A stretch of DNA of 64,000 nt. Origin: an uncultured Flavobacteriaceae bacterium (GTDB lineage Bacteria > Bacteroidota > Bacteroidia > Flavobacteriales > Flavobacteriaceae). Below are positions 1-64,000 of the stretch, piece by piece; positions within the stretch are counted from its first letter, which is position 1, and every line of letters starts with the position of its first letter. Below the pieces are notes generated by a model. The model had not been told where the DNA came from and searched no databases. It was given only the letters and a program-made list of their open reading frames with translations. A program made the position numbers and the translations under genes. The stretch spans positions 1 through 64,000 of the forward strand of contig CALGLR010000047.1 of the NCBI GenBank assembly GCA_937959395.1, written 5' to 3'.

Positions 1-41
1 TTTTTGTTTATAATTTTGAATAGCTATTCAGCCATTAACTG

Positions 42-70
42 CAATTGTTGGTGTTTTTCACCAACAATTG
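42..70. repeat. REP-like perfect hairpin at the 3' end of the transposase gene
   Basis: A perfect inverted repeat with 12-bp arms (42-53 and 59-70) around a TTTTT loop. The core GTTGGTG-TTTTT-CACCAAC is shared with hairpins at 661-679 and 972-996. The stop codon of the transposase lies inside it. It is preceded by a short sequence (TTAACTGC) that also precedes the copy at 972. It is probably the substrate repeat of the adjacent REP-associated transposase. Confidence 0.8.
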
Positions 71-606
71 ATTTCTTCTCTTCTATAGTCGCTTACAAAA
101 TCAAAACAATCTTCTTTTTCTAAGTAAAATGAAGCAGATGAAAATTTATACCCACCTTCAGTTATACTCATGTTAGCTTTAACTGGATTCTCATGAATGT
201 ATTTCAATTTTTGTTCAATGATTTTATCAGAATATAAATCTACACATAAGGGGTTTCGTTTCCAAAATTGATACGTTCTATCTTTCGCTTCTACTAAAAA
301 GTATTTTAAAACCTCTTTATGGTTAGTTTCTAAATCCCGTTTAATTCTTTGAGCTGTAAACTTCATAAAACTCAATTGCGTATGTTTTAATGAATATAAC
401 TTTGTTGGTTTCCAGATAATATGAATATGGTTATCCATAATTACATAGCCGTAAATAATTACTCTCTCAGCTTTAACCAAATATTGAAGTGATTCAATAA
501 TAATTACCTTATACTTTTCAGGCCTCAAAAGCATTTTCCAATCTTTTATTGTTGCTGTATAGAATTGCGGACAATCCTCATTATGTTTAAGAGGTTTAAG
601 TTTCAT
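58..606 (-). CDS. REP-associated tyrosine transposase (RAYT, Y1 HUH family)
   Basis: This is a 182-residue single-domain protein of the IS200-like Y1 transposase fold. The HUH motif is seen as NHIHII (His60, His62) and the conserved C-terminal helix as KYIHENPVKA, where Tyr136 is a candidate nucleophile. RAYTs are single-copy domesticated relatives of IS200/IS605 transposases that nick hairpin REP sequences and are thought to have spread them. Here the gene is bracketed by such hairpins: one overlaps its stop codon, and one lies about 55 bp before the start in inverted orientation. The gene looks intact. Function is a family-level assignment; activity is inferred. Confidence 0.88.
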   Translation of the reverse strand: MKLKPLKHNEDCPQFYTATIKDWKMLLRPEKYKVIIIESLQYLVKAERVIIYGYVIMDNHIHIIWKPTKLYSLKHTQLSFMKFTAQRIKRDLETNHKEVLKYFLVEAKDRTYQFWKRNPLCVDLYSDKIIEQKLKYIHENPVKANMSITEGGYKFSSASFYLEKEDCFDFVSDYRREEINCW

Positions 607-660
607 GGTTACTTTAAAAATCAGGCGGATTCAATTAATAATTTTGTTTCGCAATTCTTT

Positions 661-681
661 GTTAGTGAAAAACACCAACAA
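661..681. repeat. Inverted, diverged copy of the REP-like hairpin
   Basis: GTTAGTG-AAAAA-CACCAAC (661-679) is the reverse complement of the hairpin core at 47-65, with one mismatch in the stem. It lies just upstream of the transposase start and in opposite orientation to the copy at its 3' end, so the gene is enclosed by an inverted pair. Confidence 0.7.
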
Positions 682-732
682 AGGCATTCAACAAATTAGA
701 AAAGGCCTTACTACTATTTTCGCTTTTTTAGT

Positions 733-894
733 TTATTCTAATTTCTTACTCTTTGCTCTACTAGTTTTATAAACTAGATCCATTAATGATTCAGTTTTAT
801 AATCTTTTTTAAATAAGTTTTGAACTGGATTAAAATAGTGAGTTTTACAGCTACGAAAAGATAAAAACAATATAAGTACTAAAATAAATCTCAT
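733..894 (-). CDS. Tiny putative lipoprotein (53 aa)
   Basis: An ATG at 894 opens a 53-codon frame beginning MRFILVLILFLSFRSC, which reads as a lipoprotein signal peptide with the acylated Cys at residue 16, followed by a short basic tail. No family is recognised. It occupies the stretch between two REP-like hairpins, upstream of the transposase and on the same strand. Supporting signs are the signal-like N-terminus and that the frame fits the space. Against it are the small size and the Arg in the lipobox. It may be a chance frame. Confidence 0.4.
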   Translation of the reverse strand: MRFILVLILFLSFRSCKTHYFNPVQNLFKKDYKTESLMDLVYKTSRAKSKKLE

Positions 895-962
895 ACCACT
901 AAACGATATGTGCGTTATCTTTTTTTCATATTAAAGTTTAGCTTCATCTGTATATCTATTCC

Positions 963-996
963 TTAACTGCCATTGTTGGTGTTTTTCACCAACAAT
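963..996. repeat. REP-like hairpin, direct copy
   Basis: TTAACTGC followed by a 10-bp perfect stem (972-981 / 987-996) and TTTTT loop. It is nearly identical to 35-68 and in the same orientation. It ends a few bases before the stop codon of the M28 peptidase and could also act in its 3' processing. Confidence 0.75.
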
Positions 997-1001
997 AACA
1001 T

Positions 1002-2402
1002 TTAATTCTTAATCATCTTATTTCCCGTAAGTGGGTTTGTACCATACTTATCAAACAAAAACACTAAGCTTGTCATTGTAGCTGCTCCTAGTTCTAATTC
1101 TCTTTTATTCACCGCATCGAAGGTATCATTACTTGCATGATGATAATCGAAATAACGTTGTGAATCTGGTCTTAATCCCGCTAAGACATTACTATCTTTT
1201 TTTAATGGTCCAATATCTGCGCCACTACCTCCTTTTTCAAAATAATGAATTAAATAAGGTTTAAATAATGGCTTCCAACTTAACACTTGATTAAAGTTTG
1301 CATCACTACAATCAAAAGAAAACCCTCTTGGTGTAAAACCTCCTGAATCACTTTCTAAAGCAAATACATGTTTTTCATTTTTCTCTTCGGCTACTCGAGC
1401 ATACTCTCTTCCTCCTCTTAAACCATTTTCTTCATTCATAAATAAGACAACTCTTATACTACGCTTAGGTCTTATACCGCTTTCTTTTATTAAACGCACT
1501 ACATCCATAGATTGAACGACTCCTGCTCCATCGTCATGAGAACCATCACCTAAATCCCAAGAATCTAAATGCCCACCAACGACCATATATTCATTTGGAA
1601 ATTCACTACCAGTAATTTCGCCAATAACATTATGCGATTGCACATCTTCCATCTGCTCACAACTTTGCTTAAAAAAGAATTTCAATTCTTTATTTTCTTT
1701 TAATGCAGAAGACAACGCTTCGGCATCATTTGTACTAATTGCTGCTGAAGGAATACGTTCATTTATAGGTAAATCGCCATAAGACATGCCTCCTGTATGT
1801 GGAAAATCGTCCAAACGCAAATTCATTGAACGAACAATAACTCCTACTGCTCCAAATTTTGCCGCTTCCATAGCACCCGCATAACGTTGATTAACACAAC
1901 CACCATAAGCAGAAAACGTTGAAATTAAATCAGCTTGCATGGGTCTGTTATAAAAGACTATTTTTCCTTTTATTTTAGATTTCCCTAACTTTTCTAATTC
2001 TTCAAAATTATGAACCTCTACAATCCCCGCTTTTATTCCATCTTTTCTTGTAGCTATCGACCCTCCTAATGCACAAATATTAACGTCTTTTGTCATACGA
2101 CTTACTTCATAGTAAGCTTGTTCTTTTTCTCCTCTAACCCATTTAGGAACCATTACGGGTTGTATCCATACTTTATCTAATCCAAGTTTGTCTAATTCGG
2201 CTTTACCCCAAGCAACAGCTTTCTCTGCATTTTCAGATCCCGATAAGCGCCCTCCTATTTTATTAGACAAGTGATCTAGCCATTCATAGGCTTTTCCATT
2301 TGTAAGAGATTGTTTATAAATAGTTTTTATTGCTTCTTCGTCTGATTGCGAAAAAGAAAATAGGCTAATAAAAAGGGCTAGAATTAATAAATAAGATTTC
2401 AT
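1002..2402 (-). CDS. Secreted M28-family metallopeptidase (carboxypeptidase Q-like)
   Basis: A 466-residue zinc aminopeptidase/carboxypeptidase. The start is taken at 2402, giving a signal peptide (MKSYLLILALFISLFSFSQ). An in-frame ATG 54 nt upstream lies inside the terminator hairpin of the neighbouring gene and would bury the signal peptide. A protease-associated-like insert precedes the catalytic part. Di-zinc ligands are visible in order: GGHLDSWDLGDGSHDDGAG (His, bridging Asp), NEENGLRGG (Glu-Glu), ESDSGG (Asp), and the C-terminal HHASNDTFD (His). It is expected in the periplasm or outside, releasing amino acids from peptides. Single-gene unit. Confidence 0.9.
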   Translation of the reverse strand: MKSYLLILALFISLFSFSQSDEEAIKTIYKQSLTNGKAYEWLDHLSNKIGGRLSGSENAEKAVAWGKAELDKLGLDKVWIQPVMVPKWVRGEKEQAYYEVSRMTKDVNICALGGSIATRKDGIKAGIVEVHNFEELEKLGKSKIKGKIVFYNRPMQADLISTFSAYGGCVNQRYAGAMEAAKFGAVGVIVRSMNLRLDDFPHTGGMSYGDLPINERIPSAAISTNDAEALSSALKENKELKFFFKQSCEQMEDVQSHNVIGEITGSEFPNEYMVVGGHLDSWDLGDGSHDDGAGVVQSMDVVRLIKESGIRPKRSIRVVLFMNEENGLRGGREYARVAEEKNEKHVFALESDSGGFTPRGFSFDCSDANFNQVLSWKPLFKPYLIHYFEKGGSGADIGPLKKDSNVLAGLRPDSQRYFDYHHASNDTFDAVNKRELELGAATMTSLVFLFDKYGTNPLTGNKMIKN

Positions 2403-2447
2403 TTGATTTTTTTTTGATGCATTAAATATACTATATAAATACATAAA

Positions 2448-2479
2448 AGACGGCATCGATTTAACAACCTATGCCGTCT
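2448..2479 (-). terminator. Intrinsic terminator after the PPK2 gene
   Basis: A 9-bp stem (AGACGGCAT 2448-2456, ATGCCGTCT 2471-2479) is followed on the minus strand by TTTTATG, and on the plus strand by GTTTTTAT. It is located directly downstream of ppk2 read on the minus strand. Confidence 0.65.
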
Positions 2480-2536
2480 GTTTTTATTTGTTTTTATAAA
2501 AGCCTATTTATACATCTATTAAGACATTATAATAAA

Positions 2537-3415
2537 CTATTCATTGTTAAGCTCTTCACGATATAAATCGATATTTGCTTTCGTTTTAGAATCTAATTCA
2601 GGTTCTTCAATATCCTTATACTCTTTTAAAGTATTATATAAAATTTTAGCAACAGCATATCTTGCTGCTGGTTTATTATCAGCTGGAATATTATACCATG
2701 GAGCATGCGGCTTTGAAGTTCTATTTATAGCATCTTCATAACATTCTTGATAATCATCCCATAACTTTCGCTCTTTTAAATCACCAACCGAAAATTTCCA
2801 GTTCTTTTCTTTTAAATCTAATCGACGTAATAGTCTGTTTTTTTGTTCAGCTTTAGAAAGGTTCATATAAAATTTGTAAATAATAGTTCCATTATCGGCC
2901 AAATGTTTTTCGAAATTATTTATTTCTTCAAAGCGCTTGTCCCAAAATGAATCATTTATATCTTCAACAGATTTTATATTAGGCAAATGCTCACCTAAAA
3001 TATAATTTGGATGCACACGAGTTACTAATACATTCTCATAATGTGTTCTATTATGTACTCCAAATTTACCTCTAGATGGCAATGCTAAATAATGGCGCCA
3101 TAAGTAATCGTGTTTAAGCTCTAACTCTGTAGGCACTTTAAAACTATGTACCTCTACTCCTCTAACATTAAAATCCTTAAAAACCTCACGTATTAAGCTA
3201 TCTTTCCCAGAAGTATCCATACCCTGAAAACAAACGAGTATAGAATATTTACCATGAGCATATATGGTATCTTGCAACTTACCCAATTTTTTACGCACTT
3301 TCTTTAATGCTGCTTTAACGGCAATATCGTCTTCTTCTAAGTTTAATAATGTTGGTTGTTTTGCTAAACTTATTTTTGAATTAATTTTAAAATCGCTTAT
3401 ATCTATTTTTTTCAT
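2537..3415 (-). CDS. ppk2: Polyphosphate kinase 2 family protein
   Basis: A 292-residue single-domain PPK2 enzyme that transfers phosphate between polyphosphate and nucleotides in the cytoplasm. The Walker A-like loop is GMDTSGKDS (65-73), followed by the family block HSFKVPTELELKHDYLWR and then HNRTHYENVLVTRVHP (Walker B/lid region). Length matches single-domain class I/III members. Whether it phosphorylates NMP or NDP cannot be told by eye. It is transcribed alone, with a terminator behind it and 231 bp of spacer before it. Confidence 0.92.
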   Translation of the reverse strand: MKKIDISDFKINSKISLAKQPTLLNLEEDDIAVKAALKKVRKKLGKLQDTIYAHGKYSILVCFQGMDTSGKDSLIREVFKDFNVRGVEVHSFKVPTELELKHDYLWRHYLALPSRGKFGVHNRTHYENVLVTRVHPNYILGEHLPNIKSVEDINDSFWDKRFEEINNFEKHLADNGTIIYKFYMNLSKAEQKNRLLRRLDLKEKNWKFSVGDLKERKLWDDYQECYEDAINRTSKPHAPWYNIPADNKPAARYAVAKILYNTLKEYKDIEEPELDSKTKANIDLYREELNNE

Positions 3416-3646
3416 TTTATGCTAAATTTATTTTAGGACTTGTATCTTAGTTTTTAGAACACTTAAAGCTACTGAATCTCCTATTACATAATAATTATTA
3501 TTCAATTCTTAAATATAATGAAGTTTTTATTCTTCATCTAATATTCAATATTGGCCTGCTTTTTGATATTTTTTAAAAAAAGTCTTGGTATTTCACTAAT
3601 TTTGATTATTTTAGACCCGCCTACATTTTAATAAAAACCCCAAATC

Positions 3647-4381
3647 ATGAAAAAAAATTACTTATTTTTTCTATTACTATTAGTATTCGCTCAATCTTAC
3701 GGGCAAGAAAAATCAACAGACATTGAATCAGACCTTGCAGATGTTAGTATAAACATTACTTCTGGTAATGACACATACAATCTTGAAGATTTATTACACC
3801 ATGCGCAACGTGCCTCTGATGCACTAAACAAAGTTATAGCCAGTTTAGAAGCCTCTTCTAATTGCAATAAAGCTTTAAATTTAGCAAACGAAATTTCTGG
3901 ATTATTAGATGCTGCTTTAGTTTCTGATAACCATGGAGATGGCCGTATTAACATTTCAGAATGTAAAGATTTGATAACACAAACGTTTTACGAGTATGAT
4001 TTTTGTGCAATGAAAGGAAATGGAAATGAAGCTTTATCTGAACTAGAACAACAACAATCAAATTTAAGATTACAACAAATAGAGCTAGAATTAAAAGCTA
4101 AAGAAATTAAACGACAATTGGCAGAACAAAAAGAAAAAGAATCTTATTTAGTAAAGCAAAAACTTATTGATGCCAATAAGAAAGTGTTTGTTTCTAATGT
4201 TAAAGCCTACAATGATCAACTTAAAGCTTGTGAATGTAATACTACAATGTCTAATAATATAGTAGATGATTTAACAACATTAAGCTCTAAAAGCTTAGCT
4301 GAAATTAAAGCTTATTATTTAGATAAAACCATAACGGTTACTCAAACTTATTTAGAAAACTTAAATAAGTGTAAAAATTAA
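3647..4381 (+). CDS. Secreted coiled-coil protein of unknown function
   Basis: A 244-residue protein with an N-terminal signal peptide (MKKNYLFFLLLLVFAQSYGQ). The first third is Asp/Asn-rich. From about residue 125 to 180 it is Glu/Gln/Lys-rich with heptad character (SELEQQQSNLRLQQIELELK), predicting a coiled coil. Six cysteines are present, including a CEC near the end. No family recognised. A -7-like TAATTTTG at 3597-3604 and a strong terminator right behind it point to a single-gene unit. Confidence 0.75.
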   Translation: MKKNYLFFLLLLVFAQSYGQEKSTDIESDLADVSINITSGNDTYNLEDLLHHAQRASDALNKVIASLEASSNCNKALNLANEISGLLDAALVSDNHGDGRINISECKDLITQTFYEYDFCAMKGNGNEALSELEQQQSNLRLQQIELELKAKEIKRQLAEQKEKESYLVKQKLIDANKKVFVSNVKAYNDQLKACECNTTMSNNIVDDLTTLSSKSLAEIKAYYLDKTITVTQTYLENLNKCKN

Positions 4382-4407
4382 ACCATCACCTTTTTTTAAT
4401 AAAAGTA

Positions 4408-4437
4408 AAACCTCAAATCACTTTAGATTTGAGGTTT
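4408..4437. terminator. Strong intrinsic terminator
   Basis: A 12-bp perfect stem (4408-4419 / 4426-4437), six-base loop, A-run before and T-run after. It separates the convergent coiled-coil gene and the sigma-54 regulator gene and can serve both strands. Confidence 0.85.
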
Positions 4438-4468
4438 TTTTATGCTTAAAATATTTTTTTTGGCTTTA

Positions 4469-5632
4469 TTATTTACTAGCAAAAAGCTTCACATCACTTT
4501 CACTTACTTCTTCTCCACCAAGGATTATTAAACGTTCAATAACGTTTCTTAATTCACGTATATTTCCTGTCCAATCATATTCTTGTAATAACTTTACAGC
4601 TTTAGCTGAAAAGCCTTTTAATGCAATCCCTTGTTCGCCTGTAATTTTTTTAGAAAAATAATTTATTAATAAAGGGATATCTTCACGACGATCATTTAAT
4701 GCAGGAACTTTTATTAGTATCACAGCCAATCTATGGTAAAGATCTTCTCTAAATCGTCCTTCACTTATTTCTTTCTTTAAATCTTTATTTGTAGCGGCAA
4801 TAATACGCACATCTACTTTTATATCTCTATCGCTTCCAACTCTTTGTATTCTACTTTCTTGTAAAGCACGAAGTACTTTAGCTTGCGCGGGCAAACTCAT
4901 ATCTCCAATTTCATCTAAAAAAATAGTACCCCCATTAGCGGCTTCAAATTTACCAGCTCTATCCTTAGCAGCACTCGTAAAAGCGCCTTTTACATGTCCA
5001 AATAATTCACTTTCTATAAGTTCACTTGGAATTGCGGCGCAATTTACTTCAATCATTGGTCCTTTAGATCGTTCACTTTTCTCATGTAACCAATGAGAAA
5101 CTAGTTCTTTTCCTGTTCCATTTGGGCCAGTAATAAGTACGCGAGCATCTGTAGGCGCCACTTTATCTATAATGTCTTTTATTTGATCGATAGCATCACT
5201 ATTACCAATCATTTCGTATTTTTTACTTACTTTTTTCTTAAGTATTTTATTTTCTACAACAAGTTCTTTTCGATCTAAGGCATTTCTTACCGTATTTAAT
5301 AATCGATTTAAATCTGGTGGTTTAGAAATATAATCAAACGCTCCTAATCGCATCGTATTTACAGCAGTGTCTAAATCGCCGTGTCCAGAAATCATAACAA
5401 TAGGAATTTCAGGCTTTATTTTTTTAACAGCTTCTAAAACTTCTACTCCGTCCATTTTAGGCATTTTAATATCACAAAGAATTAAATCGAAATCTTCTTT
5501 CTTTATTTTCTCGATACCAACTAAACCGTCTTCTGCTTGATCTACTTCATATTTATCACTTTCTTCTGAAAGTATTTTCACTAGCACTCTTCTAATTGCT
5601 GCTTCGTCTTCAATGACTAATATTTTCGGCAT
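4469..5632 (-). CDS. NtrC-type sigma-54-dependent response regulator lacking a DNA-binding domain
   Basis: 387 residues: receiver domain (1-120, phosphoacceptor Asp54 in ILCDIKMPKMDG) followed by a sigma-54 AAA+ domain (Walker A GPNGTGKEL at 169-177, Walker B GGTIFLDEIGDM). The sigma-54-contacting loop reads GAFTSA (216-221) instead of GAFTGA. The protein ends soon after the AAA+ lid (RNVIERLIILGGEEVSESDV), so the Fis-type helix-turn-helix of NtrC (usually 450-480 residues) is missing. It is the last gene of a minus-strand operon, 13 nt after mscS. No histidine kinase is adjacent. Role inferred as an enhancer-independent sigma-54 activator. Confidence 0.92.
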   Translation of the reverse strand: MPKILVIEDEAAIRRVLVKILSEESDKYEVDQAEDGLVGIEKIKKEDFDLILCDIKMPKMDGVEVLEAVKKIKPEIPIVMISGHGDLDTAVNTMRLGAFDYISKPPDLNRLLNTVRNALDRKELVVENKILKKKVSKKYEMIGNSDAIDQIKDIIDKVAPTDARVLITGPNGTGKELVSHWLHEKSERSKGPMIEVNCAAIPSELIESELFGHVKGAFTSAAKDRAGKFEAANGGTIFLDEIGDMSLPAQAKVLRALQESRIQRVGSDRDIKVDVRIIAATNKDLKKEISEGRFREDLYHRLAVILIKVPALNDRREDIPLLINYFSKKITGEQGIALKGFSAKAVKLLQEYDWTGNIRELRNVIERLIILGGEEVSESDVKLFASK

Positions 5633-5645
5633 TTCTTATTCGTTT

Positions 5646-6476
5646 TTAATTTGGTTTCTGAATAATATGAATATCACGTTGTGGGAAAGGTATGCTTATA
5701 TTATTCTCTCTAAACAGCCTATCAATTTCAAAACGTAAATCACTTTTAGGAATAGAACCAATAAAACTATCATTTAGTGTAAATATTAGCTTAAATTCTA
5801 AAGCACTATCTCCAAAGTTAGTAAAAAGAACTAAAGGAGCAGGATGTTTCATTATAGATTCATGGTCGTTTGCTATTTGTAATAGTATTTTTTTTACTAA
5901 TTGCACATCACTACCATAAGCCACGCCAACACTAATATTCTCTCTTGTATTGGTTCCGTTTTGCGTCCAATTATACAAACTATTACTTAGATATAAGTGA
6001 TTAGGAATAATAAGTACTTTATTATCAATTGTAACTGCCCTGGTCGTTCTTAATTTAATTTCTTCTACACGCCCTACTTTTCCTTCTATTTCTATTAAAT
6101 CTCCAACATGAACAGATTGATCTAATAAAATAAAAACACCAGAAATTATATCTTGAAAAAAAGTTTGTAAAGCTAAACCAATACCTATCAATAATGCGGC
6201 AGAGGCAGCAAATAAAGCATTTAGATTTACACCAATAGAATTTAATATTCCCAATACAACAATAACATATATTAACCACTTAAAATAAGAATAAACAGAA
6301 GTGAATTTGTCTTTGTCTTCTTTTGGTAAACGCTTAGAAATACCTTTATATAAAACTTTAAGAATAAAATAGGCAAGAATAATTATAATTACTGCCTCTA
6401 TAATATCAAAAAGAGTAAATGAAATATCTTTTGTTAAAGAAAATTTATAAAATAAAGTATCTTTTAATTGTTTCAT
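5646..6476 (-). CDS. Small MscS-type mechanosensitive channel
   Basis: 276 residues, inner membrane. Three membrane segments (about 18-42, 63-83, 86-118), the last with the Ala/Gly-rich pore helix (AASAALLIGIGLALQTFFQDIISG). This is followed by the MscS beta domain (VGDLIEIEGKVGRVEEI...LIIPNH) and C-terminal alpha/beta part. It relieves turgor on hypo-osmotic shock. Its start is one base from the end of the ABC permease gene upstream and it is followed by the sigma-54 regulator, so all four are probably one transcript. Confidence 0.92.
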   Translation of the reverse strand: MKQLKDTLFYKFSLTKDISFTLFDIIEAVIIIILAYFILKVLYKGISKRLPKEDKDKFTSVYSYFKWLIYVIVVLGILNSIGVNLNALFAASAALLIGIGLALQTFFQDIISGVFILLDQSVHVGDLIEIEGKVGRVEEIKLRTTRAVTIDNKVLIIPNHLYLSNSLYNWTQNGTNTRENISVGVAYGSDVQLVKKILLQIANDHESIMKHPAPLVLFTNFGDSALEFKLIFTLNDSFIGSIPKSDLRFEIDRLFRENNISIPFPQRDIHIIQKPN

Positions 6477-6477
6477 A

Positions 6478-7794
6478 TTAATACTTAAGCCATTTAATCA
6501 ATTCTCGATAAGTTGGTTTTTTACCATACATTAAAATACCCACTCGATAAATTTTTGCAGCAAACCAAACCGTAGCCATAAATGTACCTATTAATAATAA
6601 TAACGATAAACCTTGTTGCCACAAAGGGACACCAAAAGGTATACGCATAAGCATCACTACTGGTGATGTAAATGGTATAAATGAAAATATTGTAGATACT
6701 GTTCCATGCGGATCTTCAATAACTGTAAAACCTCCAACATAAACTGCTAAAATTAATGGTAGAATGATTGGCATCATAAATTGTTGCGTATCCGTTTCGT
6801 TATCTACTGCTGCTCCAATAGCTGCATATAATGAACTATATAATAAATAACCACTAATAAAAAACAGAATAAATGCTATAATCAAATTGGTTAATGGAAG
6901 GTTAAAAAAGGCATTCATAAATTGCTGTGCTTTTTCCACATCATTTCCAGATCCCTGCATGGCTTGTTCTATAATTTCTTGTTGAGGCATACCCATTTGT
7001 GCTATGTCTATTCCAAAAATTAAAGACACAACAACTATTAATACGCTTCCCAAAATAATCCAGATGACAAACTGAGTAATTCCTACTAATGATGTGCCTA
7101 TAATTTTGCCTAACATTAATTGAACTGGTTTTACAGAAGATATAATAACCTCTATAATACGGCTGGTTTTTTCTTCAATAACACTACGCATAATCATATT
7201 TCCATAGATAATTATGAACATAAATAATAGATAACCTGCTATGACACCAAAAATAATTTTTGTTCCGCTATCTACTTTAGACGTTTTTTTACCAGAGAAA
7301 CTCTCTTGAGCAATATCAATACTAATCTTAGAAGTTTCTATAACTTCTGGATCTACATTCATCCTATGCATATTAATATTGGTAAGTTCTTTTTCAATTT
7401 TATTACCCAAACTATTAATTAAAGTCAATGACGGTGAGTCTTCAGAGTAAAACCGAATATTTTTTGAAGCTTCATTAAGTTTATCTATTTTTAAAACATG
7501 TAGTAATCCATAATCTCCCTTTTCTTTAACTACTGCTTTAGCATTTTCTAGTGTTATCCCTTCTAAAATGGTATACTTTGTATTTTCTGTGTCTTTAAAA
7601 ATATGCTGCACTAAACCCGATTCATCTAAAACCGAAACTTGGCGCACTTTGCTATTATTCATTTGTATTAAATAGGCAACAACCGAAATTAATCCAATCA
7701 TTATCAACGGACTTAAAAAAGTCATTATGATAAAAGCCTTGTTTTTAACCTTAGTTAAATACTCTCTTTTTATAATAAGTGGTAAATAATTCAT
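6478..7794 (-). CDS. ABC-2 type (NatB-like) permease
   Basis: 438 residues: one N-terminal membrane helix, a large extracytoplasmic domain (about 45-190), then five or six helices, as in NatB/ABC-2 exporters. The block VIEEKTSRIIEVIISSVKPVQLMLGK is characteristic. It pairs with the ATPase encoded 3 nt upstream. The substrate is unknown; Na+ is the textbook NatAB substrate but this is not shown here. Confidence 0.9.
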   Translation of the reverse strand: MNYLPLIIKREYLTKVKNKAFIIMTFLSPLIMIGLISVVAYLIQMNNSKVRQVSVLDESGLVQHIFKDTENTKYTILEGITLENAKAVVKEKGDYGLLHVLKIDKLNEASKNIRFYSEDSPSLTLINSLGNKIEKELTNINMHRMNVDPEVIETSKISIDIAQESFSGKKTSKVDSGTKIIFGVIAGYLLFMFIIIYGNMIMRSVIEEKTSRIIEVIISSVKPVQLMLGKIIGTSLVGITQFVIWIILGSVLIVVVSLIFGIDIAQMGMPQQEIIEQAMQGSGNDVEKAQQFMNAFFNLPLTNLIIAFILFFISGYLLYSSLYAAIGAAVDNETDTQQFMMPIILPLILAVYVGGFTVIEDPHGTVSTIFSFIPFTSPVVMLMRIPFGVPLWQQGLSLLLLIGTFMATVWFAAKIYRVGILMYGKKPTYRELIKWLKY

Positions 7795-7797
7795 AGC

Positions 7798-8724
7798 TTA
7801 ATTATTCTTTACAGTTTGAATAAAAATATCATTAGCACTTGGAACAACTTCAACAAAATGTGAGACCTGACCTTTAGTTGTTAAATAACTTAATAAATCA
7901 TTAGCTGTTTCGTTTTGAGACAATTTTATATGAACTTTTAATTCATCTCCAAGCGTTTTAAATTCAGCTGGAGAAACTTGAAATTTACTTTTTAGTTCTT
8001 GTTCCAAGTTTGTATTATTAAGACTCTCTATACCTATTTCGTAAGTATTCGTTTTATAGTTACGTTTAATGTCCATTAAATTTCCATCTAAAACTTTATT
8101 AGACTTGTGGATTAATGCGATGTGATCACATAATTCTTCAACAGATTCCATTCTATGAGTAGAAAATATAACCGTAGCGCCTTCATCTCTAAGCCTAAGG
8201 ATTTCATCTTTTATAAGATTAGCATTAATTGGGTCGAACCCAGAGAAAGGTTCATCAAAAATTAACAGCTTAGGTTCGTGTAGCACAGTAACCACAAATT
8301 GGATTTTTTGAGCCATTCCTTTAGACAATTCCTGAATCTTTTTATTCCACCAATCTCCTATTTCTAGCCTTTCAAACCACATTTTAAGTCGTTTTTTAGC
8401 TTCTCTCTTCTCCATTCCTTTTAATTGCGCTAAATACAAAGCTTGCTCTCCTACTTTCATAGACTTATAAAGGCCTCTCTCCTCTGGTAAATAACCAATA
8501 TCCTTAACATGATATGATTGTAATGGTTCTGAATCTAATAAAACATGTCCTTGATCGGGCATCGTTATTTGATTAATCACCCGTATTAGTGTTGTTTTAC
8601 CAGCTCCATTTGGACCTAAGAGTCCAAATATACTTCCTTTGGGAACAGATATTGAAACATTATTTAATGCTGTAAATTCGCCAAATTTTTTAGAAACAGA
8701 ATGTACTTCTAATAAGTTACTCAT
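7798..8724 (-). CDS. ABC transporter ATPase (NatA-like)
   Basis: 308-residue nucleotide-binding subunit: Walker A GPNGAGKTT, Q-loop region, signature LSKGMAQKIQ, Walker B LLIFDEPFSG, H-loop STHRMES, and a C-terminal extension of about 80 residues typical of NatA/CcmA-like exporters. It is the first gene of the operon running to 4469. Confidence 0.93.
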   Translation of the reverse strand: MSNLLEVHSVSKKFGEFTALNNVSISVPKGSIFGLLGPNGAGKTTLIRVINQITMPDQGHVLLDSEPLQSYHVKDIGYLPEERGLYKSMKVGEQALYLAQLKGMEKREAKKRLKMWFERLEIGDWWNKKIQELSKGMAQKIQFVVTVLHEPKLLIFDEPFSGFDPINANLIKDEILRLRDEGATVIFSTHRMESVEELCDHIALIHKSNKVLDGNLMDIKRNYKTNTYEIGIESLNNTNLEQELKSKFQVSPAEFKTLGDELKVHIKLSQNETANDLLSYLTTKGQVSHFVEVVPSANDIFIQTVKNN

Positions 8725-8911
8725 AGTTTTGTTTAACGTTTACTTTAAAATATTTTAGTAGAATACTAAAATACAAATCTGTGTATTTGTAGCGTAAAGA
8801 TAGAAAATGTTACAGCAGTAATAGTATTTAATTTAAATTCTGAAAATTATTGTTTTTTAAATTTATTTAAACTCATATTTAAAAGAAGAACTATTTTATT
8901 TAAATACAAAA

Positions 8912-8987
8912 CCCACCCTTTAAATGAATAAAGGATGGGAAAAAATTGCTATGAAAAAGAAAAATTATCACCAAATAAACTGGTGAT
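8912..8987 (-). terminator. Two successive hairpins ending the grpE-dnaJ transcript
   Basis: Hairpin A 8967-8973/8981-8987 (ATCACCA/TGGTGAT) is followed on the minus strand by AATTTTTC. Hairpin B 8912-8922/8929-8939 (CCCACCCTTTA/TAAAGGATGGG, one mismatch) is followed by TTTTGT. Both lie downstream of dnaJ. The rest of the 8725-9095 spacer shows no gene; its left part must hold the promoter of the ABC operon. Confidence 0.65.
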
Positions 8988-9095
8988 ATATCAAATATAG
9001 TCTTTTATTTTGAATATGAAGTAAAAAGTTAAAATAAGTTAAAAAAAAGTAAACCACATATTAACAACAACCTGTTACTTCAACAAAATCAGTAC

Positions 9096-10229
9096 TTAAG
9101 AAAACATATCCTTTACTTTTTCAAAAAAAGATTTGTCAGAATTTTCTGGTTTCGGCATAAAATGTTCATTTTCTCTCATATTTTCAAAGAAGTTTTTCTG
9201 TTCTTTATTTAAGGTTTTTGGAGTCCATACATTTACATGAACTAACAGATCTCCTTTACCGTAACCATTTATAGAAGGAATCCCTTTTCCTCGTAAACGT
9301 AAGATTTTACCAGATTGAACACCTGCATCTATTTTTATACGAACTTTACCTGTTACTGTATCTATTTCTTTAGAAGTCCCTAAAACCGCATCTGGTAAGC
9401 TTACATATAAATCATAATGTAAATTATCTCCTTCTCTTTGTAATTTTTCATGTTCTTCTTCTTCTATTGCTACTAACAAATCTCCAGATATTCCATTACC
9501 AGGAGCTTCATTACCTTTACCAGATACTTTTAACTGCATCCCATCAACAACTCCTGCTGGTATTTTTACAGGAATAGTTTCTTCTTGTATTTTTAGACCT
9601 TGGCCATCGGCATCAGCCGCTTTCTTATCTATCATTTGTCCAACTCCACCACATGTTGTACATGGAGATGCTGTTTGCATTCTACCAAGAATAGTATTCG
9701 TTATTCTTGTTACTTGACCAGAACCATTACAAGTAGAACAAGTTCTATACGTAGTGCCTTCTGCTTGAACTTTACGCTTAACTTTAATTTTTTTCTCAAC
9801 ACCATTAGCAATCTCTTCTAGTGTTAATTTAACTCGAATACGAAGATTACTTCCTTTTACGCGACGTTGACCGCCTCCGCCGCCAAAGCCAGAGAAACCG
9901 CCGCCGCCGCCGCCAAAGCCGCTACCAAAAATATCACCAAATTGACTAAAGATATCATCCATATTCATTCCACCGCCGCCAAAGCCGCCACCTCCACCGC
10001 CGCCTTCAAAGGCTTGGTGTCCAAATTGATCATATCTTGCCTTCTTATTTTCGTCACTTAAGACTTCATAAGCTTCAGCTGCTTCTTTAAATTTAGCTTC
10101 TGCACCTTTATCATCAGGATTCTTATCTGGGTGAAATTGAATAGCTTTCTTACGATACGCTTTTTTTACCTCCGCTGCTGTTGCATTTTTTCCAACACCT
10201 AATATCTCGTAGTAATCTCTTTTTGCCAT
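9096..10229 (-). CDS. dnaJ: Chaperone DnaJ, with a reduced zinc domain
   Basis: 377 residues. J domain with HPD at 33-35, then an extreme Gly/Phe linker, then the substrate-binding part. The cysteine-rich domain has only two CxxCxGxG motifs (CSTCNGSG and CTTCGGVG) instead of four, so it should hold one zinc ion. The beta-sandwich domains and C-terminal dimerisation region are intact. It is the co-chaperone of DnaK. It starts 7 nt after grpE and is co-transcribed with it. Confidence 0.96.
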
Positions 10230-10236
10230 GTCTTAA

Positions 10237-10773
10237 TTATTGTCCTATAACTACTTTTGGAAAACGAATAATTTTATCTCCCAATTTATATCCTTTCTCT
10301 ACAACATCAATGATCTTTCCTTTCATATCATCACTAGGTGCTGGTATTTGTGTTACCGCTTCATGATGATCTGCATCAAAAACATCTCCATTGTTAATCT
10401 CAATTTTTGATAATCCTTTTTGTTGTAATACTTGCTGTAGTTTATTATAAATTAACAAGACACCTTTACGCAGCTCTTCTGCTTCTTTGTCATCTTCTAT
10501 GTGTAATAAAGCACGCTCAAAATCATCTAAAATAGGCAGTAGAGATACAATTACGTCTTGACTTGCCGTTTTAAACAACTCGATACGTTCTTTCGATGTT
10601 CTCTTTTTATAATTTTCAAACTCTGCAAAAAGACGCAAAAACTTATCTTTTTCTTGCCCTAATTGCTCCTGTAATTGTTCCTCTACAGTAAGTTCTTCAA
10701 TTGTTTCTACCGTTTCTTGAGTTGCTTCTACTGGATCCTCAACACTTTCTTCTTTTTTATTTTTTTTGCTCAT
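10237..10773 (-). CDS. grpE: Nucleotide exchange factor GrpE
   Basis: 178 residues: an acidic low-complexity N-terminus, a long coiled coil (LGQEKDKFLRLFAEFENYKKRTSKER), and the beta-wing domain (DPDHHEAV-type motif seen as DADHHEAVTQIP). It releases ADP from DnaK. First gene of grpE-dnaJ; a good promoter lies 35-65 bp upstream. No CIRCE operator was seen. Confidence 0.96.
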   Translation of the reverse strand: MSKKNKKEESVEDPVEATQETVETIEELTVEEQLQEQLGQEKDKFLRLFAEFENYKKRTSKERIELFKTASQDVIVSLLPILDDFERALLHIEDDKEAEELRKGVLLIYNKLQQVLQQKGLSKIEINNGDVFDADHHEAVTQIPAPSDDMKGKIIDVVEKGYKLGDKIIRFPKVVIGQ

Positions 10774-10807
10774 TATGCATTATTGTTTAAATACTAGATA
10801 TGAATGA

Positions 10808-10839
10808 CAAAAGTACTGCCATTATTATAAAAATGTCAA
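10808..10839 (-). promoter_or_regulatory. Bacteroidota-type promoter of grpE-dnaJ
   Basis: On the minus strand TTG (10839-10837), 21 nt, then TACTTTTG (10815-10808), fitting TTG/TAnnTTTG. A doubled TGACATTTT word overlaps the -33 box. Confidence 0.65.
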
Positions 10840-10931
10840 AATGTCACTGAAAAAAATTAAGCCTTTTTTTATCCTTTTACCTTATAAAAATCTTAAATTT
10901 ACATTCAAATCATTAACACTATAAAATAATT

Positions 10932-11579
10932 ATGAAAAAACAAATATTGAATAGTTTTGCTGTAATTGCAATAGGACTTACTATTTTAGGTTGTAAAAAA
11001 GAAGCTAAAGAAGCTGCTACTGGTGCTGCTGAAGCTGTAACTGAAGTCGTTGCCGAAACGAAATATAAAGCTATTGCTTCTGAATCTATGATTCTCTGGA
11101 AAGCCAATAAGATTGTAGGCGGACATGAAGGTACCATTCATTTAGAAAAAGGGATTATTAAACTTAAAGCAAATGCTCTTGTTGGAGGAAATTTCATTTT
11201 TGGCATTAGTTCATTAAAAAATACCGACATGCCTGCAACTGATGAAGGAAATGCTAAATTAGTTGGTCACCTAATGAGTGCTGACTTTTTTGATGTAAAA
11301 AACCACCCAAATGCTGCTTTTGAAATTACTAAAGTAGAAGGAAACAACGTTAGTGGAAACTTAACAATTAAAGGCATTAAAAAGAACATTACTTTTCCTG
11401 CTAATGTATCTACTAATGGAGATGAACTTAATATCTCTAGTGATACTTTTACAATAGACAGAACAGAATGGGATATTAAATACAACTCTGGAAAATTTGC
11501 AGACCCTGCAAAATTAGGAGATTATTTAATTAAAGATGATGTGGAGCTTAAAATTATACTTAAAGCCAAAAAAGCTTAA
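10932..11579 (+). CDS. YceI-family lipoprotein
   Basis: 215 residues. Lipoprotein signal with lipobox LTILGC (Cys at 21), an Ala/Glu-rich spacer, then a YceI domain: VDWxxxKxxGxH-type opening (ILWKANKIVGGHEG), SADFFDVKNHPNAAFEIT, and the closing DRTEWDIKYNSG. YceI domains form a lipocalin-like barrel binding isoprenoid-type lipids. Ligand unknown here. Expressed alone, with a terminator shared with the convergent epimerase. Confidence 0.9.
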   Translation: MKKQILNSFAVIAIGLTILGCKKEAKEAATGAAEAVTEVVAETKYKAIASESMILWKANKIVGGHEGTIHLEKGIIKLKANALVGGNFIFGISSLKNTDMPATDEGNAKLVGHLMSADFFDVKNHPNAAFEITKVEGNNVSGNLTIKGIKKNITFPANVSTNGDELNISSDTFTIDRTEWDIKYNSGKFADPAKLGDYLIKDDVELKIILKAKKA

Positions 11580-11601
11580 TTATATAATTAATAAATACTG
11601 T

Positions 11602-11633
11602 AAAAGAGAATTGTTATTTAGCAATTCTCTTTT
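11602..11633. terminator. Bidirectional terminator
   Basis: A 12-bp perfect stem (11602-11613 / 11622-11633) with A-run and T-run. It overlaps no gene on the plus strand and ends 3 nt before the stop codon of the convergent epimerase. Confidence 0.8.
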
Positions 11634-11635
11634 TT

Positions 11636-12541
11636 TTATAATAAATTCTCCAAAGCAGATTCTAAATTATAGAACTTAAATTCAAATCCTTCATTTTCTA
11701 TTTTACTAGAACTTACTCTTTGACTTTCAAATAACAAAAGGTGCATTTCCCCCAATATAATTTTCATCGCAAATTTAGGGATATTAGGAAGTAATAATGT
11801 TTTTTTAATAACCTTAGCAGCCATATTTGTGAACTCTTTATTGGTTTCTGGATTTGGAGCTACACCATTAAAAATGCCTTCTAGCTTATTTTTATAAATG
11901 AATAAGAATAACTTTGCTAAATCATGTAAATGAATCCAAGATTGCCATTGTTCTCCTGAACCAAACGCTGCTCCAGCCCCATATCTAATTGGTTTTACAA
12001 TCTCTGGTAATGCGCCTCCTTTTAAAGAAAGCACCAAACCTATTCTTACTTTTGAAACTAATATATTTAAGCTCTTAAATTCATCTACAACCTCCTCCCA
12101 TTGCTTAACAACTTCTCCTAAAAAGGAAACACTTTGTTTGGGATCGTCTTCCTTATAGTAATTTGTGTAAGACGATGGATATATACCTATTGCACTTGCA
12201 GAAATGACTTGCGTTACGGAGTGATTATTATTTTTTAATGTATTTAATAATAATTGTGTGGATTGTATTCGGCTTTGTAAAATTGTTTTTTTATAGGAAT
12301 TAGTCCATCGTTTAGAAATACTGGCCCCAACTAAATGTATAATAACATCTACATTATCTATACAATTTTTATCTATTTCTTTCTTTAAAGGGTTCCATAA
12401 GAATCCTTTGTAATTAGAATTAGATTTTAACTTAGATCTATTTGTCGTTAAATAATTTACAGAAATATTATTTTCATGACATTGTTTTACTATCTCACTA
12501 CCAACCAACCCCGTAGCACCAGTAATTAAAATGCGCATCAT
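11636..12541 (-). CDS. TIGR01777-type NAD-dependent epimerase/sugar-nucleotide-like protein
   Basis: 301-residue atypical SDR. It opens with ILITGATGLVGSE (Gly-rich NAD(P) loop) and ends in the DUF1731-like C-terminus. YfcH-like motifs such as the GAGAAFGSGEQWQSWIH block are clear. Two adjacent ATGs open the frame and the second is equally likely. The physiological substrate of this family is unknown. It follows mnmD by 76 nt on the same strand. Confidence 0.88.
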   Translation of the reverse strand: MMRILITGATGLVGSEIVKQCHENNISVNYLTTNRSKLKSNSNYKGFLWNPLKKEIDKNCIDNVDVIIHLVGASISKRWTNSYKKTILQSRIQSTQLLLNTLKNNNHSVTQVISASAIGIYPSSYTNYYKEDDPKQSVSFLGEVVKQWEEVVDEFKSLNILVSKVRIGLVLSLKGGALPEIVKPIRYGAGAAFGSGEQWQSWIHLHDLAKLFLFIYKNKLEGIFNGVAPNPETNKEFTNMAAKVIKKTLLLPNIPKFAMKIILGEMHLLLFESQRVSSSKIENEGFEFKFYNLESALENLL

Positions 12542-12617
12542 TCTTTTTTTATAAAAATACGATTTAGAAAACGTTTAATAAATGTGTTTAAGTAAGGTTT
12601 AACAACTATTATTAAGT

Positions 12618-13292
12618 TTAAGGTTTACTGGCTCTTAGCATGTGTCTCTTTCCAGGAGGACCTTCTATTCGTTCTACATTAAATCCTACATTTTGCATTG
12701 CTCTTCTCGCTTTTCCTTGAGCACAATATGTGACTAATACACCTTTGCTTTTAATAGCTTTAAATAAGATGTTGAAAATAAATTCGGTCCATAATTCTGG
12801 CTGAACTCTAGGGCCAAAAGCATCAAAATAAATAAGATCAAATGTCTTTTCATTATCAATTTCCGAAAACTGTTTTTTTAGCTTTTCAAGTTTAAAAAGA
12901 TCAGTAAGATCTATCTCTTTTTCCCAAGGCGAACTGTGCATTTTTAAAAATAGTTCTTCCTTACTTTTTGCATCTAATTCAGAAACATAGTTTAATTGTT
13001 CTATTTCTTTTTCTATGACTGGAAAAGCTTCAACTCCTGTATAATTTATAGTTAAGTTTCTTTTTTCTGCTTCTAACAATGTTATAAAAGCATTTAACCC
13101 TGTCCCGAACCCAATTTCTAAAATTGAAATGCTTGTATTTGGTTTAGTAGATAAAAAATGAGTTAAACCAGAATCTATAAAGACATGTTTTGCTTCCTGT
13201 ATTGCTCCATGTTTAGAATGGTATTGCTCATCCCACTCTTCTATATGAATAGATGTAGAACCATCTTTTGTAGTAATAATTTTTCTTTTCAC
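12618..13292 (-). CDS. mnmD: tRNA 5-aminomethyl-2-thiouridine methyltransferase (MnmD)
   Basis: 224 residues, a stand-alone version of the MnmC methyltransferase half that finishes mnm5s2U34 of tRNAs. SAM-binding motif ISILEIGFGTGLNAF, family block FDLIYFDAFGPRVQPELW, and terminal VERIEGPPGKRHMLRA. The FAD oxidase half of MnmC is absent, as in other MnmD proteins. It begins 5 nt after the DUF4920 gene. Confidence 0.9.
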   Translation of the reverse strand: MKRKIITTKDGSTSIHIEEWDEQYHSKHGAIQEAKHVFIDSGLTHFLSTKPNTSISILEIGFGTGLNAFITLLEAEKRNLTINYTGVEAFPVIEKEIEQLNYVSELDAKSKEELFLKMHSSPWEKEIDLTDLFKLEKLKKQFSEIDNEKTFDLIYFDAFGPRVQPELWTEFIFNILFKAIKSKGVLVTYCAQGKARRAMQNVGFNVERIEGPPGKRHMLRASKP

Positions 13293-13297
13293 CTTTT

Positions 13298-13795
13298 TTA
13301 TTTTAGCAAAACCCCGTCTGCTTCAAAAAGGTAAGTTCGTTTAGGTGTATTTATCGCTGCTAATTCCTCTTCACTTTTACCAGCATCTTTAGCATAATGC
13401 CTCTGCTCTTCTATAGATATTTCCTTGACATAAGCTTTGCCATTAATAACAACCTCTTTATCTTTTATCTGTCTGGGAACAAAAAAACCATAATTTTTGA
13501 ATTTCACCATGACTTCTTCTTCTTCCATTGCTAATTTCATCCAACACCCTTTGGCTTTACATACAGAATTAACTTTACCAATAACTTTAGCATCAATGCT
13601 ATCTCCTATCTTTAATGTACTATATTTAACAAATAGAGAATCTATAACAATGGCATTGTCTAAAACAATTTCATTACCAAAAGATTTTTGACCAGACAGA
13701 TTATCTTCAAAAACAATGCTTTTTTTTATATTATTATCATTTTTGCAGGAAAAAATTAGCGAAATGATAAGAATGGCTAGGAGATTCTTTTTCAT
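13298..13795 (-). CDS. DUF4920 lipoprotein
   Basis: 165 residues. Lipobox LIFSC (Cys17), then a DUF4920 domain with the typical VNSVCKAKGCWMKL motif, whose two cysteines could bind metal or form a disulphide. Function of the family is unknown. First gene of the DUF4920-mnmD unit, divergent from ilvE. Confidence 0.82.
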   Translation of the reverse strand: MKKNLLAILIISLIFSCKNDNNIKKSIVFEDNLSGQKSFGNEIVLDNAIVIDSLFVKYSTLKIGDSIDAKVIGKVNSVCKAKGCWMKLAMEEEEVMVKFKNYGFFVPRQIKDKEVVINGKAYVKEISIEEQRHYAKDAGKSEEELAAINTPKRTYLFEADGVLLK

Positions 13796-13885
13796 TTTAA
13801 TGAGGTATTTAAAATAGAATTTTACGAATTATAAATATACGATATTTTTAAGTGATCTAATAGACCTTTTTATTGCATTATTCTT

Positions 13886-13893
13886 TACTTTTG
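13886..13893 (+). promoter_or_regulatory. -7 element of ilvE
   Basis: TACTTTTG fits TAnnTTTG. Transcription would begin near 13899, after the upstream in-frame ATG at 13873, which supports the start at 13942. No well-spaced TTG is present. Confidence 0.5.
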
Positions 13894-13941
13894 CAAAAAA
13901 CAAATTTGCATTTGGAATCAATAGCTACAATACCTTTATCT

Positions 13942-14994
13942 ATGAAAATTACGACAGTTGAATCTTCTAAGTTACCTTCAATTGATTTTGATAATCTAAA
14001 TTTTGGAACAGTCTTTACCGACCATATGTTTGTATGTAATTTTATTAATGGAGAATGGCAAGATCCAGAAATAATACCATATGGCCCATTGACTATTGAC
14101 CCTTCTGCGCGCGTATTCCATTATGGACAAGCGGTTTTTGAAGGTATGAAAGCATTTAAAGACGAGAATAATAAAGTTTGGTTGTTTAGACCTGACGAAA
14201 ATTTTAATCGATTAAATAAATCGGCCTCTAGGTTGGCCATGCCGGAACTTCCAGAAGACGTTTTCTTTAATGGTTTAAATACGTTATTAAACCTTGATAA
14301 GGAATGGATAGAAAAAGGAAAAGGGAATAGTCTTTATATTCGTCCATTTATTATTGCTGACGAACCTGCAATATCTGCCTCTCCTGCTGCTAACTATAAA
14401 TTTATGATTATTCTTTCTCCTGCTAGATCTTATTATTCTGGTGAAGTAAGAGTATTAATCGCTGAAAAATATAGTCGTGCTTCTAGTGGTGGTGTTGGTT
14501 CTGCTAAAGCCGCTGGAAATTATGCCGCACAATTTTATCCGACTAGCTTAGCGCATAAGGAAGGTTACCAACAAATAATTTGGACAGATGCCAATACTCA
14601 TGAGTATCTTGAAGAAGCTGGTACTATGAATATTTTCTTTAGAATAAATGACACGCTTATTACTGCTCCTACTAACGATCGTATACTAGATGGAGTTACT
14701 AGAAAAAGTATTATTCAAATAGCAAAAGATAATGATATCGATATCCAAGTGAGATCATTAAAAGTAAGCGAACTTATTGATGCTGCAAAAAATGGTTCAT
14801 TAAAAGAAATCTTTGGTACAGGAACAGCAGCTGTAATAAATCCTATATTAGGATTTAAACACAGTAGTTTTAAACATGAATTACCAAAAATAAATGATTC
14901 TTATGCAACCTTACTTAAGGAAATACTTAATAACATTCAATATAATTTAGCCGAAGACAAACACGAATGGAGATACGAGGTTAAATCCATGTAA
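13942..14994 (+). CDS. ilvE: Branched-chain amino acid aminotransferase
   Basis: 350 residues, class IV PLP enzyme. Start chosen at the second ATG because the first lies before the -7 element and family members begin near this point. PLP lysine is in GSAKAAGNY. Also seen are FEGMKAF, the 3' signature YLEEAGTMNIFF and the closing EIFGTGTAAVINPI. It interconverts Leu/Ile/Val and their keto acids. Monocistronic, divergent from the DUF4920 operon. Confidence 0.93.
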   Translation: MKITTVESSKLPSIDFDNLNFGTVFTDHMFVCNFINGEWQDPEIIPYGPLTIDPSARVFHYGQAVFEGMKAFKDENNKVWLFRPDENFNRLNKSASRLAMPELPEDVFFNGLNTLLNLDKEWIEKGKGNSLYIRPFIIADEPAISASPAANYKFMIILSPARSYYSGEVRVLIAEKYSRASSGGVGSAKAAGNYAAQFYPTSLAHKEGYQQIIWTDANTHEYLEEAGTMNIFFRINDTLITAPTNDRILDGVTRKSIIQIAKDNDIDIQVRSLKVSELIDAAKNGSLKEIFGTGTAAVINPILGFKHSSFKHELPKINDSYATLLKEILNNIQYNLAEDKHEWRYEVKSM

Positions 14995-14996
14995 TA

Positions 14997-15022
14997 GGTA
15001 ACTTCGACTACGCTCAGCTACC
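14997..15022. repeat. Dispersed intergenic repeat (TTCGACTACGCTCAG type)
   Basis: Short palindromic-ended unit GGTA...TACC containing CTTCGACTACGCTCAG. Related copies are at 24878-24905, 24931-24960, 25680-25703 and 25751-25774. Always intergenic in this window. Confidence 0.7.
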
Positions 15023-15077
15023 AAAATAGAGCTATTTAAGCTCTCAAAAACTTATCTTCAAGAATACCTTAACGGTT

Positions 15078-15464
15078 TTAATTATTTAAAATAGCTAATA
15101 TATTTGGTTTGAAATAATTCGGCCCCTTTAGAACTTTACCATCCTCTCTGTAAATAGGTTCTCCATCTTCTCCTAGTTTACTCATATTGCTACGTTGTAT
15201 TTCATTAAATACGTCTTCTATCTTATACTGCATACCATGTTCTATAATTGTACCGCATAAAATATATAACATATCACCTAGAGCATCAGCAACCTCAACT
15301 AAATCATTATTATTAGCAGCTTCTAAGTACTCTTCATTCTCTTCTTTCATTAAATCGAAACGAAGTGTATTTTTTGCATTTCCTAAATCTGCTTTAGGTT
15401 CTTCTCTATGTCCAATCTTAAATGCAGTATGAAATGCTTTTACTGCTTCTATTTTATTCTTCAT
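15078..15464 (-). CDS. MazG-like nucleotide pyrophosphohydrolase
   Basis: 128 residues, all-alpha NTP-PPase. The metal-binding helices show EENEEYLEA and EVADALGDMLYI (ExxE...ExxD pattern). C-terminal ...GEPIYREDGKVLKGPNYFKP resembles the phosphoribosyl-ATP pyrophosphatase/Cof-like subfamily. Probable house-cleaning of aberrant nucleotides; substrate not determinable. Single gene. Confidence 0.85.
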   Translation of the reverse strand: MKNKIEAVKAFHTAFKIGHREEPKADLGNAKNTLRFDLMKEENEEYLEAANNNDLVEVADALGDMLYILCGTIIEHGMQYKIEDVFNEIQRSNMSKLGEDGEPIYREDGKVLKGPNYFKPNILAILNN

Positions 15465-15490
15465 ATTCTATAATTTATAGTTTTGCAAAT

Positions 15491-16213
15491 TTACATCACT
15501 TTTTTAATTAACCAAGAAGGAACGATTTTTAATACCCAAGCAATTAGATTCCATCTCTTAGAAATATAAACACGTCTTTTTTTACGTTTTATAGCGTTAT
15601 AAATTTGCCTACTCGCTTTCTGTAAAGGTGTCATCCAAAAAATACCATCGCCTAGCGCCATTTTAGTATCTATAAAACCTGGACGAACATCAGTGATATA
15701 CAACCTCCCTCCTTTTACCTCTTTTGTTTTAAAATATAAAGATTCTAAATAATTTACTTGAAATGCCTTTGAAGCAAAATAAGCAGGAGCGCTTCTATTG
15801 CCTCTTAATGAAGCTATTGATGAGATCGCTACTAAATGTCCGAATTTTTGCTTTTTAAATAAATGAAAAACCAAATCGTAAATTCGCATAGCGCCTACAA
15901 CATTCGTTTTAATAGTATCATGTTCATTACCCCACTCTAAACTCGGGTTTTCATAACCCACACCAGAACTATGAATCACTAAATCTATAGTTTCAAAATC
16001 AGTAACAATTCGATTAAAAACTGCTTCTGTTTGTTCTATATTCTGAACATCATTTTCATAAATTGAAAAATTAGATGGTGATTTTTTTTTCATAGCGTCT
16101 AGCAACGGTAAACGTCTTCCCGTTATAGCAACTTTATAACCATCTTCTACTAAGAAATTAGCTAGTGTTTTTCCAATTCCAGATGTCGCTCCAAAAATTA
16201 TGGCATTAGGCAT
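15491..16213 (-). CDS. Short-chain dehydrogenase/reductase
   Basis: 240-residue classical SDR: cofactor loop ATSGIGKTLA, SDR HSSGVGYEN segment, catalytic Ser in ISSIASLRGN with YFASK (Tyr-x-x-x-Lys). The C-terminal end is basic/hydrophobic (ISKRWNLIAWVLKIVPSWLI), suggesting membrane association. Substrate unknown. Confidence 0.9.
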   Translation of the reverse strand: MPNAIIFGATSGIGKTLANFLVEDGYKVAITGRRLPLLDAMKKKSPSNFSIYENDVQNIEQTEAVFNRIVTDFETIDLVIHSSGVGYENPSLEWGNEHDTIKTNVVGAMRIYDLVFHLFKKQKFGHLVAISSIASLRGNRSAPAYFASKAFQVNYLESLYFKTKEVKGGRLYITDVRPGFIDTKMALGDGIFWMTPLQKASRQIYNAIKRKKRRVYISKRWNLIAWVLKIVPSWLIKKVM

Positions 16214-16317
16214 ATAATCATTATTTTTGACCAGCTTTTTAAAAGCTTAATTAAACAAAGAAATTTTTATTGACTCTTAATTTTTATTCAATAAAATTTC
16301 AACTTAAAAGTAGATAT

Positions 16318-16503
16318 ATGTTTAGTAAGGGACAATTAATTTTTGGTGTTTTATTTGCTATCGCATTTATTATTGTTTTGACCTATCAATATCGAAAAGA
16401 TTTAAAACTTCATAAAATACATTATAAAGGTACTTTATGGGTTTTACTTGCATTTCTTGGCTTCCTAGTAATGATCGTCGCTATTAAAGTTATTTTTACT
16501 TGA
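16318..16503 (+). CDS. Small two-helix membrane protein
   Basis: 61 residues from the ATG at 16318 (an upstream in-frame ATG would add a non-conserved-looking soluble stretch). Two hydrophobic helices (8-23 and 38-58) flank a basic loop YRKDLKLHKIHYKG. I recognise this as a small protein type frequent in Flavobacteriaceae but know no function. Confidence 0.7.
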   Translation: MFSKGQLIFGVLFAIAFIIVLTYQYRKDLKLHKIHYKGTLWVLLAFLGFLVMIVAIKVIFT

Positions 16504-16570
16504 ATTTTTTATTGATTATAGATTTTTACTTAACTTCAAGTTAAATTTCAAAACATAATATATCCACAGT

Positions 16571-16579
16571 ATTGGGTAT
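16571..16579 (+). promoter_or_regulatory. Shared word ATTGGGTAT, copy 1
   Basis: ATTGGGTAT lies 62 nt before the small frame at 16642. The same nine bases lie 54 nt before the gene at 19959 (19896-19904). A candidate operator or -33-like site for the LuxR-type regulator encoded between them. Pure inference from position. Confidence 0.3.
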
Positions 16580-16641
16580 TTTTTTGTATTAGATATTTGT
16601 TGAGTTTTACGCCATTAATTCTTAAATTAAAACTTTCTCTT

Positions 16642-16785
16642 ATGAAGAAACTAGTCTATCTTGTTTCCATATTTCTATTTAGTATTACTTCTTTTGCTTT
16701 TATAATGATAGTAACAAGTAAGTTAGAAATTATTAAAAATCTATCCAATTCTCGTTTTTCGAAAATTCATCCATCACTATGGTAA
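16642..16785 (+). CDS. Possible small exported peptide (47 aa)
   Basis: ATG at 16642 opens MKKLVYLVSIFLFSITSFAF..., a signal-peptide-like start followed by about 27 residues. No family. Position upstream of the regulator cluster and a promoter-like spacer support it weakly. Confidence 0.35.
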   Translation: MKKLVYLVSIFLFSITSFAFIMIVTSKLEIIKNLSNSRFSKIHPSLW

Positions 16786-16843
16786 AAACCTTTAAATATA
16801 CTTAAAGATAATGAAGCTATTTAATCATCTAAAATAAAACATC

Positions 16844-17434
16844 ATGGAACTAATTAACAACATCAATTTATCAAATTCAAACGAGAGCGCTTATCAATCA
16901 ATTTATTCAAGTCAACTTTATGGAACATTTTTTATGATTTATGCCATTTTTGAAACAAGACCATGTATTAATGGATACGAAATTTCATCAATTAAATTAA
17001 GACTTATGAATTATAAAGGTTTAATAAATCTAGGTATTAGTCGAGCCAGGTTTTTCACCGAAGAAAATAAAGAGAATTCGCACCATGGTATATTAAAGAT
17101 AGAAGTTGAAGCAATGTGTCCTAACAACAATATAGACTTCCCTGTAGCTATGCGAAGAAATTGTCAATGCTCCATAGATGACTATATTTACGTTGATAGA
17201 AGCGTTAAAAAATTACCAGCTGCACTTCATAATAATGTGTTTGATGAAGAATTTTTGTATAGAGAAGGATTTGAGTACAAAGATGGTCAGTTTCGAATAA
17301 AATCAAATCCTCGTAAAGATACTGCTCCTAAAAACACTTTTGATACTGACGTATTTGATACTGGCATAATAGAACCAAAATCAATATTTGGAGGAACAAT
17401 TTGTCCAAGATCGCAAAACCAAATAATTAAATAA
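16844..17434 (+). CDS. Uncharacterised cytosolic protein upstream of a sensor kinase
   Basis: 196 residues with no signal peptide or membrane segment. Contains Cys residues spread through the middle (including CQC), a central basic region, and a C-terminal stretch with repeated F-D-T-D/G motifs (NTFDTDVFDTGIIEPKSIFGG). No family recognised. It ends 1 nt before the histidine kinase start, so it is probably translated from the same mRNA and may belong to that signalling unit. Confidence 0.7.
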   Translation: MELINNINLSNSNESAYQSIYSSQLYGTFFMIYAIFETRPCINGYEISSIKLRLMNYKGLINLGISRARFFTEENKENSHHGILKIEVEAMCPNNNIDFPVAMRRNCQCSIDDYIYVDRSVKKLPAALHNNVFDEEFLYREGFEYKDGQFRIKSNPRKDTAPKNTFDTDVFDTGIIEPKSIFGGTICPRSQNQIIK

Positions 17435-17435
17435 C

Positions 17436-19271
17436 TTGTTAAAAAGAATCTTATATTTTCTAATAACCATAAACTGTTTTTCGGCTTATGGCACTTCTGC
17501 TTTTAGCAATTACTTAAAAGCATTAAAAAACTTAGAATATAATAGTGCAATTAAAATTGCTAATACAATCAATGATACAAATTTAAGGAAAGAATCAATT
17601 GAATTAGCTGAAATTCTAAGTACAGCAGGACAATATAATATTAAAATAAAGTCTTCAAAAAGCGAAAACAATTTAACAGAAACCATATCTCTCTTATCTG
17701 AAGGATATAACACCTTATATACAAACCCATATAGTTCTATAGCTTTTTTAAAATTTAACGAAGCCTATAAAATTGCTTCTGAAGAAAAAAACACAGAGTT
17801 GCTTAAGTTTTGTTTAATTTCAATTATTCAAGTATATAACTTCGAAATTTCACAATCAAACGAAAACGTATTATTTTATCTTAATGAGTATAAAAACCTA
17901 ATCTCAGATAATGCAGATGAGTTTAATTACAAAATAAACTTACTATTATTTAACCTTAGAGATATTTTCCTTAACATTAAGATAGATAACTCATTTATTT
18001 CAGACTTTGAAACATTGATGAATTCTTTTAATTCAAATCATAATTTTTGGCCAAATTATTATTCAACTGTTGGTGTTTGGCAAGAATCTCAAAAAAACCC
18101 AGATATAGCTATTAAATATCATAACAAAGCAATAAACTTTATAAATGATGAACCCTTTTTAAGGTATATAAAATTTAGGTCTTTAATTAGATTATCAGAG
18201 ATCAAACGCAAAAATAAAAAATATGATGAAGCAATAATATATATAGAGGAAGCTTCAAATTATAAAGATAAATCTGATTCAATAAGATCAAATTATTATA
18301 TCCATTACTATTATTCTCAAAACCATTCTGAACAAAAAAATTATAAGAACGCTTATTTTCAACAAAAAAAAGCTAATGAGTTAAGTACAAAAATGAATTA
18401 CAAAAAAAATAGTTTAGAAATAGCTCATTTAAATATTAAATATAGAACTCAAGAAAAAGAGTTAGACTTATTAAAGGAACAACAAAAGAAAAAACAAAAT
18501 AGAAATATTGCTTTTACTCTTGGAGGGTTATTGTTTTTTGGAAGTCTTCTTTTTTTTCTTATCCAAAAAAACACAAAACGAAAACAACTTATAGCAGAAC
18601 AAGATAAAGAACTTGAAAAGCAAAAAGTATCTACCTTATTGAAAGACCAAGAAATTAATAGTATAAATGCTATGATTGAAGGTCAAGAAAAAGAACGTCA
18701 ACTCATTGCTAATGACTTACATGATGATCTAGGCGGATTAATGGCTACTGTAAAATTGCACTTTAATCGTTTAAAGGAAAAACCAACCGATACACTATAC
18801 GAGCAAACCAATTCACTTATTAATGATGCTTATAATAAGATTAGATCAATAGCCCATGTAAAAAATTCTGGTGTAATTGCTAAACAAGGACTTTTAAAAG
18901 CAGTACAAAATATGGCTATTAAAATTTCTAGAGCTAGTGATATAAAAATTGAAATTTTCGATTTTGGGTTAGATAATCGACTTCAAAATAGTGTAGAAAT
19001 CACTATTTTTAGAATGATACAAGAATTAACCACCAATATTATAAAACATGCTAATGCCACTTATGCTAGTATTAATTTAACCAATCATGAACATAGTTTA
19101 AATATTATGATTGAAGATAACGGTAAAGGTTTTGATTCTAATAAAGTTGTTAAAAATGATGGCATGGGTCTATATAGTATTGAAAAACGTATTGAACATT
19201 TAGAAGGCACAATGACAATAGAATCTAAACCCAGTCAAGGCACAACAATAATAATAGACATTCCATTATGA
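17436..19271 (+). CDS. TPR-containing sensor histidine kinase (HisKA_3 type)
   Basis: 611 residues: signal peptide (about 1-19), TPR-rich periplasmic region (25-340), one membrane helix (358-376), coiled coil, then HisKA_3 with IANDLHDDLGG (His429) and a HATPase_c domain (ELTTNIIKHAN, DNGKGF, GMGLYSI). The start appears to be TTG at 17436, one base after the previous stop. No ATG precedes the signal peptide in frame. The last four bases overlap the response regulator gene (ATGA), its likely partner. Confidence 0.9.
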   Translation: MLKRILYFLITINCFSAYGTSAFSNYLKALKNLEYNSAIKIANTINDTNLRKESIELAEILSTAGQYNIKIKSSKSENNLTETISLLSEGYNTLYTNPYSSIAFLKFNEAYKIASEEKNTELLKFCLISIIQVYNFEISQSNENVLFYLNEYKNLISDNADEFNYKINLLLFNLRDIFLNIKIDNSFISDFETLMNSFNSNHNFWPNYYSTVGVWQESQKNPDIAIKYHNKAINFINDEPFLRYIKFRSLIRLSEIKRKNKKYDEAIIYIEEASNYKDKSDSIRSNYYIHYYYSQNHSEQKNYKNAYFQQKKANELSTKMNYKKNSLEIAHLNIKYRTQEKELDLLKEQQKKKQNRNIAFTLGGLLFFGSLLFFLIQKNTKRKQLIAEQDKELEKQKVSTLLKDQEINSINAMIEGQEKERQLIANDLHDDLGGLMATVKLHFNRLKEKPTDTLYEQTNSLINDAYNKIRSIAHVKNSGVIAKQGLLKAVQNMAIKISRASDIKIEIFDFGLDNRLQNSVEITIFRMIQELTTNIIKHANATYASINLTNHEHSLNIMIEDNGKGFDSNKVVKNDGMGLYSIEKRIEHLEGTMTIESKPSQGTTIIIDIPL

Positions 19272-19894
19272 TAAGATTAGCAATCGCTGAAGATCATCAA
19301 TCATTAATTGACGGTATTAAATTACTTTTAGAATACGAAGACAACATTTCTATTGTTGGCACTGCTAACAACGGAGAAGATTTATTAGCTATTGTGAGAT
19401 TAAAACAACCTAATGTTGTGATAACCGATATTAGAATGCCAAAAATGGATGGTATTACAGCTACTAAACTCATTAAAAAGGAATTCCCTGAAATAAAGGT
19501 ATTAGCATTTACAATGTTCGATCAAACTAATGCAATAGAACAAATGATTGAAGCCGGTGCCTCTGGTTATTTATTAAAAAATTCTTCGTTAAGTGATGTT
19601 AAAGAAGCTATTGAAGCTGTGAAAAAAGGAGAAACCTATTACGACGCTAATATTGACATAAATGCGTTGCAAACTAATGTAAAGTCTTCAAAAAAAGGAA
19701 TCTTAACTAAACGCCAAATTCAAATTTTAGAACTCATTTCACAAGGAAAAACCTCTCGTGAAATTGCCGAACTCTTGTTTATTGGGATACATACAGTAGA
19801 TACACATAGAAAAAATATGGTTCGCATTCTTGGACTTAAAGGTAAAGGAGAATTAATGCGTTATGCCTTAGATAAAAAGTACAAGTTTACCTAG
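19268..19894 (+). CDS. NarL/LuxR-type response regulator
   Basis: 208 residues: receiver (Asp54 in VVITDIRMPKMDG, switch Thr and Lys105-type YLLKNSS) and a C-terminal LuxR helix-turn-helix (LTKRQIQILELISQGKTSREIAELLFIGIHTVDTHR spans about 140-180). Translationally coupled to the kinase. Targets unknown; candidate sites are the ATTGGGTAT words at 16571 and 19896. Confidence 0.93.
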   Translation: MIRLAIAEDHQSLIDGIKLLLEYEDNISIVGTANNGEDLLAIVRLKQPNVVITDIRMPKMDGITATKLIKKEFPEIKVLAFTMFDQTNAIEQMIEAGASGYLLKNSSLSDVKEAIEAVKKGETYYDANIDINALQTNVKSSKKGILTKRQIQILELISQGKTSREIAELLFIGIHTVDTHRKNMVRILGLKGKGELMRYALDKKYKFT

Positions 19895-19895
19895 C

Positions 19896-19904
19896 ATTGG
19901 GTAT
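19896..19904 (+). promoter_or_regulatory. Shared word ATTGGGTAT, copy 2
   Basis: Same nine bases as 16571-16579, at nearly the same distance from the next start codon. Confidence 0.3.
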
Positions 19905-19958
19905 GTTTTCATGGCTCCTTGATTTATATTTTTAACTATCTATAAATCAATTATCATA

Positions 19959-21188
19959 ATGAAAAAACTATACTTTATAACCGTTTTATGCTTTAACTAT
20001 AGCTTAACATTCTCTCAAAACAATAAAACTATTATGGAAATCGTTGATAAAATCTACCCGCGAGTAGAAAAAATCAATTTTATAAATCAAATTCAAAATG
20101 ATTCCATTTCTATATTAGAAAAACAAAAAGACTTTATAAACTATTTAAGTTTTATCAAAAATATTGAAAAGAAAAAGAAACTAAAAGGCTCTATCGCTTT
20201 TGGTTTTACTGGTAATGAAGCCGAAAATTCCAGCTTATTTATTATAAATACTGGTATGGAGGTAAATTATGGTATTTATCCTTTAGAGATTGAAGCAAAA
20301 ACTAATATTCAAACCCAAGTAAGCAACGGGAAATTTGAAGAAAATTTATCTAGTTTAGAAATATCTATGGACTATCATCCTTTTGATAATTTAACAAGTG
20401 AAGCTTACTCTTTTATCATTAGAACTAAAAATACGTTTCTAGGAATTAATCAACGTTATGAAATTGGAGGTGGATACATTTTTAATGTATATTCAAAAAC
20501 AACTCATGAAAAAGGTCAAAAATTGGTTGAAAAATCAGAAAAATGGAAGCAGAAGTATTCTAAAAAAAATTTAGATGAACTAGGAATAACAAAATGTTTA
20601 AAATCATATTGCAAAAAAGAAAAACTACTAAGCTCTACTGATGTTAATGAGATCTTTAGAGTAAAAGAAGATCATGAGAATTTAATTAAAAAACTTTACA
20701 GTAAACATCGAGCTGCTTTATTATTAGGAATTAATTATGAAATAGAAAAAACTCAAGATAGTCTAACACTCTTTAACGAGAATAACATAGCTATACTAAA
20801 AAACAATTTTGAAGCTACAAGTCTTTTTAGATTTGTTATAGCTCCAAAATACGAATTAAGAGGAGATCGCTTTAAGTGGTTTACCACTTCTTACTTTAAA
20901 ACAGCTTTACTAAAACCTGTTGATGGAATATATACTAATGAAAATATCCTTACTAACCCTACGCCGAATACTATTCTAACAGATAAAAAACTTGACTATT
21001 GGATTGATTTAAAAACAAGTTTCACTTTCGGAATCACTAATAAATTATCCTTTATTGCCTCATTAAATTACATTTATGATAATGCACCCAAACGTCAATT
21101 TTATGAAGACAATTCTGGAATATTTAAAATAGCAAAAGCTGAAAATAGATTTACTGGTATTAACTTTAACTTAAAATACACTTTATAA
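19959..21188 (+). CDS. Exported beta-barrel-like protein of unknown function
   Basis: 409 residues with signal peptide (MKKLYFITVLCFNYSLTFSQ). The body alternates hydrophobic and polar residues as in outer-membrane strands (KLKGSIAFGFTG, KLSFIASLNYIYD) and ends in an aromatic/hydrophobic final strand (FTGINFNLKYTL). Likely outer-membrane protein. It follows the two-component genes by 64 nt but has its own spacer with the shared ATTGGGTAT word, and may be their target. No family named. Confidence 0.65.
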   Translation: MKKLYFITVLCFNYSLTFSQNNKTIMEIVDKIYPRVEKINFINQIQNDSISILEKQKDFINYLSFIKNIEKKKKLKGSIAFGFTGNEAENSSLFIINTGMEVNYGIYPLEIEAKTNIQTQVSNGKFEENLSSLEISMDYHPFDNLTSEAYSFIIRTKNTFLGINQRYEIGGGYIFNVYSKTTHEKGQKLVEKSEKWKQKYSKKNLDELGITKCLKSYCKKEKLLSSTDVNEIFRVKEDHENLIKKLYSKHRAALLLGINYEIEKTQDSLTLFNENNIAILKNNFEATSLFRFVIAPKYELRGDRFKWFTTSYFKTALLKPVDGIYTNENILTNPTPNTILTDKKLDYWIDLKTSFTFGITNKLSFIASLNYIYDNAPKRQFYEDNSGIFKIAKAENRFTGINFNLKYTL

Positions 21189-21199
21189 AACCTTATTAT

Positions 21200-21234
21200 A
21201 ACAGTGCCTTAATCACTTAGATTGAGGCACTGTT
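21200..21234. terminator. Bidirectional terminator
   Basis: A 15-bp stem with one G-U (21200-21214 / 21220-21234), five-base loop, between convergent genes. Confidence 0.75.
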
Positions 21235-21242
21235 TGTATATA

Positions 21243-23276
21243 TTAATTTTCTTCTGGCAGAAACCCGTATGTCTTACTATAATTTAGCATTTGTCCTGGA
21301 AATGTTCCTGGTTGAACTACTTTAATTGTTGTGATTTCTCCATTATCATTTTTCTCAGGCACTAAAACAGGATTCACAAAACCGCTATAAGGAGCAGATG
21401 TAAATTGCTTATTTCTTTCTAATACTTCGGCATGAATTTCTTGATCTACTTTAACACCGTAACCTTCTACTAAAGCTTCTACTGCTTTAAAATCTCCTTC
21501 AGATTTAATACGCTGTGTTTCCCTTAATAATTGTCCAAAAAGCGTATGTAATTTTTCGTAATCATTAATATTAAAATAGGTCTTTCCGTCTCTAGTCATT
21601 TTTTCAATAACGTTATCTGCTTTTCCTTTTTCGTAGGCCCAAGCAGAAACCCACTGCCTATTTCTCATATGTGCTTCTTCGACATCGTCTCCTATATTTA
21701 AACGAATTAATTGCATCATCAAGCCATTTCTAATGTAACCATCAAAAGCGGCTTTACCAACAGTCTTCCAATCGTCTACCAAACCCAATTCTTGTAATTT
21801 TGGGCTGTATAAATAATATAAACCGACTAAATCTGCTCGACCTTCCTCTAAAGTTGAAGCATAATTTTTAAGTGTTTCTTTAGTTTCTCCAACCCCAGGG
21901 TTTAATTGCCCAGAAGCATGACCTATAACTTCATGTAAAGCTGTATGCAATTTATCACCCACCTGCCCATATTTTTCTTCAAGCTCTAATTCCTCGTTAT
22001 CATTAACAAATTCTTTTAAACGACCTGAACTTCCTGCTTTGCTATACGCTCTTATAATATTTCCTAAAGACACCGATTTACTTCCTATCTCAGCACGAAT
22101 CCAATTTGCATTGGGTAAATTAACTCCAATAGGAGTACTTGGAGAAGCATCTCCAGCTTCACCTGCAACGTTCACCACTTTATAAGTTACTCCTACAACA
22201 TTTTTCTTTTTGTGCTCTTTCATTAAAGGCGAATTATCTTCAAACCATTGCGCGTTTTTAGACAATACTTCCATTTTTTGAGACATATCAAAATCTTTAA
22301 TCTGAACAATAGATTCGTAAGACCCTCTGTATCCTAATGGATCATTATATACTTCAATAAAACTATTTATATAATCTATATTCCCTTTAGTCGCTCCTGT
22401 CCAAGCCACATTATAATCATCCCATGTTTGCAGGCTTCCTGTATTGTAATAGTTAATTAATAATCCTAAAGCATTCCCTTGTTCTTCATTTTCAGCAACG
22501 CCTTTTGCTAGTTTTAACCACTTTACAATTTCGTCTATAGCACTTCCATATAAACCTCCAGATTTATAAACACGCTCTTTAAGCACCCCTTCTTCTTTTA
22601 CTAATTGAGAGTTTAACCCAAAAGACAAAGGCTTGTCTTTATTAGGAGATTTCATCTTTTTATAAAAGGTTTCGACATCTTTATTAGTCACATTTGGCCC
22701 ATAAAAATTAACTGCAGATAAACCAACATTATCAACATTTTTTGCCTGATTTACTTTTTTAGAATCCTTGTTATTAAAAAGCACCTCGAACGCTTCTCCT
22801 TCTAATTTTACATTAGTATCTGCTAATAATTCTTTTAAATAATCTGAAGAAAACCCTGGTTTAATCTTATCATTAGAATAATGGTGATGAATACCGTTAC
22901 TAAACCAAACCCGTTTTAAATAGGTTTCAAATTCCTTCCAATTGCTAGAATTTTTATCTCCTTTATAACTTGTATAAACCCCCTCTAATGCTTTTCGTAT
23001 TTTAAGGTTATGTCTATAGTTTTGATCCCACATTATATCTCGCCCCGCTAAACCTGCCTGCGTTAAATAATACACTAACTTTTGTTCTTTTAAAGTTAAA
23101 TTATCCCAACCGGGGATTTGATAGCGTAATATTTTTATATCTGAAAATTGTTCAACATTGGTATTAAAAACAACTTCTTTTTTTACACCATCTGCATCTA
23201 ATATTTTTTTCTCATTATCTTTTCCACAAGAAAGAAAAAGAGAGACAACGATTACCAATAGTAGCTTTGACTTCAT
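21243..23276 (-). CDS. Dipeptidyl-peptidase III-like M49 metallopeptidase, lipoprotein
   Basis: 677 residues. Lipobox LFLSC (Cys17), so lipid-anchored outside the cytoplasm, unlike cytosolic eukaryotic DPP III. Zinc motif HEVIGH (448-453, the HExxxH form of M49) and third ligand in EEGRAD (477-482). It cleaves dipeptides from peptide N-termini. Single gene. Confidence 0.9.
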   Translation of the reverse strand: MKSKLLLVIVVSLFLSCGKDNEKKILDADGVKKEVVFNTNVEQFSDIKILRYQIPGWDNLTLKEQKLVYYLTQAGLAGRDIMWDQNYRHNLKIRKALEGVYTSYKGDKNSSNWKEFETYLKRVWFSNGIHHHYSNDKIKPGFSSDYLKELLADTNVKLEGEAFEVLFNNKDSKKVNQAKNVDNVGLSAVNFYGPNVTNKDVETFYKKMKSPNKDKPLSFGLNSQLVKEEGVLKERVYKSGGLYGSAIDEIVKWLKLAKGVAENEEQGNALGLLINYYNTGSLQTWDDYNVAWTGATKGNIDYINSFIEVYNDPLGYRGSYESIVQIKDFDMSQKMEVLSKNAQWFEDNSPLMKEHKKKNVVGVTYKVVNVAGEAGDASPSTPIGVNLPNANWIRAEIGSKSVSLGNIIRAYSKAGSSGRLKEFVNDNEELELEEKYGQVGDKLHTALHEVIGHASGQLNPGVGETKETLKNYASTLEEGRADLVGLYYLYSPKLQELGLVDDWKTVGKAAFDGYIRNGLMMQLIRLNIGDDVEEAHMRNRQWVSAWAYEKGKADNVIEKMTRDGKTYFNINDYEKLHTLFGQLLRETQRIKSEGDFKAVEALVEGYGVKVDQEIHAEVLERNKQFTSAPYSGFVNPVLVPEKNDNGEITTIKVVQPGTFPGQMLNYSKTYGFLPEEN

Positions 23277-23337
23277 TTTATTTTTTTTAATGTTCTAAAA
23301 CAAATGTAACCAATTAAATAGAACCCTAAAAAAATTG

Positions 23338-23345
23338 TATTTTTG
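23338..23345 (+). promoter_or_regulatory. -7 element
   Basis: TATTTTTG fits TAnnTTTG, 29 nt before the ATG at 23374. No clear -33. Confidence 0.4.
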
Positions 23346-23373
23346 AATACACTAATTACCAAAATTGAATCAA

Positions 23374-24399
23374 ATGAAGTTTTTAAAATATTTATTATTT
23401 CTAATATTAATAGGTGTTATTGGTACTGCGCTATATATTGCTGTTCAACCTAACACTTATGAATTTAGTAGAAGTCAAGTGATAAAAGCACCAGCTTCGG
23501 TACTATATAATAAAGTAAATGACTATAAAGCTTGGCAGGAATTTTCTCCTTGGTTAGAACAAGAACCTAGTGCAACACTTACCTATGGAAACAAAACAAA
23601 AGGTGTTAATGGAAGCTATTCTTGGAGTGGTGAGATTTTAGGTGAAGGTAATATGAAAACTACGGCGATCGATCCCAATAAATCTATTAATCAAGATATA
23701 AACTCAGTTAAACCATATGAATGGTCTTCTAAAGTTAATTGGACTTTCGAACCGGCTCCTGAAGGCACCAAAGTAACTTGGGCCATGACGGGTGAACAAA
23801 ATTTTATGGCTAAGGCATTTACTTTATACAATGGATCTATCGAAAAAACAACTGGCCCACAATTTGAGCGTGGTCTGGTTAAATTAGATAGTGTTGTACA
23901 ACTGGACATGAAAAAATATTCAATTAAGGTTGAAGGTGTTTCTGAATTTGGTGGTGGGTTTTACATTTACAACTCCAGCTCTTGTAAAATAGGTGATTTA
24001 CCTACTAAAATGAGCGAAATGATGCCTAAGTTAAACGCTTATATAAAAAAGAATAACATTACTATGGCTGGCCCTCCATATATATTATACCATAAAAAAG
24101 ATAACGAAAATGGAACCGTAATGTTCTCTTGCTGCATTCCTACAATAGCAAGAGTAATTACAACCGAAAGTGATATTCTTACGGGAGAATTAAAACCATT
24201 TACGGCATTGCAAACTACTCTAAGAGGAAATTACACAAACCTAAAGGAAGCTTGGGAAAAAACATTACAACATGTTTCTAAAAATAACTTAGAACAAATA
24301 AATAATGGTGTAATGATAGAATCTTATGTTACAGATCCAAGCATAACACCAAACCCTGCAAATTATCTTACCGATTTGTTTGTCGCTGTTAAAAAGTAA
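23374..24399 (+). CDS. Membrane-anchored SRPBCC protein fused to a GyrI-like domain
   Basis: 341 residues from ATG 23374 (a TTG three codons earlier is less likely). An N-terminal helix (4-22) anchors a START/SRPBCC polyketide-cyclase-like domain (residues 30-180, RSQVIKAPASVLYNKVNDYKAW). A GyrI/effector-binding domain follows (about 185-341). Such fusions probably bind a small hydrophobic ligand; none is known. Next gene, crcB, follows 37 nt downstream. Confidence 0.82.
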   Translation: MKFLKYLLFLILIGVIGTALYIAVQPNTYEFSRSQVIKAPASVLYNKVNDYKAWQEFSPWLEQEPSATLTYGNKTKGVNGSYSWSGEILGEGNMKTTAIDPNKSINQDINSVKPYEWSSKVNWTFEPAPEGTKVTWAMTGEQNFMAKAFTLYNGSIEKTTGPQFERGLVKLDSVVQLDMKKYSIKVEGVSEFGGGFYIYNSSSCKIGDLPTKMSEMMPKLNAYIKKNNITMAGPPYILYHKKDNENGTVMFSCCIPTIARVITTESDILTGELKPFTALQTTLRGNYTNLKEAWEKTLQHVSKNNLEQINNGVMIESYVTDPSITPNPANYLTDLFVAVKK

Positions 24400-24436
24400 T
24401 CATTTAATGACATTCTACACGCCAATATAATCTATT

Positions 24437-24802
24437 ATGAAAAATATATTACTTGTATTTATAGGTGGTGGATTTGGAAGTGTTTTAAGGTATATTATAG
24501 GTAATTACTTAAACTCTACAAACTCAGGAATTCCTTACGGCACATTTACTGCTAATATTTTAGGAAGCTTTCTTATTGGTATTATTCTAGGCTTAGCAGC
24601 AAAAAATGAAGCGCTTTCTCAAAGTCAGACGTTACTTTTAGCAACTGGTTTTTGTGGAGGTTTCACAACTTTTTCTACCTTTATGTATGAAAACCATTTG
24701 ATTTTAAAATCTGGTGATTTTATGACTTTTGCTCTGTATTCTATTGGTAGTTTTATTATTGGTTTTTTAGCTGTTTTTTTAGGGCTCTATCTGGTTAAAT
24801 AA
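24437..24802 (+). CDS. crcB: Fluoride exporter CrcB
   Basis: 121 residues, four membrane helices. Fluc motifs GGGFGSVLRY, GTFTANILGSFLIG and GFCGGFTTFSTF, with the pore Asn and Phe residues. Works as a dual-topology dimer. No fluoride riboswitch fits in the 37-nt spacer. Confidence 0.95.
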   Translation: MKNILLVFIGGGFGSVLRYIIGNYLNSTNSGIPYGTFTANILGSFLIGIILGLAAKNEALSQSQTLLLATGFCGGFTTFSTFMYENHLILKSGDFMTFALYSIGSFIIGFLAVFLGLYLVK

Positions 24803-24877
24803 CTACAAAGTTTTAGAAGTTAGTAGAGATTCCCTACAAATTATAGACACCATTTAATCAAAAAACAATTATTAATA

Positions 24878-24960
24878 GGTACGTTCGAGCGCAGTCGAGA
24901 ACTGTCTAACCAGGAAAGGTCTCGTCTTTATAGCCTATCTTGAGCTTTAGTCGAAAGACT
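24878..24960. repeat. Two copies of the TTCGA...CGCTC intergenic repeat
   Basis: GTTCGAGCGCAGTCGAGAAC (24883-24902) and a decayed copy TTGAGCTTTAGTCGAAAG (24940-24957). They lie downstream of the DUF1684 gene, which has more copies on its other side. Confidence 0.65.
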
Positions 24961-25033
24961 AAATCAAACATAAATAATCCTAAAGTAGTTGTAGTTGTGC
25001 TAAAAAACATGAGATCTCTTTTTTCAATGAGAT

Positions 25034-25630
25034 TTAATGTTTATTAAATTTTTTAACTCCAGCTTCTATTTTCACATCTAAATAGTTTTCCCTTGGCACT
25101 ATAGGACAGGAGTATTTTTCGTTGTAAGCACAATAAGGATTATATGCTTTATTAAAGTCTATAACCATGGTATCCCCTTCTTGAATTCGTAAATCTATAT
25201 AACGTCCACCTCCATAACTGGTATCTCCATTAGTATGATCTAAAAAAGGGAGAAACAAATAATCTTCATAACCGTCTTCAGCTTCTTTTGCTTTATAAAC
25301 ATTTAATTGATAGGTTTTATCTTTTATTATAAATGACAAAACGCCATAGACGCGCTCTTGAGAAACACGAGATGTTGTTGTTTTCATTGCAAAAAATTCA
25401 GAGTTTGGCGTTTTTTTAATATGGGCTTTAACCCTATATACTGAATCAAACTCAAAAAAATCTAATCCCCTAAACGCCTTTCTATCTTTATCTTTTAATG
25501 GTGATGTCGTAGCATCCTTATACTCTGCATTTATTGTTTTTTGAAATTCAGTATCTCCTAATAAAGATTGTTTTTCTTGTACGCAACTTGAAATAGAAAC
25601 GAATACTATTAAGTAAATTAATGTTCTCAT
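25034..25630 (-). CDS. DUF1684 lipoprotein
   Basis: 198 residues. Signal with lipobox SISSC (Cys16) then DUF1684: FFEFDSVYRV, a LxFxxxG-like strand core, GGGRYIDL and the signature FNKAYNPYCAYNEKYSCPIVP. Family function unknown. The gene stands alone between clusters of the same dispersed repeat. Confidence 0.85.
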   Translation of the reverse strand: MRTLIYLIVFVSISSCVQEKQSLLGDTEFQKTINAEYKDATTSPLKDKDRKAFRGLDFFEFDSVYRVKAHIKKTPNSEFFAMKTTTSRVSQERVYGVLSFIIKDKTYQLNVYKAKEAEDGYEDYLFLPFLDHTNGDTSYGGGRYIDLRIQEGDTMVIDFNKAYNPYCAYNEKYSCPIVPRENYLDVKIEAGVKKFNKH

Positions 25631-25679
25631 ATAGAATATTTTTAGTAATTATCAAAGATATCATGAATGTCTGGTCGAG

Positions 25680-25774
25680 CCTTTCGACTCCGCTCAAGAC
25701 AGGCTAAAGTCGAGACCTCGTTATTATTTATGCTCTCAATACATTAAAAACCTCTCGACTTCGCTCGAGGAGAC
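25680..25774. repeat. Cluster of the TTCGACT...CGCTC repeat
   Basis: Copies CCTTTCGACTCCGCTCAAG (25680-25699) and CCTCTCGACTTCGCTCGAGG (25751-25770), the latter a hairpin, plus fragments between. The rest of 25631-25860 shows no gene. Confidence 0.65.
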
Positions 25775-25899
25775 AACATATTCATTAACAACAAAATACT
25801 GAAAAGTAAATATTTAATCACATTTCGTTATTATTTCTCCAGTAAATGTACAATTTCTAATAATTTTGATTAGTTTTGAAGTAATAAAACAAAAGAACA

Positions 25900-25977
25900 A
25901 TGTATAATTTCGTCACAATTTGGAAACAATATACCCTTTCTCGAGAGAGGAGTAGGACTAATTATACTATGCTGTAA
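25900..25977 (+). CDS. Leader peptide (25 aa) of the MFS exporter gene
   Basis: ATG at 25900, stop at 25975-25977. The peptide begins MYNFVTIWKQYTL and then runs SRERSR. It follows two TAnnTTTG boxes (25861-25868, 25871-25878) and is followed 27 nt later by a strong terminator hairpin before the exporter gene. Bases 25952-25959 (GTAGGACT), inside codons 18-20, can pair with the left arm of that terminator. That layout is typical of a ribosome-stalling attenuator; the inducer is unknown. Confidence 0.6.
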   Translation: MYNFVTIWKQYTLSRERSRTNYTML

Positions 25978-26002
25978 CTATAACAATATATACACATTAT
26001 AA

Positions 26003-26036
26003 AAAAAGTCCAACTTCACAGTTGGACTTTTTCTTT
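26003..26036 (+). terminator. Attenuator terminator before the MFS gene
   Basis: A 12-bp stem (26003-26014 / 26021-26032), loop TTCACA, then TTCTTTTT, ending 20 nt before the exporter ATG. Because it lies upstream of the gene and is preceded by a leader frame, it is probably conditional. Confidence 0.75.
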
Positions 26037-26056
26037 TTATACAATTAACCAAAACA

Positions 26057-27268
26057 ATGAAAACGCTTTTTAATAATTACTTAAATACCTTTAAAGGACT
26101 TTCTCGAGAAGTATGGTGGCTAGCACTTATTACTTTAATAAATAGAGCTGGAACTATGGTTATTCCTTTTCTATCAAAATACTTGAAAGAAGATTTAGAT
26201 TTTTCTGTGAGTAATGTTGGAACAATTTTAATGTTTTACGGTATAGGGTCTTTCATAGGTTCTTGGTTAGGTGGGAAACTAACTGATCGTATAGGGTTTT
26301 ACAAAGTACTTATTTATAGCTTGCTACTGACTGGCTGTGGTTTTATTTTCCTGCAATTTATAACTTCATTTTGGGGGTTATGCTTTGCTATATTAGTATT
26401 AATGATAATTGCAGATACCTTTCGTCCTGCATTATTTGTATCCTTGAAAGTGTATAGTAAACCAGAGAACCAAACTCGCTCTGTAACACTCATTAGATTA
26501 GCTATAAATTTAGGAATGTCTTTTGGTCCAATAGCGGCAGGTTTAATAATTGTAACAAAAGGTTATTCTATGTTGTTTTGGATTGATGGCATTACTTGCA
26601 TACTTGCTATTTTACTCTTTAAATACTTATTAAAAGAGCAAAAAAGAGAAACAACTAAAGATGAACTTAACTTAAAAAAAGAAAATAAAAATGTCGCACT
26701 TAAAGATAAAAGCTATTTAGTTTTTTTAGCAATCTGCTTTTTTATGGGAATGGTGTTTTTTCAATTGGTAACCTCAATACCAATATATCATTACGATCAA
26801 TATTGTTTAACAGAATTTCAAACAGGTTTAATTATGTTTGTTAATGGTGCTATAATTGTGTTGTTTGAAATGCCAATTATTAGTTATCTCGAGAAAAAAA
26901 AGATCTCACATTCACAACTAATCATGATAAGTTGTATCCTGTTTACTATTAGTTTTTTCATATTACTCATTAACTTTTGGGTAGGAATTCTATTAGTTAA
27001 TATCGTTTTATTAACTTTCGCTGAAATGATTGGTTTCCCTTATACTAATGCATTTGCATTAAGTAGAGCAAAAAATGGAAATGAAGGAAGTTACATGGCT
27101 TTATATGCTATGGCGTTTTCATTTGCTTTTATCGTAGGACCAAAACTAGGAATGAATATTATAGACTCCTATGGTTATCAAGTGAATTGGATTGTAACTG
27201 GTATATATGGAATTATAGCATTGCTATTATCATTTTGGCTAATCAAAAGAGTAAAAATGAATTTATAA
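26057..27268 (+). CDS. MFS transporter (probable drug/metabolite exporter)
   Basis: 403 residues, 12 predicted helices with the inter-helix 2-3 MFS motif GSWLGGKLTDRIGFYK. Closest in feel to YdhP/YajR-like or tetracycline-type exporters; substrate cannot be read. Preceded by a leader-peptide attenuator and followed 5 nt later by a glyoxalase-fold protein, an arrangement often seen in drug-response loci. Confidence 0.85.
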   Translation: MKTLFNNYLNTFKGLSREVWWLALITLINRAGTMVIPFLSKYLKEDLDFSVSNVGTILMFYGIGSFIGSWLGGKLTDRIGFYKVLIYSLLLTGCGFIFLQFITSFWGLCFAILVLMIIADTFRPALFVSLKVYSKPENQTRSVTLIRLAINLGMSFGPIAAGLIIVTKGYSMLFWIDGITCILAILLFKYLLKEQKRETTKDELNLKKENKNVALKDKSYLVFLAICFFMGMVFFQLVTSIPIYHYDQYCLTEFQTGLIMFVNGAIIVLFEMPIISYLEKKKISHSQLIMISCILFTISFFILLINFWVGILLVNIVLLTFAEMIGFPYTNAFALSRAKNGNEGSYMALYAMAFSFAFIVGPKLGMNIIDSYGYQVNWIVTGIYGIIALLLSFWLIKRVKMNL

Positions 27269-27273
27269 CAAAA

Positions 27274-27651
27274 ATGAATCTAAATCAAGTTACCATACCT
27301 TCATTAGATGTAGAAAAAGCGGTAAGTTTTTATAAAAAATTAGGACTAAACCTAATAGTAGAAGCTTTACCAAGGTATGTTCGTTTTGAATGCCCAAACG
27401 GAGAAAGTACATTGTCTATTCATAAAGTTGAAAAATTGCCAACTAGAAATGGTATTATCCTTTATTTTGAAGAAGAAAATTTAAACCATACCGTAAAAGA
27501 ACTTCAACAGAAAGGTATAAAATTTACTCAATTACCTGAAGATAAATCGTGGTTGTGGAGAGAAGCACGTTTAACAGATTTAGATGGTAACAATATTATA
27601 CTATTTAAAGCTGGTAAAAACAGGAAAAATCCGCCTTGGCGTATAAATTAA
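27274..27651 (+). CDS. VOC/glyoxalase-fold protein
   Basis: 125 residues. Start taken at 27274, 5 nt after the exporter stop; a longer frame would run inside the exporter gene. Single paired beta-alpha-beta-beta-beta repeat (TIPSLDVEKAVSFYKKLGLNL ... ARLTDLDGNNIILF), as in bleomycin-resistance and glyoxalase proteins. Probably co-transcribed with the exporter and, by context, may bind or modify a toxic compound. Confidence 0.82.
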   Translation: MNLNQVTIPSLDVEKAVSFYKKLGLNLIVEALPRYVRFECPNGESTLSIHKVEKLPTRNGIILYFEEENLNHTVKELQQKGIKFTQLPEDKSWLWREARLTDLDGNNIILFKAGKNRKNPPWRIN

Positions 27652-27663
27652 AACGAAATCACT

Positions 27664-28413
27664 ATGAAACATATAATATCCTTTCTTTTATTATCAATTC
27701 TTTTTAGTTGCAATTCTTCTGGAAATAAAGATAATAATGTCATTATTAAGCAAGAGAATAAAGCTAAACAATTTCCTAAGTTAGAGCCAAATCGCTATAA
27801 TGTTGGATTTTTAATTATGGATGGTGTATATAATACGGAGTTAACTGCTCCTTTTGATATTTTTCAGCATACCGTTTTTAGAGAAAATATTAAAGCAATG
27901 AATGTCTTTACTGTAGCCAATACAGATAACCCTATTCGAACATTTGAAGGCATGCGTATTTTACCAGATTATAATTATTTAAAAGATAAACTACCAAAAA
28001 TAGATATTCTTGTTGTTCCAAGTGCAGAGCATCATTTAGATACCGACTTAGAAGATGAAGCCATGATTAATTTTGTTAAACAGGTAAATAAAGAAGCTCA
28101 GTTTATAACGTCTCATTGTGATGGTGCATTTGTCTTAGCTAAAGCTAATTTATTAAACAATTCTGTATCTACGACCTTCCCTAGCGATATTGACGCTATG
28201 AGAACACGGTTTCCAAATTTAGACATAAGAAAGGATGTTTTATTTGTTCATGATGGAAAGTACATCACCTCAGCTGGAGGTGCTAAAAGTTTTGAGGCCG
28301 CTTTATATTTATGTGAATTCTTATATGGAAAAGAAATAGCGCAATCTTTAGCTGGTGGATTAGTGATTGATTGGAATTTAGAAAAAGCACCTCATTTAGT
28401 TATTAAAAAATAA
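27664..28413 (+). CDS. DJ-1/PfpI-family lipoprotein
   Basis: 249 residues. Lipobox ILFSC (Cys16), then a DJ-1/PfpI domain with nucleophile elbow SHCDGAF (Cys in the middle) and GGAKSFEAAL. It resembles the amidotransferase-like half of GlxA/AraC-type regulators without the helix-turn-helix. Third gene of the exporter unit, 12 nt after the VOC gene. Enzymatic role unknown. Confidence 0.83.
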   Translation: MKHIISFLLLSILFSCNSSGNKDNNVIIKQENKAKQFPKLEPNRYNVGFLIMDGVYNTELTAPFDIFQHTVFRENIKAMNVFTVANTDNPIRTFEGMRILPDYNYLKDKLPKIDILVVPSAEHHLDTDLEDEAMINFVKQVNKEAQFITSHCDGAFVLAKANLLNNSVSTTFPSDIDAMRTRFPNLDIRKDVLFVHDGKYITSAGGAKSFEAALYLCEFLYGKEIAQSLAGGLVIDWNLEKAPHLVIKK

Positions 28414-28428
28414 CAAAAATGATCCTCT

Positions 28429-28461
28429 AGACCTGTAAGGTTTTGAAAACCTGACAGATCT
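28429..28461. repeat. Palindromic intergenic repeat (AGACCTGT...ACAGATCT)
   Basis: A 33-nt imperfect palindrome with GGTTTT-GAAAACC core. I recognise the motif as common between genes in Flavobacteriaceae. Here it separates convergent genes and could terminate both. Confidence 0.65.
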
Positions 28462-30510
28462 TTATATTCTAAACCTTAACCCTCCAAAAACATTAAATTC
28501 TGGAGCTGGTTCAAAATACCGACCTCCAAAAGCATTTATTCTTATATTATCATTATACTTAGTGTTCAATAAATTATTGAATCCTAAAAAGGGAGTTAAT
28601 TTAAATTGTTTAAGCTTTAAATCGTACTTTAAATTTAAGTTTAAAACGGTGTACGATTCATCTTTTACACTATTACTATCATTAGCATATAATGTTCCCA
28701 CATGTTGACCTTGCAAGGCTACAAAAAAACCGTTTACATTTGCAAAAGTTGTATTTAATGTTATTCTATGTTTAGGTATACCTGGTAATGCTTTCCCTTT
28801 AAAATCACCTGAAGGCAGTTCATAATTTTTATATTCAAACTCTGAGTACGTATAACTCGTATTGGCAGTTACGTTTTTAATTATTTTTTGTTTAACAAAT
28901 ACTTCTATCCCTTTTCGTATTGTACTGCCAGCATTTCTAAAAAAATCTCTATCAGGAAATGCTTCTAGCTCAAAAGGGACGATATCGTTTTTTGTGGGAA
29001 TATAAAATAAGGATACTTCGGCTACGGTATTCTTAACGTTTAACTTATACCCAATTTCATAATTAACTGCATTTTGTGCTTTAAGGTTTTCATTAAAACC
29101 ACCACTATTATTCGGATTAGAAGACAATTCACTTAACACTGGAGTTTCAAAACTAGTTGAGATTCCTGTAAATAAATAATGATGCTTATAAATATTATAG
29201 TTTACACCTAAAGAATAATTAAAGCTATTTAAATTAATAGCTCCAGAATCATCACCATTCCCTAAAAAAGCATCTTTAGCTTCCAATTTGTTAGTATCAT
29301 AACGAATTCCAGCTCTTAATAAGAACTTACCTATAGTAAAATGGTCTATTGCATACATTCCTATAGAATTAAATAACTCTTTTTGATTTAAGGTTTCTTC
29401 TCCCTGAATGCCTTCTGAATTACGATAACGCTGTCTTGTATCATTTTGAAATGCAAGTTCATAACCAACTTGTACTGTGTTTTTATTTTCATTGAAAGTT
29501 GATTTAAGACTCAAATTACTTCCATGTCCATGATAAAAACGATCTAAGTCTATAATCCCTCCAAATTCGAAAGGTAATTTGCCATAAAAATCACGAGTTG
29601 AAAAAAAAGCATTCGTATTAAATTTCAATTTATTATTAAAACTATACGTATAATTTAATCCTAATTTTAATTGACGTACATTTTCTTGAGTATCAAAATC
29701 AATATTACGTTGTCTTGCTTGTTTTCTATTTTCTTTAACTGCTTCTGCATTTAAGCTTCCTGCATCTTGAGCATAAGGGCTATCGGAATAATTAATATTA
29801 AAATTAAGTTTAGATTGTTTAGAAAAAGAATGGAAAATTCGACCATTAATATTTGTGTTTTTAAATCCGCTAAAAACTCTATAACCATTGGTTTTTATTT
29901 GATTGGATTGAAAAATATAATTTGTTTTATTTGTTTTAAGACCAAAACCTACTTGATATAAGCTCATATTATAACTACCAAAAGAAATACCTCCATTTAC
30001 AGAGTTACTTTTAACCTCATCAATTGTATTTATATAAATTACGCCTCCAGAAGCATTTCCATATAACAAAGAAGAAGGTCCTCTTATTACCTCTATAGTT
30101 TTAATCGCTCCTAGGTTTAAGTTATCTATTTGTCCTTGACCATCTGGAGTTGTTTCTGGTATCCCATCAACAATTATTTTCACCCCTCTAATACCAAATG
30201 CTGATCTAGCACCAAACCCTCTTATTGAAACTCTCAAATCTTGAGCATAATTATTTGAATTAAGAGCAAATAACCCAGGAGTATTTACCAGATAATCATT
30301 AAAATTCAACTGCTGTTTACTATCTTGATTTTTCTGAAAATCGATTGCCGTTATTGATAATGGTAATCTCTCTTTTAAAGTTCCAATTTTTGAAGATTTA
30401 AGAACGACTGGTTCTAAATTTATTGTAGATAGGCTATCCTGTGCAAAATATTCAGTAGTACTAAATAGCAATAATAAACAAAATACAATCTGCCTTGTTA
30501 ATTGATTCAT
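28462..30510 (-). CDS. TonB-dependent outer-membrane receptor
   Basis: 682 residues. Signal peptide, TonB box-like region, plug domain (RVSIRGFGARSAFGIRGVKIIVDGIPETTPDGQGQ region near 110-135, IRGPSSLLYGNASGG), and a 22-strand barrel ending in GGRYFEPAPEFNVFGGLRFRI with terminal aromatic strand. Likely siderophore or other metal-chelate uptake (FecA/IroN-like), but the ligand is not shown. No SusD partner. Confidence 0.92.
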   Translation of the reverse strand: MNQLTRQIVFCLLLLFSTTEYFAQDSLSTINLEPVVLKSSKIGTLKERLPLSITAIDFQKNQDSKQQLNFNDYLVNTPGLFALNSNNYAQDLRVSIRGFGARSAFGIRGVKIIVDGIPETTPDGQGQIDNLNLGAIKTIEVIRGPSSLLYGNASGGVIYINTIDEVKSNSVNGGISFGSYNMSLYQVGFGLKTNKTNYIFQSNQIKTNGYRVFSGFKNTNINGRIFHSFSKQSKLNFNINYSDSPYAQDAGSLNAEAVKENRKQARQRNIDFDTQENVRQLKLGLNYTYSFNNKLKFNTNAFFSTRDFYGKLPFEFGGIIDLDRFYHGHGSNLSLKSTFNENKNTVQVGYELAFQNDTRQRYRNSEGIQGEETLNQKELFNSIGMYAIDHFTIGKFLLRAGIRYDTNKLEAKDAFLGNGDDSGAINLNSFNYSLGVNYNIYKHHYLFTGISTSFETPVLSELSSNPNNSGGFNENLKAQNAVNYEIGYKLNVKNTVAEVSLFYIPTKNDIVPFELEAFPDRDFFRNAGSTIRKGIEVFVKQKIIKNVTANTSYTYSEFEYKNYELPSGDFKGKALPGIPKHRITLNTTFANVNGFFVALQGQHVGTLYANDSNSVKDESYTVLNLNLKYDLKLKQFKLTPFLGFNNLLNTKYNDNIRINAFGGRYFEPAPEFNVFGGLRFRI

Positions 30511-30531
30511 GAGTACGAATATAGCATAAAA

Positions 30532-30553
30532 AAAGCCTCTTAAAAGAGGCTTT
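30532..30553 (-). terminator. Terminator of the metalloprotease gene
   Basis: A 10-bp stem AAAGCCTCTT / AAGAGGCTTT with a two-base loop, then seven Ts on the minus strand. Confidence 0.75.
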
Positions 30554-30578
30554 CAATAGTATATTATAATTATTAAGA

Positions 30579-31805
30579 TTAATGCTTAATAACAATTTTC
30601 TTAGTTGCAGATAACTTTCCAGAGTTAATTTTTAAAAGGTAAACTCCATTAGTTAATTCGCTAGTATTTATTTTTCTAGACTGAACACTATTATCAATGC
30701 TTAAGTCACCTTTAAATATCGTTTTTCCAACGATATCATATACTTCATAAGATGCTTCTCTAACTGCATTACTAATTAATGAAATATTAATCTCATCATT
30801 AGCCGGGTTAGGATATATAGAATACACTTTATTAATTGCAAAAGAATCTACACTTAAAACTTCTGTTTTCCAATCATCTTTAATCGTATTAATATAAGCA
30901 TTCATTCTTGTAGCTTGTCCTTCAGTAAACATATACATACATCTATCATTTACATAATCCATGTAATTAGTTGTTAATGATTTGTTGTTACACATTACAA
31001 CACTACCAGGTGTTTGACAACCATAAGAAGGACCACTAATATTTGGTGTATCAGCAACACCATCATCTCTATTACAACCTCCACCCCAAGTATGGTCTAA
31101 GTTATAGTGATGTCCTAATTCATGAGTTACTGTTCTCCCTAAGTCATAGGGAGCCCCTGGTCTGTAGTCTGAACACCCTGAACCTGAACCAAATGCTGTA
31201 TTAGTCATCACTACAGAATCTCCTCTACTTGGTCTACCACCAAGAGGAGAATATCCTAAAGTACCACCTCCTAAAGGTTTAACTACAAAGTTTTGATATC
31301 CTGCCCATCTTGAATCTGTGTCATTTACATTGTTCCCAACTGTAACAGCTGGTCCTCCTTCTACGATATCTGGATCTACTCCAGATGGATGATTTGTAGT
31401 CGCTAATACAAATTGTACATCTATTGATCCTAAATTAACTCCAGGATACTCACTACTTGCATCATTCCAATCTGAAATATCTGCATTAGTTGCTGAAAAA
31501 TCTTCATTTAAAATACGTATTTGATTTCTTGCCAAATCTTCTAAACACCCTCTATTTGATTCATTAGCTTCTGGAAAATGAACTGCTACTGGTATAAAAA
31601 TAGTTTGCAAACGAGTTTCAGGGTTAGCTAATAGACGTTCATATTCTATTTGAAACGCTGCTTGACGTTCTTCATATTGTGCCCTATATACTGGATCTTG
31701 CAACTTTTCTTGCATATGTTCAGTATAACTACAAGTTTTTTGTTGTGCATAATTACTTACTCCTGTTAATAAGAATGCAAGTAAAAGAGTAATTTTTAAT
31801 TTCAT
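30579..31805 (-). CDS. Secreted M43-like zinc metalloprotease with T9SS sorting domain
   Basis: 408 residues. Signal peptide (MKLKITLLLAFLLTGVSNYAQ), catalytic domain with HELGHHYNLDH (metzincin HExxHxxxxxH) and a Met-turn region (NYMDYVNDRCMYMFTEGQ), then a C-terminal type A sorting domain (about 335-408: YPNPANDEINISL ... GVYLLKIN ... KKIVIKH). Pappalysin/cytophagalysin family; secreted by type IX and anchored or released outside. Confidence 0.92.
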   Translation of the reverse strand: MKLKITLLLAFLLTGVSNYAQQKTCSYTEHMQEKLQDPVYRAQYEERQAAFQIEYERLLANPETRLQTIFIPVAVHFPEANESNRGCLEDLARNQIRILNEDFSATNADISDWNDASSEYPGVNLGSIDVQFVLATTNHPSGVDPDIVEGGPAVTVGNNVNDTDSRWAGYQNFVVKPLGGGTLGYSPLGGRPSRGDSVVMTNTAFGSGSGCSDYRPGAPYDLGRTVTHELGHHYNLDHTWGGGCNRDDGVADTPNISGPSYGCQTPGSVVMCNNKSLTTNYMDYVNDRCMYMFTEGQATRMNAYINTIKDDWKTEVLSVDSFAINKVYSIYPNPANDEINISLISNAVREASYEVYDIVGKTIFKGDLSIDNSVQSRKINTSELTNGVYLLKINSGKLSATKKIVIKH

Positions 31806-32197
31806 CGTTCTTTTAAGTTTTAATTATTGAATTGATTAGGCTAATAAATTATCTAAACTATTTAGGGCAAATAGCATATTGTAGATCAATTTATTTGACA
31901 CAATATATACACCCTTTCTTATTAAAACTAATTATTCATATTAACAGTTTAATATCCTCGATTAACGACAAATTTTACGATCTAATTTTATTAATTTAAT
32001 AAAAAAAACAACTAAAACACCATTATACTATTCGTTTTTAACTCTAAATAAGATTAATATTATATATTTTTTACTAAATAACTATAAAAAACACACAACA
32101 TCGATTTCATTCTAAATGATTCATTATGAGGCTTTATTTCATTGTCTATTTAAGAAGCAAAAACAGGAGTCTTTAACACTTAAGGTATAAATAAAAA
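31806..32197. other. AT-rich spacer without a gene
   Basis: 392 bp between the metalloprotease start and the DUF1501 stop. No frame or RNA signature convinces. The left part must contain the protease promoter; no clear terminator of the DUF1501 gene is seen. Confidence 0.6.
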
Positions 32198-33814
32198 TTA
32201 ATTAATAATTAAAGATTTACTATAACTCTTATTGCTTGTCACAATTCTGTATATATATTGACCAGCCATTAATTGGTTACCAACTGCTTTATTAACATTA
32301 ATATTATGTTCCCCAGCAAAGAGTATTTCGTTTTTAAGCGTTCCTACTTCTTGTCCTAAAATATTAAATAACTTAACATCAACATGTCCTGTACTAGGCA
32401 TTTCTATATGTAGATAAGGATTGTCATCATTATATTTAACATAATGTTTAAAGCTATTACCATCAAAAACAGTGTCGTCTGTACTAAGTGTTGTACACTC
32501 GAAACCTAAATCTATGGTATTATACCCTCCGTCTAAAAGAACTTCATTTACAAGACCTGGATCAACACATAACCAATCTGTCAATACTGATGCATATAAT
32601 TCTCTAAAATCTTTAGTAAATTTTAAATTACCATTATTATCTAAATCTGATAAATCAGGATGTGTTCCTATAAATCCATTTCCATTTAAAGCACTACCAA
32701 AGAACATAGACTGAGAAGCCGAACCATGATCTGTTCCTACAGAGCCATTCTGATCTACACGTCTACCAAATTCTGATGTTGTCATACACAATACTTTATC
32801 ATCCCATCCTGAACCCGACAAATCATTATAAAAATGTGATAAACTCTCAGACAATTGCATAATAAGTTCTTCATGTTTTCCAGCTTGGGCATTATGCGTG
32901 TCAAAACCTCCTAATTGAACCAGATAAACTTTAGTTCCTAGATTCCCTTTTATCATTCTGGAAATAACACTTAATTGCTTTGCTAGTTTGTTATCTGGAT
33001 AGCTCCCGTAATCTGAAGATGCAGTAAAAGCGTCATTAATAACTCCAGCATAATTAAATGTAGAGTTTGCAATACTTCTTAAATAGCCTTTTTGCTCACC
33101 ATGTAAACAAGGCGGTAAATTATTTACATCGTATAAAGAACCATTCTGTGCAATTTGAAATAATTTTTCTGGACTGGCTACTGAGAATCCATAATAGGCC
33201 TCTAACCCATTAAAAGTTAGGTTCCCTGTATTTCCAATTTGTATCGCTGCAGGCTTTAATGGTGGATTAAACAAGTAATCTGGATATAAATCTTCAAAAT
33301 ACCTACCCATCCAACCCGTGCTTTGTTCTGAATCACTTGTATCTGCGGTCGCCCAATTGTCTTCTCCTTTAAAATGGGATAAATTACTATCTTGATATCC
33401 TACTCCATGTACAATTTTCATTTGTCCATCCCCCCACATTTCTTCTAATTTAGTGGCATAATTAGGAATTCCAAAATCTCCATTAAGATTAATAAGGTCA
33501 TTTTGTCTAATTCTTATATCTGGTCTTGCATTTGCATAAATATCATAATCATATACAGGAATTATCGTATTTAGGCCATCGTTTCCACCTTTCAATTCGA
33601 CTATAATTAACACCCTATCACTTTCTGCTCTATTAATCGCATCGACTAAAGGAGACGGTTTTGAAATGGATAAAGACGTATTAGCAAATGCTAAAGTTCC
33701 ACCTCCTACGAGCCCCAAAGCTTGTAAAAAAGAACGTCTATTCCATTGCTTATGCTCTTCGTGGTTACAGCTACTTTCTGTTTTATTCTTGAAATTTTTA
33801 TTATGATGAGTCAT
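32198..33814 (-). CDS. DUF1501 protein with Tat signal and T9SS sorting domain
   Basis: 538 residues. Twin-arginine signal RRSFLQALGLVGGG (about 26-39), DUF1501 domain of the alkaline-phosphatase/sulfatase superfamily (VELKGGNDGLNTIIP, GGFDTHNAQ, TTSEFGRRV, DHGSA), then a C-terminal sorting domain (NILGQEVGTL ... GQYIYRIV ... SKSLIIN). Combination of Tat export to the periplasm and type IX secretion. Pairs with the DUF1800 gene 6 nt upstream; the pair is conserved widely but its biochemical role is unknown. Confidence 0.9.
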   Translation of the reverse strand: MTHHNKNFKNKTESSCNHEEHKQWNRRSFLQALGLVGGGTLAFANTSLSISKPSPLVDAINRAESDRVLIIVELKGGNDGLNTIIPVYDYDIYANARPDIRIRQNDLINLNGDFGIPNYATKLEEMWGDGQMKIVHGVGYQDSNLSHFKGEDNWATADTSDSEQSTGWMGRYFEDLYPDYLFNPPLKPAAIQIGNTGNLTFNGLEAYYGFSVASPEKLFQIAQNGSLYDVNNLPPCLHGEQKGYLRSIANSTFNYAGVINDAFTASSDYGSYPDNKLAKQLSVISRMIKGNLGTKVYLVQLGGFDTHNAQAGKHEELIMQLSESLSHFYNDLSGSGWDDKVLCMTTSEFGRRVDQNGSVGTDHGSASQSMFFGSALNGNGFIGTHPDLSDLDNNGNLKFTKDFRELYASVLTDWLCVDPGLVNEVLLDGGYNTIDLGFECTTLSTDDTVFDGNSFKHYVKYNDDNPYLHIEMPSTGHVDVKLFNILGQEVGTLKNEILFAGEHNINVNKAVGNQLMAGQYIYRIVTSNKSYSKSLIIN

Positions 33815-33820
33815 GTTTTT

Positions 33821-35320
33821 TTATTTAAGTTGAAATTCAGGGATTCTAATAATGTATTGCATTAATCTAAACATTTGTCTGGAAGATTCATCCCAATTAG
33901 TGTTCCATGAGCCGTCATCAAAATAATTTTGAGGTACGTTATCCTTAAATGCAACTAGTGCACCTTGATAGGTGATCGCATCTATAGATTGATTTGAAAA
34001 GAAAAAATCTAGTATCGATTGTGTTACAAATCCTACATCGTTAGAAACACTACCTAACATGCTATTTAAAAATGTTTTGTATTGTACTTTATCATGCTGC
34101 CATGCTTTTTGTAAACGGCGACTAACTTCATCCCACTTACTAACAAGTGTACTAGGATTAATCCATGCCTGATCTCCATCCCAACCAGCTACAGTTACAT
34201 GACCAAATAAATCTTGAGCTTGAATAGATATACTATTTCTAGTTTTTATATTAAGAGGAAAACCGGAAGGAAATTGTAAATTCATCTCTCTTTTTAAAGA
34301 AACTTCTAAATCTATAGGGCTTTTTATAATCACACTAGAAACCGACTCATCAAAAAAGTGTTCGCTCTTAAATAACCGAGCTAACACCGGTGCAATATCA
34401 AAATTATTGTTCTTAAATGTATTTGCTAATTGGTTGACTATAGTTTCATTTACTGAAGGACTAACAAAATAGGCATACATTTTTCTACAAATGTATCTCG
34501 CTATTTTAAGCTCTCGTTCTTCAAAAAGAATGTCTATAACATCATCATATCCCCAATTTCCTGTTTTGCCAAAAAACGTTTTATTGCCCTGATCAAATTT
34601 ATTAATATTAAATGAAATATCTCCAAACCTGTCTGATCGATCATTCCACCCTGTAAGAGCTCTAGCAACTTCTACTATATCTTGTTGCGTATATCCATTA
34701 TTAACCCCTAAAGTAAATAATTCTAGTAACTCCCTTGCATAATTTTCATTTGGGCTATTTTTTTTATTCTCGAAACCATTAAGATAGAGTAGCATCGCAC
34801 CTGTGATACCAACATCGTAGACCAATTCTTTAAAATTACCTATACCTTTTCGTTGTAGTAAATTGTAATATTTATAAAATTGCGGTGGTGCAAAATAACC
34901 TTGAGTAGAAGCAACTAGGTGGTTACTCCAAAAAAGAGTTAAACGATCATTTAAACCACCTCTATTTTCATAAAAATCTGCAATAATTTGGTCTTTCCAT
35001 TCTCTTACTGCAACACTCCCTTTTATTGTTGTATCACCAAATTGATTTGCATTCCAATTGGCCCAGTATGGAGCTGGTGTTGGTGTTGCATTTTTTGCTA
35101 CATTAATAATTTGATTAACCACCTGTTCTGGTGTTTTTGTTAACGCATCATTAATCATTGCTCGAGTCGCTCCAAAACCAGCTCTCCTGTAGAGGTGATT
35201 TATTTTTTGTTCATTCCAAGGGTTAGCCGCGGAAGGGACATAAACAGCTAGTGTAGCATTATTACACATTAGAGTCGTGGTTGAAGTCATACAGTTTATA
35301 TTTAAAATTACGTTAGTCAA
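33821..35320 (-). CDS. DUF1800 protein
   Basis: 499 residues. DUF1800 hallmarks: HLYRRAGFGAT near the N-terminus, FWSNHL, NENYARELLELFTLGVNNGYTQQDIVEVARALTGW (in the middle, 200-240) and GWDGDQAWINPSTL. No clear signal peptide is seen from the first ATG, and a second ATG ten codons in is possible. First gene of the DUF1800-DUF1501 unit. Confidence 0.88.
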   Translation of the reverse strand: MTNVILNINCMTSTTTLMCNNATLAVYVPSAANPWNEQKINHLYRRAGFGATRAMINDALTKTPEQVVNQIINVAKNATPTPAPYWANWNANQFGDTTIKGSVAVREWKDQIIADFYENRGGLNDRLTLFWSNHLVASTQGYFAPPQFYKYYNLLQRKGIGNFKELVYDVGITGAMLLYLNGFENKKNSPNENYARELLELFTLGVNNGYTQQDIVEVARALTGWNDRSDRFGDISFNINKFDQGNKTFFGKTGNWGYDDVIDILFEERELKIARYICRKMYAYFVSPSVNETIVNQLANTFKNNNFDIAPVLARLFKSEHFFDESVSSVIIKSPIDLEVSLKREMNLQFPSGFPLNIKTRNSISIQAQDLFGHVTVAGWDGDQAWINPSTLVSKWDEVSRRLQKAWQHDKVQYKTFLNSMLGSVSNDVGFVTQSILDFFFSNQSIDAITYQGALVAFKDNVPQNYFDDGSWNTNWDESSRQMFRLMQYIIRIPEFQLK

Positions 35321-35740
35321 TTTTTTTAGACAAAAGACAGAGATTGTTAACTCTTATCTTTTAACCTGTTGCTTATTTATTGATTCTAACTAATAAGTCT
35401 TAATTAGTTAAATCTATTTTTAAAGGCTTATAATAACAATCTAATTATTAGAAGAATTATTTATTCACACATTTTATATACGTTAAGAAATACGAATATA
35501 GATTTCTAAGCGGTATTAAATGTTTAAAATATAATAGTCAATAAAGAGTATAACCCAATAAAAAGAAATAAATTTTATATAAAAATAGTTTATTTTCATT
35601 AAAAACTAACAATTATTTAAAATTAAGATAAGAAAAAGACAAAAAAATATAATACTAAAACCGTTAATCGATAAAACGATCATTTAGCCCACTGTCAAAT
35701 CAGAAAATCACTACGAATACAAATTGTAATCTATTAATTA
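35321..35740. other. AT-rich spacer without a gene
   Basis: 420 bp, very AT-rich. No convincing frame, RNA or strong terminator. It must hold the DUF1800 promoter. Confidence 0.6.
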
Positions 35741-36940
35741 TTACCTATTTACATAATTCTGTAAATAATTAAAACGAGAAGTAAGTTTACCATTCTCTGT
35801 GATTTTGGCTCTTTCAAGAATACCATCCTTATCATTATTAAAGAATGCGGGAATAACATATTTTAAAAACATAGCTCCAAAACCGCGACTAGCGTTATCT
35901 GGTAATTCACAAGGTAAATTATCTACAGCCATTACTACAATAGCATTGTTATTTTTATAATCGACTTCTTGTTCTGTATGAATATCGTAACCATAAATAG
36001 GGTTAGCAATAGTAGAAGCTCTCAAAGTACAAGCTACAGGCCCATCAATATCACAACTAATATCTGCTACTAGCCTTATTTTAAAGTCTTTCGATTTAGC
36101 TTCTTCACGAGTAAATATATAAGGAGCACCTTCACCATAAAAATGACCTGCAATAAATACATCGCTCACTTTAGCAAATCTCATAAAGTTAGATTTATAA
36201 TCTTCCGCATTTACATAAAAATCTTCTTTACTAAGAGCTCTTCCATCTTTACGCGTTGTATAATCTAAAACATCTATTTGAACATAAACCGGTTCTTCAT
36301 AAGTTTTTGATAGATAATCATCTACTGAAACCTCTCTAATCTTTAAATGATCAAGAACCTCTTTTGCACCACTACCTACTTTACCTGTACCGGTAAGAAC
36401 TATTTTCATATTAGGAATCGTTAACTTATCTAACTCTGCATTTAATTCATCTCTATTCTTTAAGTCTTGTGCTTTTGGTAAGTTGAAAACATCATGTTTC
36501 ATTCCATACGCTCTAAAACAATTATAAGTTCCCACAACTCCTGCATAATATCCAAAACCAATAAGTCTGTGATTTTTATCATTAACAATAGTTTCATGAT
36601 CGTAAAGTGTAATATTTTTATCTAAAATTGCTTTAAGTAACTTTCTATTATAAGGCTGTTCTTTAATGGTATGGCTGAAGAAAAAATAACTTTTATTAGG
36701 AATTAAAGCATCAATAGGTACCTCTTTTACACCAATCATAACATCGGCTTCAGAAACATCATCTAAAACTTTAAGTCCTAAATCTAAATATTCATTATCG
36801 TTAAAAACACGAACATCTGAAGATTCAACAATTAATTCGGCATCCTTAAATTTAGATTTTAATTCTATTAAGATCTCAGGAGAAAATACCACACGACGAT
36901 CTGGTGGGTTTTTACGTTCTTTTATAACTGCAAATTTCAT
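35741..36940 (-). CDS. Saccharopine/alanine dehydrogenase-family NAD(P) oxidoreductase
   Basis: 399 residues. Opens with FAVIKERKNPPDRRVVFSPE, as in alanine dehydrogenase/transhydrogenase and LYS1-type saccharopine dehydrogenases. Rossmann core MKIVLTGTGKVGSGAKEVL. A late motif reads DISCDIDGPVACTLRAST. Similar to bacteroidotal NAD(P)-dependent oxidoreductases annotated as saccharopine dehydrogenase (L-lysine-forming). Substrate uncertain. Confidence 0.8.
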   Translation of the reverse strand: MKFAVIKERKNPPDRRVVFSPEILIELKSKFKDAELIVESSDVRVFNDNEYLDLGLKVLDDVSEADVMIGVKEVPIDALIPNKSYFFFSHTIKEQPYNRKLLKAILDKNITLYDHETIVNDKNHRLIGFGYYAGVVGTYNCFRAYGMKHDVFNLPKAQDLKNRDELNAELDKLTIPNMKIVLTGTGKVGSGAKEVLDHLKIREVSVDDYLSKTYEEPVYVQIDVLDYTTRKDGRALSKEDFYVNAEDYKSNFMRFAKVSDVFIAGHFYGEGAPYIFTREEAKSKDFKIRLVADISCDIDGPVACTLRASTIANPIYGYDIHTEQEVDYKNNNAIVVMAVDNLPCELPDNASRGFGAMFLKYVIPAFFNNDKDGILERAKITENGKLTSRFNYLQNYVNR

Positions 36941-37030
36941 TAAAAATAGTTCTTATTTTATTTTATAATTCCCTTCTAATAATATGAAAAAAAAGATTTA
37001 GAAAAAATATTTAAACGAAAGTAAGAGGAA

Positions 37031-37063
37031 TTGTAGGCTTAAGCAAACTTTTTAGTAGTTTTG
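37031..37063 (+). promoter_or_regulatory. Promoter of ssrA
   Basis: TTG (37031-37033), 22 nt, TAGTTTTG (37056-37063). Transcription would start near 37070, leaving about 64 nt of 5' leader to be removed from pre-tmRNA. Confidence 0.65.
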
Positions 37064-37133
37064 CAAACGCACTTACAATTGTATTTTAATATAGTATTAA
37101 GTATAATAAGCTAAGTGTATGTATTTAATTAAT

Positions 37134-37524
37134 GGGGTCGACTGGTTTTGACAGCGAGATTAATTAAGTAGTAAGCACGTCGAGTAATGAAATTATACTC
37201 GTAAATACTTATTTCAACTTTTTAAACGGCGAGAATAACTACGCTTTAGCTGCATAATCCGAATTATAGTAGGATTAAGCCTCGGTACACTAGGTGTACA
37301 AGCTTTATGTCTCCGGAAAGCTTTGATTGACGGCGTTCCATTTGAGATATCGTAAATGTCAGTATAGATGGTGTAAAGCTTTGGTGCACTTTCGAAATTA
37401 AAAAGATAAGTTATAAGTGGGTTGTCTTTAACCAGCTTATAGTCGAAAACCCAAGAAAAGAATAAACGTGTAGAAAGCTCTTTGATTACTTGTTTGGACG
37501 AGAGTTCGATTCTCTCCGACTCCA
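37134..37524 (+). ncRNA. ssrA: Transfer-messenger RNA (tmRNA)
   Basis: The 5' end GGGGTCGACTGGTTTTGACAG pairs with the 3' acceptor CGACTCC (37518... 37523), and the T-arm GAGAGTTCGATTCTC precedes it. The tag frame starts with resume codon GGC at 37228 and reads GENNYALAA, stop at 37255-37257. CCA is not encoded. It rescues stalled ribosomes. Its last bases double as the attachment site of the downstream island. Confidence 0.97.
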
Positions 37525-37525
37525 C
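37513..37525 (+). other. attL core of the genomic island in ssrA
   Basis: TCTCCGACTCCAC, the 3' end of tmRNA plus one base, is repeated exactly at 54484-54496. An integrase gene begins 260 bp downstream. tmRNA 3' ends are classic targets of tyrosine recombinases. Confidence 0.85.
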
Positions 37526-37548
37526 TTATTGCGTATCAAAACGCATCA

Positions 37549-37581
37549 AAAACCCTCTAAATATATGATTTAGAGGGTTTT
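37549..37581 (+). terminator. Island-borne terminator now behind ssrA
   Basis: A 14-bp perfect stem (37549-37562 / 37568-37581), five-base loop, A- and T-flanked. It lies inside the island end, so the island supplies ssrA with a new terminator. A diverged copy lies at 50921-50963. Confidence 0.8.
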
Positions 37582-37623
37582 ACATTTTATATGATATCGT
37601 CTGATATCATATAAAACCATCTC

Positions 37624-37675
37624 AATCGAGACCAATTCGGTTACCCCATTTTGGTTTTTACAAAGGGGTCTCGAT
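37624..37675. repeat. Island-end repeat: 22-bp direct repeat copy plus inverted arm
   Basis: Positions 37624-37645 are identical to 54401-54422 at the other end of the island. ATCGAGACC at 37625-37633 also recurs inverted as GGTCTCGAT at 37667-37675. Probably arm-type binding sites for the integrase or its excision factor. Confidence 0.7.
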
Positions 37676-37787
37676 AAGCACAATATTTTACTGATTTTCA
37701 ATAGTTTACAACATTTACACCTTAGGTTATTTGATATTAATTTACTACCTTTTAAGTGAATTAGCGAGACCTAATAACTATATAATT

Positions 37788-39029
37788 ATGAAAACAGACT
37801 TTTCTACCCATTTTCACTTAGTCAATTCTAAGATAAATAATAGAGGCTTAGCTCCTATTTATCTTCGGCTTACAGTTGACAATAAGCGTACAGAATACAG
37901 TATTAGCAGAAGGATTGACCCAAAATTCTGGAATACCAAATTTCAAAAGGTCAAAGGCACAAACCGTGATGCGGTTGAAATAAATAAACACATTGATAAC
38001 CATAAGCACAAACTCAATAAAATCCACCAAAGATTGATAGATGATGACCAATTTGTCTCAGCAAAATCTATGATTAATATTTTGAAAGGTGGTGGTAAAA
38101 AAGTCAGATTTATTTTAGAAATGTTTAAAGAGCATAATGAAAAAACCGATTTATTGGCAGGAAAAGATATTTCTATTAGTACTGCCAAACGTTATTGGAC
38201 TTGTTATGACCATGTGAAACGATTTATAGAAAAAGAATATCGGCTTGAAGATTATAAATTAAAAGACATTGATTACCGCTTCATTACTAAGTTTGAGTTC
38301 TTTTTAAAAACAACGAGGAAGTGTAACCATAATTCTTCTCTAAAATATATTAATAATTTCAAAAAGATAATTCGCATTGCATTAGCCAACCAATGGATGG
38401 ATAGAGATCCATTTTATAATTATAAAGTCCAATTTGAAGCTGTTGAGCGTGAATACTTAACTGCTGAAGAAATAGAAATACTTTATACTAAAGAATTACA
38501 TTTTGATAGATTGAAAGTGGTAAGAGATATGTTTGTATTTTCTTGTTATACAGGTCTCGCCTATTCAGATGTTGAAAAACTTTCTAAGTCAGATATCACA
38601 ATTGGTATTGATGGTAAGCAATGGATAAATATTAAACGCACAAAAACAAATACGCGAAGCAGTATTCCGTTGTTACCCATAGCAAAGGAGATTTTAAGTC
38701 GATATGCTTATGATCCAAAAGTTATAAAAAGTGAGCGTTTAATTCCAGTCTTTAGCAATCAAAAATCTAATGCTTATTTAAAAGAAATCGCGATGTTATG
38801 CGGCATCACAAAACCATTAACTACTCATTTAGCGCGACATACTTTTGCAACTACTGTGACCTTAACTAATGGAGTACCTATTGAAACCGTTAGTAAAATG
38901 CTTGGTCATAAATCATTACGAACAACGCAACATTATGCAAAAATTGTAGACCGCAAAGTTAGTGACGACATGAAAATTCTTGAAGAGAAACTGAAAACCC
39001 AGAGAAAAGACCAAAAAGAAAATCAATAA
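37788..39029 (+). CDS. Tyrosine recombinase / island integrase
   Basis: 413 residues from ATG 37788, with N-terminal arm-binding domain, SAM-like core-binding domain and catalytic domain. Visible catalytic residues: HLARHTF (His-x-x-Arg), HKSLRTTQHYAKI (His and nucleophile Tyr). The first Arg position reads TGLAYSDV where phage integrases have TGLRxxE, as known for bacteroidotal recombinases such as IntDOT. Oriented away from ssrA and beside attL, so it is the enzyme that inserted the island. Confidence 0.95.
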   Translation: MKTDFSTHFHLVNSKINNRGLAPIYLRLTVDNKRTEYSISRRIDPKFWNTKFQKVKGTNRDAVEINKHIDNHKHKLNKIHQRLIDDDQFVSAKSMINILKGGGKKVRFILEMFKEHNEKTDLLAGKDISISTAKRYWTCYDHVKRFIEKEYRLEDYKLKDIDYRFITKFEFFLKTTRKCNHNSSLKYINNFKKIIRIALANQWMDRDPFYNYKVQFEAVEREYLTAEEIEILYTKELHFDRLKVVRDMFVFSCYTGLAYSDVEKLSKSDITIGIDGKQWINIKRTKTNTRSSIPLLPIAKEILSRYAYDPKVIKSERLIPVFSNQKSNAYLKEIAMLCGITKPLTTHLARHTFATTVTLTNGVPIETVSKMLGHKSLRTTQHYAKIVDRKVSDDMKILEEKLKTQRKDQKENQ

Positions 39030-39133
39030 TATATTCCATTTTAATGCAAAAATTTATAGCGTTTTTAGACCTAATTAGTTTTGCTACCAAATGATTCATT
39101 TTGCGATATGATTGGAACATGATCAAAATCAGT

Positions 39134-39188
39134 ACAACCTCTGAACAAGTAGTGGACAAGCTCTGGACAAGTAGTAAACAAGTACTGG
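39134..39188 (+). repeat. Five tandem 11-bp repeats
   Basis: Units ACAACCTCTGA, ACAAGCTCTGG-like, ACAAGTAGTGG, ACAAGTAGTAA and ACAAGTACTGG follow head to tail without gaps: 39134, 39145, 39156, 39167, 39178. The 11-bp period puts each unit on about the same helix face, suggesting a protein-binding array (excisionase, integrase arm, or iteron-like). The remaining 39030-39467 spacer shows no gene. Confidence 0.75.
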
Positions 39189-39467
39189 TACGTATATATA
39201 AACATTAACAAACAAAAGAAAACAATTATAAACTAAGCTGACAAAAAATTAAAAAATTATTTTTCTTTTTAAAAAAATCTAAATTACTTATCTAGGTTAT
39301 AAATGCAATTCAGAATCAAAAATGAGGCTGTTTACAAATGATTTAATCAATTATCTCATCATTCTTGACAACTACGCCGTACAGGGCTTAAAAAGTAATT
39401 TTAAAGCCTTTAAAATCAGCAAAACACTTGTGTTTATAAGCACTCATAGCATTTGATACTAATTGAT

Positions 39468-39923
39468 TTAATTTGGTGTTTGCTCTCCGTTATTTAAATC
39501 TTCGTTATCTTTTTTAAACTGAAATTCATTTCTTTCTTGAAATTTCAGTAAAAACTCTTTATTTATTCTTTCTCGTTCTAACTGCTCAAAACTTTTCTCA
39601 ATTAATATTTTAGGTTTTGGTTTAACGTTCATAAAAAGGGATTGTAACATTGCTAATGTCGGTTTCGTTTGATGCTTTTCTATATCTTTTATGATAGCTA
39701 TAACCGCATTAATTCTTTTCTTAATTCGATTTTCAATTTCCATTAGTCCTGGTTTTAAATCATCTTCTGGAGAAAGTTCATTACGCTCAAAAAATTCTAC
39801 CATTGAAAGCAAAGTCATTGAGTTTGATTTTGAAATTGATTTGGAATATTTTCTAAATTTCTTCACTACAGAACGCTTTATGCTCAAGCTTTCAAATCGT
39901 TCTTTTTCATAACCTTTATCCAT
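39468..39923 (-). CDS. BfmA/BtgA-family mobilisation protein
   Basis: 151 residues, basic. The N-terminal half has the BfmA/BtgA pattern (IKRSVVKKFRKYSKSISKSNSMTLLSMVEFFE ... RTEAxIAIIKDIEKHQTKPTLAMLQSLF), a ribbon-helix-helix-like accessory protein that binds oriT in Bacteroides mobilisable elements. In those elements a relaxase gene (btgB) usually follows; none is seen here. C-terminal tail acidic/Asn-rich. Confidence 0.82.
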   Translation of the reverse strand: MDKGYEKERFESLSIKRSVVKKFRKYSKSISKSNSMTLLSMVEFFERNELSPEDDLKPGLMEIENRIKKRINAVIAIIKDIEKHQTKPTLAMLQSLFMNVKPKPKILIEKSFEQLERERINKEFLLKFQERNEFQFKKDNEDLNNGEQTPN

Positions 39924-41045
39924 TTTTCCGTGAAATTTTTATTGATTTTACTGGGCTGTGAGCGTTTTTACGCTAAAAATGATTTTAATCAAAATCTTAA
40001 ACACTTGCAAACAACTAAAAATCAGTTAATTAAAAAATGTAACATCGCGCAGCGTGTTACCCTCTTGCTATACCTTTTTTTCCGATAAATCTTCAAAAAA
40101 CCTATACTTACATTTAAGATAGTTTACTAGTCAAATCAAACACTAGAATTATTAGAATTTAAGAAGCTATAATTGTAACTCTTGAATTATTTTAACTTAA
40201 TTCAGCTTATGATTGCATTATCAATAAAACCATTTACTTATTATATCTTGAGCGTTTTCCTTTTCATTTTTATTATTTAGCAGAATTTTCAAAAGAAAAA
40301 TAACTACTAGAAAATAGCATAAAAGGTTTCCTAATTCATCTACTTCCCATAGCGCCGTCGCTGTTGCCTTTTCCAAATTGTAAATCCTGAAATTTGAAGC
40401 TCATAAAGATTTATAAAAAAAGCGAGGTACGAGCCTGATTATGCAATCTGTTGAGAAGCAAATTTTATAGCTTTTGCTGGAAAAGTGATTAAGGAAACAA
40501 TTAAGATGTTATTTCTCAAATTTAAATTTGAACGCAATGTTTCGCGTTGGCTAAAAATACTGGTCATGGTAAAGGAGTATCTGTCTGATAGGCAGATTCG
40601 AAATGGACATAACTAGTATTGTGAGGAACTGGAAGCTCTTACTATTGATAGAATGTAGCTTTTGCGGAATGGAAGAAAATGTACTAAATGGAGTAGTACT
40701 AATTTTTATCCCTGAGAGTTTATTGCTAATCATTAAAATAATTCCTATTAAATATCTAAAACACCATCGCTTTTTGAAATTTTATTCTTTTTCAAAATGC
40801 TCTTTAAAGCTTGACCTAGTTTATTTTAAATCCATAATCTTAGATTTTTTCAAAAGTCCTTTTCAAAAATCTAAAAGTTCTTTTGGAGCTATTTCAATCT
40901 TAACTTTTCTTCTAATATTTATTGTATAAATTCATTAGCAATCTATTGAATGAACATATAATTTTATTTTTGAATTTAAAGTTTTATGGCAAACCATAAT
41001 TAATAATCTTCATAACTTTATATATTTAACGTTAAAACATAATCT
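39924..41045. other. Spacer with possible oriT; no convincing gene
   Basis: 1.1 kb upstream of the mobilisation gene. A hairpin GTAACAtCGC-GCA-GCGTGTTAC (40039-40060), richer in GC than its surroundings, is followed by CCTCTTGCTATACC. This is what an origin of transfer looks like, but the nic site is not proven. 40350-40700 contains fragments with coding-like character broken by stops, perhaps a decayed gene. Open frames here (for example 40603-40929) have poor composition. Confidence 0.4.
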
Positions 41046-41858
41046 ATGCTAAGATTCCTTTTTTTAATTATATTTTTCTTCAATTCTCTAAATACTTTTT
41101 CACAAAACAACTCAATTAATACTATTTCCTGGAACATACGCGACTTCGGTAAAACAAAAAGCACGGAAGAATTAGAGAAAATTGCTAATATTATTAAAGA
41201 TGTAGATATAGTTGCTATACAAGAAGTTGTATCAGGATATGGTGGTGCACAAGCAGTTGCTAAATTGAGTGATATTTTAAATAGAAAAGGGTCAAAATGG
41301 GACTATATTGTTAGTAATCCAACAAAAAGTTCTAAGTATATGACCGAGCGCTACGCATTTATTTGGAAGACCAAACATATAAAAATAAAAAACAGAGGAT
41401 CTCTAATAAAAGAATTACAGGACGAAGTAGAGCGAGAACCGCTCTTAGTTGATTTTTATATAGATGGCAAACGTTTTTCAATAATGAACTACCATTCTAT
41501 ACCACATTCAAAAAATCCAAGAACCGAAATTAAGTTACTAACAGAATACATCATAAAAAATAGCAACTCCCCCTTATTATTAGCTGGGGATTTTAACATC
41601 AGTGAAGATGATAAAGTTTTTGAGCGTTTTATAAGTGAAGGCTATATTCCTTCCATATTAAATAAAAAAACAACTATAAAGCAAAAGTGTAAGAACGGAA
41701 ATTATCTTAATTATAGCATTGATAACATCTACTACTCCAATGATATTTTTAAAGTAAAATCTAATGTGATCGATTTTGTAATAGCCTGCGAAGAAATAAC
41801 CAATGCTAGACAACTATCAGATCATCTTCCGGTTTATCTTGAATTTAAACTTAACTAA
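41046..41858 (+). CDS. Secreted DNase I-like endonuclease/exonuclease/phosphatase
   Basis: 270 residues with signal peptide (MLRFLFLIIFFFNSLNTFSQ). EEP-family catalytic blocks: ISWNIRDFG, VAIQEVV (metal-binding Glu60), MTERYAFIW, NYHSIPH (His), LLAGDFNIS (Asp-Phe-Asn) and LSDHLPVY (terminal Asp-His). Expected to degrade DNA outside the cytoplasm. Its last 8 bases overlap the end of the convergent channel gene. Confidence 0.9.
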   Translation: MLRFLFLIIFFFNSLNTFSQNNSINTISWNIRDFGKTKSTEELEKIANIIKDVDIVAIQEVVSGYGGAQAVAKLSDILNRKGSKWDYIVSNPTKSSKYMTERYAFIWKTKHIKIKNRGSLIKELQDEVEREPLLVDFYIDGKRFSIMNYHSIPHSKNPRTEIKLLTEYIIKNSNSPLLLAGDFNISEDDKVFERFISEGYIPSILNKKTTIKQKCKNGNYLNYSIDNIYYSNDIFKVKSNVIDFVIACEEITNARQLSDHLPVYLEFKLN

Positions 41859-43278
41859 GATAGATTACTTTATAAGACTCATCTACTATTAAGTCATTTT
41901 TTGGCGAAATAATTGAGTTCTGGTCACTATCAATCAATCCCAATAAAGTCTCATTTCGTTCGAGAAAATATAACTTTATTTGCTTGACTAAAGTTCCTTT
42001 TGACATTTTTAGATCTTCAAAATTCATTGTTTTAATCCTGTCATTATCATTGCCAAATAAATTGTAAAACATATCTGAAATATTTGGATTATTTATGCAA
42101 GTCGTGATGATTTTAGAGTCAATTAATTCTTTATATAGTATCTCATCGCCTTTCATTTTATCTTTAATAATTTCAGCGTTAATTTCATCATTGATTTCTG
42201 CAATTGTATGAACATCTGGCGCTTCTTTTTCAATATGAAAAATAGTCATTACGGTACGCAAATCAATATCTCTAATGGTATCGTGTTCTTTTGATTCGGC
42301 AAAAACTACAGCAAATTTTGCGCTTTTAATATTAACTTTTCTTAAAGAGCTATAATCTGTAAAATCCGCATTAAGATAAATAACACCTGAGATTTCTTCA
42401 ATCTCTTTACATGAAATAAGTACAATATTATTATAGTTTTTAACGTCTTTTAATAAATCATCTATCACATTTCTAGATGATTTTGTATAACCACAAATAA
42501 CAATATGATTTTTCAAATTAAGCTTTGTAATTTTCCCAGAAGTAATAGCATTCATAACAGTTTGTATTTTGGTTAGAAATAGAGAAATAAAGAACCCGAA
42601 TATCGCTAAATTAAAGACGAGTAATATCATTGTAAAAAACCTTCCTGTAAAAGATTTTGGTGTATCATCTACAAGTTCAATAGTTTTAAGTGTATACCAA
42701 AATGTATCTGAGAACGTAGCAAAATCAGACCCTTTTACTCTGGCTTCTGAGACAAAAATAACGAAGCTCAGTAATGTTAATAATGATATCGTAAGAAAGA
42801 AAAAAACATAGAAAACCCTATTCTGTTCTTTCATACCCTGAAGTATGATGTTTAATTTATCAATGTCTCTAAATATTTTAAAGACTCTTCCCAGGCGTAT
42901 TAATCTGAAAAGGCGTAAAAACCGAAGTGTTCTAAAGGTTCTAAAAAATGTGAGCGACGGTAGTAAAGCCAATAAGTCTATTAGAGAAGAAATTTCCAAC
43001 ATCCATAGTATTTTTTTATAGATGGCGTACCACAAGTTCTTGGTTACTATATCTTCTCTAAAATTTGTTGCTATATAAAAACGAGCGCAGTACTCTGTCA
43101 CAAAGAAAATGATAATCCCTGTATCTAAAATTTTAAGTATTCCTGTAAACTCTCCTTTCTCACTTTGTAAAAAAATAAGTACTATCGAAAAGGTAATAAC
43201 CAAAGCCAAAAAAATATCGAAGATATACTTCTTAGGGTTTTCATTATCCGTGAGCCATTTATGCAGGAATTTTTTCAT
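41851..43278 (-). CDS. Voltage-sensor-type ion channel with RCK (TrkA-N) domain and non-canonical filter
   Basis: 475 residues. Six membrane segments: S1 about 18-37, S4 with arginine at every third position (113, 116, 119, 122, 125, 128, 131), pore domain 155-235, then a cytosolic RCK/TrkA-N Rossmann domain (from 258, HIVICGYTKSSRNVIDDL) and a TrkA-C-like end. The loop where K+ channels have TVGYGD reads WYTLKTIELVDDTPKSF (194-210), without Gly-Tyr-Gly and with three acidic residues. So ion selectivity is open: not a classic K+ channel. Last gene of the island operon; its start overlaps the lipoprotein stop by 4 nt. Confidence 0.88.
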   Translation of the reverse strand: MKKFLHKWLTDNENPKKYIFDIFLALVITFSIVLIFLQSEKGEFTGILKILDTGIIIFFVTEYCARFYIATNFREDIVTKNLWYAIYKKILWMLEISSLIDLLALLPSLTFFRTFRTLRFLRLFRLIRLGRVFKIFRDIDKLNIILQGMKEQNRVFYVFFFLTISLLTLLSFVIFVSEARVKGSDFATFSDTFWYTLKTIELVDDTPKSFTGRFFTMILLVFNLAIFGFFISLFLTKIQTVMNAITSGKITKLNLKNHIVICGYTKSSRNVIDDLLKDVKNYNNIVLISCKEIEEISGVIYLNADFTDYSSLRKVNIKSAKFAVVFAESKEHDTIRDIDLRTVMTIFHIEKEAPDVHTIAEINDEINAEIIKDKMKGDEILYKELIDSKIITTCINNPNISDMFYNLFGNDNDRIKTMNFEDLKMSKGTLVKQIKLYFLERNETLLGLIDSDQNSIISPKNDLIVDESYKVIYLS

Positions 43279-43679
43279 TCCAGTGTTTTAAGTGATAACT
43301 CAAGAATAAAATTTGTAACCATTGGTCCATAAGAAGCAATCATATCAGCACTTTTTCTATCGACAAGACATTCTATGGTTTGTTGCCCATCGCTATACAA
43401 TCTTACATACCTTACTTTAATGCCCTTTACCATTTGACCTTTTGCAAAAGGCTTGTTAACTATGAGTGGTATTTTGCCTGTTGTATCGTCTATAATACTA
43501 ATACTAGTATTTAAAAAAGAGGTTGTTTCAACCACAGTAAATTTCGACAGTTTGAAGTCTTTTTTCTCTGAATATTCCGTAGGATTATCCTGCACCATTT
43601 TAATGGTACTTATTCGATTGTTTTTGGATGAACAAGAAGTAAATAATACAAATATGAGTATGTATTTTGAAGCATTCAT
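43275..43679 (-). CDS. Small lipoprotein with OB-fold-like pattern
   Basis: 134 residues. Lipobox LFTSC (Cys16). The middle (KLSKFTVVETTSFLNTSISI...DDTTGKIPLIVN...GQMVKGIKVRYVRLY) has the strand rhythm of an OB fold. No family named. Overlaps the channel gene by ATGA and is itself overlapped by the upstream 47-residue gene, so the three are translationally coupled. Confidence 0.75.
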   Translation of the reverse strand: MNASKYILIFVLFTSCSSKNNRISTIKMVQDNPTEYSEKKDFKLSKFTVVETTSFLNTSISIIDDTTGKIPLIVNKPFAKGQMVKGIKVRYVRLYSDGQQTIECLVDRKSADMIASYGPMVTNFILELSLKTLE

Positions 43680-43819
43680 TTTTTTGAGCCTCCTTTTGAA
43701 CTAGACGAACCACTTTTTGAGCTTCCATTTGATGTTTTGGGTGGATTATTACTTCGTCCTCCTCCAGATTTATTTCCTGTTTTACTTGGTGCATTTTTCA
43801 TTCCACTAGACTTTGCCAT
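43676..43819 (-). CDS. 47-residue Ser/Gly/Lys-rich basic protein
   Basis: ATG at 43819, stop 43676-43678 overlapping the ATG of the next gene. The peptide starts MAKSSGMKNAPSKTGNKSGG and continues in Ser, Gly, Lys and Asn with a polybasic end. It has almost no hydrophobic residues, so it is predicted disordered. Evidence for reality: exact overlap coupling with the lipoprotein gene and no competing frame in the 205-bp gap. Role unknown; a nucleic-acid-binding or phosphate-binding tail is a guess. Confidence 0.6.
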   Translation of the reverse strand: MAKSSGMKNAPSKTGNKSGGGRSNNPPKTSNGSSKSGSSSSKGGSKK

Positions 43820-43885
43820 AATTATGTGTTTTTAAGTTTTGTTATTTGTTAATCGTTCTGAAAATTTATTATCAAAAGGCAGTTC

Positions 43886-45016
43886 TTATTCAACTGGCAC
43901 TCTAATTCTTGTCTCTCTAATATCCATTCTTGTTTTATTAAGTGTAACGGTTATTGGTTCTTCCCTTTCTCTGTCGTATTCAACAATCTCAAATACTTTT
44001 ACTTCTTTTACAGCAACAACCTTAACATCTACATCAATGCCCTGAAATTTATTATCATTGATTAATCCTATATAAAAAGTCCCATGAGTTCGGTTTGTGT
44101 TTTTTCCATAAGCAGCAACTCCTTTTCCTGTATCGAATTGCAAGTAGGTTTGGCCCTTTACAAATTTTTCTGCATTTTCATAATCCGGAATAAATGAATA
44201 ATACACATCTTCTCCGGTTTTAGGAATAAGTAGTTCTGTAATAGTTCCGACGGCTAATCCTGCTAAAGGTGTGCCGTAAATTGATGTGATTCCGTTTGCT
44301 AAACTTTCAACTGATTTTGCGTTTTCTTGGTAGGCTTGTTGCGCTTCTTGTCCTACACCAATCCAATACGCCCAGGCAATAACTTTTTCTTCTTTTAACT
44401 TTGTAGCAATAGGGCTCGGTAAATTAACTCTAAGATAGGTGCTACTTCTATTTTCGTTATAATAAGAATGAACGCGCTGATTTTTATTAAAAAGTAAATC
44501 TTCAACATTTTCTGTCTTAACTAATTCTCTTACTTTCTCTTTATATTTAATTGTATTGTAACCCGTAATACTATCGATAGTATAAGGTGTGTAAATGGTA
44601 TCTCTTACGGTTTCCCATTTCCAGTTGGTATTAAAATTTATGGTTGAATCGTCTGCAGGAATTCGATATATTTTAATCTTACCAACTCTTTTGGTTAATG
44701 ACGAGCTATAAAACCTGAATTTGTAAAGTCCCTTGTTTCGTATCTGTATTTGTCTTTTAGTGATTTTACTCACTTTAAAATCGCTAAAAACCTTATTGTT
44801 AGGTAACTCAAAAACTTCTATTTCTTTTAAGTGTTTGCCTTTTAACATTTCAAAACTAAACTCAATAATATCGCCTTCTGCAAAACTGAAAAACAACTCT
44901 TCTGTTTCATCAAGGTTCAACGAAATTGTAGATTCGGTTACTAAAATAGGGGTTCCAGTAGCTGCTACATTCTGCGTGATAATAATTATAAATGCTAATA
45001 GTATTTTTTTTGTCAT
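43886..45016 (-). CDS. Secreted protein of unknown function
   Basis: 376 residues with signal peptide (MTKKILLAFIIIITQNVAATG). Residues 25-120 look like a beta-sandwich (SLNLDETEELFFSFAEGDIIEFSFE, GLYKFRFYSSSL), similar in rhythm to PPC-like domains. A central charged segment follows, then a hydrophobic glycine-rich stretch (220-270, SIYGTPLAGLAVGTITELLIP) and a C-terminal beta-rich part. No family recognised. Sits in the middle of the island operon. Confidence 0.75.
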   Translation of the reverse strand: MTKKILLAFIIIITQNVAATGTPILVTESTISLNLDETEELFFSFAEGDIIEFSFEMLKGKHLKEIEVFELPNNKVFSDFKVSKITKRQIQIRNKGLYKFRFYSSSLTKRVGKIKIYRIPADDSTINFNTNWKWETVRDTIYTPYTIDSITGYNTIKYKEKVRELVKTENVEDLLFNKNQRVHSYYNENRSSTYLRVNLPSPIATKLKEEKVIAWAYWIGVGQEAQQAYQENAKSVESLANGITSIYGTPLAGLAVGTITELLIPKTGEDVYYSFIPDYENAEKFVKGQTYLQFDTGKGVAAYGKNTNRTHGTFYIGLINDNKFQGIDVDVKVVAVKEVKVFEIVEYDREREEPITVTLNKTRMDIRETRIRVPVE

Positions 45017-45045
45017 AGTTTTTTTGTTTAGGATTTTAATAATTT

Positions 45046-45873
45046 TTATCCAATAGCTGTTACTGAATTAGCCACTCTTTTTTCGTTTCCAACCAGAGTT
45101 GTGTAATATCTTTGTTCAATTCCGAACATTAATGATTTCAGACTTTGTTCATCCCCAATCGCGAAGCTTCTGTCCTCTTCTGAAAACTCTAAATCTTCAC
45201 AATAATCTTTAATGTAATCATATATAGAAGCTTTTTGTGCGTTTGTAAAATTGTTAAATGTATCCATCGCCATTGCTATTCGTTTACGATTCGCTTTTTT
45301 AACTCTTTCAGCATTATAACCTTCCGTTAGATTTATAAAGCCATTATCCAAAAATTCCGCAGTATCTTCTTCTGTTGCCTCACGGTATAAGGAACCAATG
45401 CCTGAGAAGATAGCAGTAATAGAAGTTAGTTTTTTAAAATATAGAATATCACTAGTCTTATCGTAGATTGCATCTGGTAAGACTTTTATTATTATAATTG
45501 GATTATCGGTTTTTAATTCAGGTTCCTTAGATATATAAAACCATTTACGATTGATGGTCTGACTTTTTGATAACTTCTGAAAATAATAATACCTATTACT
45601 CTGATAAGAACATAAGTAACTTAGTTTATCATAATCTGCTCTTATTATTTGGTTGAATTCTGCCGAATTAAAATCATTTGTTATGAGGGCAATTGAGTAA
45701 TCTGTTTCTGAAAAATTATCAATAGCGAACCATTCATCATCTTCTAATTTATAGTTAGTATCATATTCGCGAGGATTATCCAAATCATTTGGCAATTCGA
45801 AGACATTTTCGCCAGACATTAATTTTACTATCTGTCCGTTTCGCCCTGATTTTTTAGCAAGTAAATGGTTCAT
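45046..45873 (-). CDS. Uncharacterised cytosolic protein, partner of the small membrane protein
   Basis: 275 residues, no signal. N-terminal part alpha/beta with acidic surface, a central strand (DNPIIIIKVLPDAIYDK). The C-terminal half is helical: ERVKKANRKRIAMAMDTFNNFT, then KASIYDYIKDYCEDLEF, and the last third SLKSLMFGIEQRYYTTL...KRVANSVTAI. I remember similar C-termini in unassigned bacterial proteins but cannot name a family. It begins 5 nt after the membrane-protein gene. The membrane-plus-cytosolic-partner layout recalls Kiwa-like defence pairs; this is analogy, not homology. Confidence 0.7.
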   Translation of the reverse strand: MNHLLAKKSGRNGQIVKLMSGENVFELPNDLDNPREYDTNYKLEDDEWFAIDNFSETDYSIALITNDFNSAEFNQIIRADYDKLSYLCSYQSNRYYYFQKLSKSQTINRKWFYISKEPELKTDNPIIIIKVLPDAIYDKTSDILYFKKLTSITAIFSGIGSLYREATEEDTAEFLDNGFINLTEGYNAERVKKANRKRIAMAMDTFNNFTNAQKASIYDYIKDYCEDLEFSEEDRSFAIGDEQSLKSLMFGIEQRYYTTLVGNEKRVANSVTAIG

Positions 45874-45878
45874 ATATT

Positions 45879-46157
45879 TTAAGTTAAATCAATAAATGTA
45901 AAGTCGTTAATTCTTTTAAGTTTCTCAAATTCCGTTTCTTTTGGGGCTTTTAAAATTCTGCGTGTTATGACAAAAATTTTGATTTCATTCGTAGTAGTTA
46001 AATAGTAGAAATGATATCTAAAAATTAAAAACAACGGATTGAAATAAAGTGTTTGTGATAGAAATGTAAACACAAATAATATTGCAAAAACAAAAATTAG
46101 AGTATCCACATATGGAATACTTAATGCAACTTCTGCTACTAATACTTTTTTGAACAT
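45879..46157 (-). CDS. Small membrane protein with cytosolic tail
   Basis: 92 residues. Hydrophobic segments about 13-34 and 38-52, then FNPLFLIFRYHFYYLTTTNEIKIFVITRRILKAPKE, a beta-hairpin-like cytosolic tail. Begins 5 nt after the histidine kinase stop and ends 5 nt before the next gene. No named family. Confidence 0.75.
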   Translation of the reverse strand: MFKKVLVAEVALSIPYVDTLIFVFAILFVFTFLSQTLYFNPLFLIFRYHFYYLTTTNEIKIFVITRRILKAPKETEFEKLKRINDFTFIDLT

Positions 46158-46162
46158 AATTA

Positions 46163-48205
46163 TTATACTGGGATTTCAATACTTATCTTAAATCCGTTTG
46201 TTATTGATTTATCAAATATAAAACTCCCGCCAATAGCTTCAATACGGTTTTCCGCATTTACTAAACCAACACCCTTTGATATTTTATTTTTATATGTACC
46301 AATTCCATTGTCAGTATATCCTATTTTTATAATATTATTTTTTCTGCTAAAGATTACACTTACAAGGCTTGCATTACTGTGCTTGCGCATGTTTACTAAA
46401 AGTTCTTTGATGACTCTATCTACTATTAGTTTTTTTTCATTAGAAATATCAATCCAAATATCAGCTATTAAACTTTGTACAATAACATTAGTATCTTCGG
46501 TTTTAAAAGAGGCTAATGTTTTCTTTAAATCATCAATAAACTCTTTGTTACTCCTTATGGTTGTTTTCTCTTGAGAAAGATCTCTAGCCTTATGATAAAT
46601 ATCTTCGAGATTATCAACAACTTCAGCAATTGAAGCCGTATTATTTTCTAATTGTACCATTGAACTATAAACATCATTTGCTAATTCATCGTGTATGCGT
46701 TTTGAAATGCGTTTTTCGGTTTCTAATACTTTTTGTTGCTGTACTTTTGTATGCCTATTTTTTAAAATTATAACAATTAATACTATTGTAAGAATTGCTG
46801 TTATTAATCCAAATAAATACCAATTATTTAGTTTTTGTTTTTTGAGTCGGTCGGCTTTTATGATAGAATTATCTTTAAGCAGTTTTTCGTTATTATATTT
46901 AGTCGATGAGTAAAGTTCTCTATTTTGCTGATTTATTTTAGTTAATTTTTTATCAATTTTAGTATATAGTAATGCTTCTTCTTTAGGGTTATCTTTAAGT
47001 TTAATAATGTATCCTAAGGATTCAAGTTGTGAAATTTGATCATTTATTTTTGTGGCATTTAATAGTGCTTCCTTCGCAAAACCATGTGCTTTCTTTGGAG
47101 ATCGGTTTTCATAGTATTCTGTTAGCCTTATATTGCTAGAGATCAACCCTCTTATATCTTTTGTTTCTTTTCTAATAACTAAAGCTGTATGCAAAAGATA
47201 CTCTGAAATATCATTATCTGAATTCTTTAACCATTCAACATAACCCAAATTATTTATGACTCGAGCATATTCTGTTTTATTTGTAATAGAATCAATTTGA
47301 TTTTTAAGATTATTAAAAATCACAATTGCCACTTTGTAATTGCCTTGATCCCCTAAGATATTAGCTTTAGTATTCTCTAATATTCTTTTAATTTTATTTG
47401 AAGGTAATAAATCTAATGCTTTGTTATTGTTTTTTAGTGCATTATCAAAATTTCCTTCTTCTCTATATGCTGTTGTTATGGTTTGATATAGTCCAAAAAT
47501 TGTTACTCTATTATCTTGATTTTCTAAATATTTTAATCCGTCTATAGCAGTAATTCTACTTCCTATAAAATCTCCAAGATTTTTTTGAATCTTAGACATT
47601 TCTAATAAACTTTTAGCTAAATTAATACTATCTCCAATTTTTTTATATAAGTCAAAGGACTTTGTATAGGAGTTAAATGATTTTTGTAGTTGATCGTCTT
47701 TCCTAAAATATCTACCAAGTTTTAAGTATGTGAAAGCCATTGTAGAGCTATCCGCTTTCTCAATAGCATTATTTAATAATTTATGAGAATAAAAAATACT
47801 TTTTTTATAGTCGCTTTTCTTTGCTGAATATAGAGCTGCTTTCTTTAAACCTGACACTAGGTAATCATAATTTGAATGCATCTTACCTAAAGCAATAATA
47901 CTTTTAGAATAAAATAAAGCACTATCAATTTCTTTAAACTTAGAATGAAAAATTGTTTTTAACATCAAAGACTTATAGATAAACGAGTCCTGATTCTCTT
48001 TAACTGCTATTTTGTAAAGTAGATTAGCACTTTTAAACTTAATACTGTCTGCTAGGTTATTGTTTTTTGCAATATCATAAACACTATCACTTCTTACAAT
48101 TTTAAAATTTGTTTTTTGAAAATTATCATCTGTTTTTTTACAGGACAAATTGTATAACAAGATAAAACTCAAAAAAAAGAGGGATATATATTTTTTAATA
48201 AACAT
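46163..48205 (-). CDS. TPR-containing lipoprotein histidine kinase, no adjacent response regulator
   Basis: 680 residues. Lipobox-like YNLSC (Cys22), TPR array (60-400), membrane helix 461-482, then dimerisation helix with RIHDELANDVYSS (His505), and HATPase_c (IKELLVNMRKHSNASLV, TDNGIGTYKN, GVGLVNAENRIEAIGG). Like the kinase at 17436 it belongs to the NarX/DesK type, but no regulator gene is near. First large gene of the island operon; it may signal to a distant regulator or to its operon partners. Confidence 0.88.
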   Translation of the reverse strand: MFIKKYISLFFLSFILLYNLSCKKTDDNFQKTNFKIVRSDSVYDIAKNNNLADSIKFKSANLLYKIAVKENQDSFIYKSLMLKTIFHSKFKEIDSALFYSKSIIALGKMHSNYDYLVSGLKKAALYSAKKSDYKKSIFYSHKLLNNAIEKADSSTMAFTYLKLGRYFRKDDQLQKSFNSYTKSFDLYKKIGDSINLAKSLLEMSKIQKNLGDFIGSRITAIDGLKYLENQDNRVTIFGLYQTITTAYREEGNFDNALKNNNKALDLLPSNKIKRILENTKANILGDQGNYKVAIVIFNNLKNQIDSITNKTEYARVINNLGYVEWLKNSDNDISEYLLHTALVIRKETKDIRGLISSNIRLTEYYENRSPKKAHGFAKEALLNATKINDQISQLESLGYIIKLKDNPKEEALLYTKIDKKLTKINQQNRELYSSTKYNNEKLLKDNSIIKADRLKKQKLNNWYLFGLITAILTIVLIVIILKNRHTKVQQQKVLETEKRISKRIHDELANDVYSSMVQLENNTASIAEVVDNLEDIYHKARDLSQEKTTIRSNKEFIDDLKKTLASFKTEDTNVIVQSLIADIWIDISNEKKLIVDRVIKELLVNMRKHSNASLVSVIFSRKNNIIKIGYTDNGIGTYKNKISKGVGLVNAENRIEAIGGSFIFDKSITNGFKISIEIPV

Positions 48206-48239
48206 CCCTCAAAAGTACAATTAATTTCTTTTTAAGAAA

Positions 48240-48401
48240 TTAATTACCAGTACCATCATCATCATCTTCTTCTTCTTCTATTTCTCCATCATCACCATTT
48301 ATGGCAACTTCTTCAACTTGGTCTACTAAAGCTTCTGGCGAACAAGACGTAAAGTTTGCACCAACAAATAAAACAATCATTATATAAAATATAGTTTTCA
48401 T
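48240..48401 (-). CDS. Small acidic lipoprotein (53 aa)
   Basis: From ATG 48401 (longer frames start inside the structured spacer and hide the signal peptide): MKTIFYIMIVLFVGANFTSC with lipobox Cys20, then a tail ending in an Asp/Glu run (EIEEEEDDDDGTGN). Could bind cations. Located 34 nt before the kinase gene on the same strand, so probably first in the operon. Confidence 0.65.
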   Translation of the reverse strand: MKTIFYIMIVLFVGANFTSCSPEALVDQVEEVAINGDDGEIEEEEDDDDGTGN

Positions 48402-48498
48402 AATTTTTAAAATTTTAGAATTAAACATTAGTGTCTCCGTCCAGGTTTTTATACCTAGAGACATTAATGGCACTATTGCCATCTGTTAACAATTATTT

Positions 48499-48633
48499 TA
48501 GGAAGTTGAAACCCTATGCGATTGTCTTTAGTAACTTCCTATCGACTATCAACAAACCGCATTATGGGTTTCCTCAATGATTGATTTTGTACAAGTGTTA
48601 TGTTTAGCAAGGCTTAACGAAAACCAATCACTG
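48499..48633. other. Structured spacer with nested inverted repeats
   Basis: TAGGAAGTT (48499-48507) pairs with AACTTCCTA (48533-48541). GAAACCC/ATGCG (48508-48520) pairs with CGCAT/GGGTTTC (48558-48572). TGATTGATTTT (about 48578-48588) pairs with AAAACCAATCA (about 48620-48630). The first two stems are mutually exclusive in part. The region lies between divergent transcripts. It may be a regulatory RNA, an operator or a remnant recombination site. Confidence 0.4.
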
Positions 48634-48774
48634 ATGCAAAGATGTGAAGAGATTGTATTTTAATCGTAGACAGGAAAAGGACTTGCAAAGGACATCTTTA
48701 AGACACCTTTAAAATCAGTACACTCAAGAGTTTGAGTCTTGCAGAAGTCTTAAAGAATTTTGTAACTTTAGAGT

Positions 48775-50016
48775 ATGGATCATCATATTATTCAACAGAT
48801 TGTAGAAAAAATGTTTGATAAAGCTAAAAAGAGCTGCTCTTCACATGCTCCAAATGCTTTATCAAAACATATTGCTGATGAATCTGACTATGAGTTTAAT
48901 TATAGAACTGCCGAGAGAGCCTATAAAAGATATATAGATAATAACACAGGAATAGGAGCACCAATTCCAGAAACGATTAACAGTTTTTGCAAATATTTAG
49001 ATTGTGATAATTATAAAGATTATGTAGAAAAGAATATAAAAAATGACCCAAAAACTGAAGAACCGAAAGATAAAAAAGAGCTAGATAATATAGAAGGAAA
49101 CACTACTGATCTAGAAAGCGAAGGTGGAGAAAACAACAAGAAAAACAGAAGATGGATTTTAACACTTAAAATAACTACAGCATTTGCGCTTACATTTATC
49201 ATTTATCAGCTTGTGAACCCAACTATAGGTAAAAAGAATACCATACAACCAATTGAATGCATGACTTGGTCAGTAAATCACTATGAAAAAATAGATTGTG
49301 ATTTTCAATTACACCCAGAATATGGAACAAAAGTAGAGCCATACGACGCTTATAAAAGTAAAATGAAAAAATTGAAAGTGAATGCCTCTTATGATTTTTT
49401 TTCTAAAGAAACTGGTCGTCCATTAGTATGGTATTATAAAACTAAGAAGGGGACTTTAGAATATTTTAATCTACCTGGCTTTCATCCACTTAATGGAGAA
49501 ACATTAAAAAAAATAACTCAAGGAATGATTGAAAAATATATTCCAATTCATATAACTAAACCAGATTCTTTCGTTTCTTCGGATAATATAAGTTCTACAA
49601 ACGCAGATATAGCAATTTTAGTTTTGGATGGAAATGATTTTGACAATCAGCTAACCTCAGCTTTAAAAACCAACTATTTCAATAAGAAAAGCTCTATTGT
49701 AAGATTGAAAGGTTCTGATATTTATGATGAAAATTTTATTTCTAATTTTAGTACTAATGAAAAACTCTTTTTAAACACTAAATCAATAAAAGTTGACACT
49801 CTTTTTTTAGGTGTTTCTAAATATGATTTTCATAATAATATTGACAAAAAAGATATGATCATTTGCAATCTTCAATTTGATTTCCAAATTCATATCCATA
49901 ATAATAATAATAATAATTGGAAAGAAGTAATAACAAAAACAACTACTTCTATTGGAACTGGATATTCTATAACTGAAGCAAAAACCAACGCAATAAAAAA
50001 AATTAATTATGAATAA
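48775..50016 (+). CDS. Membrane-tethered protein with N-terminal DNA-binding-like domain
   Basis: 413 residues. Residues 1-88 look like a helix-turn-helix/winged domain seen in other flavobacterial proteins (AERAYKRYID ... PETINSFCKYLDCDNYKDYVEKN). An acidic linker follows, one membrane helix (127-146), then about 265 residues on the far side with no known domain. ToxR-like topology suggests a membrane-bound transcription regulator (inference). Overlaps the CsgG-like gene by 8 nt. Confidence 0.7.
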   Translation: MDHHIIQQIVEKMFDKAKKSCSSHAPNALSKHIADESDYEFNYRTAERAYKRYIDNNTGIGAPIPETINSFCKYLDCDNYKDYVEKNIKNDPKTEEPKDKKELDNIEGNTTDLESEGGENNKKNRRWILTLKITTAFALTFIIYQLVNPTIGKKNTIQPIECMTWSVNHYEKIDCDFQLHPEYGTKVEPYDAYKSKMKKLKVNASYDFFSKETGRPLVWYYKTKKGTLEYFNLPGFHPLNGETLKKITQGMIEKYIPIHITKPDSFVSSDNISSTNADIAILVLDGNDFDNQLTSALKTNYFNKKSSIVRLKGSDIYDENFISNFSTNEKLFLNTKSIKVDTLFLGVSKYDFHNNIDKKDMIICNLQFDFQIHIHNNNNNNWKEVITKTTTSIGTGYSITEAKTNAIKKINYE

Positions 50017-50836
50017 AACACAATATCTTATTTTGATTGTTTTATGTTTTTATACTCAAACATCTTATTCACAAGGCTTTGACAAAAGTATTTCTAAAGT
50101 TATTGATACCATATCTAATAAACTAAATAATAAAGAAAAAAACGAGTTTCAAATAGCCATATATCCATTTAAATATAATAAAGACAATGAAGATGTGCTT
50201 GCTGAATATGTGACAGAAGAATTTTGGGATTTGATGTCTAAATCTGCTATTAATTATAACGTTATAGATAGAGCTACTTTTGATGAGTACTTCAAAGAGC
50301 ACAGATTAAAAAGCACAGGTTTAATTGACCCCAAGACTGAAAAGCAATTTGGCATGTTAATAGCTGCAGATGCATATGTTACAGGAAAAGTTTATGTTTT
50401 CAATAGTATAATTAGATTAAGAGTTACTGTTACAGATACTCAAACAGGAAAAATCATCACAACAGAATCTGGAAAACTACCAATCACTTATGACGTAGCT
50501 AGCTATATAGGGTTAAAAGATTGGAAAGAAAAAAAAGTAGAAGCTGAAAAAAACAAGAGTTCAAATCCAAATTGTGAAAAGGAGAATGTTGGAGATATTT
50601 GTTTTCAAAACAACTCGAAATATAAATATGATATAAAGATTCAAAACCTTAGAAGCCCCATGTCCACACTTTATCGAAATATTTCGATTAATTCAGGAAA
50701 ACATGCTTGTTTTAGAGATCTACCTTCCGAAACATATTACTACTCTATAACTGCAAAGCTTAATGCCTATGCTGGCATAAAAAAGGGTAACATCTTTATT
50801 AAAACCTGCCAATCATCCATTATTGAAGTTGATTAA
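50009..50836 (+). CDS. CsgG/FlgO-like periplasmic protein
   Basis: 275 residues with signal peptide (to about residue 22). A CsgG-like domain (FQIAIYPFKYNKDNEDVLAEYVTEEFWDLMS ... NVIDRATFDEYFKEH ... MLIAADAYVTGKVYVF ... LRVTVTDTQTGKI) is followed by a Cys-containing C-terminal beta domain (about 185-275). Expected in the periplasm or outer membrane. Coupled to the membrane-tethered protein, which may sense or assemble with it. Confidence 0.78.
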   Translation: MNKTQYLILIVLCFYTQTSYSQGFDKSISKVIDTISNKLNNKEKNEFQIAIYPFKYNKDNEDVLAEYVTEEFWDLMSKSAINYNVIDRATFDEYFKEHRLKSTGLIDPKTEKQFGMLIAADAYVTGKVYVFNSIIRLRVTVTDTQTGKIITTESGKLPITYDVASYIGLKDWKEKKVEAEKNKSSNPNCEKENVGDICFQNNSKYKYDIKIQNLRSPMSTLYRNISINSGKHACFRDLPSETYYYSITAKLNAYAGIKKGNIFIKTCQSSIIEVD

Positions 50837-50920
50837 AATAATTTAATTCGCCTTACTTTTTAATCCATAATTAATTTTCTACTTCATTAATTACATTTTA
50901 TTTTACCAAAAAGTAAACAC

Positions 50921-50963
50921 TCAAAACACATCAAAAACCCTATAAATTTATGATTTACAAGGT
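50921..50963. repeat. Diverged copy of the sequence behind ssrA, convergent terminator
   Basis: TCAAAACaCATCAAAAACCC-T matches 37536-37556 with one change, and the following hairpin (AAAACCCTATAAAT / ATTTACAAGGTTTT) is a mutated form of the terminator at 37549-37581. It lies between convergent genes and overlaps the HipT-like stop. Suggests an older island boundary. Confidence 0.5.
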
Positions 50964-51896
50964 TTTAAACTTAATAACTTCAAACCGATTGTTTAAAATA
51001 TTCTTATACTTGAATTTCATCTTATCACTCAAAAATGAAACTTCAATTAAATTCAATGAACTTTCTTTTAATTCAAAAAAACGTTTCAAAACGCCATATA
51101 CTTGTTTTTTAGACAATCCTAAACCAATTCCAAAATCAAGAAAATTCTGAAGTGTTATTTTTTTCTTTTTGCCAGCAATTGTTAAGGCTAATTCTTCTGT
51201 ATCTTCTGGGTTAACTATTTTAACATTTAACAAATCATAAGCAGGAGCTAATGCCCATCCATAAGATGTTTTAATCATTGAGAAGTTTTTTAGATGCATA
51301 TCATTATTTGCTGTGAGATAACTAAAAATTGTAAGTTCAAAAAAACGTAGTTTATCTAAAAGCGTGTTATCAGCGTAGGTGTCAATGGCTTTTCCTATGC
51401 GCTCCATGGAGCCTCTATATTTATCAAATGCTTCTAGTACCTGAAACATATCTATCATGTGTATTTTTGATCCATCTTCTGCCCTATCTATGCGTTTAGT
51501 GATATAGGATAACTCGCCAGAAGCTAATTTAATAAGCGTATGAGGAACTACATCAATACTAAACAGGTCTGCCATCTTCATCGTTAGATGTTCATTTGCT
51601 GGCATTTCCGTAAAGTCTTTAGATGGTGGCTTAAAAATATAATTTCCGCCTAAAGCACCAACTATAGTTAGTCTACTATCTGTTTTATCATCATTTAATA
51701 ATGACATTGATAATTTTGGTTGTACACCAGGGACTGAGACACTTCTTTCAACGACCTGTAATGCCAAGGCATTCATATCATCTAATGAGTATTCAATTTT
51801 TGGTGGTATTTCAGTTCCAAAAAAAGTTAGACTACACGCCACATGAAAATCGCTATCTAAATCAACATCTTTATAACAGTATAAACACTTATTCAT
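50955..51896 (-). CDS. HipT-like Ser/Thr kinase toxin (HipA C-terminal)
   Basis: 313 residues from the second ATG (51896); the first, 9 nt earlier, is also possible. N-terminal zinc-ribbon-like CLYC...HVAC, then the HipA kinase core: GVQPKLSMSL (the Ser-x-Ser autophosphorylation motif found in HipT), FKPPS, NNDMHLKNFS (catalytic Asp and Asn) and APAYDLLN (metal-binding). The HipA N-subdomain is missing and encoded separately upstream. It should phosphorylate a translation factor or aminoacyl-tRNA synthetase. Confidence 0.88.
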   Translation of the reverse strand: MNKCLYCYKDVDLDSDFHVACSLTFFGTEIPPKIEYSLDDMNALALQVVERSVSVPGVQPKLSMSLLNDDKTDSRLTIVGALGGNYIFKPPSKDFTEMPANEHLTMKMADLFSIDVVPHTLIKLASGELSYITKRIDRAEDGSKIHMIDMFQVLEAFDKYRGSMERIGKAIDTYADNTLLDKLRFFELTIFSYLTANNDMHLKNFSMIKTSYGWALAPAYDLLNVKIVNPEDTEELALTIAGKKKKITLQNFLDFGIGLGLSKKQVYGVLKRFFELKESSLNLIEVSFLSDKMKFKYKNILNNRFEVIKFKTL

Positions 51897-52221
51897 AGCT
51901 TTCATTTACAGGTTCTACACTTACTGCTCCAATGCAATTTTTGCAACACGCTAAAAGCAACCCCATACGGTCATTCCTGTTAATCTTCCAGTTTTTTGAA
52001 GCAATATCTAACAACCAACCTTCAGGAATTAAACCTTCAAAAAACGCAAACAAACGCTTGTCTTTATATTCTGTCTTACTAACAGGCATTGTGAAAGTTA
52101 TAAACTGATTAGGATATTGATTTACATAATCGCTATCATAATTAAAAGTAAAATCGCCGTCATTAGTCTCTGTTAAAAGACCACAAAATACTTTGTCGTA
52201 ATATATTCTAGCTTGTCTCAT
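51889..52221 (-). CDS. HipS-like protein (HipA N-terminal subdomain)
   Basis: 110 residues matching the first domain of HipA (RQARIYYDKVFCGLLTETNDGDFTFNYD ... TFTMPVSKTEYKDKRLFAFFEGLIPEGWLLDI). In the three-gene HipBST system this separate subdomain is the antitoxin. Overlaps both neighbours (HipB-like upstream by 14 nt, HipT-like downstream by 8 nt). Confidence 0.85.
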   Translation of the reverse strand: MRQARIYYDKVFCGLLTETNDGDFTFNYDSDYVNQYPNQFITFTMPVSKTEYKDKRLFAFFEGLIPEGWLLDIASKNWKINRNDRMGLLLACCKNCIGAVSVEPVNESYE

Positions 52222-52429
52222 TATCTTCTAATTCTTTTAAACTTATAGGCACAAGTTTATGACCAAACATTTTTAAAACTTGATTAACTTTACCTAAGTT
52301 TAAGTTTGTTTTATTTTGCTCAATTTTTCGGATTACTGTAAGCGCTACTCCTGCCCTATCGGCGAACTCTTCTTGTGTTAAATCAACCGCTTTCCTGCGC
52401 TCTTTTACAAACTCTGATAACTCCTTCAT
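52208..52429 (-). CDS. HipB-like XRE helix-turn-helix regulator
   Basis: 73 residues from ATG 52429 (a TTG three codons earlier is less likely). Helix-turn-helix: ERRKAVDLTQEEFADRAGVALTVIRKIEQNKTNLNLGKVNQVL. First gene of the module, so it should repress it; a pair of TTATAC words spaced 20 bp apart lies just upstream. Confidence 0.88.
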   Translation of the reverse strand: MKELSEFVKERRKAVDLTQEEFADRAGVALTVIRKIEQNKTNLNLGKVNQVLKMFGHKLVPISLKELEDNETS

Positions 52430-52448
52430 TATATGCAATTAAATATAG

Positions 52449-52474
52449 TTATACACAAATATAATAAATTATAC
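52449..52474 (-). promoter_or_regulatory. Possible HipB operator
   Basis: TTATAC at 52449-52454 and 52469-52474, 20 bp apart (two helix turns), 20 bp before the hipB-like start. Weak evidence. The rest of 52475-52629 shows no gene. Confidence 0.3.
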
Positions 52475-52629
52475 GTAAACACATATAATATTAATAAAAA
52501 CATCTTTTTTATATGCTTTTAAATATAAATCAGAATAGAAGATATGTTTCTGGAGTGATATCTGTAATTTTCTATATATTTTTATTTACTTATAATTGAT
52601 TGATACGTTGTAAAATTTCAATTATATAT

Positions 52630-53256
52630 TTACCCCCCTTCTTCCGCAGTGATTTGATTTATATGACATTCTATAATTTCTCGACGATTGGGATGTTCTA
52701 AAATAAAAGAACTCAATTTTTTTAAAGCTATTTTCACTTCAGAAGAAGCATTGAGTGCCTCACTAACAAATTCTAAATTATTATCTAAAACGTATATGAT
52801 ATCTTCAAAATCATGACTCAACCTAGGGTCTGATCCTCTGCTTTTAAAAGCCTCCCATTTGGTGGCAAGAAATATAACCACAGGAAGTATTGAGATTTCG
52901 ATATTATCAATCGTCGTTTTATAAGCCTTATCGAAACCAGGCTTTAAATACGTGTTTGTAGGACCAAATGGTGTTTCTTCAAAAGGAATAAAATCAATTA
53001 AGATACCTTGATATGTGTAGCGGTATAAATGTGTTCCTTTTGGATCTGGGTATATCTTTTTCTGTGCTAATTGTTCTCTTAATAGTTCCATTTCCAAAAA
53101 ATTTGATACTTGCACGCAAACATCAACATCTGTAGTTACCCTTGGCAATTCTGCACCTTTGTCTGTGGCATAAATACTTATAATGGCACCTCCAATATAT
53201 ACAACTTCAGCATTAAGATCTCCCAAGGCACGGGCTACTTCAGCCACAACTTTCAA
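52630..53256 (-). CDS. AbiEii-like nucleotidyltransferase (toxin candidate)
   Basis: 208 residues. Nucleotidyltransferase core: GGAIISIY then TTDVDVCV (hG..., Asp-x-Asp), later strand LIDFIPFE (third Asp), and ATKWEAFKSRGSDPRLSHDFEDI of the AbiEii/MNT-like group. Probably modifies tRNA or another RNA. Encoded 13 nt after the winged-helix gene. Stop region is purine-rich GAAGGGGGG. Confidence 0.82.
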   Translation of the reverse strand: MKVVAEVARALGDLNAEVVYIGGAIISIYATDKGAELPRVTTDVDVCVQVSNFLEMELLREQLAQKKIYPDPKGTHLYRYTYQGILIDFIPFEETPFGPTNTYLKPGFDKAYKTTIDNIEISILPVVIFLATKWEAFKSRGSDPRLSHDFEDIIYVLDNNLEFVSEALNASSEVKIALKKLSSFILEHPNRREIIECHINQITAEEGG

Positions 53257-53269
53257 ATTTACTTGTGTA

Positions 53270-53791
53270 TTATTGTGTATGTTGTAGTCGTTCTTTTAAT
53301 AGTGAAATGGCTAAATGTTGTTCACGAACCTTTCCTACTCTAATAGCATCAACTAACGCAAGAACTTCATGTAATTTTTTATCTTTCAAAATAGCCTTCG
53401 GAACTGATTTATAAAGTGGTTGTATCGCTTGACCTCGCATATCTCCTCTTGCATAAGGCCAAACATAATTTTGATCGCTTTGGATTTCTTTATCCAATGG
53501 TGATGCAGAATGTGCTGTTGCAATACCTCTTACAATTGGACCTGGTTGTTGCGGAAAAACATATTTAATACCGTGTTGTATAAATTCTAAAAGATTAAGC
53601 AGGTTAACCTTTTTACGACTTGCATCTATTAATCCCGAATATTTTGAACGTGTTAAACATTCAGATATTTCGGACTGACTAATATTTAAATCCTCAGATA
53701 ATGTATGTTGATACCACTCTTGCTCTCCTAATGTTGAAATTTTCAAGAGAATCAAGATATCCTGTGGTTTTAAATTATTATTACTCTTCAT
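53270..53791 (-). CDS. Winged-helix regulator/antitoxin of the nucleotidyltransferase module
   Basis: 173 residues from ATG 53791, which abuts a perfect palindrome; the upstream in-frame ATG lies within that palindrome. N-terminal winged helix (LGEQEWYQHTLSEDLNISQSEISECLTRSKYSGLI), then a C-terminal domain (VFPQQPGPIVRGIATAHSASPL...PYARGDMRGQAIQPLYKSVP). Probably represses its own operon through 53791-53820 and 53858-53885. Confidence 0.8.
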   Translation of the reverse strand: MKSNNNLKPQDILILLKISTLGEQEWYQHTLSEDLNISQSEISECLTRSKYSGLIDASRKKVNLLNLLEFIQHGIKYVFPQQPGPIVRGIATAHSASPLDKEIQSDQNYVWPYARGDMRGQAIQPLYKSVPKAILKDKKLHEVLALVDAIRVGKVREQHLAISLLKERLQHTQ

Positions 53792-53820
53792 AATATTGCA
53801 TATTGCGATATGCAATATTA
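53791..53820. promoter_or_regulatory. Operator palindrome 1
   Basis: Perfect inverted repeat, 13-bp arms (53791-53803 / 53808-53820), centre TGCG. It shares GCATAT...ATATGC with palindrome 2, whose centre is 66 bp away. Directly upstream of the winged-helix gene. Confidence 0.75.
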
Positions 53821-53857
53821 ATCAAATTTTTCATTATTAGCAAGGAATTTATTAAAC

Positions 53858-53885
53858 AATATCGCATATCGCGATATGCGATATT
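53858..53885. promoter_or_regulatory. Operator palindrome 2
   Basis: A perfect 28-bp palindrome centred on CGCG (53870-53873), arms containing ATCGCATAT. Same half-site as palindrome 1 with A/T to C/G changes. The following 53886-54400 contains no convincing gene. Confidence 0.75.
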
Positions 53886-54151
53886 TTTAATTACTCACTA
53901 TTAGTGTAGCTACTACCATTATATTTACTTTAAAAAACATTTTGCATCATTTTTAGCCTGTCTTCCTTTAAATAGCTCATTTGTTTTATCCGCTGCCACC
54001 ATTCTATTATGATGTTTTACAATAGCATCTCACTTATCCACCTATAGTATAAAATCCATATAGGTGAAAATATAGTTTTTAGAAAACCTGTTTATCTTAC
54101 CTACTATATAATCCGATATTCCCACGTATTACACTTGATATACCTATAGCA

Positions 54152-54189
54152 AAAATGTCCAGTTTTTACGTCAATAAACTGGACATTTT
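54152..54189. terminator. Hairpin terminator inside the right island end
   Basis: A 14-bp perfect stem (54152-54165 / 54176-54189), ten-base loop, A- and T-flanked. No gene ends nearby on either strand, so it may insulate the island end. Confidence 0.6.
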
Positions 54190-54400
54190 ATTGTTTTTAG
54201 CATCTTTTTTCGACTTATTAATTAACTCAGAGACAACAATGATAAGTAAATCAAATTATCTTATCATAACAAACTGCCATTGTAAAGAAAATCAATATTT
54301 CTATGCAAAATGGAATCTAGAAATTAACATTTAAATATAATTTGAAAGGTTTTAAATCCTTTTGACTACAAAAACAAAACCCAAATGTTAAAGTTTGTTA

Positions 54401-54422
54401 AATCGAGACCAATTCGGTTACC
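54401..54422. repeat. Right copy of the 22-bp island-end direct repeat
   Basis: Identical to 37624-37645. It lies 62 bp inside attR, while the left copy lies 98 bp inside attL. Confidence 0.75.
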
Positions 54423-54483
54423 TCTAAAAAAAGCACCTTTCAGAAGCCTTATAAACACAATAAAGTTCGGATTCTCGTCGTTG

Positions 54484-54496
54484 TCTCCGACTCCAC
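54484..54496 (+). other. attR core
   Basis: TCTCCGACTCCAC, identical to the tmRNA 3' end. The bases before it (AGTTCGGATTCTC, 54458... then eight extra bases) resemble a damaged tmRNA T-arm. Confidence 0.8.
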
Positions 54497-54500
54497 AGTA

Positions 54501-54530
54501 AAAAGTGTCTTGAAATCTCAAGACACTTTT
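54501..54530 (+). terminator. Probable original ssrA terminator, displaced by the island
   Basis: A 13-bp perfect stem (54501-54513 / 54518-54530), four-base loop, T-run, five bases after attR. In an empty site it would lie immediately behind ssrA. Confidence 0.75.
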
Positions 54531-54562
54531 TTATTTTAAATTACCTTTACAAAAAGTAGAAA

Positions 54563-55291
54563 ATGGAAAAAACGGTCACTCAAGCAATAGAATATAGACG
54601 TTCTACAAGAATATATCAAGATACAGAGATTGATATTAATAAAGTAAAACAGTGCATACATAATGCATCATTAGCTCCAACTAGTAGTAATCTACAACTT
54701 TGGGAGTTTTACCATGTGACCAATAAAAGTACATTAGAAAAATTAGCTGAAGCTTGTTTTAATCAAAGTGCGGCAAAGACTTCACAACAAATGGTTGTAG
54801 TTGTAGCCAGGAAAGATTTATGGAAAAAAAGAGCAAAGGCAAACATTAACTTTGTAAATAGTTCTTATGATAAAGCTAATTTAACAGATCGTGAACTAAA
54901 GCGAAAAAAAATGGCTACAAACTATTACACTAAAATAATACCAAGTATTTATACTGATTTTTTAGGTATCCTTGGTTATATTAAATTTTTCGTTTTTCAA
55001 ATTATTGGACTCTTTAAACCTATCTATAGACAAGTAAGAAATAGTGACATGAGAATAGTAGCACATAAAAGTGCTGGTTTAGCTGCAGAGAACTTTATGA
55101 TAAGTATGGCTGCTATAAATTATGACACTTGCCCAATGGAAGGAAGTGATACTTTAAGAATTAAAAACATTCTTAATTTGCCTCGTAAAGCAGAAATAAA
55201 TATGGTTATTGGATGCGGTATAAGAAAAGAAGAAGGAATTTTCGGGCCTCGCTTTAGAGTCCCTTTTAATGAAGTTTATTTTAATGTATAA
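54563..55291 (+). CDS. Nitroreductase-family protein
   Basis: 242 residues. N-terminal AIEYRRSTRIYQDTEI and APTSSNLQLWEFYHV (FMN-binding Arg/Ser blocks), AAENFMISMAAINYDTCPMEG, and GCGIRKEEGIFGPRFR at the end. FMN-dependent NAD(P)H oxidoreductase; substrate unknown. First gene after the island. Confidence 0.88.
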   Translation: MEKTVTQAIEYRRSTRIYQDTEIDINKVKQCIHNASLAPTSSNLQLWEFYHVTNKSTLEKLAEACFNQSAAKTSQQMVVVVARKDLWKKRAKANINFVNSSYDKANLTDRELKRKKMATNYYTKIIPSIYTDFLGILGYIKFFVFQIIGLFKPIYRQVRNSDMRIVAHKSAGLAAENFMISMAAINYDTCPMEGSDTLRIKNILNLPRKAEINMVIGCGIRKEEGIFGPRFRVPFNEVYFNV

Positions 55292-55293
55292 AA

Positions 55294-55325
55294 CAAAAAA
55301 ACAGCTTAAAAAGCTTTTTTTTTGT
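55294..55325. terminator. Weak bidirectional terminator
   Basis: AGCTT-AAA-AAGCT stem (55303-55307 / 55311-55315) flanked by A-run and T-run between convergent genes. Confidence 0.5.
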
Positions 55326-55326
55326 T

Positions 55327-55725
55327 TTATGATTTTGTCTCTATTTTAAAACCTTTGTGTCTCCATTTTGAAAAGCCACCCTCAAGATCATATATTTTTT
55401 TAAAACCTGCGTCCAACATTTTTTGAGCACATTTTGCGCTTCTACCTCCTTTATGGCAATAAAGTAAAACGGGTTTATCTTTATCTAACATTCTTATATC
55501 GTCATTAAAAGTAGGCGATTTAAAATCTATATTTTGAGCAAACTCTATATGACCTTGAGTATACTCACTTGCTGTTCTTACATCGACTAATTGAACATTA
55601 TCCGTTTTTAACAAAGATTGCATTTCTTCTGGAGAAACAACATTAACCTCTCCTTGAGTATCGTCAACACAACTTATACTAAGTATTCCGCTTAATATAA
55701 AAGCAAATATTAATAGTTTTTTCAT
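55327..55725 (-). CDS. Rhodanese-like lipoprotein
   Basis: 132 residues. Lipobox LSISC (Cys19), then one rhodanese domain with LVDVRTASEYTQGHI and active-site loop CHKGGRS. Extracytoplasmic sulphur/persulphide handling is likely. Follows another rhodanese gene by 15 nt. Confidence 0.88.
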   Translation of the reverse strand: MKKLLIFAFILSGILSISCVDDTQGEVNVVSPEEMQSLLKTDNVQLVDVRTASEYTQGHIEFAQNIDFKSPTFNDDIRMLDKDKPVLLYCHKGGRSAKCAQKMLDAGFKKIYDLEGGFSKWRHKGFKIETKS

Positions 55726-55740
55726 AATCGTTTTAATTTT

Positions 55741-56055
55741 TTATTTATTAGAGGTTGGGCCATCCCATTCCATAAAACCGCCTAATAAATTATAAGTATT
55801 TTCAAAACCTAATTGATTCATGATTGCACAAGCTTGAGCACTTCTAGCTCCAGAACGGCAATACACATAGTAATTTTTAGTTTTATCTAATTTCTCTATT
55901 TCAGCAACAAATTCTTGTCCCTTATGAATGTCTAAATTAGTGGCATTAGGTATATAACCCTGTTCAACCTCTTCTATTGTTCTAACATCCAATAAAAAAG
56001 CATTATCATCGGCATTAAAATTATCACTCCAAGAGCTTTGAGATAAATCTGACAT
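55741..56055 (-). CDS. Cytosolic rhodanese
   Basis: 104 residues, no signal. LLDVRTIEEVEQGYIPNATNLD and loop CRSGARS (GlpE-like six-residue loop). Upstream partner of the lipoprotein rhodanese: one inside, one outside the membrane. Confidence 0.9.
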   Translation of the reverse strand: MSDLSQSSWSDNFNADDNAFLLDVRTIEEVEQGYIPNATNLDIHKGQEFVAEIEKLDKTKNYYVYCRSGARSAQACAIMNQLGFENTYNLLGGFMEWDGPTSNK

Positions 56056-56119
56056 AATAATATTATAAATTAAGTTTTTAACAAAATTAACATTTCTTTA
56101 GCATATAGACGAAAAAAAA

Positions 56120-56140
56120 CTCAAAGTGTTACACTTTGAG
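56120..56140 (-). terminator. Terminator after the thioredoxin-fold gene
   Basis: CTCAAAGTG-TTA-CACTTTGAG stem (56120-56128 / 56132-56140) followed on the minus strand by eight Ts. Confidence 0.85.
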
Positions 56141-56165
56141 CTAAAAATTTAACGTTTAGGATACT

Positions 56166-56777
56166 TTATACTTTTATTGAGCACCCAATCGCTTTTGTTT
56201 CTTTTATATTAATAGCTTTACCTTCTAATAAAGCATCAACTGCTTTTTCTGCATATTTTTCTTTTACAGCGGCAGCATCCTGATAATTATCGTCTATTGC
56301 TCCTATGTATTTTACCTCATTGCCTTTATCTGTTTTTTGTAGGATATAAACATGAGGCGTTTTTGTCGCTCCATACTGTGGATAAACTTTTTGCCCTTCA
56401 TCTATTATATATGGAAATGTAAATCCTTTTTCTTTAGCTCGCTCTTGCATAGCACTCATTTTATCTCCTGGTTTTACATCTGTATTATTAGGCATAATAG
56501 CAATAACAGGGTAGCCTTGCTTAGCATATTTTTTATTAAGAGCCTCTACTCTATCTTCATAAGCGACTGCATATGGACAAGTGTTACAGGTAAAGACTAC
56601 AATAAAACCTTTTGCTTCTTTAAAGTCTTTAAGTGAAACCATCTTACCATCTATATTTTCTAATTTAAAATCTGTGGCAATATCTCCTATTCCATATCCT
56701 TTTTCTTTTTTACTTGAAAAAGCACTAACTGTTATCACTAAAAGAGCGACTACTATTATTTTAATTAATTGTTTCAT
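56166..56777 (-). CDS. Secreted thioredoxin/AhpC-TSA-like protein
   Basis: 203 residues. Signal peptide, then a peroxiredoxin-like thioredoxin fold with FTCNTCPYAVAYEDRV (Cys-x-x-Cys) and cis-Pro region ATKTPHVYIL. Typical DUF-free redoxin of Bacteroidota. Starts 8 nt after the TlpA-like gene. Confidence 0.88.
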   Translation of the reverse strand: MKQLIKIIVVALLVITVSAFSSKKEKGYGIGDIATDFKLENIDGKMVSLKDFKEAKGFIVVFTCNTCPYAVAYEDRVEALNKKYAKQGYPVIAIMPNNTDVKPGDKMSAMQERAKEKGFTFPYIIDEGQKVYPQYGATKTPHVYILQKTDKGNEVKYIGAIDDNYQDAAAVKEKYAEKAVDALLEGKAINIKETKAIGCSIKV

Positions 56778-56785
56778 GATTTTAT

Positions 56786-57316
56786 TTATTTAATGAATTT
56801 TTCTACTTCTGTTTTTAATTCTTCATAATTAAAAGATTGCTCATAAAAGGCCCTCTTTTCTCTATTATAGATTAAAGTCGCTGGAATCGCTCCAGTCCAA
56901 TTTGTACTAATTTTATTAATCCACGTATTAGAATCTACATCATTTAAAGCAACTACTTTAGATTTTAATTTATGCTTTAAAATAAAAGGTTTTAATTTTT
57001 TATCATACTGTTTAGGAAAATCTAAACTTACGAGTAAGACTTCAACATTGTTTTTGAAATGCGTTTCATTTAACTCTTCAAAGTAAGGCAGTTCCTTTAT
57101 ACATGGAGCACACCAAGTTGCCCAAAAATTCACAACATACGTTTTATCATCTTTTTTATTTAATAAGGGTTCTAATCCATTATAATCGTAAATTTCTAAA
57201 TCCACAGTTTTAGTTTCTAAAATGTCTTTATTATTCTTAGATGAATTAACTATGGCTTTTGATTCTTCTTTACAAGAAAAACAAACCATTAATAGTAATA
57301 AAAAAAGATGCTTCAT
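56786..57316 (-). CDS. TlpA-like thioredoxin lipoprotein
   Basis: 176 residues from ATG 57316 (a longer frame upstream would precede the signal). Lipobox VCFSC (Cys14), then NFWATWCAPCIKELP with the CAPC redox site and cis-Pro AIPATLI. Periplasmic disulphide reduction, e.g. for cytochrome c maturation or protection. First gene of the pair. Confidence 0.9.
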   Translation of the reverse strand: MKHLFLLLLMVCFSCKEESKAIVNSSKNNKDILETKTVDLEIYDYNGLEPLLNKKDDKTYVVNFWATWCAPCIKELPYFEELNETHFKNNVEVLLVSLDFPKQYDKKLKPFILKHKLKSKVVALNDVDSNTWINKISTNWTGAIPATLIYNREKRAFYEQSFNYEELKTEVEKFIK

Positions 57317-57402
57317 GTAATCAAATATATATCTCAAATCTACTATGATGGTTAACTTTAACACTAATTTTTGCTTTTTAGCTAAAAAATAATAGATTTT
57401 GT

Positions 57403-57432
57403 TTGATTACATGTTTTTCATCTTTATATTTG
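57403..57432 (+). promoter_or_regulatory. Promoter of the trp operon
   Basis: TTG (57403-57405), 19 nt, TATATTTG (57425-57432): exact Bacteroidota consensus. Start expected near 57438, only a few bases before the leader ATG. Confidence 0.8.
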
Positions 57433-57441
57433 AAGCATATT

Positions 57442-57504
57442 ATGAAAATAACTAGAAATAATACTTGGTGGTGTAGCTCTCGAAACGTAACATTCGTGAA
57501 CTAA
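57442..57504 (+). CDS. trpL: trp operon leader peptide (20 aa)
   Basis: MKITRNNTWWCSS then seven more residues, stop at 57502-57504. Two adjacent Trp codons (57466-57471). It lies between a consensus promoter and an attenuator terminator ahead of trpE. TCGTGAA (57494-57500), just before the stop codon, pairs with TTCACGA (57545-57551) in the terminator, so a ribosome stalled at the Trp codons frees the antiterminator, while one at the stop codon masks it. Confidence 0.88.
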   Translation: MKITRNNTWWCSSRNVTFVN

Positions 57505-57534
57505 ACCTATACATATATTTAAATTAAAATATTT

Positions 57535-57568
57535 AGGCTTGTCATTCACGACAAGCCTTTTTCTTTTT
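57535..57568 (+). terminator. trp attenuator terminator
   Basis: A 9-bp stem AGGCTTGTC / GACAAGCCT (57535-57543 / 57550-57558), loop ATTCAC, then TTTTCTTTTT. It lies between trpL and trpE and competes with the antiterminator described for trpL. Confidence 0.88.
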
Positions 57569-57609
57569 ACTGAACTTATTTCAGTATGTAAAACATAAAT
57601 TAAGCATAA

Positions 57610-59004
57610 ATGAAGACATTTAGTCTATATACGCATTACAAAAAAATACTAGCCGATACGATTACTCCGGTAAGTATTTATCTTAAGATTCGTGATAAGT
57701 TCCCGAATAGTATTTTATTAGAAAGTAGTGATTATCATGCTAATGATAATAGCTTCTCTTACATTTGCTGCAATCCTATTGCTTCAATAAAAGTAGAAAA
57801 TAACACGATTACAGAGCAGTTTCCAGATGGAAGTGTCATGGTAAATAGAGCGACAAAAGTTTCTGAAAAAATTCACAAATTCACGAAACGTTTCAAAGTA
57901 AATTCTAATACGAAATTTAAGTTTATAAATAATGGAATTTTTGGTTATACGGCTTATGACGCTGTAAAACATTTTGAAGACATTGAGATCTCTCAAAAAC
58001 CTGATTCTATAAATATTCCTGATATTTATTATGCGGTTTATCAAAATATAATAGCCATAAATCACTTTAAAAACGAAGCTTATATTTTTGCGCATTGTTT
58101 TAATACAGATAATAATATTGATGATATACTTCAGCTTATTAAAGCCAGAAAATTTGCGTCTTACGAGTTTGAAACCAATGGTGATATCGAATCTAATTTA
58201 ACAGATAATGAATATAAAGACCATGTAGAACTAGCTAAAAAACATTGTGCTAGAGGTGATGTATTTCAATTGGTATTATCTAAAAAATTCACACAGAAAT
58301 TTAAAGGAGATGAATTCAATGTATACAGAGCTTTACGAAGTATAAACCCTTCGCCTTATCTGTTTTATTTTGATTATGGAAACTTTAAAATATTTGGTAG
58401 TTCTCCAGAAGCACAACTTGTAGTTAATAAAGGGATTGCCGAAATACATCCCATAGCAGGAACTTTTAGAAGAACCGGAAATGATTTAGAAGATGCTAAA
58501 CTAGCAAAAAAACTAGCTCAAGATGAGAAAGAAAATGCAGAGCATGTTATGTTAGTCGATCTTGCTAGAAATGATCTGAGTAGAAATGGGAGTGAAGTAA
58601 AAGTTGAAACTTATAGGGAAGCGCAATTCTTTTCGCATGTAATACATTTAGTAAGTAAAGTAACAGGAAAAGTGCATGATAATACCCAAACCATGCAAGT
58701 CGTTGCAGATACTTTCCCAGCAGGAACACTTAGTGGAGCTCCAAAGCATAAAGCCATGCAGCTTATTGAAAAATATGAAAAAACCAGCCGTGCTTTTTAT
58801 GGTGGGGCCATTGGTTTTATGGATTTTAGTGGTAATTACAATCATGCCATAATGATTAGAACATTTTTAAGCCAAGATCATGAATTACATTGGCAAGCAG
58901 GAGCAGGATTGGTTTCCAAATCTAATTCAGAAAATGAATTACAAGAGGTTTATAACAAATTAGGAGCATTAACAAAAGCTATAGAATTAGCCAAGGAAAT
59001 TTAA
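57610..59004 (+). CDS. trpE: Anthranilate synthase component I
   Basis: 464 residues. N-terminal TrpE domain with a probable Trp-feedback motif (LLESSD), chorismate-binding domain with RGDVFQLVLSK, SPYLFYF, IAGTFRRTG, DLARNDLSRNGSEVKVE and GAGLVSKSNSENE. It makes anthranilate with TrpG. First structural gene of the operon. Confidence 0.96.
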   Translation: MKTFSLYTHYKKILADTITPVSIYLKIRDKFPNSILLESSDYHANDNSFSYICCNPIASIKVENNTITEQFPDGSVMVNRATKVSEKIHKFTKRFKVNSNTKFKFINNGIFGYTAYDAVKHFEDIEISQKPDSINIPDIYYAVYQNIIAINHFKNEAYIFAHCFNTDNNIDDILQLIKARKFASYEFETNGDIESNLTDNEYKDHVELAKKHCARGDVFQLVLSKKFTQKFKGDEFNVYRALRSINPSPYLFYFDYGNFKIFGSSPEAQLVVNKGIAEIHPIAGTFRRTGNDLEDAKLAKKLAQDEKENAEHVMLVDLARNDLSRNGSEVKVETYREAQFFSHVIHLVSKVTGKVHDNTQTMQVVADTFPAGTLSGAPKHKAMQLIEKYEKTSRAFYGGAIGFMDFSGNYNHAIMIRTFLSQDHELHWQAGAGLVSKSNSENELQEVYNKLGALTKAIELAKEI

Positions 59005-59113
59005 GTAAAAAGTCTTTGGTCATAATTGGCAAAGCCGAATCGACTAGAAAAGTGAAATTTAAAAATAATATTGAAGCTAGTAGCCAAAAGCTAAGAGCAA
59101 ATAGCTATAAAAA

Positions 59114-59677
59114 ATGAAAGTATTAGTAATAGATAATTACGACAGTTTTACATACAATTTAGTACATTATTTACAAGATCTAAATTGTGATGTTACTGTA
59201 AAACGTAATGATAAATTAAGTTTATCTGAAGTTGATTTGTATGATAAAATTGTTTTATCACCAGGGCCAGGTATTCCAGATGAAGCAGGTTTATTAAAAT
59301 CAATCATAAAACAATACGCGCCTACAAAAAGCATACTTGGTGTTTGTTTAGGCCAGCAAGCCATTGGAGAAGTTTTTGGAGGCACTTTAATAAATTTAGA
59401 TGAAGTTTATCATGGCGTTTCTACTAAAATTACTTTAAGTGTAGATGATGAACCTTTATTTGATAATATGGACCCCACTTTTGAAGTTGGCCGTTATCAT
59501 TCTTGGGTCGTAAACCCCGATTTACCAAGAGAATTAGAAGCAACGTCATTTGATGAGAATGGACAAGTCATGTCTTTACGCCATAAAGTTTATGATGTTA
59601 AAGGTGTACAATACCATCCAGAATCTGTGCTTACTCCTAATGGAAAACAAATTTTAGAAAACTGGTTAAATAGTTGA
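59114..59677 (+). CDS. trpG: Anthranilate synthase component II (glutamine amidotransferase)
   Basis: 187 residues, class I glutamine amidotransferase: nucleophile elbow LGVCLGQQAIGE, oxyanion SPGPG, catalytic HPESVLT. Stand-alone, not fused to trpD. The 109-bp spacer before it is filled by short degenerate AGCTA-type repeats (59070-59110). Confidence 0.95.
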   Translation: MKVLVIDNYDSFTYNLVHYLQDLNCDVTVKRNDKLSLSEVDLYDKIVLSPGPGIPDEAGLLKSIIKQYAPTKSILGVCLGQQAIGEVFGGTLINLDEVYHGVSTKITLSVDDEPLFDNMDPTFEVGRYHSWVVNPDLPRELEATSFDENGQVMSLRHKVYDVKGVQYHPESVLTPNGKQILENWLNS

Positions 59678-59680
59678 TTT

Positions 59681-59778
59681 GTCATTCCCGTGAATACGGG
59701 AATCTCATAAAAAATTATAACGATATTGAATAACTATAATAAATTTAAGATAGATCCCCGCTTTCGCGAGGATGACAA
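59681..59778. repeat. Inverted pair of ATTCCCG...CGGGAAT hairpin repeats
   Basis: Copy a 59681-59710 (GTCATTCCCG, CGGGAATCTCATAA) and copy b 59751-59778 (GATCCCCGC, GCGAGGATGACAA) in opposite orientation, filling the trpG-trpD spacer. Same family as 61732-61757, 63588-63614 and 63948-63971. Confidence 0.8.
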
Positions 59779-59789
59779 AAAAGTTGTCT

Positions 59790-60782
59790 ATGAAACAATT
59801 ATTAAATAGATTAATAAACCAAGAGAGTATTAGTACAGAAGAAGCAAGGAATGTACTTGTTAATATATCTAAAGGCGATTATAACCAAAGTCAAATAGCT
59901 TCTTTTCTTACGGTATATATGATGCGTAGTATTACTCTTAAAGAATTAAAAGGCTTTAGAGATGCTTTATTAGAATTATGTATCCCTATAGATCTTTCTG
60001 AGTTCAACACCATTGATTTGTGTGGAACTGGTGGTGATGGAAAAAACACATTTAACATCTCAACATTAAGCTCATTTATTACTGCAGGAGCAGGAGTAAA
60101 AGTTGCCAAACATGGTAATTATGGTGTTTCTTCGGCTTCAGGATCTTCTAATGTTATGGAAGCTATGGGTATAAAATTTTCAAATGATGAAGACTTTTTA
60201 AAAAACTGTATTGATAAAGCTGGAATATGTGTTTTACATGCGCCTTTATTTCATCCAGCAATGAAAAACGTAGCTCCTATTAGAAAAGAACTAGGAGTAA
60301 AAACGTTCTTCAATATGCTTGGACCAATGGTAAATCCATCCTTTCCTAAAAATCAATTAGTAGGTGTTTTTAATCTAGAGTTATTAAGATTATATAGCTA
60401 CCTCTATCAAAATACAGACAAAAATTACAACATCGTTTATGCACTAGATGGCTACGATGAAATATCGCTTACTGGAGATGCGAAAATTGTATCTAATAAA
60501 AATGACACGATGTTTTCTCCTAATAATTTGGGTTTAGATTATATTGAGCAATCTGACATATTTGGAGGAGATACCGCAAAGGAAGCTGCAAAAATATTTA
60601 AACGTGTTATTAGTAATAAAGGCACAAAAGAGCAAAACAATGTGGTTTGCACCAATGCAGGATTAGCAATTGCTACAGCAAATCAAATCTCGCATAAAGA
60701 AGGTTTTGAGTTAGCAAAAGAGTCTTTGTTCTCTGGAAAAGCAAAAGAGAGTTTAGAGAAATTAATTGAATTGAGTAAATAA
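59790..60782 (+). CDS. trpD: Anthranilate phosphoribosyltransferase
   Basis: 330 residues from ATG 59790. An in-frame ATG 18 nt earlier lies in the repeat and is unlikely. Nucleoside phosphoribosyltransferase motifs DLCGTGGDGKNTFNIST, KHGNYGVSSASGSSNVMEA and GPMVNPSFPKNQLVGV. Second step of the pathway. Confidence 0.95.
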   Translation: MKQLLNRLINQESISTEEARNVLVNISKGDYNQSQIASFLTVYMMRSITLKELKGFRDALLELCIPIDLSEFNTIDLCGTGGDGKNTFNISTLSSFITAGAGVKVAKHGNYGVSSASGSSNVMEAMGIKFSNDEDFLKNCIDKAGICVLHAPLFHPAMKNVAPIRKELGVKTFFNMLGPMVNPSFPKNQLVGVFNLELLRLYSYLYQNTDKNYNIVYALDGYDEISLTGDAKIVSNKNDTMFSPNNLGLDYIEQSDIFGGDTAKEAAKIFKRVISNKGTKEQNNVVCTNAGLAIATANQISHKEGFELAKESLFSGKAKESLEKLIELSK

Positions 60783-60785
60783 TCC

Positions 60786-60873
60786 CATCCAAAAATTCTT
60801 TCCAAAAGGAAGGACTTTAAACGATGGTAAACAAAACAGTTCCCTTTCCTTTGGAAAGGGTCAGGGATAGGAA
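60786..60873. repeat. CCCTTTCC hairpin repeat in the trpD-trpC spacer
   Basis: CCCTTTCC-TTT-GGAAAGGG (60842-60860) followed by TCAGGGATAGG, with a related TTTCCAAAAGGAAGG element at 60799-60813. A different repeat family from the other trp spacers. Confidence 0.65.
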
Positions 60874-60876
60874 AAC

Positions 60877-61659
60877 ATGGATATATTAGACCGTATAGTA
60901 ATCGATAAACGAAAAGAAGTTACACTTCGAAAATCGTTAATACCTATTTCTCAATTAGAACGCTCTGTTTTATTTGGGCTGGAAACCATATCTCTAGCCA
61001 ATAATTTAAGAGCTAGTAGTACTGGAATTATTGCCGAACACAAAAGGAGATCGCCTTCAAAAGCGGTAATTAATCAAAGTTTTAATGTATTCGATGTTGC
61101 TGAAGGTTATGAAAATGCTGGAGTTTGTGGTATGTCTGTGCTTACAGATACAAAATACTTTGGTGGATCATTAGATGATTTACTAACCGCACGTGCAAGT
61201 TGTAATTTACCCTTGTTACGAAAAGAATTTATTATTGATGAGTACCAAATTCTTGAAGCTAAAGCTTATGGAGCAGATGTTATATTACTTATTGCTGCTA
61301 TTTTAACTAGAGAAGAAATTAAACAATTTTCAGAATTTGCTAAAAGTCTACATCTTGATGTTTTATTAGAAGTTCATAATGAGGAAGAGTTACATAAATC
61401 TATTATGCCTAGTTTAGATATGCTAGGAGTTAATAATAGAAATTTAAAAACATTTGAAGTTAATTTAGAAACCAGTAAAACATTAAGCCAATTAATTCCA
61501 AATGAATTTGTTAAAGTATCTGAAAGCGGTATTAGCAATATAGAAGCTATTAAAACATTACAGCCTTATGGATTTAAAGGGTTTTTAATAGGTGAGAATT
61601 TTATGAAAACGGATAATGCTGGAGAAAGTGCCAAGCATTTTATTAATGATCTGTTATAG
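60877..61659 (+). CDS. trpC: Indole-3-glycerol phosphate synthase
   Basis: 260 residues, TIM barrel: IIAEHKRRSPSKAVI, VLTDTKYFGGSLDDL, LLRKEFIIDEYQILEAKAYGAD, LGVNNRNLKTF, VSESGI and FLIGENFM. Not fused to TrpF. Confidence 0.95.
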   Translation: MDILDRIVIDKRKEVTLRKSLIPISQLERSVLFGLETISLANNLRASSTGIIAEHKRRSPSKAVINQSFNVFDVAEGYENAGVCGMSVLTDTKYFGGSLDDLLTARASCNLPLLRKEFIIDEYQILEAKAYGADVILLIAAILTREEIKQFSEFAKSLHLDVLLEVHNEEELHKSIMPSLDMLGVNNRNLKTFEVNLETSKTLSQLIPNEFVKVSESGISNIEAIKTLQPYGFKGFLIGENFMKTDNAGESAKHFINDLL

Positions 61660-61731
61660 TTATAGATCATAATAAACAAAAAGAATAATTTGATAAGATT
61701 CCTTTTTTCAAAAGGATAAAAAATAATAAAT

Positions 61732-61757
61732 AGATTCCCGTCTACGCGGGAATAGAA
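61732..61757. repeat. ATTCCCG...CGGGAAT hairpin repeat, trpC-trpF spacer
   Basis: ATTCCCG-TCTACG-CGGGAAT (61734-61753), preceded by AG and followed by AGAAA. Confidence 0.75.
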
Positions 61758-61770
61758 ATAAAAAATTTCT

Positions 61771-62403
61771 ATGAAGATTAAAGTGTGTGGAATGAAGGTT
61801 GAAAATAATATAATGGATGTGGCTACTTTGCCACCAGATTATATGGGTTTCATCTTCTACGAAAAATCGTCTCGTTATTTCAATACTGAAATTCCAGAAT
61901 TACCAGAAAGCATAAAAAAAATAGGTGTCTTTGTGAATGCAAAAATCGATTTTATTGTTGATAAAATTGAAAAACACAACTTACAAGGCGTGCAATTACA
62001 TGGGGATGAATCTCCAGAATTTTGTGAATCTTTAAGAGAATTTGGTATTGTTATAAAAGTATTCTCTATTAAAAATCAATTCGATTTTAAAGTTTTAGAA
62101 CCTTATGAAGACGTTTGTGATTATTATTTGTTTGATACCAAAGGTAAACACCCAGGAGGAAATGGTTACACTTTTAACTGGAATGTTTTGAAAAAATACA
62201 ACTCCCCAAAACCTTACTTTTTAAGTGGAGGTATTGGTCCAGATGAATTAGAATCGTTACTACTATTTTTAAAACGACCAGAATCTGATTTATGTTGCAC
62301 ACTAGATCTCAATAGTAAATTTGAAACCACTACTGGGCTCAAAGATTTAAATGAATTAAAAGAATTTAGATACCAATTAACAAAAAATGGCTATGGCGTA
62401 TAA
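61771..62403 (+). CDS. trpF: Phosphoribosylanthranilate isomerase
   Basis: 210 residues, TIM barrel: KIKVCGMK at the start, [41 protein letters not shown], and LDLNSKFE phosphate loop. Overlaps trpB by 17 nt, giving translational coupling. Confidence 0.94.
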
Positions 62404-63574
62404 TATCAATGAAAAAGGATATTACGGTGAATTTGGAGGGGCATATATTCCAGAAATGCTTTATCCTAACGTAGAAGAATTAAGACAAAATTACCTAAAA
62501 ATAATGGCTGAACCATCTTTTAAAGCTGAATTTGATCAGTTATTAAAAGATTATGTAGGGAGACCTTCACCTTTATATTTAGCAAAACGACTTTCTAAAA
62601 AATACAATACAAAAATCTATTTAAAACGAGAAGATTTAAACCATACAGGAGCTCATAAGGTCAATAATACTATTGGGCAAATATTAATGGCACAACGTTT
62701 AGGAAAAACCCGAATTATTGCAGAAACTGGAGCAGGACAGCATGGTGTTGCTACAGCCACTGTATGCGCATTAATGGGTATGGAATGTATTGTCTATATG
62801 GGAGAAATAGACATTGCTCGACAAGCACCAAATGTGGCTCGTATGAAAATGCTAGGCGCTAAAGTTGTTCCTGCATTATCTGGTAGTCGTACTTTAAAAG
62901 ACGCCACTAATGAAGCCATTAGAGATTGGATAAATAACCCTGTAGATACGCATTATATTATAGGAAGTGTTGTAGGGCCTCACCCCTATCCAGATATGGT
63001 AGCGCGTTTTCAAGCAGTAGTTTCTGAAGAAATACAATGGCAATTAAAAGAAAAAGAAGGCACTACAAAACCTAATTATGTTGTGGCTTGTGTTGGCGGT
63101 GGTAGTAATGCTGCTGGTGCTTTTTATCATTATTTAGAAGATACTAGTGTGAAATTAATTGCTGTTGAAGCTGCGGGAAAAGGCATACATTCTGGAGAAA
63201 GTGCTGCAACTTCTGTTTTAGGAAGAGAAGGTATTATTCATGGGAGTAAAACCTTGTTAATGCAAACCAATGACGGACAAATAACAGAACCTTATTCTAT
63301 TTCCGCAGGATTAGATTATCCAGGCGTTGGCCCAATGCATGCGCATCTATATAAAACGGGAAGAGCCGAGTTCATGTCAATTACAGATGATGAAGCCATG
63401 AATGCAGGTTTAGAGCTTAGTCAACTGGAAGGTATTATTCCAGCTATTGAAACGTCTCATTCATTAGCCATTTTTGATCAGAAAAAATTTAAACCTGATG
63501 ATATTGTTATTATCAATTTGTCCGGTCGCGGTGATAAAGATTTAAATAACTATATAGATTATTTTAAACTTTAA
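62387..63574 (+). CDS. trpB: Tryptophan synthase beta subunit
   Basis: 395 residues. PLP lysine in HTGAHKVNN, EKxGAGQHG ([13 protein letters not shown]), phosphate loop [18 protein letters not shown], and E350-type region. Two ATGs two codons apart are possible starts. Indole plus serine to tryptophan. Confidence 0.97.
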
Positions 63575-63587
63575 TGCTTAGTTTTTT

Positions 63588-63614
63588 CATTTCCGCGAAG
63601 GCGGAAATCTCATA
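63588..63614. repeat. Hairpin repeat before the GIY-YIG gene
   Basis: ATTTCCGC-GAAG-GCGGAAAT (63589-63608) then CTCATAA. Opposite orientation to the copy after the gene. Confidence 0.85.
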
Positions 63615-63621
63615 ATACAAA

Positions 63622-63906
63622 ATGGATTTACATTACACCTACATATTAACCAATAAAAATCATACTGTTTTATATGTTGGACGTTCAAAACAGATTAAAG
63701 TAAGGTTAAAACAGCATAAAAATAATAGCTCAAAATCTTTTACTGGCAGATATAATGTTGATAAGCTAGTCTATTTTGAAACAACTAAATATGTAAATAA
63801 CTCCATTAAAAGAGAACGACAAATAAAAAAATGGAACCGAGAATGGAAGGTTAATTTAATAAATGATATGAATCCAGATTGGAATGATTTATCGGATTTA
63901 TTATGA
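63622..63906 (+). CDS. GIY-YIG endonuclease-like protein (UPF0213 type)
   Basis: 94 residues. YTYILTNKNHTVLYVGRSKQIKVRLKQHK contains the GIY-YIG core (here YIL...YVG) and the catalytic Arg; Glu is in IKRERQIKKWNR. Single domain, no DNA-binding partner. It interrupts the order trpB-trpA and is bracketed by an inverted pair of hairpin repeats, so it was probably inserted together with them. Role unknown. Confidence 0.88.
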   Translation: MDLHYTYILTNKNHTVLYVGRSKQIKVRLKQHKNNSSKSFTGRYNVDKLVYFETTKYVNNSIKRERQIKKWNREWKVNLINDMNPDWNDLSDLL

Positions 63907-63947
63907 AGATTTAAATGAAGACATTTAACAATATAACTTAAAATTGA

Positions 63948-63971
63948 CAGATTTCCGCCTTAGCGGAAATG
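63948..63971. repeat. Hairpin repeat after the GIY-YIG gene
   Basis: ATTTCCGC-CTTA-GCGGAAAT (63951-63970), preceded by GACAG and followed by GAAAA. It is the reverse complement of the copy at 63588 with only loop and flank differences. Confidence 0.85.
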
Positions 63972-63988
63972 AAAAAAAATCATTTTCA

Positions 63989-64000
63989 ATGAACAGAATA
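63989..64000 (+). CDS. trpA: Start of trpA (partial, window edge)
   Basis: ATG AAC AGA ATA (MNRI) begins 12 bases before the end. Position after trpB and the usual MNRI-type start of bacteroidotal TrpA support it; the rest is outside the window. Confidence 0.6.

Follow-up and report, generated by a model that had tools for sequence, protein, structure and literature searches.

An eight-gene set on a flavobacterial ssrA island is very probably what a recent deletion left of a mobile two-component-led operon

Introduction

How should a row of eight closely spaced genes, led by a membrane sensor and closed by an odd ion channel, be read when it lies on a mobile island? The question is raised by contig CALGLR010000047.1 (GCA_937959395.1) of an uncultured Flavobacteriaceae bacterium, of which a stretch of 64,000 nt, the window, was analysed; the genome is a draft of 130 contigs with a completeness rating of 99.75%. 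An initial annotation of the window took the eight genes for one system that might depolarise the membrane after a trigger. Here, comparison with related loci leads us to conclude that the set is very probably a recent deletion derivative of a mobile cargo operon led by a two-component system. Before a deletion of about 14 kb it would have been a sensor-headed mobile cluster of roughly twenty genes.

Results

The eight-gene set and its ssrA island

The ORF listing agrees with the initial annotation on eight co-directional ORFs at 41851-48482, and on gaps of 5, 5, 29 and 66 nt and two 4-nt overlaps, to which a 34-nt gap between lipoprotein and kinase has to be added. The acidic lipoprotein is present, but its start is better placed at an inner ATG, which gives the 53-aa form seen in relatives. 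Scanning for promoters and terminators gave 42 and 1 sites, versus 40.0 and 2.3 in shuffled sequence, and was uninformative. The ORFs, with the channel filter, are:

41851..43278, minus: 475-aa voltage-sensor-type channel with RCK domain (Pfam, sequence)
42667-42684, minus: channel filter TIELVD in place of TVGYGD, residues 199-204
43275..43679, minus: 134-aa lipoprotein-like protein, no family above cut-off
43676..43819, minus: 47-aa basic Ser/Gly-rich ORF, no family
43886..45016, minus: 376-aa exported protein (relatives; AlphaFold2 model)
45046..45873, minus: kwaB, complete and mosaic, 45314-45873 being an allele other than that of G036 (PADLOC KwaB)
45879..46157, minus: fusion ORF (PADLOC KwaA; G036 comparison)
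46163..48205, minus: TPR histidine kinase without adjacent response regulator (profile searches)
48240..48401, minus: 53-aa micro-lipoprotein (lipoprotein pattern, family seen before this kinase)

Two features bear out the view that these genes sit on a mobile island: ssrA has a tyrosine recombinase next to it, and its 3' end is repeated at the far boundary. The parts of the island are:

37134..37525, plus: ssrA (tmRNA), the integration target (ARAGORN)
37513-37525, plus: att core, the ssrA 3' end; TCTCCGACTCCAC at 37513 and 54484
37624..37645 (plus) and 54401-54422: exact 22-bp direct repeat (sequence repeat search)
37731..39029, plus: tyrosine recombinase of the island (Arm-DNA-bind_5, Phage_int_SAM_5, Phage_integrase)
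41046..41858, plus: Exo_endo_phos protein, convergent with the channel (Pfam)
48775..50016, plus: 413-aa protein, divergent from the kinase, one TM helix predicted (no Pfam match)
50009..50836, plus: CsgG-like exported protein (PF03783, 23.4 bits, cut-off 20.8)
54484..54496, plus: far island end, exact copy of the ssrA 3' end (exact repeat; identity to G036 stops right after it)

The 22-bp repeats are probably recombinase arm sites. The Exo_endo_phos protein accounts for the DNase described earlier on the island, and a relative of it lies at the same place in Aquimarina (L103, 681-1496). As for the two reported toxin-antitoxin-like modules, a HipA-type pair was found, but the AbiEii-like gene reaches only 19.9 bits, below its cut-off of 22.5. 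An almost identical island with the same layout (ssrA, recombinase, far-end repeat) is carried by G036, an uncultured Algibacter, which is another genus of the family. At a third locus (L049) tmRNA, recombinase and DNase occur together; its far island end was looked for and not found.

A deletion scar behind the kinase

Relative to the window, G036 contains an additional 13,847 bp at 46130/46131, and runs from the kinase through its response regulator and about a dozen genes to an intact kwaA-kwaB pair. This is at odds with a fixed system of eight genes. Two features mark the site:

45314..46113: divergent kwaAB allele tract with 44 differences from G036, next to one side of the scar
46130..46131: deletion junction, 1 bp common to both sides (G036 comparison)

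Outside that tract the two islands are nearly the same, with one difference over 37394-45313, none over 46130-49723, which includes the kinase, and one more (52633) between there and the island end. The alignment continues to 54504, with mismatches at 54497, 54498 and 54501, beyond the island end, and the left flank outside the island is 70% identical. A 13,846-bp query with the missing segment found no near-identical copy in the genome of the window, the two matches being short and 68% and 76% identical.

The 92-aa ORF called a "small membrane protein" in the initial annotation turns out to be the scar itself: 46131-46157 are the first 9 codons of the response regulator, and 45879-46130 are the last 83 codons of kwaA with its stop. 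The fusion is in frame and open; it still begins at the regulator start codon, and its distance from the kinase is still 5 nt. We considered the ORF as a small-membrane-protein family of its own and rejected this; it has no Pfam match and consists of KwaA and regulator pieces. Of the 222 regulator codons, whole in G036, nine remain.

The KwaA match of the fusion ORF (PADLOC, E 2.8e-10) covers positions 98-170 of a 173-position model, whereas KwaA of G036 is full-length (E 1.5e-10, residues 1-177 against model 2-170). Five nucleotides after the remnant lies the supposed cytosolic protein, which is KwaB (DUF4868; PADLOC E 2.8e-14, residues 31-272), so that kinase and channel are not, as had been stated, the only members of known families. 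It is 96% identical to KwaB of G036. Since KwaA lacks its first 95 residues, and with them two of three hydrophobic helices, Kiwa is probably dead in the window. Single-sequence PDB searches with KwaA and KwaB of G036 gave best E values of 0.05 and 0.5, to unrelated proteins. Among 397 family genomes KwaB occurs in three, namely that of the window (a single match), G036 and one at 36% identity; we therefore rejected Kiwa as a regular partner of the TPR kinase.

The sensor head and its cargo

What, then, recurs at other loci? We compared 46 loci drawn from 48, comprising 8 found first and 40 picked, with some skipped, from among the top regulator hits in the list (E 1.2e-113 to 3.7e-88); L079 and L082 were left out because their regulator was lost in the ORF filter. 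One place enters the 46 twice, as L053 and as L060; counts of gene runs omit L060 (45 loci). ORFs were called by length, without a gene finder, and gene labels are best BLAST hits.

The window kinase is recognised by HATPase_c at 22.1 bits, below the Pfam cut-off of 26.4, and by the UhpB profile (E 4.7e-12, residues 501-679). At 44 of the 46 loci a regulator directly follows the kinase. Micro-lipoproteins precede 26 of 44 kinases, compared with 1 of 305 control genes, by a pattern that was widened after a first, stricter and control-free version had given 16 of 44. Relatives of the 413-aa protein are divergent in 24/46. The comparison shows that, in Flavobacteria-type genomes, variable co-directional genes are repeatedly headed by a set of micro-lipoprotein, TPR kinase, regulator and divergent membrane protein. 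No description of the lipoprotein-kinase-regulator module was found among the entries that a literature search listed. We read the regulator as LuxR-type from its sequence; that of G036 has no match at E <= 0.1 among the Pfam receiver and HTH models. Its family has matches in 191 of 397 family genomes (E <= 1e-20), the weaker of which are probably other regulators, and has one match elsewhere in the genome of the window (contig C72).

Cargo, in clusters that we numbered c3 to c27, was counted on the strand of the regulator, up to 12 kb downstream. This position is held by TerB-like c3 in 14/14 loci, by c4 and c5 in 13/13 each, by c6 and c7 in 9/9 each, by YidD (c11) and DUF4236-like c14 in 7/7 each, and by HsdR_N and the 376-aa protein in seven of eight each. 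By our rule, 13 of the 45 loci have no ORF in a co-directional run behind the regulator. Recognised defence sets stand in that run at six of the 45: G036, L081 with the Hachiman gene HamB, L086, L091 and L094 with type I restriction proteins, and L095 by clustering with these. On the opposite strand there are type I restriction genes in L065 and an HsdR-like gene in L077. The PADLOC comparison of 357 versus 36 counts redundant models, not proteins; as controls, 102 proteins shorter than 1300 aa were sampled randomly from another 266 downstream clusters. A defence link of the sensor head is thus suggestive only. Several copies of the module adjoin the same chromosomal genes (c12, c13, c22), and in the window, G036 and L049 the kinase-regulator module and cargo lie on ssrA islands.

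In G036, the segment missing from the window encodes two proteins of note beside membrane-type ones: the first is tubulin-like (Tubulin_2 at 24.6 bits, against a cut-off of 27), and the second has a weak actin-fold match (FtsA, E 0.006); on this match and our reading of its sequence, the 1186-aa protein might be Actin/Hsp70-like.

Channel and exported protein

The channel exceeds the cut-offs for PF02254 (32.3 bits) and PF22614 (32.8 bits), and has TIELVD where a TVG[YF]G filter would be expected. The oddity noted by the initial annotation is shared by an Aquimarina ortholog (G397), which is 62% identical and also has TIELVD; weaker homologs have TVG[YF]GD in 16 of 18 loci, L020 not being alignable there and L027 having no hit. 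Judged from its sequence, the channel is odd in a conserved way. Among 299 family genomes only that of the window and G036 have strong matches (275 have some weak match); at E <= 1e-20 the genome of the window stands alone among 395 genomes of the order, and plasmids gave no match at E <= 1e-15. With strong matches only in these two genomes and Aquimarina G397, the channel was rejected as a general part of the module.

The 376-aa exported protein has no solved relative by sequence at E <= 1. Its AlphaFold2 model (pLDDT 87.6, pTM 0.53) predicts an N-terminal GOLD fold (residues 29-119) followed by two strands of about 50 residues, and superposes on 5azw_B with Z 13.9 and rmsd 1.3 over 90 residues. 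Eight of 16 loci with this protein lack a matched kinase, regulator or HsdR_N gene in the DNA compared. Among 23 loci compared, the 47-aa protein and the 134-aa lipoprotein occur elsewhere only in the near-identical G036 island. Likewise, among the loci fetched, at least four of the eight genes occur together only in G036; the part that recurs is lipoprotein-kinase-(regulator)-...-376-aa protein.

Discussion

An operon headed by a sensor, with membrane and secreted cargo, is supported by our analysis; that the eight genes make up a single system is not. The explanation that fits best is envelope sensing driving exchangeable cargo. Where the operon is intact, an envelope event would be sensed by the lipoprotein, which is exported, and by the kinase through its TPR part; the kinase would then phosphorylate the regulator and the regulator, judging by its gene position, would raise expression of the cargo. 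In G036 that cargo would comprise Kiwa at the membrane, the HsdR_N protein, a tubulin-containing gene set and the acidic-filter channel. In the window, signalling at the locus would be cut, and the remaining genes may still be read from upstream. The scar may have arisen through DNA that carried another kwaAB allele, by homologous recombination within kwaB and an illegitimate join within the regulator gene.

Tentatively, and with rather less confidence than in the deletion, we propose that micro-lipoprotein, TPR kinase, divergent regulator and divergent membrane protein are an undescribed envelope-sensing switch of Flavobacteriaceae-type bacteria, which turns on exchangeable conflict-cargo operons and moves on ssrA islands between genera. 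The same tentative proposal counts as conflict cargo Kiwa, Hachiman, type I restriction, HsdR_N with the GOLD-domain exported protein, the tubulin-containing assembly and the TIELVD voltage-sensor RCK channel. If the head controls the cargo, this would offer a testable explanation for the induction of costly defence genes in response to an envelope signal in some bacteria.

Could the module instead be an ordinary chromosomal stress regulator, with defence genes as hitch-hikers at a permissive site? We consider this unlikely, although it is the most serious competitor: the regulator is common in the family, several copies adjoin the same chromosomal genes and defence genes are recognised in few of the runs. 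However, nearly all occurrences of the recurring clusters are downstream of the regulator and on its strand, and ssrA islands carry the module together with cargo. The fusion ORF, in frame and open, possibly has a new function. That the fusion was adaptive seems improbable; on this view, loss of the regulator and the KwaA N-terminus would have released KwaB, the channel and the 376-aa protein from control by the signal. Frame, start codon and spacing are indeed kept, but this is a single observation, one in three junctions would be in frame by chance, and Kiwa acts via KwaA tetramers that KwaB binds, as described in the available text of the review PMC12904381.

Our reading as a deletion also has to be set against the two accounts that do without one. 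A mis-join of the contig at 46130, in an organism whose island is really arranged as in G036, is very unlikely: the genome is a draft and the junction microhomology is only 1 bp, but the 13.8 kb is on no other contig of this nearly complete genome, KwaB has a single match in it, and a different kwaAB allele beside the junction is not expected from a mis-join of the same island. We also regard it as very unlikely that the eight genes are an intact defence system in which the kinase senses a trigger and small membrane protein and channel depolarise the cell. In its favour, none of the eight ORFs is interrupted, all lie close together on the same strand, and the protein of a real channel family keeps its non-canonical filter in a second genome. 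Open frames mean little, however, because only 2 bases distinguish the islands once the swapped tract is set aside; the supposed membrane pair comes down to a truncated KwaA behind nine regulator codons, the kinase has lost its regulator, and the only other locus with this content among those fetched has 13.8 kb more. Depolarisation is thus unsupported. The suggested phage link remains plausible, in that KwaB is a known defence protein and HamB or type I restriction genes follow the same pair at a few other loci. The lesson is that a tidy-looking operon can mislead when its "small membrane protein" is a deletion scar.

How does the locus compare with known systems? Like Kiwa, G036 has full-length KwaA beside KwaB, and the window has a complete KwaB; the sequences are divergent, KwaA is truncated in the window, and the pair lies far down a kinase-headed operon. 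Two-component-like elements linked to restriction-modification, Response_reg_2 and HEF_HK, are described in the available part of PMC8011034 and share the idea of a pair beside restriction genes, but PF19191 and PF19192 were found neither in the window kinase (E <= 1) nor in the G036 regulator (E <= 0.1). The missing segment resembles FtsZl1-vWA systems (available part of PMC2875224) and GTPase-tubulin-HSP70 conflict systems (available part of PMC7159879) in having a tubulin-like protein and one with a weak actin-fold match beside membrane-type proteins; here the set is in the G036 segment and not in the window, and no vWA, DO-GTPase or GAP1 match appeared among the proteins scanned.

With UhpB/NarX-type kinases, the window kinase shares a core that matches UhpB, MctS and NarX profiles (E 4.7e-12 at best, in every case far below the curated cut-off), and its relatives have the regulator directly downstream. 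It differs in its TPR region, the micro-lipoprotein before it, the variable genes after it and a regulator, in G036, that passes no Pfam receiver or HTH model. Finally, the channel resembles MthK/Kv-type RCK channels in its hydrophobic segments, pore, TrkA_N/RCK domain and, by eye, an arginine-rich S4-like stretch, and differs in its filter. The glutamate there is reminiscent of bacterial sodium channel filters, and with its conserved TIELVD the channel offers electrophysiology a concrete target.

Results

The eight reading frames at 41851-48482 on the minus strand were recovered with gaps of 34, 5, 5, 29 and 66 nt and two 4-nt overlaps; they encode an acidic lipoprotein, a TPR kinase, proteins of 92, 275, 376 and 47 aa, a 134-aa lipoprotein and an RCK channel. 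The initial annotation, which saw in them a system on a mobile island, is partly confirmed: reading frames and island stand, while the "system" is a remnant that lacks 13,847 bp present in a relative and carries a regulator-KwaA fusion in their place. The island is delimited as follows.

37134-37525, tmRNA gene, one border
54484-54496, second copy of the tmRNA 3' end, other border
37624 and 54401, exact 22-bp repeat, one copy inside each island end

On it lie genes for a tyrosine recombinase and an Exo_endo_phos protein, along with a HipA-type pair and an AbiEii-like gene that scores below its Pfam cut-off. Between recombinase and DNase lies a 151-aa protein (39468-39923), identical in the relative and with no Pfam match at E <= 0.001. 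The 56 bp at 37536-37591, behind ssrA, recur at 86% at 50921-50976, just ahead of the HipA gene; the island may consist of two adjacent elements.

The same island sits at ssrA in an uncultured Algibacter (G036), another genus of the family. The two copies differ once over 37394-45313, nowhere over 46130-49723 and once more (52633) before the island end, so that, with a swapped tract excluded, 2 positions differ over 37394-54496. Outside the island just one flank matches, at ~70% identity, and because the islands themselves are nearly identical this comparison indicates a very recent transfer between the two genera. Open reading frames in so recently moved an island are weak evidence of function.

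The 13,847 bp lie in G036 between the kinase and mid-kwaA. They encode the response regulator (222 aa), a DUF3892 protein, an HsdR_N protein (351 aa), several small proteins, 437-aa and 128-aa proteins judged by eye to be of membrane type, a tubulin-like 511-aa protein, a 1186-aa protein that weakly matches FtsA, 539-aa and 273-aa proteins and the first half of kwaA. At the junction (46130/46131) regulator codon 9 is joined to KwaA residue 96, leaving 9 of 222 regulator codons, 83 of 178 KwaA residues and, by hydropathy, one of three KwaA helices. The 92-aa protein accordingly begins with the nine first residues of the G036 regulator and matches only the final part of the PADLOC KwaA profiles (positions 98-170 of 173, E 2.8e-10), and PADLOC KwaB profiles match residues 31-272 of the 275-aa protein (E 2.8e-14); two proteins previously taken to belong to no known family are Kiwa components.

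The tract adjoining the junction (45314-46113) holds 44 differences from G036, with 19 synonymous and 12 amino-acid-changing codons in its kwaB portion. The simplest reading is a single event, in which DNA with another kwaAB allele would have recombined homologously inside kwaB and been joined to the regulator gene over 1 bp of common sequence, with loss of the intervening DNA. Such an event is known as homology-facilitated illegitimate recombination. The missing segment was not found elsewhere in the window's genome, where two short matches (68% and 76% identical) both fall on contig C72. A second lipoprotein-kinase-regulator locus, complete and carrying cargo, lies on this contig (L042 6895-17988), and its regulator might stand in for the lost one.

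Is the remaining arrangement found elsewhere? Scanning genome contigs with the 376-aa protein identified 16 loci. Its gene is preceded by kinase and regulator genes on the same strand in L049, L052, L053, L054, L055, L059 and G036, and by an HsdR_N gene, adjacent or with one gene intervening, in L049, L053, L054, L056 and L059. Since kinase, regulator and HsdR_N are unmatched in the DNA fetched for 8 of the 16 (L045-L048, L050, L051, L057, L058), the 376-aa protein has no fixed link to them. In the Croceitalea locus L049 the HsdR_N and 376-aa genes are each split into two ORFs (8951-11122), and the island adjoins tmRNA and carries related recombinase, DNase and AbiEii-like genes.

The listed E-values for the regulator profile form two groups, one strong and one weak, so the 191 matching genomes among 397 of the family (E <= 1e-20) over-count the subfamily. 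Forty loci were fetched from among the stronger matches, and the regulator was recovered in 46 of 48 loci overall. In 44 of these 46 the kinase gene comes immediately before the regulator gene, and in 24 a protein related to the window's 413-aa membrane protein is encoded divergently upstream, with 3 more elsewhere. Of the 44 kinases, 26 are preceded by a 50-60 aa lipoprotein resembling MKKIY..LTVFLN..LFSCTP..CCGEDGEIPPPPPP; among 305 other long ORFs of these loci a single one is. The count is favoured by a pattern drawn from some of these loci (16 of 44 with a stricter one). The window's acidic lipoprotein is among the 26 through its G036 copy; it keeps the GDDGE part and has an acidic tail where the pattern has prolines.

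Genes after the regulator vary. Among recurring ORF clusters within 12 kb, those downstream on the regulator strand are TerB-like c3 (14/14 loci), c4 and c5 (13/13 each), c6 and c7 (9/9 each), YidD and DUF4236-like c14 (7/7 each), HsdR_N and the 376-aa protein (7/8 each); c12, c13 and c22 never are, and mark a common chromosomal site. Defence sets were recognised in this run in 6 of 45 loci. Kiwa follows the regulator in G036, a Hachiman-type HamB (702 aa) lies in an operon behind the same kinase-regulator pair in L081 (1438-14901), and type I restriction genes occur in L086, L091, L094 and, by clustering, L095; HamA gave one match among cargo representatives. Against a defence link count type I restriction genes (L065) and an HsdR-like gene (L077) on the opposite strand, and 13 of 45 loci without a co-directional run by our rule. 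The PADLOC models hit by the 102 cargo representatives number 357, many of them overlapping, and those hit by 102 control representatives 36, a hint rather than a test.

The tubulin-like protein (511 aa) and the 1186-aa protein (weak actin-fold match) lie beside a 437-aa relative in four fetched genomes and are absent from the window.

L029 2933-12206, tubulin-containing set
L056 4659-13865, tubulin-containing set
L063, tubulin-containing set
L071, tubulin-containing set

The window's channel is built like a voltage-sensor-type channel and carries a TrkA_N/RCK domain. Its filter position reads TIELVD, against TVG[YF]GD in 16 of 18 weaker-homolog loci (one unalignable there, one without a hit). 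An Aquimarina protein (L103), 62% identical, likewise has TIELVD, so the odd filter is conserved. The Aquimarina gene comes immediately after the one for the 273-aa protein of the tubulin-containing set and is convergent with the gene for a DNase relative; from this position, in comparison of two genomes, the channel probably belongs with the set lost from the window.

The 376-aa protein has no PDB match by sequence at E <= 1. In its AlphaFold2 model (14 sequences; pLDDT 87.6, pTM 0.53) structure comparison, which included Foldseek, assigns the N-terminal part to the GOLD fold (5azw_B, Z 13.9, rmsd 1.3 over 90 residues). Two strands of ~50 residues (132-182 and 327-374) are also present, and an exported, possibly assembling, recognition protein is suggested.

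Discussion

The deletion, the fusion and the recurring head are established at the level of sequence. In the best-supported mechanism, an envelope-facing lipoprotein and TPR kinase would, in the intact form, signal to the regulator, which would drive the cargo genes, in some loci possibly for defence. We found no description of the lipoprotein-kinase-regulator head in the literature searched, and this head, together with the conserved acidic-filter channel, is the result of interest.

In the window signalling would stop at the regulator, and Kiwa would be interrupted at KwaA. According to a review (PMC12904381), KwaA forms membrane tetramers to which KwaB binds, and by binding injected DNA KwaB blocks its replication and late transcription. 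The window's KwaA has lost its N-terminal half and would not be expected to sustain this mechanism.
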